Position numbers and translations under genes: made by a program. A stretch of DNA of 64,000 nucleotides, from contig NW_024468914.1 of assembly GCF_011745365.1 (NCBI RefSeq), positions 1,820,001 to 1,884,000 on the forward strand. The letters run 5' to 3'. This DNA is from Cryphonectria parasitica EP155. Taxonomy: Eukaryota; Ascomycota; Sordariomycetes; Diaporthales; Cryphonectriaceae. Positions 1 to 64,000 of the stretch are shown here, piece by piece. The notes under the pieces are model-generated. The model worked only from the letters and a program-made list of their open reading frames with translations, made no database searches and was not told the origin of the DNA. Numbering within the stretch: position 1 is the stretch's first letter; every line of letters begins with the position of its first letter.

Positions 1-1
1 T

Positions 2-313
2 TAGGCTGTTGAAGAACAGGAACTCCGCTTCAGAGAGATTCTCAACAGATAACACTACAATGCATATATCGGGCTACCGAATGATTGCCTCATGCAATGC
101 ATAAATAAAAAGATAGAGTAGTAGCAGTGCAAAACAATACTCTGCACGATTTATATTAATGATAAGATTTGCAACTAGCATTAATAGAAGAAAGATTAGG
201 AATAATGATAATATGAGCAAAAACAAGCTAAGAAGCTCGCTTAAGAAGCAGCGAAGCAGGCTCAGAAGAACAAGCAGTTCTTGATAAACCCAAAAGAATA
301 GAATTGCTTATAA
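2..313 (+). pseudogene. R1 gag, C-terminal end
   Basis: Frame 2 reads the last ~100 codons of Gag. They contain a Cys-containing stretch and then a Gln/Lys/Ala-rich tail (EAAKQAQKNKQ-like) that probably forms a coiled coil or binds RNA. Several TAG/TAA codons stand where glutamine is expected. The frame ends at a TAA (311-313) found at the same place in the other copies, so it is probably the true gag stop. The pol frame already opens at 232, giving an 82-nt overlap. Confidence 0.8.
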
Positions 314-3300
314 AGGAATTGCAGATGATTAGATCAGAATGGTTCCTATATAAAGCTTTTAGGATAGATTATACTTATATTAAGTTTAATATATATATTT
401 AAGAATATAAATATAGTATACTATTGAATAGTAATGCTTAGGAAAACTTTATATCTCTATATATTATCAATCAGATATAACTATAATGGAGATGGAAGAA
501 ATGCTTATATACTCTCAGCACTATAGAAGAATAATCTGTTGCATATAATCAAGAAGTAATCGATAAGAAAACTAATTATTTACTTATTTTGATTCAAGAA
601 TGTATAATCAGAGCTTCTTTTGATATTATGAATATAGCATAGCATAAGCTAATTATAGAGCTTCTATAGCTTAAGAAGCATAATTCTTGAATTGATTGAA
701 CTACTAACTAGCTCTTATAAGAACAAGCTATACTTAGAGAGATAGTTGCAATCAACAGCGCAGGATCGAAGCTAGTAATTAAAGAATACTCAGGAAAAGA
801 AGCTTTACACAACTTCCTATATACCTTCAAATCAGCAGAGCTAGCAGTTCAAGGAGAAGAATCTAGTAATAAGCGAACTCAAACAGTGCTAGAATGCTAA
901 CAGATTAGCAAAACAACAGAAGCAAGACTCTTAGCAAATCAGTCTGCTTCAGAGCAATAAGGAAAAGCTTCAGAATGTGAATTGTAAATTCATACAGGAA
1001 AACTCTCGAAACCAAGCTCTCGAGCGCTCGATTCAGCTCGGAGCGAATGCTTAAGGCTTTCGAAAACGCTATCAGAAAAGAAGCATGCTCAATAATACCT
1101 ACTGTTCCTCCAAGTAGCAGAAATAGCATAAGAACCAGAACTAATACTTGCAAACATATTATAAGAATATCACAAGTTTAAGAAACTGTTTCAGGAAGAA
1201 TTGGATACAGGATTGCTAGAATACAGCTTATACAATCACGAAATCCTGCTACAAGAAGAGAAGCAGCTCAAATTCTTCCCTATTTACAAACTAAACAAGG
1301 CACAGCTAGAGGCACTCAGGGAGTACTTCAACGAAAATCTCAAAAAGAGATATATACAACTGTTTCACTTATCAGCAGAATACTCTATCCTGTTTATACC
1401 CAAGAAGAACAGCAAGCTCAAGCTATATATTGATTATAAGCAACTCAATAATATTACAATCAAGAACTGATATCTGTTGCTACTTATTAAGAAACTATAA
1501 GATAGATTATAAAAAGTACAATAGTTTATAGTTCTAAATCTAAAAGAAGCTTATAATCTGATTAGAATAAAGGAAGAAGAAGAATGGAAAACTGCTTTCA
1601 GAATACGCTATAGATACTACAAATATTTAGTTATGCTCTTCAGTTTAATAAATACTCCAGCTTCATTCCAGAAAATAATCAATCACATTCTATACAAACA
1701 TCTAGATCAGTTCATCATTATCTATCTTAATAACATTCTTATTTACTCTTGAACATTAGAAGAATACAAGAAATATATGAAAACAGTATTGCAAATGCTT
1801 CAGAATACAAAGCTTCTTATAGAATCTGCAAAGAGCTACTTTTATATACAAAAAGTTAACTATCTCGAATTTACAATCAAGCTAGAATGCATCAAGCTAC
1901 AAAAAGATAAGATAGAAGCTATTAAAAACTAGCTAATTTCTAGGAATATCAGAGATATTAGATTTTTCCTCAGATACATTAACTTCTACAAGCAGTTCAT
2001 TAAGAACTATAGCTGGATTATATACCTTCTTACAAATCTCACCAAAAAGAATCAACTCTTCGAATGAATCTCCAAAGCACAAGAAGCCTTTGATAAGATT
2101 ATTAAGCACATCATCTCAAAGCTAATTCTGTATAAAGCAAATCTCTACAAACCCTTTGAAATTGAGACTAATATATCAGAATATGCACTTAGAGAACAAC
2201 TTGGTTAGCAAAACAACTAAGAGCATCTAAGAATCATAAGCAACTTTTCAAAAAAGTTGAATAGCTTGGAAATCAATTACAGAATCTCTGATCAGAAACT
2301 TATAGCAATAATGAAAGCTTTTGAGAAATAGCAGCACTACCTCATCAGCGTATAACACTCAATCATAATTCACTCAGATTACAAGAATCTAACTACATTC
2401 ATAACAATCAAGATTTTAAACAAGCAACAAATTAGATAAGCAGAATTCCTCTTACAATTCGATTTCAAGATTGTATACTGCAAAGACTTGGAGAATAAAC
2501 AAGCAGATGCTTTCAGCAGAAGATCAAACTATCGAAATGCAAACTCTTCGAATATACAGAACATCTTCGCTCAAAACAAGTCAGAAAATCTTGTTAATGC
2601 ATACAGAGAACTGAACGCTGCTCTCAGAATTGAACTCTCGGAGAAAAATTCAGAATTAATAACTCCAGATAAACAAAACAACTATATCAAGAATGTATAT
2701 AATGCATCAGTATATAAGCACCAGAGAGTCAGAGCAATCTACAAATGCATCAAAAGATACTGGAATTTATCAGATCTTAGGAAAAGAATTGAAAGCATTC
2801 TATAATAATATAATAGCTGCAAAAAGAACAAAGCAAAAAGATACAAGCCTTATGAACTACTGCACTTCTTACTAATATTTATAATTATTTAACAATCCAT
2901 CAATCTAAACTTTATTATCAAGCTACTTTTCTTATAAGAATTCTTAACTAAGATGCAATACAATAGCATTCTAGTAATGATTTGCAAACTGAGCAAGTAT
3001 GCTTATTTTCTTTCCTACAAAGAAAGCAGTATAGCAAAGGAATTTGCATATATATTCCTTAGAACAATCATTGCTAATCATAGCATATTAGAGAAAGTAA
3101 TCTCCGATAGAGATAGAAAGTTCAATTTGAAGTTTTGAATTTCGCTTATAAAACAGCTCAGAATATACTATAGAATGTTTATAGTATTTTATCTGCAAAC
3201 AGATGAATAGATGGAAAGAATGAATCAGATTATTAAACAGTATCTATAATACTATATCAACTAGGAATAAGATAACTGAGTTAATCTGTTGCTTCTTGTA

Positions 3301-3948
3301 TAGTTCGCTTATAATAGCGCAGATATAAGCATAATGAAGAAGTTACTATTCTTTGCATTTTACAGATATAATCCAACAGCTTATTACAAAGCATTATTAG
3401 GAGCAGATGCAGAAGCTGTGAATAAAAGAGTTAAAAAGATTAAGAAAGTTTAGGAGAAACTCCGATTAGAATTACAATTCGTTTAAGAACGAATAATGCA
3501 ATATGCAAACTCCAAAAGGATTGAGGGATTAATTCTATAGGAAGGAGATAAGGTTTATCTACTTCGAAAAAACATCAAAATAACTAGATCTAGCAACAAG
3601 CTTAATTATAAGAAGTTAGAACTATTCAAAATCTTGCAACAGATTTCCCTAGTTAATTACGAGTTAGCATTACCTCATGGGATGAGAATATACTCAGTTT
3701 TCTACATTTTACTGCTGGAATCAGCAGCACAGGAAATACTAATAGACAATACAGTGGAAGTGGAAAATAATGAACCAGAATATGAAATAGAGAAGATTCT
3801 CAAGCATAGAAGCACAGATAATACAAGGGAATATCTTATCAAATGGAAAGGTTACTCAGCAAGCGAAAACTCTTGGGAATTGCGGAAAAACGTTAAAAAT
3901 GCTCAGAAAAAGGTAGCTGAATATTGGAAAAGGAAAATCAGCATCTAG
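232..3948 (+). pseudogene. R1 pol (protease-RT-RNase H-integrase-chromodomain)
   Basis: A single frame, -1 relative to gag, runs through the whole region interrupted by RIP stops. The aspartic protease site reads LLNSNA at 421-438, where the family has LLDSGA, so the catalytic Asp is now Asn. RT follows; its YLDD box is YLNN at 1722-1733. The RNase H and connection region runs to about 2500, then an integrase HHCC-like segment (~2720-2870) and core with SDRD at ~3105. The last 315 bases (3634-3948) are uninterrupted and hold the chromodomain, with EYEIEKIL, YLIKWKGY and ENSWE giving the three-aromatic cage that binds methylated H3K9 in chromoviruses. The TAG at 3946-3948 ends pol and overlaps the stop of the antisense ORF. 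Confidence 0.92.
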
Positions 3949-4618
3949 GATGATCGCTCCGCCCTGGAACGAGAATCAAGCGCTACAGTTTCACTCTCCA
4001 GAAGGAAAAGCTAACCAGATATGCTAGAATCAAAAGCCAAAGAACTCCAGTTAATAATCTCAAGATATCCCTGAGACATCAAGCGAATCTCCTCTTCACG
4101 AAGACTGCAATCCTTCTTATCAGCAAATCTTTCCAAGGAATTGAAACTATAATGAATCATTTCTGCAGCACGCTCCTCCAACAACCTTCGCTATTTCCAT
4201 GCACAATCAAGACGAGCCTGCAACGCTAACAAAGCTTGTAGAGCAGCAGCGTTTGCTGACTCTGCTTTAGCCTCCTTGCTTAAAACCTTGCGCTTTTTAC
4301 AAATCAAACGCTCCGCTAAAGAAGAAAATCAGTAACCACAGAAAATACTAAGAAACAAAGAAACCAACCAGCAGAAGCTGAGAAACAACCAGTATTACAG
4401 CTTTGATTCAGAGAAATATACTCCTTACAACGAGAAGAGTTTTCAGCAAAACAACAGAAAGCCCTCATCTCCCAACAATAAGCACAAGCAGGCATTTCAA
4501 TACCAAAAGCAGAAATAAGCTTAGCAAGATGATAATGCTCTTGAGTTTTCACTGAATAACTAGAATGCAATTTGTTAATTCTATTCAACATCTCGATTAG
4601 GAAAGCATGATTATATAC
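3945..4618 (-). pseudogene. R1 antisense ORF (six-Cys cluster + coiled coil), class A, with intron
   Basis: Frame on the strand opposite pol, filling the space between pol and the 3' LTR. Exon 1 (4618-4369) starts at the conserved xHNxAFLIE segment; an ATG lies at 4591. It holds cysteines spaced C-x2-C-x6-C-x8-C-x2-(C)-x6-C at 4486-4397, which is the GAL4 Zn2Cys6 spacing; the fifth Cys is Tyr by a TGT to TAT change. A 53-nt intron is inferred at 4368-4316 (GTTGGT donor, TTACTGAT branch, TTCTTTAG acceptor). Splicing joins phase 1 to phase 1 and continues into a Lys/Glu/Ala-rich coiled coil and the tail. Two TAGs interrupt exon 2, at codons that fit Gln or Trp. The terminal TAG (3947-3945) overlaps the pol TAG. 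Function is unknown; DNA or RNA binding is a guess from the cysteines. Confidence 0.75.
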
Positions 4619-4683
4619 GCGAATAACTTGCTAGAATACTTATAGAAGATCATTAGAGATAACAATCAATAGAAGAAAGATGA

Positions 4684-5148
4684 TATTATAACTCATCCAA
4701 CATGCAGATCACCCGCCAGAACACTCGGAACAACTGTTCGGAAAGACAGGAAAGGATTTAACATCTCAAGAACTAAGGCTTATATAAGCAAGGATTAGGG
4801 TTACAGGATCAGAATGAATCAGTGGCTGATCCATGATAATTCGAATTAATTGGATTATCCAGATGATCCAAGGGATCTAACAACTAATACTACTAATGGA
4901 ACTGAAGAAGCTGAATATATAAGAATGCATTCATTATCATTAGATAGATTTAGTATATAGCTCTTCAGTTATCAATCTAAGTATTCAGTTTCACATACTG
5001 AGTAGCTCCAAAGGCAGTAAATACTTGCATCGCTTATTAGGACTTGTATAGTTCCGTATTCAAGGACTTGATACTTTGATACCGCTCTTGTTAGCATAAA
5101 CCCCTTTGTATACTTAGGAATCTTCGGATTGCTGCAGTGCTCATTACA
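4684..5148 (+). repeat. R1 3' LTR (465 bp, class A)
   Basis: Begins TATTATAACTCATCC (consensus TGTTATAACTCATCC) and ends GCTGCAGTGCTCATTACA. TATATAAG at 4916-4923 is a TATA box. It lies between inverted arms AACTGAAGAAGCT (4900-4912) and AGCTCTTCAGTT (4959-4970). The preceding purine run of the internal region is the polypurine tract. Confidence 0.95.
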
Positions 5149-5232
5149 CTTGAGTTGTATAAGCTCTTGCTTATTGCTTCAGCAGCTGTTTATTCCTTTT
5201 TCTTTCGAAGGCAACAGCGCCCTAGTTCTGAT
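5149..5232. other. 84-bp junction of unknown origin
   Basis: Sits between the R1 3' LTR and the truncated start of R2. It matches no part of the Ty3 copies in this window and shows less RIP-like bias (GGCAACAGCGCCC inside). It may be a scrap of the original host site or filler from the deletion that removed the front of R2. Confidence 0.4.
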
Positions 5233-6000
5233 TCACTGCAAACAAATAAACAAACAGAAAGAATGAACTAGATTATCAAATAATATTTTCAATACTATAT
5301 TAATCAGAAACAGAATAACTAAATTAATCTATTGCTCCTTACATAGTTTGCTTATAATAGCGCAAATATAAGCATAATAAAGAAATTACTATTCTTCATA
5401 CTTTACAGATACAATTCAACAGCTTATTATAAAGCACTGCTAGAAGCAGATGCAGAAGCTGCAAACAAAAGAGTTAAGAAGATTAAGAAGATTTAGAAAG
5501 AACTTCAGTTAGAATTATAATTCATTCAGAAACGAATAATGCAATATGCAAACTCCAAAAGAATTGAGAAACTAATTCTATAGAAGGGAGATAAGATTTA
5601 TCTATTTCGGAAAAATATCAAAATAATTAAGCTTAGCAATAAACTTAATTATAAGAAGTTAGAACTATTCAAAATCTTATAATAAATCTTTCCAATTAAT
5701 TATAAGTTAGTATTATCTTATAGAATAAGAATATATTCGGTTTTCTATATCTTATTACTGAAATTAGCAGCATAGAAAATACTAATAAATAATATAGCAA
5801 AAGTAGAAAACAATGAATCAGAATATGAAATAGAAAAGATTTTCAAGCATAGAAGTATAAATAATATAAGAGAATATCTTATTAAGTGAAAAAGTTACTC
5901 AGCAAGCGAAAACTCGTGAAAACTATAGGAAAATATTGAAAATGCTCAGAAGAAAGTAGCTGAGTATTGGAAAAAAAAAAAAAGAGAAACCAACATCTAG
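5233..6000 (+). pseudogene. R2 pol fragment: integrase C-terminus and chromodomain
   Basis: Begins at LQTNKQTERMN, so the catalytic Glu of the integrase DDE triad is present while both Asp residues are lost with the 5' truncation. The frame continues through the integrase C-terminal domain to a degraded chromodomain (EYEIEKIF, then LIK with the following Trp now TGA). An A13 run at 5968-5983 lies just before the end. The TAG at 5998-6000 overlaps the antisense stop. Confidence 0.88.
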
Positions 6001-6426
6001 AACAGTCGCTCCGCTCCGAACTCAGAAACCTCGAAAATCTCACTCTCCAGAAAACCCAATCAATCCACTACTGAATTCCCTATATCCACAGAATTTCAAT
6101 CAAAACTCTTGAAAGAAGGATTCCCAACAATCACAGCAGATTCTTCTGCAACTACAGAACAAATCCCAGCAGCAATACAAGCTCACTTCTCTTCAGCTTC
6201 CTTACATTCCAGCTCCTTCACGCTAGAAAAACCTCAGCGAATAGCCTTTATCATTCTCTCGAATTACAAACGCTTCTGCTTCCGCAAGCGCCCTATCTCT
6301 GCAGCAGCATTACGCAGCTGCTTCTCAGCACTCTCGAATTAGTTCTCCAGATGCTGATATTGAACGCTTATTCAACGAATTTCCGCTGCGCTCAGCTTCT
6401 GAACATCGCATCAAGAGCAGCTTAGA
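5997..6426 (-). pseudogene. R2 antisense ORF, C-terminal half (class E)
   Basis: Joined to 28882-29090 it forms one continuous frame of 213 codons once R3 and one TSD copy are removed. This half starts at the last cysteine (CDVQ) and runs through a Gln/Glu/Leu-rich coiled coil (QLRNAAAEIGRLRKQKRL), then the tail with FD(W)NSVDIGNSVVD and FLESEI. About eight stops interrupt it, nearly all TGA or TAA/TAG where Arg, Gln or Trp is expected. The stop at 5999-5997 overlaps the pol TAG. Confidence 0.75.
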
Positions 6427-6918
6427 TGTTATAACTCATCCAACATGCAGATCACGAAAACAGGTCACAGGCAAACAAGAACCAGGTGTTATAACTCAAC
6501 ATCAGACAACTCACAAGGATTACATAATCCAGAGTTAGGGTTACAAGCTAACTAATCAGAAGAGCTCATCTGTACTTACTAAGCTTCAATAAGCATCACT
6601 GAGCAGCAGTGAGCTTCAGTAAGTACTACTGAGCAGCAGTAAGCTTTAGTAAGTATCAGCAAGCTATACTGAAGAGCTAAATATATAACTATATATTTAT
6701 TACTATTAGATAAATTATTATATATAACTCTTCAGTTATCAATCTAAGTATTAGATTACTCTCTATTCTGATAGCTCTAAAAGCAGTGAATACTTACATT
6801 GCTTATTGAGACTTGTATAATTCCGTATTTAAGAACTTAGCATTTTGATACTGCTTTTATTAATATAAATCCTCTTTGTATACTTTGGAATCTTCGGATT
6901 GCTGCAGTACTCATTACA
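6427..6918 (+). repeat. R3 5' LTR (492 bp, class C)
   Basis: TGTTATAAC start and TCATTACA end. U3 holds three 30-bp tandem units at 6583-6612, 6613-6642 and 6643-6672 that other LTR classes lack. The TATA box is followed by the right inverted arm CTCTTCAGTT. Confidence 0.96.
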
Positions 6919-6965
6919 TTTTGATAATTCTTATTTAAGAATAGTTCAGTATTATTTCTTAAGTA

Positions 6966-9080
6966 ATATGGAATATAATAGCTTTTCTAGAAATCTCTTT
7001 ATTCTTGCATGCTTTTATTTAGAAGGAATTAATTAACTAGATATATTAGCTTATTCAGTATATTCAGAATCTATGCAAATAATAGCAAGCTTAGAGCGCT
7101 ATTATTGCTAACTAATAAGCTTAGCTAGCTTAATAAGCTTAATAAGCACAGTTTATTTCTATAGCTATTAATGATACTGAAAAGGTATATAAGATGAATA
7201 AGCTTGCTATATATAATAGCAATCAGAAAATGCTATATGAATTCCTTATCTACTGCAGAGCGTATTTCTTATACTATATAACTCAGTTTACTATGAAATC
7301 TGAAAAGATTATTCTTACAGAAACTCATCTCGAAAAGAATGCTTTTATTTGATACAAGCCTTCTCTATACAATTACTTGGAGCATTAGAATAATTCTAAT
7401 GCATATATTCAGAATACTAAGAATATATTCGATTTCTTTGAAAGCTTTAAAAAAGCTTTTAAAGAAACTTTTAATAATTTCAATAAAGAATATATTATAG
7501 CTTAGCAGCTTATGAATCTTAGATAAACTAAGTTAGCTTCTGCTTATATAGTTAGATTTAAGCAGCTCTTAGCAAGATTTCTATAGGAAAATAAGAATTT
7601 TATAAAATATTATTATAAGGAATTTAAGAATAATATTAAGAACAAAATCTTTAAACAGAATTAGCTAGAGAATTTTGCAATATTCTCTAATTAAGCAATC
7701 TGCATTAATAATTATCTATACGAACAATAAGTAAAGAAATTCAAGAAAGAAGAAAGCTAGACTTGGAGATTTCCAGCTAATATAAGCAAGAAACTCCAAT
7801 ATAAGAATAGCGAATAATAGGATAGTACAGCTTAGAGCAGCACTATATATGCTAGTTCTATAGAATTCAATGCTGCTAATAAGTAGTATAGCAAGAGGAA
7901 CAGTATTACTTGCTACAACTATAATAAACAAGAATACATTATATATAATTGCTATTAATCTCAGAAGAACAAATAGCAATCAGTTCAGAAAGAATGCTAG
8001 ATAAATATTGCTTGATAATAGAAACTCAATCAACTAAGCAAAAATATCTCTTTGGAGCAAGTATTGAACTCTATTAATTATAGAAATCTTAGCTGAATAT
8101 TCTGCTATAATAATAACTGCTTAATATATCTCTTGAGTAAGAAAGATTTAGAATAGTTTCCTTAGAAATCTAGATGCTATAGGCAGATAGCAATAGCAGA
8201 GCGGAGATATATGCTTAGCATAATTATAAGCAGTAATAACTCGAACTACTTCGATATTACTAAACGAAGTATTCAGATACTGAAGAAAGAGCTTAATAAT
8301 AATGCTCTTTACTATTTCCTATTATCTGCATCAGATACTATAATCAGAGAAATGAATAAAGAATAATATTCTCTTAATTATTAGTATAAATATCTAAATA
8401 ATACTGAAAACACTTCTTAAGCAACAGAAAGATCAAGCTAGAATGAACAATCTAACGATTTACTAGAATCTCTTATAAATAATAAATCTAAGAAGCTTAC
8501 AGGAAGATTTCTCTTTAATATTGAATGGAATAAGAAAACAATATAAATTGAATATCTTATTTATAGAATAAAATTAGAAAAGCTCTTCATCTGTATTCTC
8601 TTGTAAGACATTAAAGCATAATAAGATAAAGATTCTTGGATTGATTTACTTTATAATCTATATTACAAACTAGCTTGAATCTCCTATATTTATTATAGCT
8701 GCAGAATGCATTTCTCAGATAAGATGCAATACAAATAGTTCCCTATTAGAGAATCAGAATAAATCTTTTAAGCTGTTGAAGAACAGAAATTCTGCTTCAG
8801 AAAGGTTTTCAATAGATAGCATTATAATGCATATATCGAATTACTAGATAACTGCTCTATATAATGCATAAATAAGAAAATAAAATAGTAGCAGTGCAAA
8901 ATAATACTCTGTATGATTTATATTAATAACAAAGTTTGCAACTAGCATTAATAGAAGAAAAATTAGGAATAATAATAATATGAGCAAAAGTAAGCTAAGA
9001 AGCTTGCTTAAGAAGCAGCAAAGCAAGCTTAGAAGAATAGATAGTTCTTAATAAACTCAAAAGAACAGGATTGCTTATAA
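6966..9080 (+). pseudogene. R3 gag
   Basis: Frame of 705 codons from an inferred start (ATA at 6966, probably ATG before RIP) to a TAA at 9078-9080. The N-terminal ~75 residues are Gln-rich and coiled-coil-like, then a capsid-like region from MNKLAIYNSNQK (7194). A CCHC knuckle lies at 7911-7952; here the second Cys and the His are both Tyr. The C-terminal tail is Gln/Lys-rich. Many TAG/TAA codons stand for Gln, so no protein is expected. The start codon is inference: a stop precedes it and no intact ATG is near. Confidence 0.85.
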
Positions 9081-12000
9081 AGAAACTGCAGATAATTAAA
9101 CTGAAATAGTTCTTATATAAAGCTTCTAGAACAAATTATGCTTATATCAAGTTTAATATATATATTCAAGAATATAAATATAGCACACTATTGAATAGTA
9201 GCGCTTAGAGAAACTTTATATTCCTATATATTATTAATCAGATATAATTATAATAAAGATGAAAGAGATGCTCATATACTCTCAGCATTATAAAAGAATA
9301 ATCTATTATATACAACTAAGAAGTAATCAATAAGAAGACTAATTATCTATCTATCTTGATTCAAGAATGCATAATTAGAGCTTTCTTTGATATTACAGAT
9401 ATAGCGCAGTATAAGCTGATTATAGAGCTTTTATAGCTCAAAAAGCATAATTCTCGAATTAATTAAACTACTAGCTAAATCTTATAAGAACAAGCTATAT
9501 CCAGAGAAATAATTATAATCAATAGCGCAGAATTGAAGCTAGTAATTAAAGAATACTCAGAAAAAGAAGCTTTATATAACTTCATACATATTTCCAAGTT
9601 AGCAGAGCTAGCAGTTCAAGAAGAAGAACTTAGTAATAAGCAAATCCAAATAATGCTAGAGTACTAATAGATTAGCAAAACAATGGAAGCAAGATTCTTA
9701 GCAGATTGATCTGCTCTGAAGCAGCAAAAAAAAGCTTCAGAATATGAATTGTAAAACTATACAAGAAAAACCTCGAAATCAGGCTCTCAAGCGCTCAGTC
9801 TAGCCTGAAGCGAATGCTCAAAGCTCTCGAAAACGCTATCAGAAAAGAAGCATGCTTAACAGTACCTATTATTCCTCTAGATAGCAGAAACAGCATAGGA
9901 ATCAGAACCAATACTTGCAAACATATTACAAGAATATTATAAATTCAAGAAACTATTCCAGAAAGAATTGGATATAGAATTGCTAGAATATAGCTTATAC
10001 AACTACAAGATTCTGCTACAAAAAGGAAAATAGCTTAAATTCTTTCCTATTTATAAACTAAATAAAGCATAGCTAGAAACATTTCAAGAATATCTTGATA
10101 AGAATCTTAAGAAAGAATATATATAATTATTATAATTACTAGCAGAATATTCTATCTTGTTTATATCTAAGAAAAATAGCAAGCTTAGATTATATATTAA
10201 TTATAAGCAATTTAATAATATTATAATTAAGAACTAATATTTATTGCTACTTATTAAGAAATTATAAGATAAGCTGCAAGAAGTATAATAATTTATAATT
10301 CTAGATTTAAAAAAAGCTTATAATCTAATTAGAATAAAAGAAAAAGAAGAATGGAAAACTGCTTTTAGAATATGCTACAAATACTATGAATATTTGATTA
10401 TGCTTTTTAGTTTAACAAATACTTCAGCTTTATTTCAGAAAATGATTAATTATATTCTATACAAATATCTGAATTAATTCATTATTGCTTATCTTAATAA
10501 CATTCTTATTTACTCTTGAATACTTGAAGAATATAAGGAATATATGAAAACAGTATTACAAATGCTTCAAGATGCAAAACTCCTTATGGAATCCGCAAAA
10601 AGTCACTTTTATATACAAAAGATCAACTACTTCGGATTCATAATCAAGCTAGAATATATTAAGCTACAGAAAAATAAGATAGAAGCTATTAGGAATTAGC
10701 TAGTTTCTAAGAATATTAGGAATATTAGATCTTTTCTTGAATATATCAACTTTTATAAGCAGTTTATTAAGAACTATAGCTGAATTATATACTCTTTTAT
10801 AAATCTTATCAAAAAAGAATAGCTTTTCGAATAAATCTCTAAGATATAAGAAGCTTTCAATAAGATTATTAAGCATATTATCTTAGAACTAGTTCTGTAT
10901 AAAGCAGATCTCTATAAATCCTTTGAAATTAAGATTAATATATTAGGATATGCATTTGGAGAACAACTTGGCTAGCAAGATGATTAAGAATATCTAAGAA
11001 TTGTAAGCAACTTTTCAAAGAAGTTGAATAGCTCAGAAATCAACTATAGAATCTCTAATCAGAAACTCATAGCAATAGTAAAAGCTTTTAAAGAATAGCA
11101 ATACTATCTTATTAGCATATAATACTTAATTATAGTTTACTTAGATTACAAGAATCTGATTATATTCATAATAACTAAGATTTTGAATAAATAATAAGTT
11201 AGATAAATAGAATTCCTTTTACAGTTTAACTTCAAGATTATATACTGCAAAAGCTCAGAAAACGAATAAGCAGATGCTCTTAGCAGAAAACTAGATTATC
11301 GAGATATAGATTCCTCGGATATATAGAATATCTTTATCCAAAACGAGTTGGGAAACCTTGTTAATGCATACAGAGAACTAAATGCTGCCTTCAGAATTGA
11401 ATCTTCAGAAAAAAACTCAGAATTGATAACTCTAAATAAACAAGATAACTATATCAAGAATGTATATAATGCATCAGCATACAGATATTAAGGAGTTAGA
11501 GTAATCTATAAATGCATTAAAAAATACTGAAACTTATTAGATCTTAAGAAAAGAATTGGGAATATTCTATAACAATATAATAGCTATAAGAAGAATAAGA
11601 TAGAAAAATACAAGCTTTACAAACTACTGCATCTCTTACTAGTATCTATAATTATTTAGCAATCTATTAATCTAAACTTTATTATTAAGCTATCTTTCTT
11701 ATGAGAATGTTTAACTAAGATACAATATAATAGCATTTTAATAATGATTTGCAAACTAAGCAAGTATACTTACTTTCTTCTCTACAAGGAAAGCAGTATA
11801 GCAGAAGAACTTATATATATATTTCTCAGAATAATCATTGCTAATTATAGCATATTAGAAGAAATAATCTCTAATAGAGATAGAAAGTTCAATTCGAAAT
11901 TTTGAACTTCACTTATAAAACAGCTCGGAATATACTATAGAATATTTATAGCATTTCATCTGCAGATAAATAAATAAACAGAAAGAATAAATTAGATTAT

Positions 12001-12718
12001 TAAATAGTATCTTTAATACTATATTAATCAGAAACAGAATAACTGGATTAATCTATTGCTTCTTATATAATTCGCTTATAATAATGCAGATATGAATATA
12101 ATAAAGAAATTACTATTCTTTATACTCTATAAATATAATCTAATAGCTTATTACGAAGTACTGCTGAGAGCAGATGCAGAAGCTGCAAATAAAAGGATTA
12201 AGAAGATTAAGAAAGTTTAGAAGAAACTTCAATCAGAATTATAATTCATTTAAGAATGAATAATGCAGTATGCAAACTTCAAAAGAATTGAGAAACTAAT
12301 CCTACAGAAGGGAGATAAGATTTATCTACTTCGAAAAAAAAATATCAAAACAACTAAACTCAGCAATAAGCTTAACTATAAGAAGTTAGAACTATTCAAA
12401 ATCTTGCAACAGATTTCTTTGATTAATTATAAATTAGCATTATCTTATAAAATGAGAATATATCCAGTTTTCCACATCTTACTGCTAAAATCAGCAGCAC
12501 AGGAAATGCTAGCAGATAATACAGCAGAAGTAGAAAATAATGAACCAGAGTATAAGATAGAAAAGATTCTCAAGCATAGAAGCACGAATAGCACGAGAGA
12601 ATACCTTATTAAATGAAAAGATTATCTAGCAAGCGAAAACTTATAAGAACTACAGAAGAATATTAAAAACACTTAGGAAAAGATAGCTGAATATTGGAAA
12701 AGGAAAGCTAGCACCTAA
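8999..12718 (+). pseudogene. R3 pol
   Basis: Frame is -1 to gag, opening after a TAA at 8996-8998 and overlapping gag by 82 nt. Protease site LLNSSA at 9188-9205 (Asp and Gly both changed). RT YLNN at 10490-10501. The integrase first catalytic Asp is replaced in LNFI and the second in SNRD, with TERxN kept. The last part, 12263-12616, is open and reaches into the chromodomain; its WKG has become a stop. The TAA at 12716-12718 overlaps the antisense stop. Confidence 0.9.
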
Positions 12719-13416
12719 GACGATTGCTCCGCTCCGAACCGAGATCCAGGAGCCTTAGAGATCTCGCTTTCCAGAAAACCCGACTAATCCATCACTGCAT
12801 TCCCTATATCTACAGAATTCCAGTCGAAATCTCCAGAGGAAGAACTCCTAGGAGCAACAACGAGCTCCGCGGAAATCACAGCCTGCATCTCAGCAGCTAC
12901 GCGCTTGCGCTTCTCCTTCTTCAGGCTCTTATTCATCAGCTTTATCCTCTTCTTCTAAAGAAAGCGTTGCTGCTTCTTTAGCTGTAATAAACAAGCTAGC
13001 AATTCATTTATACAAGCCTGAAGTTCTAATAACTGCTCCTTCTCCTCAAGCTTATGCTCATCAATATAGATTAACTTATTAGTAATCCGGAATACTAAGA
13101 GGAAAAGTTTTAGTTAACAAAGAAAGATATTCAGAAGGAAATACTAATAAAAAGAAATAAGCATACAATCTGCATTGCAGAAACGATTCTGCTTAATACA
13201 TTGCGAATAACTCTTTATTCTATCTATTATCTTATATAATATCTCTTCTTCCAAATACAAAGAATATAGCATTATCTCGTATCCATTGAATTCAATATAA
13301 TCGAAACGTTTCTGATAAGCAAGGCTCTTCTTGGAAAGGATAAAGAAAGAAGATTTACTAATGCAAGAATTTAAGGTTCTATTCAACATCTTGATTAGAA
13401 AGGCATAATTATGCAT
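12715..13416 (-). pseudogene. R3 antisense ORF (class C)
   Basis: One frame of 234 codons starting at an intact ATG (MHNYAFLIKMLNR). The N-terminal 90 residues are uninterrupted and end in a cysteine group (C-x6-C-x3-C). A strong coiled coil follows (LEEKEQLLELQ, LKKQQRFL), then a Lys/Arg-rich stretch and the tail FDWNSVDIGNAVMD. Four internal stops, all explicable by RIP (CAG/CAA or TGG changes). No intron is needed. It shares its ends with classes B, D and E but differs in the middle. Confidence 0.78.
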
Positions 13417-13477
13417 ATGAAGAACTTGCTAAATACTTACAGGAGATTGTTGAGAATAATGATTAATAGAAGGAAAA

Positions 13478-13942
13478 TGTAATGAGCACTGCAGCAATCC
13501 GAAGATTCCTAAGTATACGAAGGGGATTTATGCTAACAAGAGCAGTATCAAAGTATCAAGTTCTTGAATACGGAACCATACAAGTTCTAATAAGCAATGC
13601 AAGTATTTACTGCCTTTGGAGCTACTCAGTATATGAAACTGAATACTTAGATTAACAACTGAAGAGCTATGTATGAGATCTATCTAATGAGAATGAATAT
13701 ATTCTTATATATTCAGCTCTTCAGTTCTGTTGATAGTATTGATTATTGAATTCCTTGGATTATCTGAATAATTCAACTAATTCGAATTATTATAGATTAG
13801 CTACTGATTTATTCTGATTCTGTAATTCTAATTCTTGCTTATATAAGCTTTAGTTCTTAAGATATTGAATTCTTCTCTATCTTTCCGAATAGTTATTCTG
13901 AGTATTCTAGCTAGTAATCTGCATATTGAATAAGTTATAATA
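13478..13942 (-). repeat. R4 3' LTR (465 bp, class A)
   Basis: On the plus strand it starts TGTAATGAGCACTGCAGC and ends GTTATAATA (RIP form of GTTATAACA). Same class and length as the R1 LTR. Confidence 0.96.
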
Positions 13943-14007
13943 TCATCTTCTTCTTATTAATTATTATTTCTAATGATTTTCTGTAAGTATTCTAGCAAGT
14001 TATTTGC

Positions 14008-14684
14008 ATACATAATTATGCTTTTCTAATTGAAATATCAAATAGAATTAACAAATTGTATTCTAATTGTTCAGTAAAAACTTAAAAGTATTATTATCTT
14101 GCTAAGCTTATTTCTGCTTTTAGTATTGAAATGTTTGCTTGTGCTTATTATTAGGAGATAGAAGCTTTCTATTATTTTGCTGAAAACTCTTCTCATTATG
14201 AGGAATGTATTTCTCTGGATTAAAGCTGTAATACTAATCGTTTCTTAGCTTCTGCTAATTAGTTTCTTCATTTCTTAGTATTCTCTATAGTTACTAATTT
14301 TCTTCTTCAGCAGAGCATTTAATTTGTAAAAAGTGCAAGATTTTAAGCAAGAAGGCTGAGGCAGAGTTAGCAAATACTGCTGCTTTACAAATCTTGCTAG
14401 CATCGCAGGCCTGTTTTGATTATATACGGAAATAGCGAAAGCTATTAAAGAAGCGTGCTGCAGAAATGATTCGTTATAGCTTCAATTCCTTGAAGGAGTT
14501 TGCTAATGAGAAGAATTGCAGTCTTCGTGAAGAGAAGACTCGTCTGATGTTTTAGGAACATCTTGAGGTTATCAACTGGAGTTCCTTGGATTTGAGAGGT
14601 TCTGTAGTAGATTGGTTGAGCTTTCTGAAGAGTGAGGTTTCCGAGGCTTCTGGATTTTGGTTCGGGGCGGAGCGATTGTCTTAG
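14008..14684 (+). pseudogene. R4 antisense ORF (class A, intron form)
   Basis: Exon 1 at 14008-14257 (250 nt, as in R1 and R6), intron 14258-14310 (53 nt), exon 2 at 14311-14684. The donor GT is now AT by RIP, while branch TTACTAAT and acceptor TTCTTCAG are intact. The cysteine cluster is degraded to FACAYY and SSHYEEC, so the fifth Cys, lost in R1, is kept here. Exon 2 carries RKLLKKRAAEMI and the tail INWSSLDLRGSVVDWLSFL, which keeps Trp residues that other copies lost. The TAG at 14682-14684 overlaps the pol TAA on the other strand. Confidence 0.75.
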
Positions 14685-17600
14685 ATATTGGTTTCCTTTC
14701 TTTTCCAATACTCAGCTATTCTTTCTTAAGCATTCTTAATGTTTTTTTTTGTAGTTCCTATGAATTTTCGCTTGCTAAATAATCTTTTCATTTGATAAGA
14801 TATTTTCTTATATTATCTGTGCTTCTATGCTTGAGAATCTTCTCTACTTTATACTCTGGTTTATTGTTTTTCACTTCTGCTGTATTATTTGTTAATATTT
14901 TCTATACTGCTGATTCTAGCAGTAAAATATGAAAGACTGAGTATATTCTTATCTTATGAAATAATACTAACTTGTAATTAATTAGAGAAATCTGTTATAA
15001 GATTTTGAATAGTTCTAACTTCTTATAGTTGAATTTATTGCTAGATCTAGTTATTTTAATATTTTTTCGAAGTAAGTAGATCTTATTTTCTTTTTGTAGA
15101 ATTAGTTCCTCAATTCTCTTAGAGTTTGCATATTATATTATTCGTTTCTGAATAAATTGTAGTTCTGATCGGAGTTTCTTCTGAACTTTCTTAATCTTCT
15201 TAATCCTTTTATCTGTAGCTTCTGCATCTGCTTCTGATAATGCTTTATAGTAAGCTATTGAATTATATCTGTAGAGTATAAAAAATAATAATTTCTTTAT
15301 TATGCTTATATCTGCACTATTATAAGCAAACTATATAAGAAATAATAAATCAACTTAGTTATTCTATTCTTAATTGATATAGTATTATAGATACTATTTA
15401 ATAACTTAATTTATTCTTTCTATCTATTTATCTGTTTGTAGATGAAATGCTATGAATATTCTGTAATATATTCCGAGCTATTTTATGAGCGAAGTTCAAA
15501 ACTTCAAGTTGAACTTTCTATCTCTATTAGAGATTACTTTCTCTAGCATGCTGTGATTAGCAATGATCATTCTGAAGAATATATATGCAAGCTTCTCTGC
15601 TATACTGCTTTTCTTATAGAAGAGAAAATAAGCATACTTGCTCAGTTTGCAAACTATTACTAGAATGCTATCGTATTATATCTTAGTTAAGAATTCTTAT
15701 AAGAAGAGTAGCTTAGTAATAAAGTTTAGATTGATGGATTGCTAAATAGTTATAAGTACTGATAAGAAGTACAGTAGTTTGTAAAGCTTGTATCTTTCTG
15801 CTTTGTTCTTCTTGCAGCTATTGCATTATTATAGAATATTCTCAATCCTTTTTCTAAGATTTAGTAAATTCCAGTATTTCTTAATACATTCGTAGATTAT
15901 TCTAACTCTCTAATGCTTGTATGCTGGTATACTGTATACATTCTTGATATAGTTGTTTTGTTTATCTGAAGTTATTAATTCTGAATTCTTTTCCGAGAGT
16001 TCGATTCTGAGAGCAGCATTTAGTTTTCTATATATGTTAATAAGATTTCCTGATTCATTCTGAGTAAAGATATTCTATATATTCGAGAAATCTGTATTTT
16101 GATAATCTAATCTTCTACTAAGAGTATTTGCTTATTCATTCTCTAAGCTTTTGTAGTATATAATCTTGAAGTTGAACTGTAAGAAGAATTCTGCCCATCT
16201 AACTTATTGCTTATTCAAAACCTTAGTTATTATGAATATAATTAGATTCTTATAATCCGAGTAAACTATAATCAGATATTATACGCTAATGAGATAGTAT
16301 TGCTACTTCTTGAAAGCTTTTACTATTGCTATAAATTCCTGATTAGGAATCCTATAGTTGATTTCCGAGCTATTTAACTTCTTTGAAAAGTTACTTATAA
16401 TCCTTAAATATTCTTAATTATCTTGCTAGCTAAGTTGTTCTCCGAGTATATATTTTAATGCATCAGTTTCAACTTTAAAGAGTTTATAGAAGTTTGCTTT
16501 ATATAGAACTAGCTCTGAGATAATATATTTGATAATCTTATCAAAAGCTTCTTATGCCTTAGGGATTTATTCAAAAGGCTGTTCTTTTTTGATAAGATTT
16601 GTAAGAGAGTATGCAATTCAGCTATAATTCTTAATAAACTGCTTATAGAAGTTGATATATTCGAGGAAAAACTTAATATCTCTAATGTTTCTAAGAACTA
16701 GCTAATTCCTAATAGCTTCTATTTTGTCTTTTTGTAGCTTAATGCATCCTAGCTCGATTGTGAATCCAAGATAGTTGATCTTTTGTATATGAAAGTAACT
16801 CTTTGCAGGTTTTACAAGGAGTTTTGCATCTTGAAGCATTTGCAATATTGTTTCCACATATTTCTTGTATTCTTCAAGTATTTGAAAGTAGATAAGAATA
16901 TTATTGAGATAGGCAATGATGAACTGATTTAGATGCTTATATAGAATATAATTGATTATTTCCTGAAATAAAGCTGGAATGTTTGTTAAATCAAAGAGCA
17001 TAACTAAATATTCGTAGTATTCATAGTATATTCTGAAAGCAGTTTTCTATTCTTCTTCTTCCTTTACTCTAATTAGATTGTAAGCTTCTTTTAGGTTTAG
17101 AACTATAAACTATTGTACTCCTTGCAGCCTATCTCATAATTCCTTGATAAGTAGTAATAGATATTAGTTTTTGATTATAATATTGTTGAATTGCTTGTAG
17201 TTAATATATAATCTAAGCTTGCTATTCTTTTTGAATATAAATAGAATGGGATATTCTGCTGATAATTGCAATGATTATATGTATTCTTTCTTAAGATTCT
17301 TATCGAGATACTTCCTAAGTGCCTCTAGCTATGCCTTGTTTAATCTATAAATAGGAAAGAATTTGAGCTGTTTCCCTTCTTGTAACAGAATCTTGTGATT
17401 ATATAAGCTGTATTTTAGCAATTTTGTATTTAATTCTTTCTGGAATAGTTTCTTAAACTTATAATATTCTTGTAGTATATTCGCAAGTATTAGTTCTGAT
17501 CTCTGTGCTGTTTCTGCTATCTGAAGGAATAGTAGATACTGCTGAGCATGCTTCTTTTCGTTCGTTATTTTTAGTAACGTTTTTGAGAGCTTTGAGCGTT

Positions 17601-18414
17601 TGCTCCGAGCTGAACTGAGCGCTCGAGAGCTTGGTTTCGAGATTTTTCCTATATGGGTTCATAATTCACATTCTAAAGCTTTTTCTTATTACTTCGAAGC
17701 GAACTGACTTGCTGAGAATCTTGCTTCCATTATTTTGCTAATCTATTAGCACTTTAGCACTATTTGAGTTTGTTTGTTACTAGATTCTTCTTCTTGAACT
17801 GCTAGCTCTGCTAGTTTAGAGATATATAAGAAGTTGTATAAAGCTTCTTTTTCTGAGTATTCTTTAATTACTAGCTTCGATCCTGCATTGTTAATTGTAA
17901 CTATCTCTCTGAGTATAGCTTGTTTCCATGAGATCTAGCTAGTAGTTCAATCAATTCGAGAATTGTGCTTCTTAAGCTATAAAAGCTCTATAATCAGCTT
18001 ATGCTGTGCTATATTCGTAATATTAAAAGAAATCTGGATTGCATGTTTCTGAATTAAGACAGATAGATGATTAGTCTTCTTATTGATTACTCCTTGATTG
18101 TATACAATAGATTATTCTTTTATAGTGCTGAGAGTATATAAGCATCTTTTTCATTTCTATTGTAGTTATGCTTAATTAATGATATATAGAAATATGAAGT
18201 TTCTCTGAGCATCATTGTTTAATAGTATGCTGTACTTGTATTCTTGAATGTATATGTTGAACTTGATATAAGTATAATCTGTTCTGAAAGCTTTATATAA
18301 GAATCATTCTGATTTAATTATCTGTAGTTTCTTTACAAGCAATTCTATTCTTTTGAGTATATTGAGAACTGCTTGTTCTTCTAAGCTTGCTTTACTGCTT
18401 CTCAAGCAAGCTTT
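14681..18414 (-). pseudogene. R4 pol
   Basis: Same domain order as R3, read right to left. RT YLNN lies near 16901-16912. An ORF at 16702-17001 covers the RT palm and thumb without stops. The length is not a multiple of three, so at least one small indel shifts the frame in addition to the stops. The stop TAA at 14683-14681 overlaps the antisense ORF. Confidence 0.88.
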
Positions 18415-20447
18415 TTAGCTTGCTTTTGCTCGTATTATTATTATTTCTAGTCTTTCTTCTATTAATGCTAGTTGCAAATCTTATTATTAATATGAATCGT
18501 ATAAAGTATTGTTTTGCACTGCTACTATTTTATTTCCTTATTTATGCATTGCATAGAGCAGTTATCTGGTAGTCTGATGTATATATTGTAGTGCTATCTG
18601 TTGAGAATCTTTCTGAAGCGGAGTTCCTATTCTTTAATAGCTTGAAGAATTTATTCTAATTCTCTAATGGAGAATTATTCATATTGCATCTTGTTTAAGA
18701 AATGCATTCTGTAGCTATGATAGATGCAGGAGATTCATGCTAATTTGTAATATAGATTGTAAAGTAAGCTAATTCAAGAATTCTCTTCTTCTTGTACTTC
18801 GATATTCTGTAAGGGGATGCAGATGAAGAGCTTTTCTAGTTCTATTTTATAAACAAGATATTCAATTCATATTATTTCTTTATTCTATCTAATACTAAAG
18901 AGAAATCTTTCTGTAGGTTTCTTGGGTTTATTGTTTATAGGAAATTCTAGTGAACTATTGAACTGCTTGTTCTAGCTTAATCTTTCTATTGCTTGAAAAG
19001 CATTTTCTGTATTATTTAAGTATTTATATCAATAACCAAAAAAGTATCATTCCTTGTTCATATCCCTGGTTATAGTGCTTGATATAGATAATGAGGAATG
19101 ATGAAGGGCATTATTGTTAAGCTCTTCCTTCAGCATCTGAATGCTTTGTTCAGCAATATTAAAGCAGTTCGAGTTATTGCTGCTTGTAGTTATGCTAAGC
19201 ATATACTCTCGCTCTGCTATTGCTATCTGCCTATAGCGCCTAGATTTCTAAGAGAACTATTCTGAATCTTTCTTACTCGAGAGATATATTAAGCAGTTAT
19301 TATTATAGCAGAATATTCAGCTAAAACTTCTATAATTAATAGAATTCGATACTTGCTTCAAGAGAGTATTTTTGCTTAGTTGATTGGATTTCTATTGTTA
19401 AGCAATATTTATTTAGCATTCTTTCTGAACTAGTTGCTATTTATTCTTTTAGAGTTAATAGTAGTTGTATGTAATATATTCTTATTTATTGCAATTGTAG
19501 CAAGTAATACTATTCTTCTTGCTATACTGCTTATTAGCTATATTAAGTTTCATAGAATTAGCATGCATAATGCTGCTCTGAGCTATATTGCTATATTGAT
19601 TGCTATTCTTGTTTTAGAGTTTCTTGCTTATATTAGCTGGAAATTTCCAAATTTAGCTTTCTTTCTTCTTAGATTTCTTCATTTGTTATTCATATAGATA
19701 GTTATTAATGCAGATAGCTTGATTAGAGAATATTGCAAAGTTCTTTAGCTAATTCTGTTTGAAGATTTTATCTTTAATATTATTCTTAAATCTCTTATAG
19801 TAGTATTCTATAAGATTCTTATCTTCTTACAGAAATCTTGCTAAAAGCTGCTTGAATCTAATTATATAAGTAGAAGCTAACTTAGTCTGCTTGAGATTCA
19901 TAAGCTGCTAAGCTGTAATACATTCTTTATTAGAATTACTAAAGATTTCTTTGAGAGCTTTTTCAAAGCTTTCAAAGAAATTGAATATATTCTTAGTATT
20001 CTGAATACATATATTGGAATTATTCTAATACTCTAAGTAGTTGTATAGAGAAAGCTTGTATTAGATAAGAGCATTTTTTTCGAAATAAGTTCTTGCAAGA
20101 ATAATCTTTTCAGATTTCATAATGAACTGAGTTGCATAATGCAAGAAATATGCTTTACAGTAAATAAGAAATCTATACAGCATTTTCTGATTGCTATTAT
20201 ATATAGCAAGCTTATTCATCTTATATGCTTTTCTAGCATTATTAATAGCTGTAAAGATAAACTGCGCTTGCTAAGCTTATTAAATTAGCTGAGCTTATTA
20301 GTTAGCAATGATAGCGCTCTAAGCCTGCTGTTGTTCGCATAGATCCTGAATATGCTGAATAAGCTAATATATCTAATTAACTAGTTCTTCCTGAGTAGAA
20401 GCATACGAGAATGAAGAGATTTCTGAAGAAGCTATTATATTCCGTAT
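18333..20447 (-). pseudogene. R4 gag
   Basis: 705 codons by alignment, same length as R3 and R6. Inferred start (ATA for ATG) at 20447 and TAA at 18335-18333. The knuckle keeps CYNC, but the His is Tyr. The many Leu/Ile-rich open stretches on the opposite strand here are shadows of RIP-altered gag. Confidence 0.83.
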
Positions 20448-20495
20448 TGCTTAAGAGGATAATACTAAACTGTTCTTGAATAAGAATTATCAAAA

Positions 20496-20721
20496 TGTAA
20501 TGAGCACTACAGCAATCTGAAGATTTCTAAGTATACAAAGAAGATTTATGCTAATAAGAGCAGTATCAAAGTATCAAGTTCTTGAATACAGAATTATATA
20601 AATCCTAATAAGCAATACAAATATTTACTGCTTTTGAAGCTATTTAGTATATGAAACTAAATACTTAGATTAATAACTGAAGAGCTATATACGAGATTTA
20701 TTTAATAGGAATGAATGTATT
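20496..20721 (-). repeat. R4 5' LTR, first part (226 bp)
   Basis: Interrupted by R5 after the target sequence GTATT (20717-20721). It continues at 28138-28376. The two parts sum to 465 bp, matching the R4 3' LTR. Confidence 0.95.
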
Positions 20722-21165
20722 TGTAATGAGCACTGCAGCAATCCGAAGATTCCTAAGTATACAAAGGGGTTTATGCTAGCAAGAGCAGTATCAAAGTATC
20801 AAGTTCTTGAATACGGAACCATACAAGTCCTAATAAGCGATGCAAGTATTCACTGCTTTTGAAGCTACTCAGTATATGAAACTAAATACTTAGATTAATA
20901 ACTAAAGAACTTATCTAAAGGAAATCTATCTAATAATAAGAAATGTAAACCTTCATATACTTAGTTCTTCAGTTCGGATATATAGGATCAATATTAACTC
21001 CATCGATTTCTCCATCAACAGGATAAACGTTGACTGTATCTATCCGCTAATAACTCTAATCCTGAATTATATAATCGATGCTTTATTAGAACATTGAATT
21101 CTTGATATCTGATCTCTGTTACTCGTAATCTGTTCTATAATCTGCATGTTGGATGAGTTATAACA
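20722..21165 (-). repeat. R5 3' LTR (444 bp, class B)
   Basis: TGTAATGAGC start and GTTATAACA end on the plus strand. The inverted arms around the promoter read ACTGAAGAACT/AGTTCTTCAGT in this class instead of GAGCT/AGCTC. Confidence 0.96.
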
Positions 21166-21198
21166 TTATTTTCCTTCTATCAATCATTATTCTCAACG

Positions 21199-21882
21199 AT
21201 CTTTCGTAAGTATTCTGGCAAATCTTCCGTCCGTAATCTTGCCTTTCTAATCAAGATATTAAACAGAGTTAATTCTTGTTATATTGCTAAGCTTTATTCT
21301 CATTCTTTGCAGAAATCATTCCTTCTTTCTGCTATAGCTACTTTCAGTTCTCCTTTGCTCATGCTTTGCTCATACTACAAAGATTACAATCTTTCAGCTG
21401 AGTGCAAGATTGCTAAATCCGAATCTTCCTGTTATTAAATCTGCATATATCTGAGTTTGTTGAATTGCAATGTTCGTAGCCTGATGCCTGCACAATTGAA
21501 TTGTGTGACTGCTTAATATCGTTGCTTGGAGGCGGAGATGGAGGCGATTGAAGAGGAGGCTGTTGAGCTGAATGCTAAACTCCTTAGGCTGCATAAGCAG
21601 AAAAGGATGTAGTACGAAAAGATGATGTGCATTGTTTGTTAGGGTATTAACAATGTGGAGGAGTTGGAAAGGATAGAGGCGGAGGAGCAGGCTTGCATTG
21701 CTGCTGGAGTTCGTTCTGTAGTTGCAGAGAAATCTGCTGTGATTGCTGAAGATCCTTCTTTTGAGGGTTTTAACTGGAATTCTGTGGATATAGGGAATGC
21801 AGTGGTAAATTGGTCGGGTTTTCTGAAGAGTGAGATTCCCAAAGCTTCTGGGTTTCGGTTTGGGGCGGAGCAATCGTCTTAG
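21199..21882 (+). pseudogene. R5 antisense ORF (class B)
   Basis: Single frame of 228 codons by comparison with R8. The N-terminus holds RNLAFLIKILNR. The cysteines lie in LCSYY, AECKIAKSESSCY and ICIYLSLLNC. Then comes a Glu-rich coiled coil (CLEAEMEAIEEEAVELNAK). The last 75 codons (21655-21882) are fully open and end in the tail FNWNSVDIGNAVVNWSGFL and FGAEQSS. Only four internal stops, clearly fewer than in pol. The codon matching R8's ATG is ACG, so the start is uncertain. The TAG at 21880-21882 overlaps the pol TAA. Confidence 0.8.
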
Positions 21883-24800
21883 ATACTAGTTTCCTTTCTT
21901 TTCCAATACTTAGCTACTTTCTCCTGAGTGTTCTTAACATTCTTCTGTGGTTTCTATGAATTTTCGCTTGCTGAGTAACCTTTCTACTTGATGAGATATT
22001 TCCTTGTATTATCTGTGCTTCTATGCTTGAGGATCTTCTCTACCTTATACTCTGATTCATTGTTTTCCACTTCTGCTATTTTATCTATTAGTATTTCCTG
22101 TACTGCTGGTTCCAGCAGTGAAATATGAAAAACTAAGTATATTCTCATCTCATAAGATAATGCTAACTTGTAATTAACTAGGAAGATTTGTTGCAAGATT
22201 TTGAATAGTCCTAACTTCTTATAGTTAAGTTTGTTGCTAGATCTGATTATTTTGATATTTTTCCAAAGTAGATAAACCTTATCTCCTTTCTATAAGATTG
22301 ATTCCTCAATCCTTTTAGAGTTTGCATACTGTATTATTCGTTCTTAAACGAATTATAATTCTGATTGAAGTTCCTTCTGAACTTTCTTAATCTTCTTAAT
22401 CCTTTTATCTGCAGCTTCTGCATCTGCTCCTAGCAATACTTTGTAGTAAGCTGTTGAATTATATCTATAGAATATAAAGAATAATAACTTCTTTATTATA
22501 TTTATATCTGTATTATTATAAGCGAACTATATAAAAAGCAATAAATCAATTCAGTTATTCTGTTTCTAATTGATATAGTATTATAAATACTGTTCAATAA
22601 CTTGATTCATTCTTTTTATTTATTTATCTATTTGTAAGTGAAATGCTATGAATATTCTATAGTATATTCCGAGCTATTTTATAAGCAAAGTTCAAAACTT
22701 CGAGTTGAACTTTCTATCTCTATTAGAAATCACTTCTTCTAATATGCTATAATTAGCAATAATCATTCTGAGAAATGTATATACAAGTTTCTCTGCTGTA
22801 CTGCTTTCCTTATAGAGAAGAAAATAAGCATACTTGCTCAGTCTGCAAACCACTACTAGAATGCTATCATATTATACTTTAGTTAAGAGTTCTCGTAAGA
22901 AAAGTAGCTTAATAATGAAGTTTAAACTAATGAATTACTAAACAGTTGTAAGTACTGATAAGAGATGCAGTAATCCATAAAGCTTATATCTTTCTACCTT
23001 ATTTTTCTTACAGCTATTGCATTGTTATAAGATATTTTCAATTCTTTTCCTAAGATTTAATGAATTCTAATATCTTTTAATACATTCATAGATTACTCTA
23101 ATTCTCTAATATCCGTATGCTGATGCACTATATACATTCTTGATGTAGTTATCTTATTTATTCAGAGTTATTAATTCTAAATCCCTTTCTGAAAGTTCGA
23201 TTCTGAAAGCAGCATTCAGTTCTCTATGCACATTAACAAGATTTCCTGATTTATCTTGAGCGAAGATATTCTGTATATCCGAAGAATCTGCATTTCAATA
23301 GTTTGATTTTCTGCTGAAAGTATCTGCTTATCCATTTTCTGAGCTTTTGCAATATATAATCTTGAAGTTAAACTATAAGAAGAATTCTGCTCATCTAACT
23401 TATTGCTTATTCAAAACCTTGATTATTATAAATGTAATTAGATTCTTATAATCTAAGTGAACTATAATCGAGTATTGTATACTAATAAGATAGTATTGCT
23501 ACTTCTTAAAAGCTTTCATTATTGCTATGAGTTTCTGATTAGGGATTCTGTAGTTGATTTCCGAGCTATTCAACTTCTTTGAGAAGTTGCTTATAATCCT
23601 TAAATGTTCTTGGTTGTCTCGCTAGCCAAGTTGTTCTCCGAGTGCATATTCTGATACATTAGTCTCAATTTCAAAGAGTTTATAGGAGTCTGCTTTATAC
23701 AGAACTAGCTCTGAAGTAATATGCTTGATAATCTTATCAAAAGCTTCTTATGCTTTAGAGATTCATTTGAAGAATTAATCCCTTTTAGTAAGATTTGTAA
23801 GAGGATATGCAATTCGGCTATAGTTCTTGATGAACTGCTTATAGAAGTTGATATATTTAAGGAAAAACCTGATATCTCTAATGTTCCTGAGAATTGGCCA
23901 GTTCCTGATAGCTTCTACCTTATCTTTTTATAGCTTGATGTATTCTAGCTTGATCATGAACCCGAAATAATCAACTTTTTGTATGTAAAAGTAGCTTTTT
24001 GCAGGTTCTACAAGAAGTTTTGCATCTTAGAGCGTTTGCAATACTGTTTTCACATGTTTTTTATATTCTTTCAATATTCAAGAGTAAATAAGAATATTAT
24101 TAAGGTAGGTAATAACGAACTGATCCAGATGCTTATATAGAATATGATTGATCATTTTCTGAAACAAAGCTAGAATATTCGTTAAACCAAAGAGCATAAT
24201 CAAATATTCGTAGTATTTATAGCATATTCTGAAAGCAGTTTTCCATTCTTCTTCTTCCTTTACTCTAATTAGATTATAAGCTTCTTTCAGATTTAGAACT
24301 ATAAACTACTATACTTCTTGCAATCTATCTTATAATTCCTTAATAAGTAGCAATGAATATCAGTTCTTAATTGTAATATCATTGAATTGCTTATAATCAA
24401 TATATAGCTTAAGCTTGCTATTTTTCTTGAGTACAAACAGAATAGGATATTCTGCTAGTAATTGCAATAATTATATATATCCTTTCCTAAGATTCTTATC
24501 AAGATACTCCCTAAGTGCCTCTAGTTATGCTTTATCTAGTTTATAAATAGGGAAGAATTTGAGCTATTTCCCTTCTTGTAGCAGAATCTTGTAATTATAT
24601 AAGCTGTATTCCAGCAATCCTGTATCCAATTCTTCCTGAAATAGTTTCTTAAACTTATAGTATTTCTATAATATATTCGCAAGTATTGATTCTGATTCTT
24701 ATGCTGTTTCTGCTATCTGAAAGAACAGTAGATACTGCTGAGCATGCTTCTTTTCGTTCGTTGTTTTTAGTAACGTTTTTGAGAGCCTTAAGCGTTTGCT

Positions 24801-25610
24801 CCAGGCTGAACCGAGCGCTCAAGAGCTTAGTTTCGAGATTTTTCCTATATAGTTCTACAATCCACATTCTGAAGCTTTTTCTTATTGCTCCGAAGCAAAC
24901 CGATTTGCTAAGAATCTCGCTTCCATTATTTTGCTAATCTATTAACGCTCTAGCACTATTTAGATTCGCTTATTACTAGATTCTTCTCCTTAAACTGCTA
25001 GCTCTGCTAGTTTGAAAGTATATATAAAGTTATATAAAGCTTCTTTTCCTGAGTATTCTTCAATCACTAGCTTCGATTCTGTGCTGTTGATTGTGATTAT
25101 CTCTCTGGGTATAGCTTGTTCTCATGAGATCTGGCTAGTAATTCAATCGATTCGAGAATTATGCTTCTTAAGCTATGGAAGCTCTATAATCAGCTTATGC
25201 TATGCTGTATCTGTGATATCAAAGGAAGTTCTGATTATACATTCTTGGATTAAGATAGATAAATAATTAGTCTTCTTATTGATTACTTCTTAGTTATATG
25301 CAACAGATTGTTCTTTTATAGTGCTAAGAGTATATAAGCATCTCTTTCATCTTTATTATAGCTGTATCTGATTAATAATATATAAGAATATGAAGTTTCT
25401 CTAAGCATTACTATTCAATAGTGCGCTATATTAGTATTCTTGAATGTATATATTGAACTTAATATAAGCATAGTCTGTTCTAAAAGCTTTATATAGAAAC
25501 TATTTTAGTTTAATCATCTGCAATCCCTTTATAAGCAATCCTGTTCTTTTGGATTCATTAAGAACTATTTATTCTTCTAAGCTTGCTTTGCTGCTTCTTG
25601 AGCAAGCTTC
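21879..25610 (-). pseudogene. R5 pol
   Basis: 1244 codons in one frame, the same as R8. RT box reads YLNN (near 24090-24101). The open segment at 21984-22196 spans the start of the chromodomain (VEKILKHRSTDNTRKYLIK), after which the Trp of WKG is a stop. The frame opens after a TAA at 25613-25611. Confidence 0.9.
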
Positions 25611-27640
25611 TTAGCTTGCTTTTGCTTGTATCATCGTTATTCCTAGTCTTTCCTTTGTTAATGCTAATCGCAAATCTTATTATTAATATAAATCATGCAG
25701 AATACTATTTTGTACTGCTACCATTTTATCTTCTTATTTATACATTATATAGAATAGTTATCTAATAATCCAATGTATATATTATAATGCTATCTGTTGA
25801 AAACTTCTCTGAAGCGGAATTCCTTTTCTTCAACAGCTTGAAGGATTTGTTCTAGTTCTCTGATGGAAAACTATTCATATTGCATCTTCTCCGAGAAATG
25901 CATTCTGCAGCTATAATAAGTGCAGGAGATCCATGCTAATTCATAATGTAGATTGTAAAATAAGCTGATCCGAGAGTCTTCATCTTCTCATGCTTTAATA
26001 TTCTGCAAGAGAATGCAGATGAAGAGCTCTTCCAGTTCTATTCTGTAGATAAGATATTCGATCTATGTTGTTTCCTTATTCCATCCAATGCTGAAAGGAA
26101 ACCTTTCTTTAAGCTTGTTGAGCATATTGTTCGTAGAAAGCTTCTGCAGGCTGCTAGATTGTTTGCTTTAGCTTAATTCTTCTGTTGCTTGAGAAGCATT
26201 CTCTGTATTGCTTAGATATTTATGCTAGTAGCTAAGAAAGTATTACCTCTTGTTCATATCCCTGGTCATAATGCTTGGTATAAACAATGAAGAATGTTGA
26301 AGAGTATTATTACTAAGCTCTTCTTTCAATGTCTGAATGCTCTATTCCACAATATCAGAGCAGTTCGAATTGCTACTCGTAGGAGTGCTAAGCATGCACC
26401 CTCGTCCCGCTATTGCTATTTGTCTGCAGCGCTAAAGCTTCTGAGAGAATCATTCTGAACCTTTCTTACTCGAGAGGTATATTAAGCAGTTATCATCATA
26501 GCAGAATATCCAGCTGAGACTTCTGTAATCAATAGAGTCTGATACTTGCTCCAAGAGAGTATTTTTGCTCAGTTGATTGGGTTTCTGTTATCAAGCAATA
26601 TTCATTTAGCATTCTTCTTGAATTGATTGCTATTTGTTCTTTCGGAATTAATAGCAGTTGCATGCAATGTATTCTTGTTTATTGCAGTTATAGCAAGTAA
26701 TGCTATTCCTCTTATTATACTGCCTGTTAGCAATATTGAGTTCTATAAAACTAGCATATATAGTACTGCTCTGAACTATACTACTATATCGATTACTATT
26801 TTTGTTTTAAAGTTTCTTGCTTGTATTAGCTGAAAACTTCCAAATCTAGCTTTCTTTCTTCTTAAACTTCTTCATTTGTTATTCATACAAATGATTATTG
26901 ATGCAGATAGCTTGATTAGAGAACATTGCAAAGTTCTTCAGCTAATTCTGCTTAAAGATTTCATCTTTAATATCATTCTTAAGTTCCTTATAATAGTACT
27001 CCATAAGATTCTTATCTTCCTACAGAAGTTGCACTGAGAATTATTTAAATCTAACTATATAAGCAGAAGCTAACTTAGTTTATCTGAGATCTATAAGCTG
27101 CTGAGCTGTAGTATGCTCTTCATTGGAATTACCAAAGATCTCTTTGAGAGCTTTCTCGAAGCTTTCAAAGAAATCAAACATATTCTTAATACTCTGGATA
27201 CGTATATTAGAATTGTTCTGATGCTCCAAGTAGTTGTATAGAGAAGGCTTGTATTAGATAAGAATATTCTTTTTGAAATAAGTTTCTGCAAGAATAACTT
27301 TCTCGGATTCCTTAGTAAACTGAGTCTCATAGTACAGAAAATACGCTCTGCAGTAGATAAGGAATTTATACAGCGTTTTCTGATTGCTATTGTACATAGC
27401 AAGCTTGTTTATCTTATATGCCTTTCCAGCACTGCTGATAACTATAGAGATGAACTGCACCTGCTGAGCCTGTTGAGCTAGCTAGGCCTGCTAGTTAGCA
27501 ATAGTGGCGCTCTGAGCCTGCTGTTGTTTGTACAGATCCTGGATACGCTGGATAAGCTAGTATATCTAATTAACTAATTCCTTCTAAGTAGAGGCGTATA
27601 AGAATGAAGAGATTTCTGAAGAAGCTATTGTATTCCGTAT
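25529..27640 (-). pseudogene. R5 gag
   Basis: 704 codons. The CCHC knuckle at 26654-26695 reads CYNCNKQEYIACNC: the three cysteines and spacing C-x2-C-x4-(H)-x4-C are intact and only the His is Tyr. The capsid segment at 27254-27460 is open for 68 codons (MQFISIVISSAGKAYKINK). The inferred start is ATA at 27640. Confidence 0.85.
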
Positions 27641-27688
27641 TGCTTAAGGGAATAATACTGAACTGTTCTTGAATAAGAGTTATCAAAA

Positions 27689-28132
27689 TGTAATAAGCAC
27701 TATAGCAATTCGAAGATTCCTAAATATACGAAGAGATTTATGCTAGCAAGAGCAGTATCAAAGTATTAAATCCTTGAATACAGAACTGTACAAATCCTAA
27801 TAAGCGATGCAAGTATTCACTGCCTTTGAAGCTACTCAATATATAAAACTGAATACTTAGATTAATAACTGAAGAACTTATCTAAAGGAAATCTATCTAA
27901 CAGTAAGAAATGTGAACCTTCATATACTTAGTTCTTCAGTCCGGATATATAGGATCGATGTTGACTTCATCGATTCCTTCATCGACGGGATAGATATTAA
28001 CCGTATCTATCCGCTAATAACCCTAACCCTGGGTTATGTAATCAATGCTTTGTCAGAACGTTGAATTCTTAACACCTGGTCCCTGTTACTCGTGACCTGT
28101 TCTGTGACCTGCATGTTGGATGGGTTATAACA
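27689..28132 (-). repeat. R5 5' LTR (444 bp, class B)
   Basis: Same length as the 3' mate, differing by transitions where I compared. It contains ATAACCC and GGGTTAT arms around a TAACCC unit (28016-28038), a short palindrome that only resembles telomeric repeats. Confidence 0.96.
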
Positions 28133-28137
28133 GTATT

Positions 28138-28376
28138 CTTATATATTCAGCTCTTCAGTTCTGTTAATAGTATTGATTGTTGGATTCCTTGGATTATCTG
28201 AATAATTCAACTAATCCGAATTATTATGGATCAGCTACTGATCCATTCTGATTCTGTAACCCTAATTCTTGCTTATGTAAGCCTTAGTTCTTGAGATGTT
28301 GAATTCTTCTCTGTCTTTCCGAACAGTTGTTCCGAGTGTTCTAGCTGGTGACCTGCATGTTGGATGGGTCATAACA
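28138..28376 (-). repeat. R4 5' LTR, second part (239 bp)
   Basis: Resumes after the GTATT duplication and ends GGTCATAACA. Followed by GAAAA, the R4 target duplication. Confidence 0.95.
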
Positions 28377-28384
28377 GAAAATGA

Positions 28385-28876
28385 TATTATAATTCATTCA
28401 ATATGCAGATTACGAAAACAGATTACAAGCAAATAAGAACCAGATATTATAACTCAACATCAGATAATCCACAAGGATTATATAATCCAGGGTTAGAATT
28501 ATAAGCTAACCAATCAGAAGAGCTCATCTATGCTCACCAAGCTTCAGTAAGCACCACTGAGCAGCAGTGAGCCTCAATGAGCACCACTGAGCAGCAGTAA
28601 GCCTCAGTAAGCATCAGCGAGCTACACTGAAGAGCTGAATATATAATCACACGTTCATTACTATTAGATAGATCATCGTACATAACTCTTCAGTTATCAA
28701 TCTAAGTATCAGATTACTCTCTACTCTGATAGCCCCAAAGGCAGTGAACACTTGTATCGCCTATTGAGACTTGTACGGTTCCGTATTCAAGAACTTGGCA
28801 CTTTGATACCGCTCTTGTTAGCATAAACCCCCTTTGTATACTTTGGAATCTTCGGATTGCTGCAGTGCTTATTACA
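28385..28876 (+). repeat. R3 3' LTR (492 bp, class C)
   Basis: Same length as its mate. The 30-bp U3 repeats lie at 28541-28570, 28571-28600 and 28601-28630 and are less RIP-altered than in the 5' LTR. Ends CTTATTACA, then CTAGA. Confidence 0.96.
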
Positions 28877-28881
28877 CTAGA

Positions 28882-29090
28882 TGAACATATTCAGTATAAC
28901 AGAAGGAATCCTCAATGGAGACTTAACAGAACTAAATACTATAATTCTTGCAGAAAGAACAGAAAAGCATAATAACAGCGTTTTTAAGAACTAAGGAAAG
29001 AAGAGAATCCTTTTGTTTAGTTTTTTCAGCTCAAGAATAAAATTTGTTGATTCTATTCAACATCTCAATTAGAAAAGCAAGATTATGCAT
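28882..29090 (-). pseudogene. R2 antisense ORF, N-terminal half (class E)
   Basis: Starts at an intact ATG (MHNLAFLIEMLNRINKF) at 29090. Holds the first cysteines, C-x2-C-x7-C-x8-C-x3-(Y), then is cut by R3. Rejoined with 5997-6426 the frame is unbroken (total 639 nt). Confidence 0.75.
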
Positions 29091-29155
29091 GCGAAGAGCT
29101 TATCAGAATACTTATGAAAGATTATTAAGAACAACAACTGATAGAAGAGAAATGA

Positions 29156-29610
29156 TATTATAATCCATTCAATATGCAGATTACGGAACAAGTTACAAAT
29201 AATAAGAATCAGGTGTTAAGAACCCAACATTCTGATAAAGCATTGATTACATAACTTAGAAATAGGATTATAAGCACGATTAATCAGAAAGAATAGCTTT
29301 GAATATGTGCTATTCAGAGCTAATAGGATAACTTAGATATATTGCTATCCAACATATTTATACTAAAAAGCTGAATATATAATTATACATTCGTTATCAT
29401 TAGATAGATTCAGTATATAGCTCTTCAGTTGTTAATCTAAGTATCAGATTACTCTCTTACTCTGATAGCTCCAAAGGCAGTGAACACTTGCATCGCCTCT
29501 CAGGACTTGTACGGTTCCGTATTTAAGGACTTGATACTTCGATACCGCTCTTGTTAGCATAAACCCTTTATGTACTTAGGAATCTCCGGATTACTGCAGT
29601 GCTCATTACA
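29156..29610 (+). repeat. R2 3' LTR (455 bp, class E)
   Basis: TATTATAATCC start and GCTCATTACA end. Marks the right border of the left-hand retrotransposon block; GC content rises directly after it. Confidence 0.94.
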
Positions 29611-29832
29611 TAGCTGTTTCTTTAACAATTAATCCTCATAACCTCGCGTTTCACGCTGTTCAGAGTTTGCTAGAAATCTGTATCAGTTATTTTGTATGAA
29701 GAGAACACTGGATTCGATTTCTTCAGCCTCTCAGCCACCACGCCCACCACCAGGCTGCCTCCCTGGCGCAGAAGCGTTGCTGGCCCTCAGCATAGGCAGG
29801 TCTCTTTAGCTAGACAGCACGAGAAAGGATAC
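29611..29832. other. Island border, no gene seen
   Basis: First GC-richer DNA after R2. Contains CCACCACGCCCACCACCAGG-type sequence but no convincing reading frame or RNA gene. Confidence 0.5.
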
Positions 29833-29871
29833 TGTAATAAACACTGCAGCAATCCGGATATTCCAAAGTAA
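29833..29871 (-). repeat. LTR-terminus stub
   Basis: TGTAATAAACACTGCAGC and the following AATCCGGATATTCC match the outer ~39 bp of the Ty3 LTRs (reverse orientation) and then diverge at once. Either a 39-bp scrap of an old LTR or the end of a different element sharing this terminus. Confidence 0.55.
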
Positions 29872-30915
29872 TTAATTCATGCTTTGAGGATAATCGGATT
29901 ATTATCTGAATAGGTTTCGAATATGCTGTTGAATGAGATTCCTTATTATTCGAACATCTTTAACATGGAATATGTATTCTTCACCTTTCGGCGCTTTGTT
30001 GTATAAATTTCCCCTTGATATTGTATTGTTGATACTTGACTTGGGGAGCATTTCATTTCAGCTCCAGTCTTGGTTCTTTTTTGTCTTGGAGTTATGCCTA
30101 GCCAAGCTTGAAATATTCCATGCGCAGTGCAGTAGGATATAAAGCTGGGAGAGTTTCCGGGAGTAATCAAGGCAACTGCACATTCGATCGCGAAGATGCT
30201 ACAGTTGATATAGTCATCCTGCTGTAGGCACTCCTAGTAAAGACGAGTAAAGATGATAGTTAGAGACAAGAACGGGCCTGGCAATCAGCAGCTGTTCGGG
30301 CAAAATTGCAGGATCTCGTTGGAGAATATGCTTAGACAAGAATCGCGTGGTAGCACGAAGTATGCGGGAGAAGAAAAAAAATGTCCAACTAGCTTACTCA
30401 CTTCACATTCAACAACCTGTAGCACAGATAATTCCTTCAGAAAACAGTGCTCGTTTGTCCACACTTGCATTCGTTTCAACACAAGATCCAGAATTCCCCT
30501 TTTGTAATCAGTCCGATTGCTATAGTATATCAAAATCCTAGTATCCTGGTCAAAGTAGCTGAGCATCTAATGGCGTTTATAATTAAAGAAGAATAATTAG
30601 CAGATAGCGCGGAAGCGTCTCGGGAAAGAGATCTGACCTATTGAACTGTTTCGGAAGGGAAAGCTAGAGTCGAACACATAAAATTCGCCGCCGAAGAAGC
30701 CAGGATCGCTATGACTACCACGATCAACTGCCTTCCTTACAGCTGTAAAGCGACGGTGAAGACAAAATACCATATCGCCGCTCTGGAGCATGGCGACATA
30801 GCGCACTGGGGTACTATTACACGGAGAGCGTGAGCCTAGCCCAGTATCCCCGTGTTAAGGCCTTGGCGGGTCCGGACAACTTAGCCCGATGAGCTGGCCT
30901 CGATTATCACTGTGA
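29872..30915. other. Non-coding or decayed copia 5' region
   Basis: No clean frame longer than about 90 codons and no match to the Ty3 copies. TATAAAGC near 30138 and the position upstream of a copia integrase suggest it may include the decayed front of that element, but LTR ends could not be found. Confidence 0.35.
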
Positions 30916-32628
30916 CAGCCAGAACCAACTGCAGGAACTGGGGGGCTTAGGCATCGAGGCCTTAGGCAGCTACGGTCAGGGCATCTAGGCCCAGAAGCTC
31001 TGAAGGCGTTGGTCAACCACGCGCGCGGGGTTCGAATCAATGGCACGAAACAAGCTCGATGTGAGTTCTGTGCTACGGCCCACGCTCGACAGGTGGTTTC
31101 AAGGCGAGCCTCGGAAAATGTATCCAGGCGACCCTTTTGGCGGATTCCATGGGACCTGTTCGCTTTCCCAGCAGGTCACATGCACCAGAGCTGGGTCCTT
31201 TTGATTAAGGACGAATACAGCGGAAAAATGTTTGTTTATACCCTGCGCTCGAAGAAGGGTTCAGGAATCTCACAGATCCTCATGAACTTTGAGAGCTGGG
31301 TACGGCGAAGATATGGCCTTTCAGTGTGCAAAATTCGACAGGATAATGAGACGGCTGTGATCTCAAGCAGGGGAAACACTGCATATCAGGTCTGGTGTGA
31401 GGAGGAGGGGGTAGAACTCGAGCTTTCCCCTTCCCACACACATGAACCAAACGGCGGAGCCGAGCGGGGAGGACAAGAAATCATCACGAAACCTATAAAG
31501 ATGAGAGAAGGAGCGGGGTTACCAGAGCGCCTCTGGCCATACACAGTCGAGGCCGCCGCGTTTCTCTTCAACATTTCCCCGCGCCAAGGCACGAAGATGC
31601 GGTCGCCAAACAAAGTTCTAGAGCGCTAGTTTGCTCAGTACTTCCGTTGGTATGCTCCCTCTGTGACGCACGAGCTCACAGCAGACCTCAGACCAGACTG
31701 GAGTAGCATTTATGCCTATGGATGTCGCGCATACCCACTGCATAAAGAGCGGGAAGCATATCAAAACAAACAGCAATATCAGATACAAGCACGGGGGCAC
31801 ATAGGATATCTGGTGGGGTATATCTCTTCAAACATTTATCAGATATGGGTTCCCGCGCTCAACCAGGTATTTACGACGCGGAATGTAACGTTCGACGAGC
31901 AGCTGTTCTATCATCTGGAGCGGGAAGAAGAGCTTCCGGCATCTGAGGCTCGAGAGGTGATCTTCGAGCTCCGAGAGGAGGAACTGCAGAACCCAGCTTC
32001 AATCTGGGAGCTACTTGGAACAACAGAACGCGCCGCGGATACCTCACCTGCCTTGGATACAGAGCTCCATGCAGTCAACAGGAGCTCGGGGGTGAGGAAG
32101 GAGAACCAGGCAGGTCATCTCCTTAGCCCTGAGGGCTCGAGAGAGCACTCAATGGCGCTGGAAGTCTCTCAAGACGAGAGCAGGGAAGCTTACCAAAATG
32201 ACAATGGTAGCTACGAAAGACTCGGACGCGAGCAACGGGATCCTTTTACTCCTCCAGAGGAGCATATAGGAGATACAATTGTGGTGCGCACTGACACGCC
32301 ACCACTAGAGATGAGCTCTGTTCCTGAACGCTCGGCTCGAGGAGAGCGTGAAGACAGGAATTCTGCCATCTCAACAAGGAGAAGCCGCCGGCTCCAAGGG
32401 AGACCGCCGGACACGAATCCCTCCTTCTTCAATGTCTGGGAGACAGACCAAAAAGAAGCAGGGTTTGACAGGCTCTCTTCTCTCCTATCCTTTCTGCCTG
32501 ATCAACAGAAAGCACTGGAAAGAGGAGAGCGAGTACACACCACGCTCCATGCAGTCTTCAAAGGAGCTGTATTCAGCAGCGTTCCACACAAGTCAAGCGG
32601 AATCAAGTCGCTTGACAAGCGAAGTTGA
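30916..32628 (+). pseudogene. Ty1/copia pol fragment: pre-integrase and integrase
   Basis: One frame from a TGA at 30913-30915 to 32628 with a single internal TAG (31627-31629). GHLGPEALKALV and the CEFC pair (30982-31070) are the GAG-pre-integrase zinc motif. The integrase DDE triad is visible: Asp in IKDEYSG (31210), Asp in RQDNE (31342), Glu in GGAERGG (31462). The C-terminal half carries the acidic linker and RSRRLQGRPPDT and LHAVFKGA segments that precede RT in fungal copia elements. RT and RNase H are absent: the element is truncated near 32600. Codon use is GC-rich and the stop is CAG-to-TAG-like, so it lies outside the heavily RIPped block. Confidence 0.88.
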
Positions 32629-33646
32629 CGGTTTCGACGTCCGGTTCAAGCTAAATAAGCGGCATATTTAAGCAAGTGGCTTGCAAGCGAACAAGTAAGT
32701 TGCCCAAGTTCTATTGTGGATCCTTATAGCCTCAGTTTACCCCAGTTTTCTCAATATTTTGCTTCATTTTTATTTGAAAAACAAGGAATTTGGTGAACCA
32801 GACCAGTCTGAACCAGAGCCAACCAGACCAGTCTGAACCAACATCGTTTTTCTATCTGAGACCATCAACAGGTCTGGCTATTAGCTGGCTAGTAGGCCTT
32901 AATTCGCAAAACTGTTTATTGAAACTATATGTGCGAGTCCGACCGTTAGCTATATAGGCCACAGCCATTTCCAGTCAGCTGGGAGTGGTCACTCCTTTTA
33001 GCAGTTGCATACTTTTGCATTTTGTCTGCGCGAGGCCCCTTGCTCAAGTGAATGAAAAACAACTTCTAGATCCTCACAGTGCCTTTTTTGCCAGCCCCTG
33101 GTCTCCGCTGGCCCCGTCATGAAGTTTCGTATTCGTAATTCCAATAATAACTCTTTGAATTCATGTAAGCAGGTATCGTTTCTGAAATGATAATCAGCTG
33201 AGCTATCTCGAGAACAAGGCACACTACGCTGCGGGCTGCTCAAAAGTCCTCTTGGGTGATGTTCATGCTAGACAAACAATGGCTCACCTGCGTGCAGTTT
33301 GTACCAAGAGAGCTGCATCATTTGTCAGCGCTGGCTGGAAAGTGGACAAAGACGGTGAACCTCTTGCTCACATGAATAAAGACGGCTCATGTTCCCCCGA
33401 CCTCTGCGGGGCCGGAACAAAGCAGCCCTTTACCCACACAAACAAAGGCTTCTTTTCCGGGCAGGTTTCCTCTAGGCTTTAAAATGTCTCTTGTTGCCGG
33501 TCCCTATCTCATTTCTCAGGTTGACATCCAGCCCGCCCTAAACCAGTCCTGCGGCCCCCCCTTCACTGGAGATCTGATCTGAGCTGTCCCGAACCATGCT
33601 AACATCTTCTACATAAACCTCCTCCTCCTCGTCCTTCTTTTTCGTC
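32629..33646. other. Intergenic, repeats but no gene recognised
   Basis: Direct repeat ACCAGACCAGTCTGAACCA at ~32800 and ~32822. CAAGCGG/CAAGTCGCTTG-like short inverted units at 32590-32690 resemble subterminal repeats of hAT-type transposons, but no transposase follows. A 76-codon frame at 33252-33482 has no recognisable feature. Confidence 0.4.
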
Positions 33647-35078
33647 ATGACAAGCCGAGTTGCCAAGACCCGGCAGACCCGGCAGACCCGGCAGACCCGG
33701 CAGACCCGTCGCTCTCGGAAACCCCCCACGCCCTCCTCAGAACAGCTGCTGAGCACTGTTGCTGCCGCGGGCCAGGGCAGAGGTATGTCGGCAGCGTGCC
33801 CTCCTTGTTTCCGTGAGATAAAGTCCGTGCTGACGCCTCTACAAAGATCCTCCGCAGAAGTCCCCGGACACACGAGCACCCAAGGCTGAGGACGGCCAGG
33901 CAGGAGAGGCAGCCAAGGTATGCACGCAACGATCCCCTCTCTTCTCTCTTCTTTCTGCAGGACACTGGCTGACGACGGCGTCGTGACGCAAGCAGGCAGC
34001 TCGCACACCTCCCAAGGCTGCGGGCCCACCAGCGCAGGCCCCTGGAGCCACGTATCTGTGCAGGCGGGCGCCGCTGACGCGCAAGAACCTCGCCCTGCTC
34101 GACAGGATGACTGGGGAGAAGGGTGCTGGTGCATCGGGCCTCCCTGATGCCACGACCAGGAACACAAGCTCGATCTCGAGCACAGCGCCCGGCTTTGCTG
34201 CTCAGGCTCGAAAGAATGGCATCTTCCTCCACCCGGACTCCAGACCTCCTGCGAACCGCGACGAACTCCGCAGACAGTATGCTGCATCCCGCATTTCAGC
34301 CTCGCCCACCAGATCAACCTTCGAGAGATACGTTTATAACATTAGCAACGCTCACACCGAGGCTGACGTGATACTTGCAAGCCAATCTCTGCTGAAGAAA
34401 GATTATCCGCAAGGTTATAAATATGCATGTAATCGGCCATTCACAGGTTTTCCACCAGATCTTGGGTTCAACGACGGCCTGTCTGCGCCGCAGCCTGATT
34501 ACGTCCAGGGTCTTGCACAAAGTGCATTCGGGCCATTCCCGGCTGATGAGCAGCTGAATGGAGCTATTCTCTACAAGAACGACTATGACCCCATAACCCT
34601 GCCACATCTAGCTGGCGAGTGGAAAGGCCCTCTCAGACTGACAGGAGCCAAGGTGCAGAGCGCCTATGACGGAGCCTGTCTTGTCTATTCGAGGAACCAG
34701 GCTCTCTCGTATCTCGGAACGCCTGATCCCCCTGGGCACGCCCAAGTTACAACATTTACTTTGGACGGCACACTCCTCAACCAGTTTGCACACTATGCCA
34801 GGCCATCCTCTACAGATGGTAGGCCTGAATACCATCAGTACCCTATCAACTCGACACTTCTTACCAATTCTTACCAGGAGTTCAAGACTGGCCGAAAAGA
34901 GCTCCGGAATGCACAGGACTACGCCATGGGGCAGTCCCACCAGCTGAGGGACCAGCTGAGGGACCACTGGCGGGAGCAGCAGCGCCGGCTGGCCGCCGAG
35001 GCCGAGGGAGGAGACGAGGCTAAGGGAGGAGACGAGACTGAGGGAGGAGACGAGGCTGCGTCACGGTTACGAGGCTGA
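33647..35078 (+). CDS. PD-(D/E)XK-like fungal protein (DUF7924-like), three exons
   Basis: Model: exons 33647-33782, 33847-33917 and 33993-35078, giving 430 aa. Intron 1 has AG|GTATGT, a CTGAC branch and ACAAAG. Intron 2 has GTATGC, TGAC branches and GCAAG. Both junctions keep the frame, and without splicing each exon hits a stop. The N-terminus is basic and low-complexity, with a TRQ repeat from 9-bp DNA units. The core (residues ~160-400) has PDYVQG (Asp238) and GEWKGP (Glu278-x-Lys280), the PD and E-x-K of a restriction-endonuclease-like fold, followed by DGA and Q residues. The C-terminus is a GGDEA repeat. I place it near the fungal DUF7924 family from memory; the nuclease fold is inference. 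The frame is intact, the only such gene in the window. No neighbour suggests a pathway. Confidence 0.72.
33668..33708 (+). repeat. 9-bp minisatellite (ACCCGGCAG)
   Basis: About 4.5 copies in exon 1 of the DUF7924-like gene. The unit is a multiple of three and encodes repeated Thr-Arg-Gln, so copy changes alter length without breaking the frame. Confidence 0.9.
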
Positions 35079-36480
35079 GGACGGAGGCGATAACCCAGGG
35101 CCGGTCCCGGGATTGTGGGGACTGCTGCTGCTGCTGCTGCTGCTGCTGCACGAGTCAGGTGGTGGCTGTTGGGGAATTTCCTTTGTAGGGTCCGGCGCAT
35201 ATAGAATGTACTATGTACTGCTTTTTTCTTTGTATTGTCAGATGCATATAGAATATACATCAACTACCCCGCTGAACAGGACAGATGCCCCTGCGCTGGA
35301 GAGGTGAGAGAGGTGAGAGAAGCCGGCCGCGAGGGAAGATGGAATCTGTGAGGGAGGACGAGGCTGAACAGGACAAGGAGTCGGCGTGATGGCGACGAGA
35401 TCAGGCAGGCGGGCCGTCGACCAGCTGGTAGCTCAACTCCACTGCTACCAGCACACGCTCGAGATCCCATCCTCCAAGATCTTATAACAGTTGCCTGCTT
35501 GTCCCATGTCCACACTGTGCACGATCTCGGTGAACTAAGCCTATGCATTACAACAACACCCTAATTCATCAGAGAGCCACTCACAGAATACATTGTCATC
35601 CTTGAAAGTCTTGGTATTGCAGGACTATGATGCTACTAGTGGGTATGCCTGCGGAGAGTTCGGGAAGAGAGGGTCTCATGACCTACCTTGGACAGGCATA
35701 GAGTAGTATGTGAGGCAAAGACATCTCCGTTCCAAGGGACTAGCACAGTGACTTTGCCTTCGTCGTCCTCATACTCGAGTCTCACATATAGTATCTTAAG
35801 AATCTACTTTGCATCTCATCAACTACAATAGCATCCCTTTTTTTTCTTTCGTGACCGGTATCACAAAGAAATATCTATTTCGTAGCTCTGAAGGATAAGA
35901 TCACAGCAGAGATTGCGCAGCCCCGACGAGCGCCTGGAGACGTGAAGGCCGAGATCATACCTGCTGATGACGCTTGGAACGGGATTGCTCAAGTCTATAC
36001 AAGAGGATTGACAACCTCCCGAACAGGATCCTGCCGCATCACCGCATCCCCTCAAGACGGTAGCGCAGCTAATCATTGACCAAGGATACCTCGACTCTTG
36101 GGAACAACTCTATCCGCATCCCGTCTCCTTTCCCCATTCTAGCACACAACCCTGCTTTATTCTTAATAATGATTCATTCGACTACATATCTTGAATACGA
36201 ACACATCAATAGGTTAAGAAGGTAGAGTCAGGTGTCCACTCGTTAGATGTCGCATGCCTATTCCCATCCTCACATCCGCCTGGGAGAGCTAAGGTGGCAT
36301 TGAACACACGGGATCCGTTTGGGGACTACGGTATCAAAAAAATGAAGACTATGCGATGGAACCAATACCTCGTATATTTTGCAGTCACGACAGCATGCCT
36401 GCCTCCGTCCGAGCCAGCTTCCTGTTGACCTGGCTTGCTTGCTTCCATGTGACGGTAAGCTGATACCCTGAAGAGAACCT
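35079..36480. other. Intergenic with coding-like patches
   Basis: A (CTG)9 run lies at 35122-35149. Two plus-strand patches look protein-like: 35353-35560 (HARDPILQDLITV, HTVHDLGEL) and 35885-36079 (KDKITAEIAQP, DDAWNGIAQVY), the second preceded by a possible acceptor TTTCGTAG at ~35884. They may be exons of one decayed gene. I see no start, no complete intron set and no family. Confidence 0.35.
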
Positions 36481-36499
36481 CAGGCTTCGGCCTTGCCAG

Positions 36500-36697
36500 A
36501 CGGCGCCGCTACACCCAGCCCTTTGGGGACAACGACCATGCCTGCCAAAATCCCCCTATAGAGCACATCGACCAGACTACGCCGCTGCACCCAGCCCTGC
36601 CGGGATAACAACCATGCCTGCCAAAACCCTATAGAGCACATCAACCAGACTACGCCGCTGCACCCAGCCCTGCCGGGATAACGACCATGCCTGAAAG
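36500..36697. repeat. Tandem repeat, ~72-76 bp x 2.7
   Basis: Units begin GCCGCTGCACCCAGCC at 36505, 36581 and 36653 and contain GATAACGACCATGCCTG and TATAGAGCACATC. No gene is seen in it. Confidence 0.85.
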
Positions 36698-36827
36698 AAT
36701 GCTCGGGGCTGTGGTGATGATGCTCTAGGACTGCCCACTAGCAGGAGATACCTACCCTCTTACCCTCTCTCTCTACATGTCCATAAGTGCTGGGTCGCTG
36801 CTGGGTGTTCTCCAGGCTCCGCCCTTG

Positions 36828-38351
36828 TCAGGCTGCCCGCTGCCGGCCCGGGCGCGCTCTCCACCTGTCCCCGACATCGAGACCTGTAGCTGCTCTTCCC
36901 TGCGCCTTCTCCTCCAGCCGCCGGCTCCTGCGTACAGATGTTATTGACAGGGCGTCCCGGGGAGGGCCAGGAGGCTCCGGGCCAGACGGCGCTTGTCGGG
37001 CGGCAGAGAGCAGCCGGGAAGAAGCTTCGGGTTCCCGGGGCTCACGCTTCCTCCGAGTCTTAGCTATCTTGGCTCCACGAACTCCATCAAGTGCCGTGGA
37101 TGCTGATTGTGGAGGCTGCCCAGCTCTGTGACGAGACACACTCTTCGGTTGCTGCTGCTGCTGCTGCTGCTTGTGCTGTAGGGCTGAGGGGGAAGGGGGC
37201 GATGGAGAAAGCTGCCCATCCCCATCCCCATCCCCGGGACCGCCGGGCGGTAGGCTTTCTGTCTGCTCGTTGCCCTCCAGCGTCCGGAGCATCTTGTCAG
37301 CGGCTCGCTCATGCCTTGTCTGTTGCAGGCTGCCGCCGATAGCAGGTCGGGCACGGTCGGGGTTGTCTCTAGCCGGGCTCTGCTTCTTTTTCCACCTCGG
37401 CTTCTTCTGCACACGGCCTGGCGACGGGCGGGGTGCTGCTGTCCTCGCCTTGTTCCTCTTCCTGCCTGCCACAGGAACATCGGCCCTCTCCCAGCTCTTC
37501 TCTCCCCCATCCCGAGCCTGCCCCGCAGGAGAATATGACGCATCTGTCAGCGCAGGCGAGGTGGTTCGGTACTCGGGTGGTGTCGCGTATCTAGAAGAGG
37601 GCGATTCGCTTCGGGGGGGCGGTCCGCTCTGCTCCGAGTCTCTTTCGTCTCTCAGATCGCATGCTTCATCTGTTGACTCGTATGGTGGCCAGGCTCCCGG
37701 GCTTGGGAGTCCGTCTCTTTCGTCTCTTGGATGGTATTCCTCATCTGTTGACTCGTATGATAGCCAGGGTTCCTCATATATCCGGTTAACTTCTTCAAAG
37801 CTCGAGTATGCCGAAGGGAGTGATCTTGCTCCTTCAGGTCTAACGCCGGCGCCAGCTGCCGTCGGGCGCGATGTAGCAGATCAGTTGAAGATATCAATAT
37901 CCTTTGATCGTAGCATAAGCGATGCAAAATATGCAATATATGCATCCAAGGACTTCTGACAGTTGATAGTAGTAATATCATACCAAAACTGCTAATTCTT
38001 ATCATCACAGAGTTTATCAAACACTTTGAAGGAGTCCAGTGCTTCACTCCAGAGCTCATGCAACTCTTTCAGCCTCTCCTCCCGCCGCTCCCCGAGCCAG
38101 CGGAAAAAGTCAGCTTGGTTCTCAGACATCCGGCCGATATCGATTATATCGAAAAAGAAAGCTTCCGAGTTCTGCAGCGGTATTGTGACAGTATTGAACT
38201 GTCTGGGGAGGGTGGTAAAGATGGAGTAGGGGTTTATGTCGCGCGGCAGGAACTTGTGAAGCGCCTTTATACAGTCAGGAAATTGATCGAAATACTCGAA
38301 AGGATCGACAGGAGGGAAGATGATCGAATCCTAATCTAGGGGCAAGTTCAT
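36828..38351 (-). pseudogene. Unknown protein gene with three in-frame stops
   Basis: One continuous frame of about 507 codons from ATG (38351) to TGA (36830-36828), broken by TAG at codon 7, TAG (NxQFWYD context, ~38003) and TGA (~37887). Each is one C-to-T step from Gln or Arg, as RIP makes. The first third is ordered and coding-like (FEYFDQFPDCIKALHKFL, WLGERREERLKELHELW). The middle is acidic with a duplicated YESTDE...RDERD unit. The last third is basic and low-complexity with seven Gln and a RRSRRLEE end. I do not recognise the family. Upstream lies an LTR-like promoter in the same orientation, so it could be a gag-like gene of an unrelated element or a host gene. Confidence 0.6.
37151..37171 (+). 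repeat. (GCT)7 microsatellite
   Basis: Encodes the seven-glutamine run in the minus-strand pseudogene; length changes keep its frame. Confidence 0.9.
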
Positions 38352-38529
38352 GATGATGAGTGATGGGGCGTGTTGAGTAGGACGAGAGGGCTTTGCGAAG
38401 GCAGGGCTTCGTGGAGATAGGATGCGAAAGAGCGCTAGCGATGAATGTTGTTGAGTGGGCAAGGAGAGGAACAGCGGGTACGGCGAAGCGCTGTGAGGTG
38501 GTGTGGCCCGTGCTTCACTGTGGGGAAGC

Positions 38530-38728
38530 GGTTAGTTCCGGTTCAGCAGATAAGCTTCAATAGACGTTCGTTATTCAACACAAGCTCCGCTCTATCATGA
38601 ACCCTACGTACGTACCACTGTATATATAGGAATAGCGCTTCCGAACGAAGCCCAGCCATGGAACCATCAGACAAACAGATGAACGTTTGGTCCCGTCCTG
38701 TAACCTGCATATAGGATAGGTTGTAACA
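38530..38728 (-). promoter_or_regulatory. LTR-like promoter segment
   Basis: Read on the minus strand it begins TGTTACAACCTATCC, close to the Ty3 LTR start TGTTATAACCCATCC, then CTGCAGGTTACAG-like sequence and TATATATA (38628-38621), about 275 bp before the pseudogene ATG. The other end is not clear. Confidence 0.45.
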
Positions 38729-38780
38729 AGTGCTGATGGAAAAACGGAAGAGCAAATCCAGGCCACATGGGCACAAGAGC

Positions 38781-38927
38781 GCAGCTTACCTACTTTGCAA
38801 AAACATCAAAATAACTAAGCTTAGCAACAAACTTAATTACAAAAAGCTAGAATCATTTAAAATTCTACAACAAATTTCCCTAATTAACTACAAATTAGTA
38901 CTATTTTACGAAATAAGAATGTACTCG
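38781..38927 (+). pseudogene. Ty3 pol scrap (integrase tail)
   Basis: Encodes LLCKNIKITKLSNKLNY through YEIRMYS, the segment just before the chromodomain, without stops. Cut on the right by a reverse LTR. Less RIP-altered than the same segment in R3 to R7. Confidence 0.85.
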
Positions 38928-39329
38928 TGTAATGAGCACTGCAGTAATCCGAAGATTCCAAAGTACACAAAAGGTTTATGCTAACAAGAGCGATGCTAAG
39001 TACAAGCCTTGAATACGGAAACACAACTAAGATAACTGTACAAGTATTCACTGCCTTTGGAGCTATCAGAGTAGGAAAGTAATCTAATACTTAGATTGAT
39101 AACTGAAGAGCTATATATAATAATCTATCTAGTTAGTAGTAAATGTATTCTTATATATATTCAGCTCTTTATTATAGCTTATTTAGCTTACTGTAATCCG
39201 TGATTCGTATTGTGATGATTCAGTAAGTAGCTTACTTCTTTTGTTATGATTCAACTCTAACCTTTGCTTATGTAATTTCTGATGATTGTTCGATGTTGGA
39301 TCGCAATATCTGATTTCTTGTTAGCAAGG
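38928..39329 (-). repeat. Truncated solo LTR, class C-like
   Basis: Starts TGTAATGAGCACTGCAG and follows the LTR consensus through the TATA and inverted arms. It ends at CTTGTTAGCAAGG without the last ~30 bp, being cut by the next LTR-like start. Confidence 0.75.
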
Positions 39330-39587
39330 TGTTATAACTCATCCAGCATGCAGGTCACAACAGGGAAGCAGCATGTTAGGTGGAAAGGTTGCAAAGGCAA
39401 TGTGGCGAGGTCTTTTCTCTCTTTCAGGGGCATACAACCAGAATAACATTGAGGCCTAAGGAGCTAAGTTCTGCTCAGCAGTGCTGACGTGGCTAGAAAG
39501 CCGCTTTATAGCTGCATATTGCTTAGTCATCCGTAATCCAGCTGGCTTAGCTGGCTCTGAGCCTTGCTGGCACAATCGGCCCTGACA
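39330..39587. repeat. LTR-like piece of another Ty3 family
   Basis: Left end TGTTATAACTCATCC as in the main family. Right end, read on the minus strand, TGTCAGGGCCGATTGTGCC preceded by a purine tract (complement of GTCCCCCCTT at 39590-39599), which looks like the start of a minus-strand LTR after its polypurine tract. Boundaries between the two are unresolved. Confidence 0.45.
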
Positions 39588-39724
39588 GATTGTCCCCCCT
39601 TATCAGGCCTTGTCCTCAAGGCCTTTGAGGCTTCCAAGCTTTCGTTGCTTCCAGGCTTCCGTTGCTCCCAGGCTTCCGTTGCTTTCAGGCTTTCGCTGCT
39701 TCCTAGCTGCTCCTACGCCTTCTC

Positions 39725-40013
39725 AATGCTTCAGGCTCTTAAGATCTCTCAGTGCTTCAGGCTTCTCAAAGCTTCTCAAGATCCCTTAGTGCCTCAGGTT
39801 TCTCAAAGCTTCTCAAGATCTCTCAGTGCTTCAGGCCTCTCAAGGCCTCTCAAGGTCTCTCAGTGCCTCAGGCTTCTCAAGGCCTCTCAAGGTCCCTCAG
39901 TGCCTCAGGCCTCTCAAGGCTTCTCAAGATCTCTCAGTGCTTCAGGTTTCTCAAGGCTTCTCAAGATCTCTCAGTGCTTCAGGCCTCTCAAGGCTTCTCA
40001 AGGTCTCTCAGTG
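39725..40013. repeat. 37-bp minisatellite
   Basis: Units starting AGTGCTTCAGG recur every 37 bp at 39751, 39788, 39825, 39862, 39899, 39936, 39973 and 40010. The array stops exactly where the R7 LTR begins. All three plus frames are open across it. Confidence 0.93.
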
Positions 40014-40225
40014 TGTTATGACCCATCCAACATGCAGGTCACAGGATAAGCCCCACCAACCAAGGAACCAGGTATCACAACTCAACATCGGGTACCAATC
40101 AGGATTACGTAACCCGGATTAGGATTGCTAGCGCAACTATATTAGCTATGAACATAGTTAACATATTCGGAAAAATAACTATAAGAAATCATAACATAGT
40201 CAGGTTAGTCAGAACTGAAGAGCTG
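40014..40225 (+). repeat. R7 5' LTR, first part (212 bp, class D)
   Basis: TGTTATGACCCATCC start. Ends at the target AGCTG (40221-40225), just after the left inverted arm GAACTGAAGAGCT. Little RIP compared with the 3' mate. Confidence 0.94.
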
Positions 40226-40689
40226 TGTTATAACCCATTCAACATGCAGGTCACTAGCCAGAATACCCGGAACAACTATCCGGAAAAACAGGGAAGGATT
40301 CAATATCTCAAGGACTAAGACTTACATAAGCAAGAATTAGGATTACAGGATCAGGATGGATCAGTAGCTAATCCATGGTAATCTGGATCAGTTGGATCAC
40401 CCAGATGATCCAAAGAATCCAACAACCAATACTACCAACAGAACTGAAGAGCTGGATATATAAGGATACATTCATTCCCATTAGATAGATCTTATATATA
40501 GCTTTTCAATTGTTAATCTAAGTATTCAGTTTTATATACTAAGTAGTTCCAAAGGCAGTGAATACTTGCATCGCTTATTAGAACTTGTATAATTTTATAT
40601 TCAAGAACTTGATACTTTGATACTGCTCTTATTAGCATAAACTCCTTCGTATACTTAGAAATCTTCGGATTGCTGCAATACTTATTACA
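40226..40689 (+). repeat. R6 5' LTR (464 bp, class A)
   Basis: TATATAAG at 40458-40465 between arms AACTGAAGAGCT (40442-40453) and AGCTTTTCAATT (40500-40511). The next bases are TTTTGATAATTC, with no TGG, so no usual tRNA primer site. Confidence 0.96.
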
Positions 40690-40737
40690 TTTTGATAATT
40701 CTTGTTCAAGAACAGTTCAGTATTACCCTCTTAAGCA

Positions 40738-42852
40738 ATACAGAATACGATAGCTCCTTCAGGAATTCCTTCGTTCTCGTACGCCCCTACTCAGGAAGAA
40801 CTGGTTAATTAGGTATATCAGCTTACTCAGCATATCCAGAATCTATGCAAACAACAGCAGGCTTAGAGCGCTACTATCGCCAACTAACAAGCCCAGCTAG
40901 CTTAACAAGCTCAGCAGGCGCAGTTTATCTCTGCAATTATCAGTAGCGCTGGAAAAGCATACAAGATGAATAAGCCTGCTATATATAACAGCAACCAAAA
41001 AATGCTGCATAGATTCCTTATCTACTGCAGAGCGTATTTCCTGTATTACGAAACTCAGTTTACTAAGAAATCTGAGAAAGTTATCCTTGTAGGAACTTAT
41101 CTCGAAAAAGATGCTCTTATCTAATACAAACTTTCTTTGCGCAACTACTTGAAGCATCAGAACAATTCCAGCATATATATTCAGAATATCAAAAATATAT
41201 TCAATTCTTTTAAAAGCTTCGAGAAAGCTCTTAAGAAAATCTTTAATAATTCCAACAAAGAATGCATTATAGCTTAGCAGCTTATGAATCTTAAGCAGAC
41301 CAAGTTAGCTTCTGCTTATACAGTTAGATTCAAGCAACTTGTAGTATAACTCCTGTAAGAAGATAAGAATCTTATGGAATATTATTACAAGAGATTTAAG
41401 AACGATATTAAGAACGAAATCTTCAAACAGAATTAGCTAGAGAACTTCGCAATATTCTCTAATTAAGCTATCCGCATTAACAACCATCTATATGAACAAT
41501 AAGTAGAAAAGTTCAAGAAGAAAGAAAGTTAGATTTGGAGATTTCCAGCTAATACGGGCAAGAAACTTCAAAATAAGAATAGCAGTCGATATAGCAGTAT
41601 AGCTCAGAGCAGTACTATATACACTAGTTTCATGAAACTCAATGCAGCTAATAAGCAGTATAGCAAGAAGAGCAGCATTACTTGTTACAACTGCAACAAA
41701 TAAAGATATATTATATACAACTGCTATCAACTCCGGAAGAACAAATAGTAATCAGTTCAGAAAGAATGCTAGATGAATATCGCTTGGTAATAGGAATCCA
41801 ATCAACTAAGCAAAAACATTCTCTTGAAACAAATATCGAATTCTATTAATTACGGAAATCTCAGCTGAATATTCTGCTACAACAACAACTGCTTAATACA
41901 CCTCTCGAATAAGAAAGATTCAGGATAATTCCCTCAGAAATCTAGATGCCACAGGCAGATAGCGACAGCAGGGCGAGAGTATACGCTCAGCACGACTACA
42001 AGTAGCAATAACTCGAACTGCTCCAATATCACTGAATAAAGCATTCAGGCACTGGAAGAAGAGCTTAATAACAATACTCTTCGCCATTCCTCATTACCTA
42101 CACCAGATACTATAACCAGAGAAATGAACAAAGAATAGTACCCTCTTAGTTATTAGTATAAATATCTAAACAATACCGAAAACGCTTCTCAAGCAACAGA
42201 AAGATCAAGCTAGAACGAGCAATTCAATAATTTACTAAAGTTTCCTATAAACAATAAACCCAAGAAACTTACAGAAAGATTCCCCTTTAGTATTGAATGA
42301 AATAAGAAAATAATATAGATTGAATATCTTATTTATAAGATAGGATTAGAAGAGCTCTTCATCTGCATCTCCTTGCAGAACATTGAGGCATAAGAAAACA
42401 AGGATCTTCGAATCAGCTTACTCTACAATCTATACTATAAACTAGCATGAATCTCCTGCACCTATCATAGCTGCAGAACGCATTTCTCAGACAAGATGCA
42501 ATACGAATGATTCTCCATCAGAGAATCAGAATAAATCCTTTAAGCTATTAAGAAAAAAGAACTTCGCTTCAGAAAAGTTCTCAACAAATAGTATTACAAT
42601 GCATATATCGGATTACCAGATAACTGCTTTATGCAATATATGAATAAGAAAATAAAATAGTAGCAGTACAAAACAATACTCTGCACGATTCACATCAATA
42701 ATAAGATTTGCAACTAGCATTAATAAAAGAAAGACTAGGAATAATAATAATATGAGCAAAAGCAAGCTAAGAAGCTTGCTTAAGAAGCAGCAAAGCAAGC
42801 TCAGAAGAATAAACAGCTTTCAACGAATTCAAAAGAACAGAATTGCTTGTAA
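40738..42852 (+). pseudogene. R6 gag
   Basis: Best copy for reading gag. Inferred start (ATA for ATG) at 40738 after a TAA common to most copies. A Gln-rich N-terminus follows (TQEELVN, NLCKQQQA), then the capsid-like region (AGKAYKMNKPAIYNSNQK, 40948 on). The knuckle at 41683-41724 reads CYNCNK-x-RYIIYNC, His to Tyr. A 200-residue Ser/Asn-rich linker and the AQKNKQ tail follow. 705 codons. Stops sit almost only where CAG or CAA is expected. Confidence 0.87.
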
Positions 42853-45800
42853 AGGAACTGCAGACGATCAGACTAGAATAATTCTTATATAAAGCTTTTA
42901 GAACAGATTACGCTTATATTAAGTTTAACATATATATTCAGAAATATAAGTACAGCGTACTATTGAACAGTAGCGCTCAGAGAAACTTTATATCCCTATA
43001 TATCATCAATCAAGCATAACTACAATGGAGATGGAAGAGATGCTTATACACTCTCAGCACTGTAAAAGAACAATCTATTGCATACAATTAAGAAGTAATC
43101 AATAAGAAAACTAATTATTTATCTGTTTCAATCCTAGAATGTATAATCAGAGCTTCTTTTAACATCATGAATACAGCATAGTATAAGCTGATTATAAGGC
43201 TTCTATAGCTTAAGAAGCACAATCCTCGAATTAATTAAACTACTAGCCAGATCTTATAGGAACAAGCTATACCCAGAGAAATAGTTGTAATCAATAATGC
43301 AGGATCGAAGCTAGTTATTGAAAAACATTCGGGAAAAGAAGCTTCAGACAACTTCATACATACTTTCAAATCAGCAAAGCTAGCAATTCAAGAAGAAGAA
43401 CCTAGTAACAAGCGAACTCAAACAGTGCCAAAGCGCCAACAGATTAGCAAAATAACAAAAGCGAAACTCTTAGCAAGTCAGTCCGCCTCGGAGCAACAAG
43501 AAAAAGCTTCAGAAAGTGAATTGTGGATCTATACAGGAAAAACCTCGAAACCAAGCTCTCGAGCGCTCGCTCCAGCTCGGAGCGAACGCTCAAAGCTCTC
43601 AAAAACGCTATCAGAAAAGAAGCATGCTCAACAATACCTACTGTTCCTCCAGATAGCAGAAACAGCACAAGAATCAGAACCAATACTTGCAAACATATTA
43701 CAAGAATATTATAAGTTCAAGAAACTATTTCAGAAAGAATTGAATACAGGATTGCTAGAATACAGCTTATATAATTACGAGATTCCGCTACAAGAAGGGA
43801 AACAGCCCAAATTCTTCTCCATCTACAAACTAAACAAAATACAGCTAGAAACACTCAGAGAGTACTTCGATAAGAATCTTAAGAAAGAATATATATAATC
43901 ATTGCAATTACTAGCAGAATACTCCATTCTATTTATATCTAAGAAAAATAGCAAGCTCAGGCTATATATTGATTACAAGCAACTCAACAATATTACAATT
44001 AAGAACTGATATCTGTTGCTACTTATCAAGGAATTACGAGATAGATTGCAGAGAGCATAATGGTTTACAGTTCTAAACCTAAAAGAAGCTTACAACCTGA
44101 TCAGAGTAAAGGAAGAAGAAGAATGGAAAACTGCCTTCAGAATGCGCTACAAATACTACGAATATTTGGTTATACTCTTCAGCTTAACAAACGCTCCAGC
44201 TTCGTTCCAGGAGATAATTAATCATATTCTATACAAGCATCTGAATCAGTTCGTTATCGCATATCTCAACAACATCCTCATTTTCTTTCGAATACTGAAA
44301 GAATACAAAAAATACGTGGAAATAGTGCTGCAAATGCTTCAAGATGCAAAGCTTCTTATAGAACCCGCAAAAAGTCACTTTCATATACAAAAAGTTAACT
44401 ACCTCGGATTCACAATCAAGCTAGAATGCATTAAGCTACAAAAAAACAAGATAGAAGCTATCAGAAATTAGCTGGTTCCCAGAAACGTTAGAGATATCAG
44501 ATCTTTCCTCGGATACATTAATTTCTACAAGCAATTCATTAAGAATTACAGCCGGATTGCACATTCCCTTACAAATCTCACCAAGAAAAAGCAGCCTTTC
44601 GAATGAATCTCCAAAGCATAAGAAGCCTTTGATGAGATTATTAAGCACATTACCTCAGAGCTAGTTCTGTATAAAGCAAACCCTTACAAACCCTTTGAAA
44701 TTAAGATCAATACATTAGGATATATACTTGAAGAACAACTTGGTTAGTAAGATAACCAAGAACATCTAAGGATTGTAAGCAACTTCTCAAAGAAATTGAA
44801 CAGCTCAGAAGTTAACTACAGGATTTCTAATCAGAAACTCATAGCAATAATAAAAGCCTTCGAGAAGTAGCAATACTACCTTATTAGCATACAATATCTG
44901 ATCATAGTTCACTCAGATTACAAGAATCTGATTATATTCATAACAACCAAGATTTTGAATAAGCAACAAATCAGATGAGCAGAATTCCTCTTATAGTTCA
45001 ACTTCAAGATTGTACACTGCAAAAGCTCAGAGAACGGATAAGCGAATACTCTTAGCAAAAGATCAGACTATCGAAATACAGATTCTTCGAATATACAGAA
45101 CATCTTCGCTCAAGATGAGTTAGGAAATCTCATCAATGCATATAGAGAACTGAATGCTACTTTCAGAATTGAACTCTTGGAAAAGAATTCAGAATTAATA
45201 ACTCCAAACAAATAAAATAACTATATTAAGAATGTATATAATGTACCAGTATATGGATATCAGAGAATCAGAGTAATCTACAAATGCATTAGAAGATACT
45301 AGAATCTATCAGATCTTAGAAAAAGAATTGAAAGCATTCTACAACAATGCAATAGCTGCAAGAAGAATAAAGCAGAAAAATACAAGCCTTATAAACTACT
45401 GCATCCCTTATCAGTACTTATAACTATTTAGCAATCTATCAGTCTAAACTTCATTACTAAGCTATCTTTTTCACAAGAACTCTTAACTAAAGTATAATAC
45501 GATAGCATTCTAGTAGTAATTTGCAAACTGAGCAAATATGCTTATTTTCTTCTCTATAAGGAAAGCAGTATAGCAGAGAAACTTGTATATGTATTCCTTA
45601 GAACGATTATTGCTAATTATAGCATGCTAGAGAAAGTAATCTCTAATAAAGATAGAAAGTTTAATTCGAAGTTTTGAACTTCGCTTATAAAACAGCTCAA
45701 AATATATTATAGAATATTCATAGCATTTTACTTACAAACAGATAAACAAACGGAAAGAATGAACCAAGTTATTGAATAGTATTTACAATACTATATCAAC

Positions 45801-46486
45801 TAGAAATAGGATAACTGAGTTAACTTATTGCTTCTTATACAGTTCGCTTATAATAGTGCAGATACGAGTACAATAAAGAAATCACTATTCTTCGTACTCT
45901 ATGGATACAATCCAACAGCTTATTATAAGGCACTGCTGGAAGCAAATGCAGAAGCTGCAGATAAAAGAACTAAGAAGATTAAGAAAGTTCAGGAGGAACT
46001 CTGATTAGAATTACAATTCATTCAAGAATGAATAATGCGATATGCAAACTCCAAAAGGATTGAGAGATTAATTCTACAGAAGGAAGATAAGGTCTACCTA
46101 CTTCGAAAAAACATCAAAACAACCAGACTCAGCAACAAACTCGATTACAAGAAGTTGGGGCTATTCAAAATCTTATAACAGATTTCCCTAGTTAATTATG
46201 AGTTAGCATTATCTTATGAAATGAGGATATACTCAGTTTTCTATATCTTACTGCTAGAATTAGCAGCGCAGAAAATACTAATAGATAATACAGCAGAAGT
46301 AGAAAACAATAAACTAGAATATAAGATAGAGAAGATTCTCAAGCACAGAGGCATAGACAATACAAGAGAATATCTTGTCAAATGGAAAGATTACTCAGCA
46401 AGCGAAAATTCTTAGGAACTGAAGAAAAACATTAAAAATGCTTAGGAAAAAGTAGCTGAATATTGAAAAAGAAAACCACTACTTAA
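42771..46486 (+). pseudogene. R6 pol
   Basis: Opens after TAA 42768-42770, -1 to gag. Protease VLLNSSAQRNFIS (42959-42997). RT is open at 44142-44471 and contains PASFQEIINHILY and YLNN (44262-44273). An integrase zinc-binding CNSCKK segment lies at ~45350. First catalytic Asp replaced in SLNFI, second in SNKD, Glu kept in QTERMN. Chromodomain open at 46221-46415 with LVKWKDY. A one-base deletion near 46474 shifts the last codons, so the ancestral stop (46484-46486) is read only after correcting the frame. Confidence 0.9.
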
Positions 46487-47153
46487 GACCTCTCCGCCCC
46501 AAAGCGAGAATCAGACGCTGCAGTTTCACTCTCCAGAAGAAAAAGCCAACCAGATACGCTAGAATCAAGGGCCAAGAAACTTCAGTTGATAATCTCAAGA
46601 TATCTCTGAAATATCAAACAAATCTCCTCTTTACGAAGACTGCAATCCTTCTCATCAGCAAACCCTTCCAAGGAGTTGAAACTGCAATAAATCATTTCTG
46701 CAATACGTTCCTCCAACAGCCTTCGCTATTTCCGTGCACAATCAAAACGAGCCTGCAATACCAGCAAGGCTTGTAGAGCAGCAGCATTTGCTGATTCTGC
46801 CTCAGCCTTCTTACTCAAAACCTTGCACTTTTCACAAATCAAACGCCCTGCTAAAGAAGAAAATTAGTAACTACAGAGAATACTAAGAAGCAAAGAAACC
46901 AACCAGCAGAAGCCGAGAAACAACCAGTATCACAGCTTTAACTCAGAGAAACACACTCCTCACAACGAGAAGAGTTTTCAGCGAAACAACAGAAAGCCCT
47001 CATCTCCCAATAATGAGCACAAGCAAGCATTTCAATACCAAAAGCAGAAATAAGCTTAGCAAAACAATAATGCTCTTAAGTTTTCACTGAATGATTAGAA
47101 TGCAATTTGTTAATTCTATTCAATATTTCAATTAGAAAAGCATAATTGTATAT
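46483..47153 (-). pseudogene. R6 antisense ORF (class A, intron form)
   Basis: Exon 1 at 47153-46904 (250 nt), intron 46903-46851 (53 nt; GTTGGT, TTACTAAT branch, TTCTTTAG), exon 2 at 46850-46483. All three splice signals are intact here. Exon 2 starts GRLICEKCKVLSKKAEAESANA, adding a CxxC pair after the junction, then RRLLEERIAEMI and the Ser-rich tail. Two in-frame stops remain in exon 2. The terminal TAA (46485-46483) shares TTAA with the pol end. Confidence 0.78.
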
Positions 47154-47218
47154 GCGAATAACTTGCTCAAATACTTATGAAAGATTATTAGGAATAATGA
47201 TTAATAGAAGGAAGATGA

Positions 47219-47682
47219 TATTATAACTCATTCAATATGCAGATTACTAGTCAGAATACTCGGAATAACTATTCGGAAAGACAAGAAAGGATTCAATATC
47301 TCAAGAACTAAAGCTTATATAAGCAAGGATTAGGATTACAGGATCAGAATAGATTAGTAGCTAATCTATAGTAATCCGGATTAGTTAGATTACTCAGATA
47401 ATCCAAAGAATCTAACAACCAATACTATCAATAGAACTAAAGAGCTGAATATATAAGAACACGTTCATTTCCATTAGATAGATCTCATACATAGCTTTTC
47501 AGTTGTTAATCTAAGTATTCAGTTTCATATACTGAGTAGCCCCAAAGGCAATGAATACTTGCATCGCTTATTAGGATTTGTATAGTTCCGTATTCAAGGA
47601 CTTGATACTTTAATACTGCTCTTGTTAGCATAAACTCCTTCGTATACTTAGGAATCTTCGGATTGCTGCAGTGCTCATTACA
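47219..47682 (+). repeat. R6 3' LTR (464 bp, class A)
   Basis: TATTATAACTCATTC start, CTCATTACA end, more RIP-altered than the 5' mate in its first half. Followed by the AGCTG duplication. Confidence 0.96.
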
Positions 47683-47687
47683 AGCTG

Positions 47688-47925
47688 AATATATAAGAAC
47701 ATATTCATTACTATTAGATAGATCCAGTATATAGCTCTTCAGTTATCAATCTAAGTATCAGATTACTCTTTACTCTAATAGCTCTAAAAAGCAGTAAATA
47801 CTTGCATTGCTTATTAAGACTTGTACAGTTCTGTATTTAAGAACTTAGCATTTTGATACTGCTCTTATTAGCATAAACCTCTTTGTATACTTAGGAATCT
47901 TCGGATTGCTGCAGTGCTTATTATA
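47688..47925 (+). repeat. R7 5' LTR, second part (238 bp)
   Basis: Begins with the TATA region (AATATATAAGAAC) and ends CTTATTATA, the RIP form of CTCATTACA. Confidence 0.94.
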
Positions 47926-47973
47926 TTTTAATAATTCTTATTCAAGAATAGTTCAGTATTATTTTCTTGAGCA

Positions 47974-50085
47974 ATACAGAATATAATAGCTTCTTTAGAA
48001 ACTTCTTTATTCTTATGCGCTTCTACTTAGAAAGAACTGATTAATCAAGTATATTAGCTCATTCAGCATATTCAGAATCTGCGCAAATAATAGCAAGCTT
48101 AAAGCATTATTATCGCTAACTAGCAAGCTTAGCTAGCTTAATAAGCTTAGCAAGCGCAGTTCACTTCTATAGCTACTAATAGTGCTAGAAAGGCATATAA
48201 GATGAACAAGCTTGCTATATATAATAGCAATTAGAAAATACTATATGGATTTCTTATTTACTGTAAAGCATATTTCTTGCATTATGCAATTCAGTTTACT
48301 ATAGAATCTGAAAAGATTATTCTTGCAGAAACTCATTTCGAAAAGAATGCTCTTATTTAATACAAGTCTTCTCTATACAATTACTTGAAGCATTAGAATA
48401 ATTCTAATATACAAACTCAGAATACTAAAAATATATTTAATTCTTTTAAAAGCTTCGAAAAAGCTTTCAAAGAAATCTTTAATAATTCTAATAAAGAATG
48501 TATTATAGCTTAGCAGCTTATAAATCTCAAGCAGATTAAGTTAGCTTCTGCTTATATAATCAGATTTAAATAACTCTTAATACAACTTCTGTAGAAAGAT
48601 AAGAATCTTATAGAGTATTATTATAAGAAACTTAAGAATAATATTAAAGATAAAATCTTTAAGCAGAATTAGCTAGAGAACTTTGCAATATTCTCTAATC
48701 AAGCTATCTATATTAATAACTATCTGTATAAATAATGAATAAAGAAGTTCAAGAAGAAAGAAAGCTAAACTTGGAGATTTCCAGCTAATATAAGCAAGAA
48801 ATTCCAAAATAAGAATAGCAATTGATATAGCAGTATAGCTTAGAGCAGCACTATGCATGCTGATTTCATAGAACTCAATGCAGCTAATAAGCAGTATAGT
48901 AAGAAGAATAGCATTACTTGCTATAATTGCAATAAATAAGAATATATTGCATATAACTGCTATCAATTCTGAAAGAATAAATAGCAGCTAGTTCAGAAAG
49001 AATACTAGATAAATATTGCTTAATAATAGAAACCTAATTAACTAAGCAAAAATATTTTCTTGGAGCAAGTATTGAATTCTATTGATTATGGAAGTTTTAG
49101 CTGAATATTCTGCTATAATAATAACTGCTTAATACATCTCTCGAGTAAGAAAGGTTCAGGATGATTTTCTCAGAAATCTAGATGCTGCAGATAAATAGCA
49201 ATAGCAGAACGAGAATATACGCTTAGTACTCTTACAAATAGCAACTTGAACTGCTCTGATATTGCAGAACAGAGTATTCAAGCATTAGAAGAAGAACTTA
49301 GCAATAATACTCTTCAATATTCTTTATTATTTATACTAAGTACTATGATCAGGAATATGAATAAGGAATAATACTCTCTTAGTTATTAGTATGAATATTT
49401 AAACAATACTGAAAACGCTTCTTAAACAACAAAAAGATCAAGCTAGAACAAACGATCTAATGATTCACTGAAGTCTTCTGTAAACAATGAATCCAAAAAG
49501 CTTACAAGAAGATTCCTCTTCAGCATTAGATAAAATAAAGAAATAATATAAATTGAATATCTTATTTATAGAATAGAATTAGAAGAGCTCTTCATCTGCA
49601 TTCCCTTGCAAAACATCAAAGCATAAGAAAACGAGAATCCTCGAATCAGCTCACTTTATAACCTATACTACAAACTAGCTTGAATCTCCTGCATCTATTA
49701 TAGCTGCAGAATACATTTCTCAAACAAGGTATAATACAAATAGTTCTCTGTTAGAGAACCAGAACAAATTCTTCAGGCTATTAAAGAACAAAAACTCTGC
49801 TTCAGAGAGATTCTCAATAAACAATACTACAATGCATACATCAGACTACTAGATAACTGCTCTATGCAATATATAGATAAAAAGATAGAGTGATAGCAAT
49901 GCAAAATAATACTCTGTATAATTCATATTAATAATAAAGTTTGCAACTAGTATTAATAGAGGAAAGATTAGAAATAATAATAATATAAGCAAAAGCAAGC
50001 TAAAAAGCTTGCTTAAGAAGCAGCAAAGCAAGCTTAGAAGAATAAATAGTTCTTAATAAATTCAAAAGGATAGAATTGCTTGTAA
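47974..50085 (+). pseudogene. R7 gag
   Basis: 704 codons, the class shared with R5 and R8 in length. Capsid start MNKLAIYNSN near 48202. The knuckle near 48919 reads CYNCNK with the His as Tyr. The TAA at 50083-50085 matches the gag stop of the other copies. Heavily interrupted. Confidence 0.83.
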
Positions 50086-53000
50086 AGGAACTGCAGATGA
50101 TCAGATCGAAATAGTTTCTATATAAAGCTTTCAGAATAGATTACGCTCATATTAAGTTTAATATATACATTCAAGAATACAAATACAATATACTATTGAA
50201 TAGTAGCGCTTAGAGAAACTTTATATTTCCATATATCATTAATTAAGCATAATTACAATAGAAATAAAAGAAGCATTTATACATTCTCAGTATTATAAAA
50301 GAATAATCTATTATATATAATCAAGAAATAATTAATAAGAAGATTAATTATCTACTTATCTTAATCCAAGAATATATAATCAGAGCTTCTTTTAATATTA
50401 CAGATATAGCATAGTATAAGCTGATTATAAAGCTTTCATAGCTCAAGAAGCATAATTCTCGAATCGATTGAATTACTAGCTAGATCTCATGAAAATAAGC
50501 TGTATCTAGGGAAATAGTTACAATTAACAGCGCAGGATCGAAGCTAGTAGTTGAAAAATACTTAGAAAAAGAAGCTTCATATAACTTCATATATACTTCC
50601 AAACTAGCAGAGCTAGCAGTTCAAGGAGAAGAACCTAGTAATAAGCGAACTCAAATAGTGCCAGAATGCTAACAGATTAGCAAAATAACGAAAGCGAGAT
50701 CTTTAGCAAGTTAGTTCATTCCGGAGCAATAAGGAAAAGCTTCAGAATATAGATTATGAATCCATACGAGAAAAACCTCGAAACCAGGCTCTCGAGCGCT
50801 CAGTTCAGCCTGGAGCAAATGCTCAAGACTCTCGAAAATATTGCTAAAAACAATAAACGAAAAGAAGCATGCTTAACAGTACTTACTATTCCTTCAGATA
50901 GCAGAAACAGCACAAGGATTAGAACCAATATTCGCAAACATACTACAAGAATATTACAAGTTCAAGAAACTATTCCAGAAAGAATTGGATACAGAATTGC
51001 TAGAATACAGCTCATATAATTATAAAATTCTGCTACAAGAAGAAAAACAGCTCAAATTCTTCTCTATCTACAAACTAGATAAAATACAGCTAGAAGCACT
51101 TCGAGAATATCTCAACGAGAATCTTAAGAAAGAATATATATAATTATTGCAATTATTAGCAGAATATCTCATTCTGTTTATATTTAAGAAAAATAGCAAG
51201 CTTAAGCTATATATTAATTATAAGCAATTTAATAATATTATAATTAAGAACTAATATCTGTTGCTATTTATTAAGAAATTATAAAATAGATTATAAGAAG
51301 TATAATGATTTACAGTTCTAGATCTAAAAGAAGTTTACAATCTAATCAGAGTAAAGAAAGAAGAAGAATGGAAAACTGCTTTCAGAATATACTATAAATA
51401 CTACAAATATTTAATTATACTCTTTAATTTAACAAATGCTTCAGCTTCATTCTAGAAAATGATTAATCATATTCTATATAAGCATCTGAATCAGTTTATT
51501 ATTGCTTATCTCGATAATATTCTTATCTACTCTTAAATACTCAAAGAATACAAGAAATATGTGAAAACAGTATTGCAAATACTTTAAAATGCAAAACTTC
51601 TTATAGAATCTGCAAAGAATCACTTTTATATACAAAAGATCAACTATCTCGGATTTACAATCAAGCTAGAATATATTAAGCTACAGAAAGATAAGGTAGA
51701 AGCTATTAGAAACTAGCTAATTCCCAGGAATGTTAGAGATATTAGATTTTTTCTCGGATATATCAACTTCTATAAGCAGTTCATTAAGAACTATAGCTGA
51801 ATCGTATATTCTCTTACAAATCTTATCAAAAAGAATTAATTCTTCAAGTGAACTCCCAAAGTACAAGAAGCCTTTGATAAGATTATCGAGTATATTATCT
51901 CAGAGCTGATTCTATATAAAGCAAACTCTTATAAACCCTTTGAAATTGAAATTAATACATTAGAATATATATTCGGAGAACAACTTAGCTAGCGAAACGA
52001 TTAAGAATATCTAAGAATTATAAGCAACTTCTCAAAGAAGTTAAATAGCTCAGAAATCAACTATGAAATCCCTGATTAGAAACTTATAGTAATAATGAAA
52101 GCTTTTAAAGAGTAGTAGCATTATCTTATTAGCATATAATACTTAATTATAATTCACTCAGATTATAAGAATCTAACTATATTCATAATAACTAAGGTTT
52201 TGAATAAGCAATAAGTTAGATAAGCAGAATTCCTCTTATAGTTTAACTTCAAGATTATATATTGCAAAAGCTCAGAAAATGAATAAGCAGATGCTCTTAG
52301 CAGATAATCGAATCATTAAGATACAGATTCCTTGAATATATAGAATATCTTTGCTCAAAACGAATTAGGAAATCTTGTTAATGCATATAGAGAACTGAAT
52401 GCTGCTCTTAGAATTAAATCTTTGAGAAAGAATTCAGAATTAATAATTCCAAATGAATAAGATAACTATATTAAGAATATATATAATATATCAGCATACA
52501 GATATTAGAAAGTTAGAGTAATTTATAAATGCATTAAAAAATACTAGAGTTTACTAAGCTTTAGAAAAAGAATTGAGAATATTCTATAATAATGCAATAG
52601 CTGTAAGAAGAATAAGATAGAAAGATATAAGCTTTACAAACTACTGCATTTCTTATTAGTACTTATAACTGTTTAGCAATTCATTAGTTTAAACTTTATT
52701 ATTAAGCTATTTCTCTTACAAGAACTCTTAACTAAAGTATAATATAATAGCATTCTAGTAGTAGTTTGCAAACTAAGCAAATATACTTACTTTCTCTTCT
52801 ATAAGGAAAGCAGTATAGCAGAAGAACTTGTATATACATTTCTCAGAATAATTATTGCTAACTACAGCATATCAGAAGAAGTGATTTCTAATAGAAATAG
52901 AAAGTTTAATTTAAAGTTTTGAACTTTATTTATAAAATAGCTTGAAATATATTACAAAATATTTACAGCATTTTACTTGCAAATAGATAAACAGATAGAA

Positions 53001-53732
53001 AGAATGAATTAGATTATTGAATAATATCTTTAATACTATATTAACTAGAAACAGAATAACTAAGTTAATCTATTATTCCTTATATAGTTTGCTTATAATA
53101 ATGCAAATATAAGCATAATAAAAAAGTTATTATTCTTTATACTTTATAAATATAATCCAACAGCTTATTACAAAGCATTGCAAGAAGCAGATGCAGAAGC
53201 TGCAAACAAGAGAATCAAGAAGATTAAGAAAGTTTAAAAGAAACTTTGATCAGAATTACAATTCATCTAGAAATGAATAATACAATATGCAAACTCTAAG
53301 AGAATTGAGAAACTAATCCTACAGAAGAGAGATAAAATTTACTTACTTTGAAAAAACATTAAAACAACTAGATCCAGCAATAAGCTTAATTATAAGAAGT
53401 TAGAATCATTCAAAATCTTGCAACGGATTTTTCCGATTAATTATAAATTAGCATTATCTTATAGAATAAGAATACACTCAGTTTTCCACATCTTATTGCT
53501 AAAACTAGTAGCACAGAAAATATTAGCAAACAATATAGCAGAAGTAGAAAATAATAAATCAGAGTATAAGATAGAAAAGATTCTTAAGTACAGAAGCATA
53601 GATAATACAAGGAAATATCTCATTAAATGAAAAGATTACTTAGCAAGCGAAAATTCTTGGAAATCATAGAAAAACATTAAAAATGCTTAGGAAAAGATAG
53701 CTAAATATTGAAAAAGAAAAACTAGCATCTAA
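50004..53732 (+). pseudogene. R7 pol
   Basis: 1243 codons. The RT box is half mutated: YLDN at 51507-51518, the first Asp surviving. Integrase and chromodomain are badly broken (53418-53630 open, then LIK followed by TGA). The TAA at 53730-53732 overlaps the antisense TAG. Confidence 0.88.
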
Positions 53733-54053
53733 GACAATTGCTCTGCTCCGAACTGAAACTCAGAAGCTTCAGAAACCTCACTCTCCAGAAAGCTCAACTA
53801 ATCTACTACAGAACCTCCCAAATCTACAGAATTTCAATCGAAACCTTCAAAGAAAGAATCTTCAGCTATAACAACAGATTCCCCTGCTATTACAGCCTGC
53901 ACTTCAGCAGCAATATGCACTCTCTCAGCTTCAGCCTTCTCAGCTTTCATACAATCCAATTCCTTCATGCAAGTAATATTACAATATAGAGCATGTTTCA
54001 TCTTCTTGGATTACATCCGCTTCTATTAGCGCAGATGAAGAAGCTTGATTTTC
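53729..54053 (-). pseudogene. R7 antisense ORF, C-terminal half (class D)
   Basis: Joined to 61470-61792 (one TSD copy removed) it gives 648 nt in one frame. This half has CMKELDCMKAEKAEAERV (helical, charged) and the tail FD(W)NSVDLGGSVVD, SFLESEVSEASEF. Separated from its N-terminus by the R8 insertion. Confidence 0.75.
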
Positions 54054-54497
54054 TGTAATGAGCACTGCAGCAATCCGAAGATTCCTAAGTATACGAAGGG
54101 GTTTATGCTAACAAGAGCGGTATTAAAGTATCAAATCCTTAAATACAGAACCGTACAAGTCCTAGTAAGCGATGCAAGTATTCACTGCCTTTAGAGCTAC
54201 TCAGTATATGAAACTAAATACTTAGATTGATAACTGAAGAACTTATCTGAAGAAAATCTATCTAATAGTAAGAAATATAAACCTTTATATACTTAGTTCT
54301 TCAGTTCAAATATATAGAATTGATATTAACTCCATCGATTCCTTCATCAACAGGATAGATATTAACTATATCTATTTGCTAATAACCCTAATCCTGGGTT
54401 ATATAATTGATGCTTTGTTAGAATATTGAATTCTTGATATCTGATTCCTATTACTTGTGATCTATTCTGTAATCTGCATATTGGATAGATTATAATA
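54054..54497 (-). repeat. R8 3' LTR (444 bp, class B)
   Basis: TGTAATGAGCACTGCAGC start, GATTATAATA end on the plus strand. Clearly more RIP-altered than the 5' mate. Confidence 0.96.
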
Positions 54498-54527
54498 TCA
54501 TCTTTCTCCTATCAGTTGTTATTCCCA

Positions 54528-55214
54528 ATGATCTTTCATAAGTACTCTAGCAAATCTTCCGTCCATAATCTTGCCTTCCTAATCGAGATATCAAACAAAG
54601 TTAGTTCTCGTTATGTTACTAAGCCTTATTCTCATTCTTCGCAGAAATCATCCCTTCTTTCTGCTATAGCTATCTTCGGTTCTCCTTTACTCATACTTTG
54701 CTTATACTGCGAAGATCACAATCTTTCAGCTGAATGCAAGATTGCTAAATCCGAATCTTCCTATTATTAGATCTGCATGCATCTGAGTTTATCGAATTGC
54801 GATGTTCGTAGCCTAATGCCTGCACAATTGAATCGTATAACTGCTCAATACTATTGCCTGAAGGCAGAGGTGGAAGCGATCAAAGAAAAGGCTGCTGAGC
54901 TGAATGCTAAACTCCTTAGGCTATATAAGCAGAAAAGGATGTAGTATGAAAAGATGATGCATGCTATTCGTTGGAATATTAACAATGTAGAGGAGTTGGA
55001 AAGAGTGAAGGCGGAGGAGTAGGCTTGCGTTGCTGCTGGGATTCGTTCTGTAATTGCAGAGGAATCTGCTGTAATTGCTAAAGATCCTTCTTTTGAGAGT
55101 TTTAACTGGAATTCTGTGAATCTGGGGAATTCTGTGATTAACTAGTTGGGTTTCCTGAAAAGTAAGATTTCCGAAGCTTCTAGATTTCGGTTTGGAGCGG
55201 AGCAATCGTCTTAG
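54528..55214 (+). pseudogene. R8 antisense ORF (class B), nearly intact
   Basis: Starts at ATG 54528 and runs 229 codons in one frame with only four internal TAGs. Segments: VHNLAFLIEISNK, then cysteines LCLYCEDHNLSAECK spaced C-x2-C-x8-C, continuing to SNCDVRS. Coiled coil CLKAEVEAIKEKAAELNAK and KQKRM follow, then EELERVKAEE and the tail FNWNSVNLGNSVIN and FGAEQSS. The TAG (55212-55214) overlaps the pol TAA. The best template for modelling the family. Function unknown. Confidence 0.82.
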
Positions 55215-58200
55215 ATACTGGTTTCCTTCCTTTTCCAATATTCAGCTATTTTTTTCTAAGCATTTTTAATGCTTTTCTGCAGTTCCCAAGAATTTTCGCT
55301 TGCTGAATAATCTTTTCATTTAATGAGATATTCCCTTGTATTATCTATACCTCTGTGCTTGAGAATCTTCTCTACCTCATACTCTGGTTCATTGTTTTCT
55401 ACTTCTGCTATATTATCCGCTAGTATTTCCTGTGCTGCTGATTTCAGCAGTAAGATATGAAAAACTGAATATATCCTCATTCTATAAGATAATACTAACT
55501 TATAGTTAACTAGAGAAATCTGTTGCAAGATTTTAAATAATTCCAACTTCTTATAGTTGAGTTTGTTGCTAAATCTGATTATTTTAATATTTTTCCGAAG
55601 TAAGTAAACCTTATCTTCTTCCTATAGGATTGATTCCTTAATCCTTTTGAAGTTTGCATACTGCATTATTCGTTCTTAAACGAATTGTAATTCTGATCGA
55701 AGTTCCTCCTGAACTTTCTTAATCTTCTTAACTCTTTTATCTGCAGCTTCTACATCTGCTCTCAGCAATGCTTCATAGTAAGCTATTGGATTATATTTAT
55801 AAAGTATAAAGAATAATAACTTCTTTATTATGCTTATATCTATGCTATTATAAGCAAACTGTGCAAGAAGCAACAAATTAACTCAGTTATTCTATTCCTA
55901 GTTGATATAATATTAAAAATATTATTTAATAATTTAATTCATTCTTTCTATCTATTCATCTATTTGCAAGTAGAATACTATAGATATTCTATAGTATATT
56001 CTGAGCTGTTTTATAAATGAAATTCAAAACTTTGAATTGAACTTTCTATCTCTATTAGAAATCACTTCTTCTGATATGCTATAATTAGTAATAATTGTTC
56101 TAAGGAATGCATATACGAATTCCTCTGCTATACTGCTTTTCTTATAGAGAAGAAAATAAGCATACTTGCTTAATCTGCAAACTATTACTAGAATGCTATT
56201 ATATTGCATCTTAGTTAAGAGTTCTTATAAGAGAAATAGCTTGATAATAAAGTTTAGACTAATGAATTGCTAAATAATTATAGATATTAGTAAGAAATGC
56301 AATAGTTTATAAAGCTTATATCTTTCTACTTTATTCTTTTTGCAGCTATTGCATTATTATAGAATATTCTCAATTCTTTTCCTAAGATCTAGTAGATTTC
56401 AATATCTTTTGATACATTTATAGATTGCTCTAACTCTCTAATGCTTGTATGCTAATGTACTGTATATATTCTTAATATAGTTGTTTTGTTCATCTGGAGT
56501 TATTAATTCTGGATTCTTTTCCAAGAATTTTATTCTGAGAGCAGCGTTCAGTTCTCTGTATGCATTAATGAGATTTTCTGATTCATCTTAAGCGAAGATG
56601 TTCTATATATCCGAAGAGTTTGCGTTTTGATAGTCTGATCTTCTGCTGAAAGCATCTGCTCATCCATTCTCTGAGCCTTTGCAGTGTACAATCTTGAAGT
56701 TGAACTGTAAGAGAAATTCTGCTTATCTAATTTGTTGCTTATTCAAAATCTTAATTATTATAAATATAATTAGATTCTTGTAATCCAAGTAAACTATAAT
56801 CGGGTATTGTGCGCTAATGAGATAGTATTGCTATTTCTTAAAAGCTTTTACTATTGCTATAAGCTTCTGATTAGGGATTCTGTAGTTGATTTTTGAGCTA
56901 TTCAACTTCTTTAAGAAGTTGCTTATAATCCTTAGATACTCTTAATTATCTTGCTAATCAAGTTATTCTCTAAGTATATATTCTGATACATTAGTCTCAA
57001 CTTCAAAGAGTTTGTAAGAATCTGCTTTATATAGAACTAGCTCTAAGATAATATACTTAATAATCTCATTGAAAGCTTCTTATATCTTAGAGATTCATTT
57101 GAAGAGCTGCTTCTTTTTAGTAAGATTTGTAAGAGAATGTGCAATTCAGCTATAGTTCTTAATAAACTGTTTGTAGAAGTTAATATATCCGAGAAAAGAT
57201 CTAACATTCCTAACATTCCCGGGAACTGGCTAATTTCTAACAGCTTCTACCTTGTCTTTCTGTAGCTTAATACATCCTAGCTCGATTGTAAATCCGAGAT
57301 AGTTGATCTTTTATATGTGAAAATAACTCTTTGCAGATTCTATAAGGAGTTTTGCATCTTAAAACGTTTGCAATACTGTTTTCACATGCTTCTTATATTC
57401 TTCAAGTATTCGAGAGTAGATAAGAATATCATCGAGATAAGCAATAATGAACTGATTCAGATACTTGTATAGAATGTAATTAATCATTTCCTGGAATAAA
57501 GCTGGAATATTCATTAGACTAAAGAGCATAATCAAATATTTGTAATATTCATAGCATATTCTGAAAGCAGTTTTTCATTCTTCTCCTTTCTTTACTCTAA
57601 TCAGATTATAAGCTTCTTTTAGATTCAGAACTATAAATCACTATACTCCTTGCAACCTATCTCATAATTCCTTAATAAGTAGCAATGAATATTAGTTCTT
57701 AATTATAATATCATTGAATTGCTTATAATCAATATATAGCTTAAGCTTACTATTCTTTTTGGATATAAATAGAATAGGATATCCTGCTGATAATTGCAAT
57801 GATTATATATATTCTTTCTTAAGATTCTCATTAAGATACTCCCTAAGTATCTCTAGCTATATCTTATCTAATCCGTAAATAGGGAAGAATTTGAGCTGTT
57901 TCTCTTCTTGCAGCAGGATCTTATAGTTGTATGAGCTGTATTCTAGCAATCCCGTATCCAATTCTTCCTGGAACAGTTTCTTAAACTTGTAATATTCCCG
58001 TAGTATATTCGCAAGTATTAGTTCTGATTCTTGTGCTGTTTCTGCTATCTGGAGAAACAGTAGGTACTGCTGAGCATGCTTCTTTTTATTCATTGTTTTT
58101 GGTAATGTTTTTGAAAGCTTTGAGCGTTTGCTTCAAGCTGGACTGAGCGCTCGAAAGCCTAGTTTCGAGGTTTTTCCTGTATAGTTCCACAATCCACATT

Positions 58201-58942
58201 CTGAAGCTTTTCCTTGTTGCTCCGAAGCGAACCGTTCTACTGAGAATCTCGCTTCCGTTATTTTGCTAACTTGTTAGCGCCCTAGCACTATTTGGGTTCG
58301 CTTATCACTAGATCCTTCTCCTTGAACTGCTAGCCCTGCTGACTTGGAAGTATATATGAAGTTATATAAAGCTTCTTTTTCTGAGTATTCTTCAATCACT
58401 AGCTTCGATCCTATACTATTGATTGTAACTATCTCTCTGGATACAGCTTATTTCCATAAGATCTGGCTAATAATCCAATCGATTCGAGAATTGTGCTCCT
58501 TAAGCCATAGAAGCTCCATAATCAGCTCATGCTATGCTATATTCATAATATCAAAAGAAGCTTTGATTATACATTCTTGAATCAAAACAGGTAGATAATC
58601 AGTCTCCTTATTGATTACTCCTTAGTTATATGCAACAGATTATTCTTTCACAGTACTGAGAGTATATAAGCATCCCTTTCATCTCTATTGTAATTGTGCT
58701 TAGTTAACAATATATGAAAATATAAAGTTTCCCTGAACGCTACTGTTCAATAGTATACTGTATTTGTATCCTTGAATATATATATTGAACTTGATATAAG
58801 CATAATCAAACTTGAAAGCTCCATATAGGGATTATTCTAGTCTGATTATCTGCAGTCTCTTTACAAGCGATCCTATCCTTTTGAGTTTATCGAGAACTAC
58901 TTATCCTTCTAAGCCTGCTTCGCTGCTTCTCGAGCGAGCTTC
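55211..58942 (-). pseudogene. R8 pol, with intact YLDD
   Basis: 1244 codons in frame. The RT box reads AYLDDILIYS with both catalytic Asp codons (YLDD at 57439-57428). Other stops remain, so no full polyprotein. Integrase segment 56024-56209 is open (ILVIVCRLSKYAYF, SNRDRKF), and a Cys stands where VDRLSK is usual in Ty3 integrases; all copies share this. The chromodomain start is open in 55316-55546. Confidence 0.9.
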
Positions 58943-60972
58943 CTAGCTTGCTTCTGCTTATATTATCATTATTCCTAATCTTTCTTTTATTAATGCTAAT
59001 TGCAAACCTTATCATTAATATGAATTATGCAAAGTATCGTTTTACACTACCATCATTTTATCTTCTTATTCACACATTGCATAAAGCAATCGTCTAATAG
59101 TCCGATATATGCGTTGTAGTGCTATCTGTCGAAAACCTCTCTGAAGCGGAATTCCTTTTCTTCAACAGCTTAAAGAATTTGTTCTAGTTCTCTAACGAGA
59201 AACTATTCATATTGCATCTTATCCGAAAAATGCGTTCTGCAGCTATGATAAGTGCAGGAGATCCAAGCCAGTTCGTGGTATAAATTGTGAAGTAAACCAA
59301 TCCGAGAATCTTCATCTTATTATGCCTCGATATCTTGCAAGGGAATGCAGGTAAAGAGCTCCTCTAGTTCTATCCTATAAACAAGATATTCAATTCATGT
59401 TATTTCCTTATTCTATCCAATACCGAAGGAGAATCTTCTTTTAAGCCTGTTGAGCATGTTATTTGCAGAGAGTTTCTGCAGGCTGCTAGATTGTTTGCTT
59501 TAGCTTGATTCTTTTGTTGCTTAAGAAGCATTCTCTATGTTGCTCAGATATTCGTATCAGTAGCCAAGAGAGTACCATCTCTTGTTCATATTCCTAGTTA
59601 TAATGCTTAGTATAAGTAATAAAGAATGTTGAAGAGTATTATTGCTAAGCTCTTCTTCCAATGCCTGAATGCTCTATTCAGTAATATTAGAGCAGTTTGA
59701 GTTATTGCTGCTTATAGTTGTACTAAGCGTATACCCTCATCCTGCTATCGCTATTTGTCTGCAGCGCCTAAGTTTCTAAGAAAACCATCCTAAACCTTCC
59801 TTACTCGAAAGATGTATTAAGCAGTTATTATTATAGCAGAATGTTTAGCTGAGACTTCCGTAATCAACAGAGTCCAACACTTGCTCCGAGAAGATTTTGC
59901 TCAGTTAATTGGATTCCTATCGTTAAGCAACATTCATCTAGCATCCTTCCTAAACTAATTGCTATTTATTCTTCCAAAGTTGATAGCAGTTGTATGCAAT
60001 ATATTCTTGTTTGTTGCAGTTATAGCAAGTAATACTATTCCTTTTGCTATACTGCCTATTAGCAGCATCGAGTTCTATAGAACCAGCATGCATAGTGCTG
60101 CTCTGAGCTATACTGCCATATCAATCGCCATTCTTGTTTTGAAGTTTCTTGCTCATATTAGCTGGAAATCTTCAAATCTAGCTTCCTCCCTTCTTGAACT
60201 TCTTCACCCATCATTCATACAGATAGTTATTGATGCAAATAGCTTGATTAAAGAACATTGCAAAGTTCTCCAGCCAATTCTGCTTAAAGATTTCATCTTT
60301 AATATCATTCTTGAATCCCTTATAATAATACTCCATGAAATTCTTATCTTCCTATAAAAATTGCACTAAGAGTTGCTTAAATCTAATCATATAAGCAGAA
60401 GCTAACTTAGTCTGCTTGAGATCTATAAGCTGCTAAGCTGTAATGCATTCTTCGTTAGAATTACTAAAGATCTCTTCAAGAGCTTTCTCGAAGCTCTCAA
60501 AGAAATCAAATATATCTTTAATACTCTGAGTACATATGTTAGAATTATTCTAATACTCCAAGTAATTGTATAGAGAAGGCTTATATTAAATAAGAGTATC
60601 CTTTTCGAAGCAAGTTCCTGCAAGAATAATCTTCTCAGATTCCATAGTAAACTGGATTGCATGGTACAAAAAGTATGCTCTGCAGTAGGTAAGAAACTCA
60701 TATAGCATCTTTTGATTGCTATTATACATAGCAGGCTTGTTCATCTTATATGCTTTCTCAGCATTACTGATAACTGCAGAGATGAACTGCGCTTGCTAAG
60801 CTTATTAAGCTAGCTAAGCCTGCTAATTAGCGATGATAGCGCTCTAGGCTTGCTATTGTTTGCGCAGATTCTGAATATGCTGAATAAACTAATATACTTA
60901 GTTAATTAGTTCTTTCTAAGTAGGAGCACGCAGGAACGAAGGGATTCCTAGAGAAGCTATTGTATTCCGTAT
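58861..60972 (-). pseudogene. R8 gag
   Basis: 704 codons. The knuckle near 60014 reads CYNCNKQEYIAYNC, His to Tyr only. The N-terminal capsid region is relatively clean. Stop TAA at 58863-58861. Confidence 0.85.
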
Positions 60973-61020
60973 TGCTCAAGGAAGTAATACTGAACTGTTC
61001 TTAAACAAGAATTATCAAAA

Positions 61021-61464
61021 TGTAATGAGCACTGCAGCAATCCGAAGATTCCTAAGTATATAAAAGGGTTTATGCTAACAAAAGCAGTATCAAAGTATCA
61101 AGTTCTTGAATACGGAACCATACAAGTTCTAGTAAGCGATGCAAGTATTCACTGCCTTTGGAGCTATTCAGTATATGAAACTGAATACTTAGATTGACAA
61201 CTGAAGAACTTATTTAAAGAAAATCTATCTAACAGTAAGAAATATAAACCTTCATATACTTGGTTCTTCAGTCCGGATATATAGGATCAATATTAACTCC
61301 ATTGATTCCTCCATCGACAGGATAGATGTCGACTGTATCTATCCGCTAATAACCCTAACCCTGGGTTATGTAATCGATGCTTTGTCAGGATGTTGAATTC
61401 TTGACACCTGGTCCCTGTTACTCGTGATCTGTTCTGTGACCTGCATGTTGGATGGGTCATAACA
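61021..61464 (-). repeat. R8 5' LTR (444 bp, class B)
   Basis: Contains the ATAACCC/GGGTTAT palindrome also seen in R5. Ends GGTCATAACA before TTTTC. Confidence 0.96.
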
Positions 61465-61469
61465 TTTTC

Positions 61470-61792
61470 CTTTTCTTGATTTCGTTCTCCAACTTTCGAT
61501 ATTGAATAGCAATATTACAAAGCTCCTCAGAGGAAAAGCTTATGATATTGCACTTGGAGCAGCTTAATCGAATACATTCGATATAACAAGAAGAATCTCC
61601 GGAAAATACTTTGCAGAACCCGAAATCATAATCCTTGCAATAGGAATAAACAAGCATTTCAATAAAATTTTCCAAGAAACAGAAAACTAAGAGATCTTGA
61701 TTTTGAATACTCTTTGGAACGGAAGAAGGTTTGCAAATACGGGATTTGTTGATTTTATTTAATATCTCAATCAGAAAAGCAAGATTATGCAT
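61470..61792 (-). pseudogene. R7 antisense ORF, N-terminal half (class D), uninterrupted
   Basis: Starts at ATG 61792 (MHNLAFLIEILNKINKSRICK) and is free of stops up to the R8 insertion, 107 codons. Cysteines: YC-x7-C-x8-C-x3-C-x7-C in DFGFCKVFSGDSSCYIEC and IRLSCSKCNI, the clearest cluster in the window. The SSEELCNIAIQYRKLENEIKK helix follows. The absence of any stop in 323 bases of RIPped DNA is notable. Confidence 0.8.
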
Positions 61793-61857
61793 ATGAAGAA
61801 CTTGCTAGGATATTTACAGAAGATTGTTGAGAATAATGACTGATAGAAGGGAGATGA

Positions 61858-62307
61858 TATTATGACTTATTCAATATGCAGATCATAGGATAGGCTCTAC
61901 TAACCAAGGAATCAGGTATCACAACTTAATATCGGATACTAATCAGGATTATGTAATCCGGATTAGGATTGCTAGCGCAACTATGTTGGCTATGAATATA
62001 ATCAATATATTCGGAAAAATGATTATGAGAAATCATAACATAATTAGGTTAGTCAGAACTGAAGAGCTGGATATATAAGAACACGTTCATTACCATTAGA
62101 TGGATTCAGTATATAGCTCTTCAGTTGTTAATCTAAGTATCAGATTACTTTCTACTCTGATAGCTTCAAAAGGCAGTGAACACTTGCATCGCTTATTGAA
62201 ACTTGTACAGTTCCGTATTTAAGGACTTAGCACTTTGATACCGCTCTTGTTAGCATAAACCTCTTCGTGTACTTAGGAATCTTCGGATTGCTGCAGTGCT
62301 CATTACA
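61858..62307 (+). repeat. R7 3' LTR (450 bp, class D)
   Basis: TATTATGACTTATTC start, GCTCATTACA end. Same length as the rejoined 5' LTR. Right flank ATATG does not match the left flank CAGTG. Confidence 0.95.
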
Positions 62308-64000
62308 ATATGCTAACAAGCTAGTCTGTTACAATTTACTTGAGATTTTTTTTTTTGCAATTTCTTTTTAGTATATGCTAATATTATATCAGATTCCAGT
62401 TGCAGTTGCTGCTTCTATCACTTCTAGTAGCTGCAATATAAGTATAATATATCTTTAGTATATATAATATTAATGCTAATTATAGTTTTAGCGCAGCAAT
62501 TACTCTGAATCTGAATATAACTTTTCTTCTTCTCTAGCACTCAGTTCTCTTTCAACTAATAAGTAAATAATATATTGAACATATGCTGAACTAATGTTAA
62601 TAATATTCAGATGAATGCTATACTTGTAGTAAATATATTATTAAAACTAGTAAGTTGATTATTAACTTCTTCTTAGCATATGCAGCACTAATACTTTATA
62701 GCTGCTAAGAAGAGCTCTGCTGCTAAGCGAGATAGTAAAGATAGTACTAAGTAAGATAGCAAGAAGTTTAGTAAGAATATGAAGAATATTCTCTTAGTAT
62801 ATGCATAACTAATGCTTAATAGATGCTTTAGTTACTATTTTTTCTGATAGTAATAAGAATGCCTCTGCTATTTGAACTGATGCTGAGCTTCTTCTTAGCA
62901 TATGCTTAGCATTAGGCTGAGATTTAGTTTTTGTATATATACAAGAAAGAATTGGTTATAAGAATTTGGAGAATATAATAATTTATGCTGAATATATGCA
63001 AGAGATTAGTTTTTAATGAATAATTATGCAATATACTATGCATACTTTATGCATATATACGCTTTATGAATAAATCAAACTAATTCTTATTCCGATTATG
63101 ATCTATCTATATGCTATTATTGTAATTCATTAAGCTAATTCATCAATTTCTGCTCTTCTCTTTGCTATTAAAGTTGTTTAATCTCTTGTTTTATAATATT
63201 TATATGCTCAGTATATGAGTTTCTTCTTGCTCTATGCAGTAGGAATTGTATGCTGAGCATATGCTGAGATAATGCTGAAGATATTCTAAATCTTGCCTAG
63301 GATTATAGCTTAAATAATAATCTAGATAAGCGCTGAGAACTCTGAATGCTTTTTATATAATAAGCATATGCTAGCTTTATAGCAGAAGATCTATCAGTTG
63401 CAACTATAATAGATTCTTCAATATCTGAATCGAAGAGATTAAATATATATTCAGCGCATGCTTAACTTATATTAAGCATATGCTAAGCATGAATTAGTAG
63501 CAATGAATTATATGAATTATCAGAATTCTATAGCATTTCAGAATTATTAATCTACTGCTAAGCTTGCTAATAAAAGCGATTATCTTGCTGAGTAAGCTGT
63601 TTTCTAGTTTATACTGTATTGCTTCGATTTAGCTAGTAAACTTCAATACTAATCTCAATTTGTAGTTAATAAGAATCCAATTTATTTCTAACAAAAGCTT
63701 GCAATCTATCAAGAGCATTATTAGCATATGTTTAGTCTATATAAGAAATAAATTTATACTTTAAAATTATATGAAGAAGTATATTCTTTCAGCTTATTGC
63801 ATTATTATCTTCAAAGTATATTGATTCTCCGATATTAATATTATTTCAAGTATATACTTGCTATATAAGATTGATTTTGCTTAATACTGATATAAAGCTA
63901 GTAGCAATCTAGTTAGTTTGCTTAGTGCATAGCTAATGTTGAAGCTCGGAATGTGCTTAGCATATATTAAGAATATTCTGGTTATATTCTAGCTTTATTT
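62308..64000. other. Unassigned AT-rich DNA with recurrent palindrome
   Basis: No LTR, gag or pol match. TTAGCATATGCTAA-like sites recur (see findings). One patch, 63512-63870 plus, reads as a glutamine/tyrosine-rich frame (MNYQNSIAFQNY, NKNPIYF, YQEHY) in which almost every stop is a TAA/TAG that could have been CAA/CAG, so it may be a RIPped gene of an unknown repeat. Confidence 0.4.

What the first reader, a model, noticed from the sequence alone, without database searches (positions are those of the whole stretch)
3945..4618. Every Ty3 copy carries an antisense gene in its 3' module
In all eight copies (R1 3945-4618, R2 split, R3 12715-13416, R4 14008-14684, R5 21199-21882, R6 46483-47153, R7 split, R8 54528-55214) the strand opposite pol has a frame of ~205-235 codons. 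It starts with xHNxAFLIEMLNR, holds a cysteine cluster, then a coiled coil, then a tail (NWNSVDIGxxVxxW...FLxSE). Two copies split by insertions rejoin in perfect frame. It has far fewer stops than gag-pol. Coding by this strand is seen; a regulatory or nucleic-acid-binding role is inference. I recall similar unnamed coiled-coil proteins in ascomycete annotations but cannot check.
Basis: partly seen in the sequence, partly recalled or inferred. Interest (0 to 1): 0.88.

Follow-up and report, generated by a model that had tools for sequence, protein, structure and literature searches.

The report
Antisense gene in fungal Ty3 retrotransposons
Copies of a family of fungal Ty3 jumping elements carry a second gene written backwards between their enzyme gene and their end repeat; selection has kept it as a protein with six cysteines and a coiled coil, and in some subfamilies it seems to hold an intron, though nobody has yet shown that it is made or what it does.

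Summary
The antisense frame is real and selected. It lies tail to tail with pol: in 93 of 97 fetched loci the pol end is on the opposite strand, in none on the same strand. Transversions, which RIP does not make, show purifying selection between subfamilies: omega 0.21-0.33 in three pairings; 0.13 in the Cys cluster, 0.05 in the tail, none detected in the N-terminus. Nearly all stops look like C>T/G>A damage; no codon is a stop in every copy of A, B, C, D or E.

The single frame claimed for R1, R4 and R6 is wrong. In subfamilies A and B the two open pieces are separated by 53-56 nt with intron-like ends, same place and phase; frameshift indels concentrate there (5 events in 2,173 nt against 3 in 48,903). 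The GT survives in 22 of 41 copies only. C-H lack it.

The protein (about 190-216 aa) matches no Pfam, NCBIfam or PDB family convincingly. Antisense genes at this place are a known kind (Boty brtn, plant gene23 and TRP28 genes, HTLV HBZ); the Cys-coil architecture and the intron may be new. Function and transcription are inferred. Homologues outside this genome could not be searched.

The parts
4369..4591 (-). R1 antisense gene, exon 1 (starts ATG, N-terminus and Cys cluster)
   Evidence: exon 1 phase 1 as in 41 of 41 A/B/B2 rows
4316..4368 (-). R1 intron-like stretch, 53 nt, G|GTTGGTTT ... ACTGATTTTCTTCTTTAG|CGGAG
   Evidence: splicing itself not shown
3948..4315 (-). R1 antisense gene, exon 2 (coiled coil and tail); 2 in-frame stops in R1 over both exons
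3945..3948 (.). CTAG in which the antisense stop (3945-3947) and the pol stop (3946-3948) overlap by 2 nt
   Evidence: [CT]TAG at the matching place in 62 of 80 aligned rows (summed by me; pol frame of each row not checked)
4592..4618 (-). conserved 'xxxAFLIE' stretch before the ATG; coding or a DNA-level signal, undecided
4681..5148 (+). R1 3' LTR, ends approximate, preceded by a purine-rich stretch (about 4668-4680)
   Evidence: repeated at many places of the window; start TGATATTATAAC; exact ends inferred
12718..13389 (-). R3 antisense gene (subfamily B): exon 1 13149-13389, intron-like 13095-13148 (GT lost), exon 2 12718-13094, stop 12715-12717
14035..14684 (+). R4 antisense gene (subfamily A with a C/D-like tail): exon 1 14035-14257, intron-like 14258-14310 (GT lost), exon 2 14311-14681, stop to 14684
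21256..21882 (+). R5 antisense gene (subfamily C), no intron; 4 in-frame stops
46483..47126 (-). R6 antisense gene (subfamily A): exon 1 46904-47126, intron-like 46851-46903, exon 2 46486-46850, stop 46483-46485
54588..55214 (+). R8 antisense gene (subfamily C), no intron; 4 in-frame stops
6006..6416 (-). R2, C-terminal piece (D-like)
28883..29063 (-). R2, N-terminal piece (D-like)
53732..54045 (-). R7, C-terminal piece (G-like)
61465..61765 (-). R7, N-terminal piece (G-like)

Best explanation
It is a protein-coding accessory gene of fungal Ty3 elements with a chromodomain, antisense to gag-pol, filling the space between the pol stop and the 3' LTR. The likely path: the host polymerase starts in or next to the 3' LTR on the antisense strand; in subfamilies A and B, and perhaps B2, the spliceosome removes a 50-56 nt intron; the product of about 200 aa binds metal through six cysteines, dimerises through its coiled coil and acts in the nucleus on the element's own DNA, RNA or chromatin, tuning expression or integration. 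The intron survives retrotransposition because the RNA that is copied is the sense strand, in which it is not an intron. Shown: the frame, its selection, the tail-to-tail layout, the conserved cysteines, intron-like ends with phase and indel pattern. Inferred: transcription, splicing, metal binding, dimerisation, nuclear role.
For: Tail-to-tail with pol in 93 of 97 loci. Transversion omega 0.33, 0.27, 0.21 in the antisense frame (P 3e-7, 4e-10, 2e-9 in three overlapping pairings); Cys cluster 0.13, coiled coil 0.33, tail 0.05. Stops explained by C>T/G>A from a sister copy: A 66/66, B 41/42, C 43/43 rows (39/39 places), D 72/74. Intron: no continuous frame in 22/22 A and 14/14 B rows; phase 1 in 41/41; five frameshift indels in 2,173 nt against three in 48,903 (P 7e-6); branch-like and pyrimidine-rich 3' ends. 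Six Cys columns in A, C, D, E. Weak profile hits mostly to coiled coils.
Against: No RNA or protein data. GT at the 5' end of the intron-like stretch is kept in 22 of 41 rows (A 15/22, B 4/14, B2 3/5) and AG in 37 of 41 (counted by me); the losses fit G>A damage. GTTGGT is not the commonest fungal donor (recalled). B2 is in frame through the stretch in 4 of 5 rows. Codon-position bias within A exon 2 and B exon 2 is not significant. The N-terminus shows no constraint (omega 2.5). One sense frame also looks constrained (0.33-0.52). No zinc-cluster profile matches. Six-cysteine pattern is weak in B and B2.
Confidence: 0.55

Rival explanations
1. The functional product is the antisense RNA (RNAi trigger or interfering transcript); the frame is a relic.
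For: Antisense RNA regulation of retroelements is discussed in the review PMC7264820 (passages); the copies in the window are full of stops.
Against: Purifying selection on amino acids between subfamilies and stop-free copies in A, B, E and G.
Confidence: 0.1
2. The sense-strand frame that shares third codon positions is the real gene (an env-like sense ORF, e.g. 163 aa at 21394-21885) and antisense openness is its shadow.
For: That frame gives omega 0.33-0.52 and is long open in R5; another sense frame has few stops in D.
Against: It has 2-9 stops in each of 16 representatives, against 0-3 in the antisense frame; antisense position 2 is the least variable, 110 transversions at position 1 against 75 at position 2 (P 0.006); no Pfam match to two such sense pieces. 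The other sense frame, with few stops, has omega of 1.7 or more.
Confidence: 0.04
3. In A and B the frame change is a programmed ribosomal frameshift or an old inactivating mutation, not an intron.
For: The 5' GT is missing in 19 of 41 rows.
Against: B has in-frame stops in 14 of 14 rows and variable lengths (53-56 nt) in the stretch, which one frameshift site would not tolerate; same place and phase in A, B and B2; relatives C-H lack the stretch.
Confidence: 0.08
4. It is a host gene captured, or a domesticated gene, that only happens to sit in the elements.
Against: 93 of 97 loci keep pol beside it; at least 150 matches in the genome. No stand-alone host copy appeared, but none was specifically looked for, and four loci showed no pol in the fetched flank.
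Confidence: 0.08
5. Same gene, but the protein works in the cytoplasm or particle (RNA chaperone, Gag partner) or against host silencing rather than as a nuclear factor.
For: Nothing here separates these; cysteine clusters also bind RNA.
Against: Nuclear localisation of plant GENE23 and HTLV HBZ (as stated in PMC7264820 and PMC11963269, passages) makes the nuclear role the first guess.
Confidence: 0.15

Closest known systems
brtn of Boty-like / BcGypsy1 retrotransposons, Botrytis cinerea (Zhao et al. 2011, Virology 417:248; not held; seen only as cited)
   Same: Fungal Ty3 element with a chromodomain and an additional antisense gene between pol and the 3' LTR (PMC7264820 section and passages, PMC4227169 and PMC8365987 passages).
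   Different: Sequence, domains and any intron of BRTN could not be compared; homology is unknown.
Plant aORF-3R genes: Grande gene23, RIRE2, Retand TRP28, PvRetro13
   Same: Place and orientation; presence in most copies; a nuclear or DNA-binding role proposed (PMC7264820, PMC11963269; passages).
   Different: Plant elements; TRP28 (PF04195) did not come up in the Pfam scans; no intron is mentioned in the passages seen ('intron' occurs 0 times in the main text of either paper).
HBZ of HTLV-1
   Same: Antisense, coil-containing, spliced and read from the 3' LTR (HBZ details partly recalled; antisense promoter and nuclear localisation).
   Different: HBZ is a bZIP protein of a retrovirus; here a six-Cys cluster precedes the coil. 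No homology was tested or is claimed.
Zn(II)2Cys6 (GAL4-type) fungal proteins
   Same: Six cysteines before a coiled coil, with compatible spacing (spacing rule recalled).
   Different: No Zn_clus match in 17 of 17 pieces, none in the PDB profile search; mostly C-x7-C where GAL4 has C-x6-C; the basic stretch of the first half is missing.

Membership tests
Antisense additional ORF (aORF-3R) of LTR retrotransposons | Frame antisense to gag-pol between pol and the 3' LTR | tested here: met
   93 of 97 loci, LTR side by similarity in the window
Antisense additional ORF (aORF-3R) of LTR retrotransposons | Conserved in most copies of the family | tested here: met
   copies were found through this gene, so elements lacking it were not counted
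Antisense additional ORF (aORF-3R) of LTR retrotransposons | Antisense transcription | not testable with these tools
   no RNA data
brtn (Boty) | Sequence homology to BRTN | not tested
   BRTN sequence not at hand; protein database off, paper not held
Ty3 chromovirus (the carrier element) | Integrase and chromodomain in pol | tested here: met
   L105 pieces: Chromo E 7.7e-17, SH3_Tf2-1 E 6.4e-21, Integrase_p58_C above cut-off, rve E 6e-7 but below its cut-off; pol phylogeny not made
Zn(II)2Cys6 zinc cluster | Match to the zinc-cluster profile | tested here: not met
Zn(II)2Cys6 zinc cluster | Six cysteines with zinc-cluster spacing | tested here: inconclusive
   C-x2-C-x7-C-x9-C-x2-C-x7-C with variations; pieces were selected by a six-Cys pattern; B and B2 keep fewer
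Spliceosomal intron | GT...AG with branch-like motif, constant place and phase | tested here: met
   GT in 22 and AG in 37 of 41 rows
Spliceosomal intron | Observed removal from RNA | not testable with these tools
   no RNA data
HBZ-like antisense bZIP | Basic region plus leucine zipper | tested here: not met
   no bZIP match in Pfam scans of L105, L106, L107

The most novel reading that the evidence does not exclude
Fungal chromoviruses evolved, independently of HTLV, a spliced antisense regulatory gene: a metal-cluster, coiled-coil nuclear factor read from the 3' LTR. Its intron can last in a retroelement only because the gene faces against the genomic RNA, so the intron itself records that antisense mRNA was spliced and translated through the subfamilies' history.
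Probability: 0.33. Interest if true: 0.75.

Novelty: new variant of a known kind. Interest (0 to 1): 0.58.

Why it matters
Antisense accessory genes of LTR elements are known, but what they do is not. Here one genome offers nine diverged subfamilies (A, B, B2, C-H), enough to show purifying selection in spite of RIP, to mark which parts matter (Cys cluster and tail, not the N-terminus) and to give a simple RNA test: a 53-54 nt difference across one junction. An intron in an antisense gene of a retroelement would be evolutionary evidence for a spliced antisense mRNA.

Tried and rejected
No result: protein homologues outside the genome (database off). Pfam and NCBIfam for L106 and L107, Pfam for L105 and a divergent copy in L087, PDB for L107: nothing at or above a cut-off; the best were weak (Pfam E 0.012-0.021, PDB E 7.2). 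PDB with the whole-protein profile: 28 matches, best E 0.054, mainly coiled coils. PDB with the Cys profile: HEP200, a Cys-rich protein, E 4e-8 for the whole sequence but no single stretch better than E 2.4, read as composition; no zinc-cluster chain. Pfam on 17 Cys pieces: scattered weak hits, best E 0.015 (PSI_integrin), no Zn_clus. Rfam on the window: 0 matches. Direct repeats of 80 or more in 5900-12800: none. Structure prediction was not asked for, because the tool's stated list of sources does not name loci from whole-genome searches.

Considered and dropped: my first donor site for A (T|GTAATA, note 1), which would split a conserved cysteine codon and has no counterpart in B; for B a donor at T|GTATGC, because less damaged copies read GCATGC. 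A second intron upstream (GTAAGT about 50 nt before the ATG): branch-like motif only about 5 nt from the AG; left open.

Rows dropped and choices made: one search held 89 sources; the alignments hold 82 rows. L026, L080, L082 and L104 were left out as duplicates of other rows or places, L062, L096 and L105 because the start motif was not found. L066 and R8 are the same place and both stayed in C (13 rows, 12 places); noticed. It counts R8's 4 stops twice (43 instead of 39) and adds one row to the coding denominator. The 16 representatives were chosen by me, mostly less damaged copies; each pairing used 8-10 of them. The three pairings share members, so their P values are not independent. The event counts 5 and 3 were made by me from the rows, where the B reference itself carries one of the deletions; the 4-nt coding insertion in L048 lies where that copy's tail diverges.

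Full report
What is there. The window is C6:1820001-1884000 of a genome of 43.8 Mb in 17 contigs. Its name was not given; RIP-like damage and chromodomain Ty3 elements point to a filamentous fungus (inference). Genome searches with R1, R3 and R5 DNA gave 41, 43 and 47 matches, with only the 40 best candidates scored each time. A 158-aa piece of another copy gave 150 matches from the 150 scored of 371 candidates. I sorted the fetched copies into A (R1, R4, R6), B (R3), B2, C (R5, R8), D, E, F, G and H.

Layout. In 97 distinct fetched loci (L025-L124 without three duplicates) 93 show the pol C-terminus on the opposite strand and none on the same strand; 89 have it within 250 nt of the end of the antisense match, and in four (L048, L076, L114, L119) no pol was found in the flank. 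Pol pieces of L105 match Chromo, SH3_Tf2-1 and Integrase_p58_C above their cut-offs, and the integrase core just below its own. In R1 the pol stop (3946-3948) and the antisense stop (3945-3947) overlap by 2 nt. The bases that allow this, [CT]TAG, stand at that place in 62 of 80 rows; I did not check the pol frame of every row.

Selection free of RIP. RIP makes transitions, so I counted transversions. Within subfamilies there are few. Columns with a transversion at codon positions 1, 2, 3: D 5, 8, 22 (P 3e-4), C 3, 3, 9 (P 0.03), E 1, 3, 7 (P 0.04); A exon 2 5, 5, 8, B exon 2 4, 5, 6 and B2 exon 2 2, 1, 2 are not significant; exon 1 has none in A and B2 and two in B. Between subfamilies omega by transversions is 0.33, 0.27 and 0.21 in three overlapping pairings. 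The two shifted antisense frames and two sense frames give 1.4 or more. The third sense frame, which shares third positions, gives 0.33-0.52. It is told apart by stops (2-9 in each of 16 representatives against 0-3) and by position: 110 transversions at antisense position 1 against 75 at position 2 (P 0.006). One other sense frame has few stops (0-9; none in F_L116), but an omega of 1.7 or more. By region: N-terminus 2.5 (1 synonymous, 12 not; no constraint seen), Cys cluster 0.13, coiled coil 0.33, tail 0.05.

Stops. In the antisense frame, stops are explained by C>T or G>A from a sense codon seen in a sister copy in 66 of 66 (A), 41 of 42 (B), 43 of 43 rows or 39 of 39 places (C) and 72 of 74 (D). 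Codons that are a stop in every row: 0 in A, B, C, D and E, 1 in B2 (five rows). The other five frames have 0-10; the 0 is a sense frame of D. Rows free of stops in the laid-out frame: four in A, one in B, two in E, and L105 of G.

The intron-like stretch. Reading on from exon 1 meets a stop in 22 of 22 A rows, 14 of 14 B rows and 1 of 5 B2 rows. Lengths are 53 (21 rows) and 54 in A, 53-56 in B, 50-51 in B2; exon 1 ends in phase 1 in 41 of 41 rows. Ends read GTTGGT...AG in less damaged A and B rows and GTAAGC...AG in less damaged B2 rows, with TTACTGAT, TAACTAAG or GCTAAT before a pyrimidine-rich AG. GT is kept in 15 of 22, 4 of 14 and 3 of 5 rows, AG in 21, 13 and 3 (my count); R3 and R4 have lost the GT. 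The losses fit G>A damage, but they also mean that the donor is seen intact in about half the rows. Indels that are not multiples of three: five events by my count in 2,173 nt (L034, L048, L049, L056, L060) against three in 48,903 nt of coding sequence (L043, L048, L081; P 7e-6). Representatives of C-H lack the stretch, and the joined A/B/B2 proteins align to them without an extra segment of that size. B2 is the weakest case.

The protein. Seventeen stop-free pieces that fit a six-cysteine pattern, from A, C, D, E, F and G, give C-x2-C-x7-C-x9-C-x2-C-x7-C with small variations. As they were chosen by that pattern, the better evidence is the census of all rows: C, or Y as expected from RIP, fills six such columns in A, C, D and E, fewer in B and B2. 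A charged helical part follows, whose weak profile hits in the PDB are mainly coiled coils such as GCN4, ZapB and BST-2. Order and spacing recall Zn(II)2Cys6 proteins, but no profile matches, so it is not filed there.

How it may work. An antisense mRNA from the 3' LTR, spliced where the intron exists, would make a nuclear factor with a metal site and a dimer coil. The strongest inference from the anatomy concerns the intron: one in the sense strand would be lost in retrotransposition, one facing the other way would not. The target of the protein is open.

Literature. The kind is known. The review PMC7264820 (one section and passages) names Boty in Botrytis and Sclerotinia and several plant families. 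The brtn paper is not held. PMC8365987, PMC5987419 (a Monilinia transcript similar to truncated Pol and to BRTN), PMC4227169 and PMC11963269 were seen as passages. Eight text searches listed no paper that I could recognise, from titles and abstract starts, as describing an intron in such a gene or this Cys-coil architecture in fungi; only the best-ranked rows were listed, and most subscription papers are outside that library.

Noticed in passing
G000:C2:1-1690000: By my hand count 63 of the 150 matches lie in the first 1.69 Mb of contig C2 (about 4% of the genome), an unusual cluster of these elements.
   Followed up: no
window 14035-14684 (R4): R4 looks like a recombinant: subfamily A exons with a tail like that of C/D/E (VVDWLSFLKSEVSEASGFWFGAERLS).
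   Followed up: partly
window about 4592-4660 and the same place in other copies: The stretch between the LTR side and the antisense ATG holds a GTAAGT-like motif and a CCTTCCTAATCGAG motif similar across subfamilies; it could be a 5' UTR intron, a promoter or a sense-strand signal near the polypurine tract.
   Followed up: partly
L087:2718-3317(+): A divergent, long-open copy of the same protein family with a different C-terminal part, beside another copy on the other strand.
   Followed up: partly
L105, L114, L116: These copies have a changed start region: the AFLIE stretch is in another frame than the gene, so the N-terminus differs.
   Followed up: no
window 21394-21885(-): A 163-codon sense-strand open frame opposite the R5 antisense gene; no Pfam match; probably a by-product of the antisense codons.
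   Followed up: partly
window 30916-32628(+): Two adjoining open frames of 237 and 332 codons that look to me like Ty1/copia integrase and following polyprotein, less damaged than the Ty3 copies (not scanned).
   Followed up: no
window 33538-37959: A stretch with several long overlapping open frames on both strands and low-complexity proteins, unlike the AT-rich surroundings.
   Followed up: no
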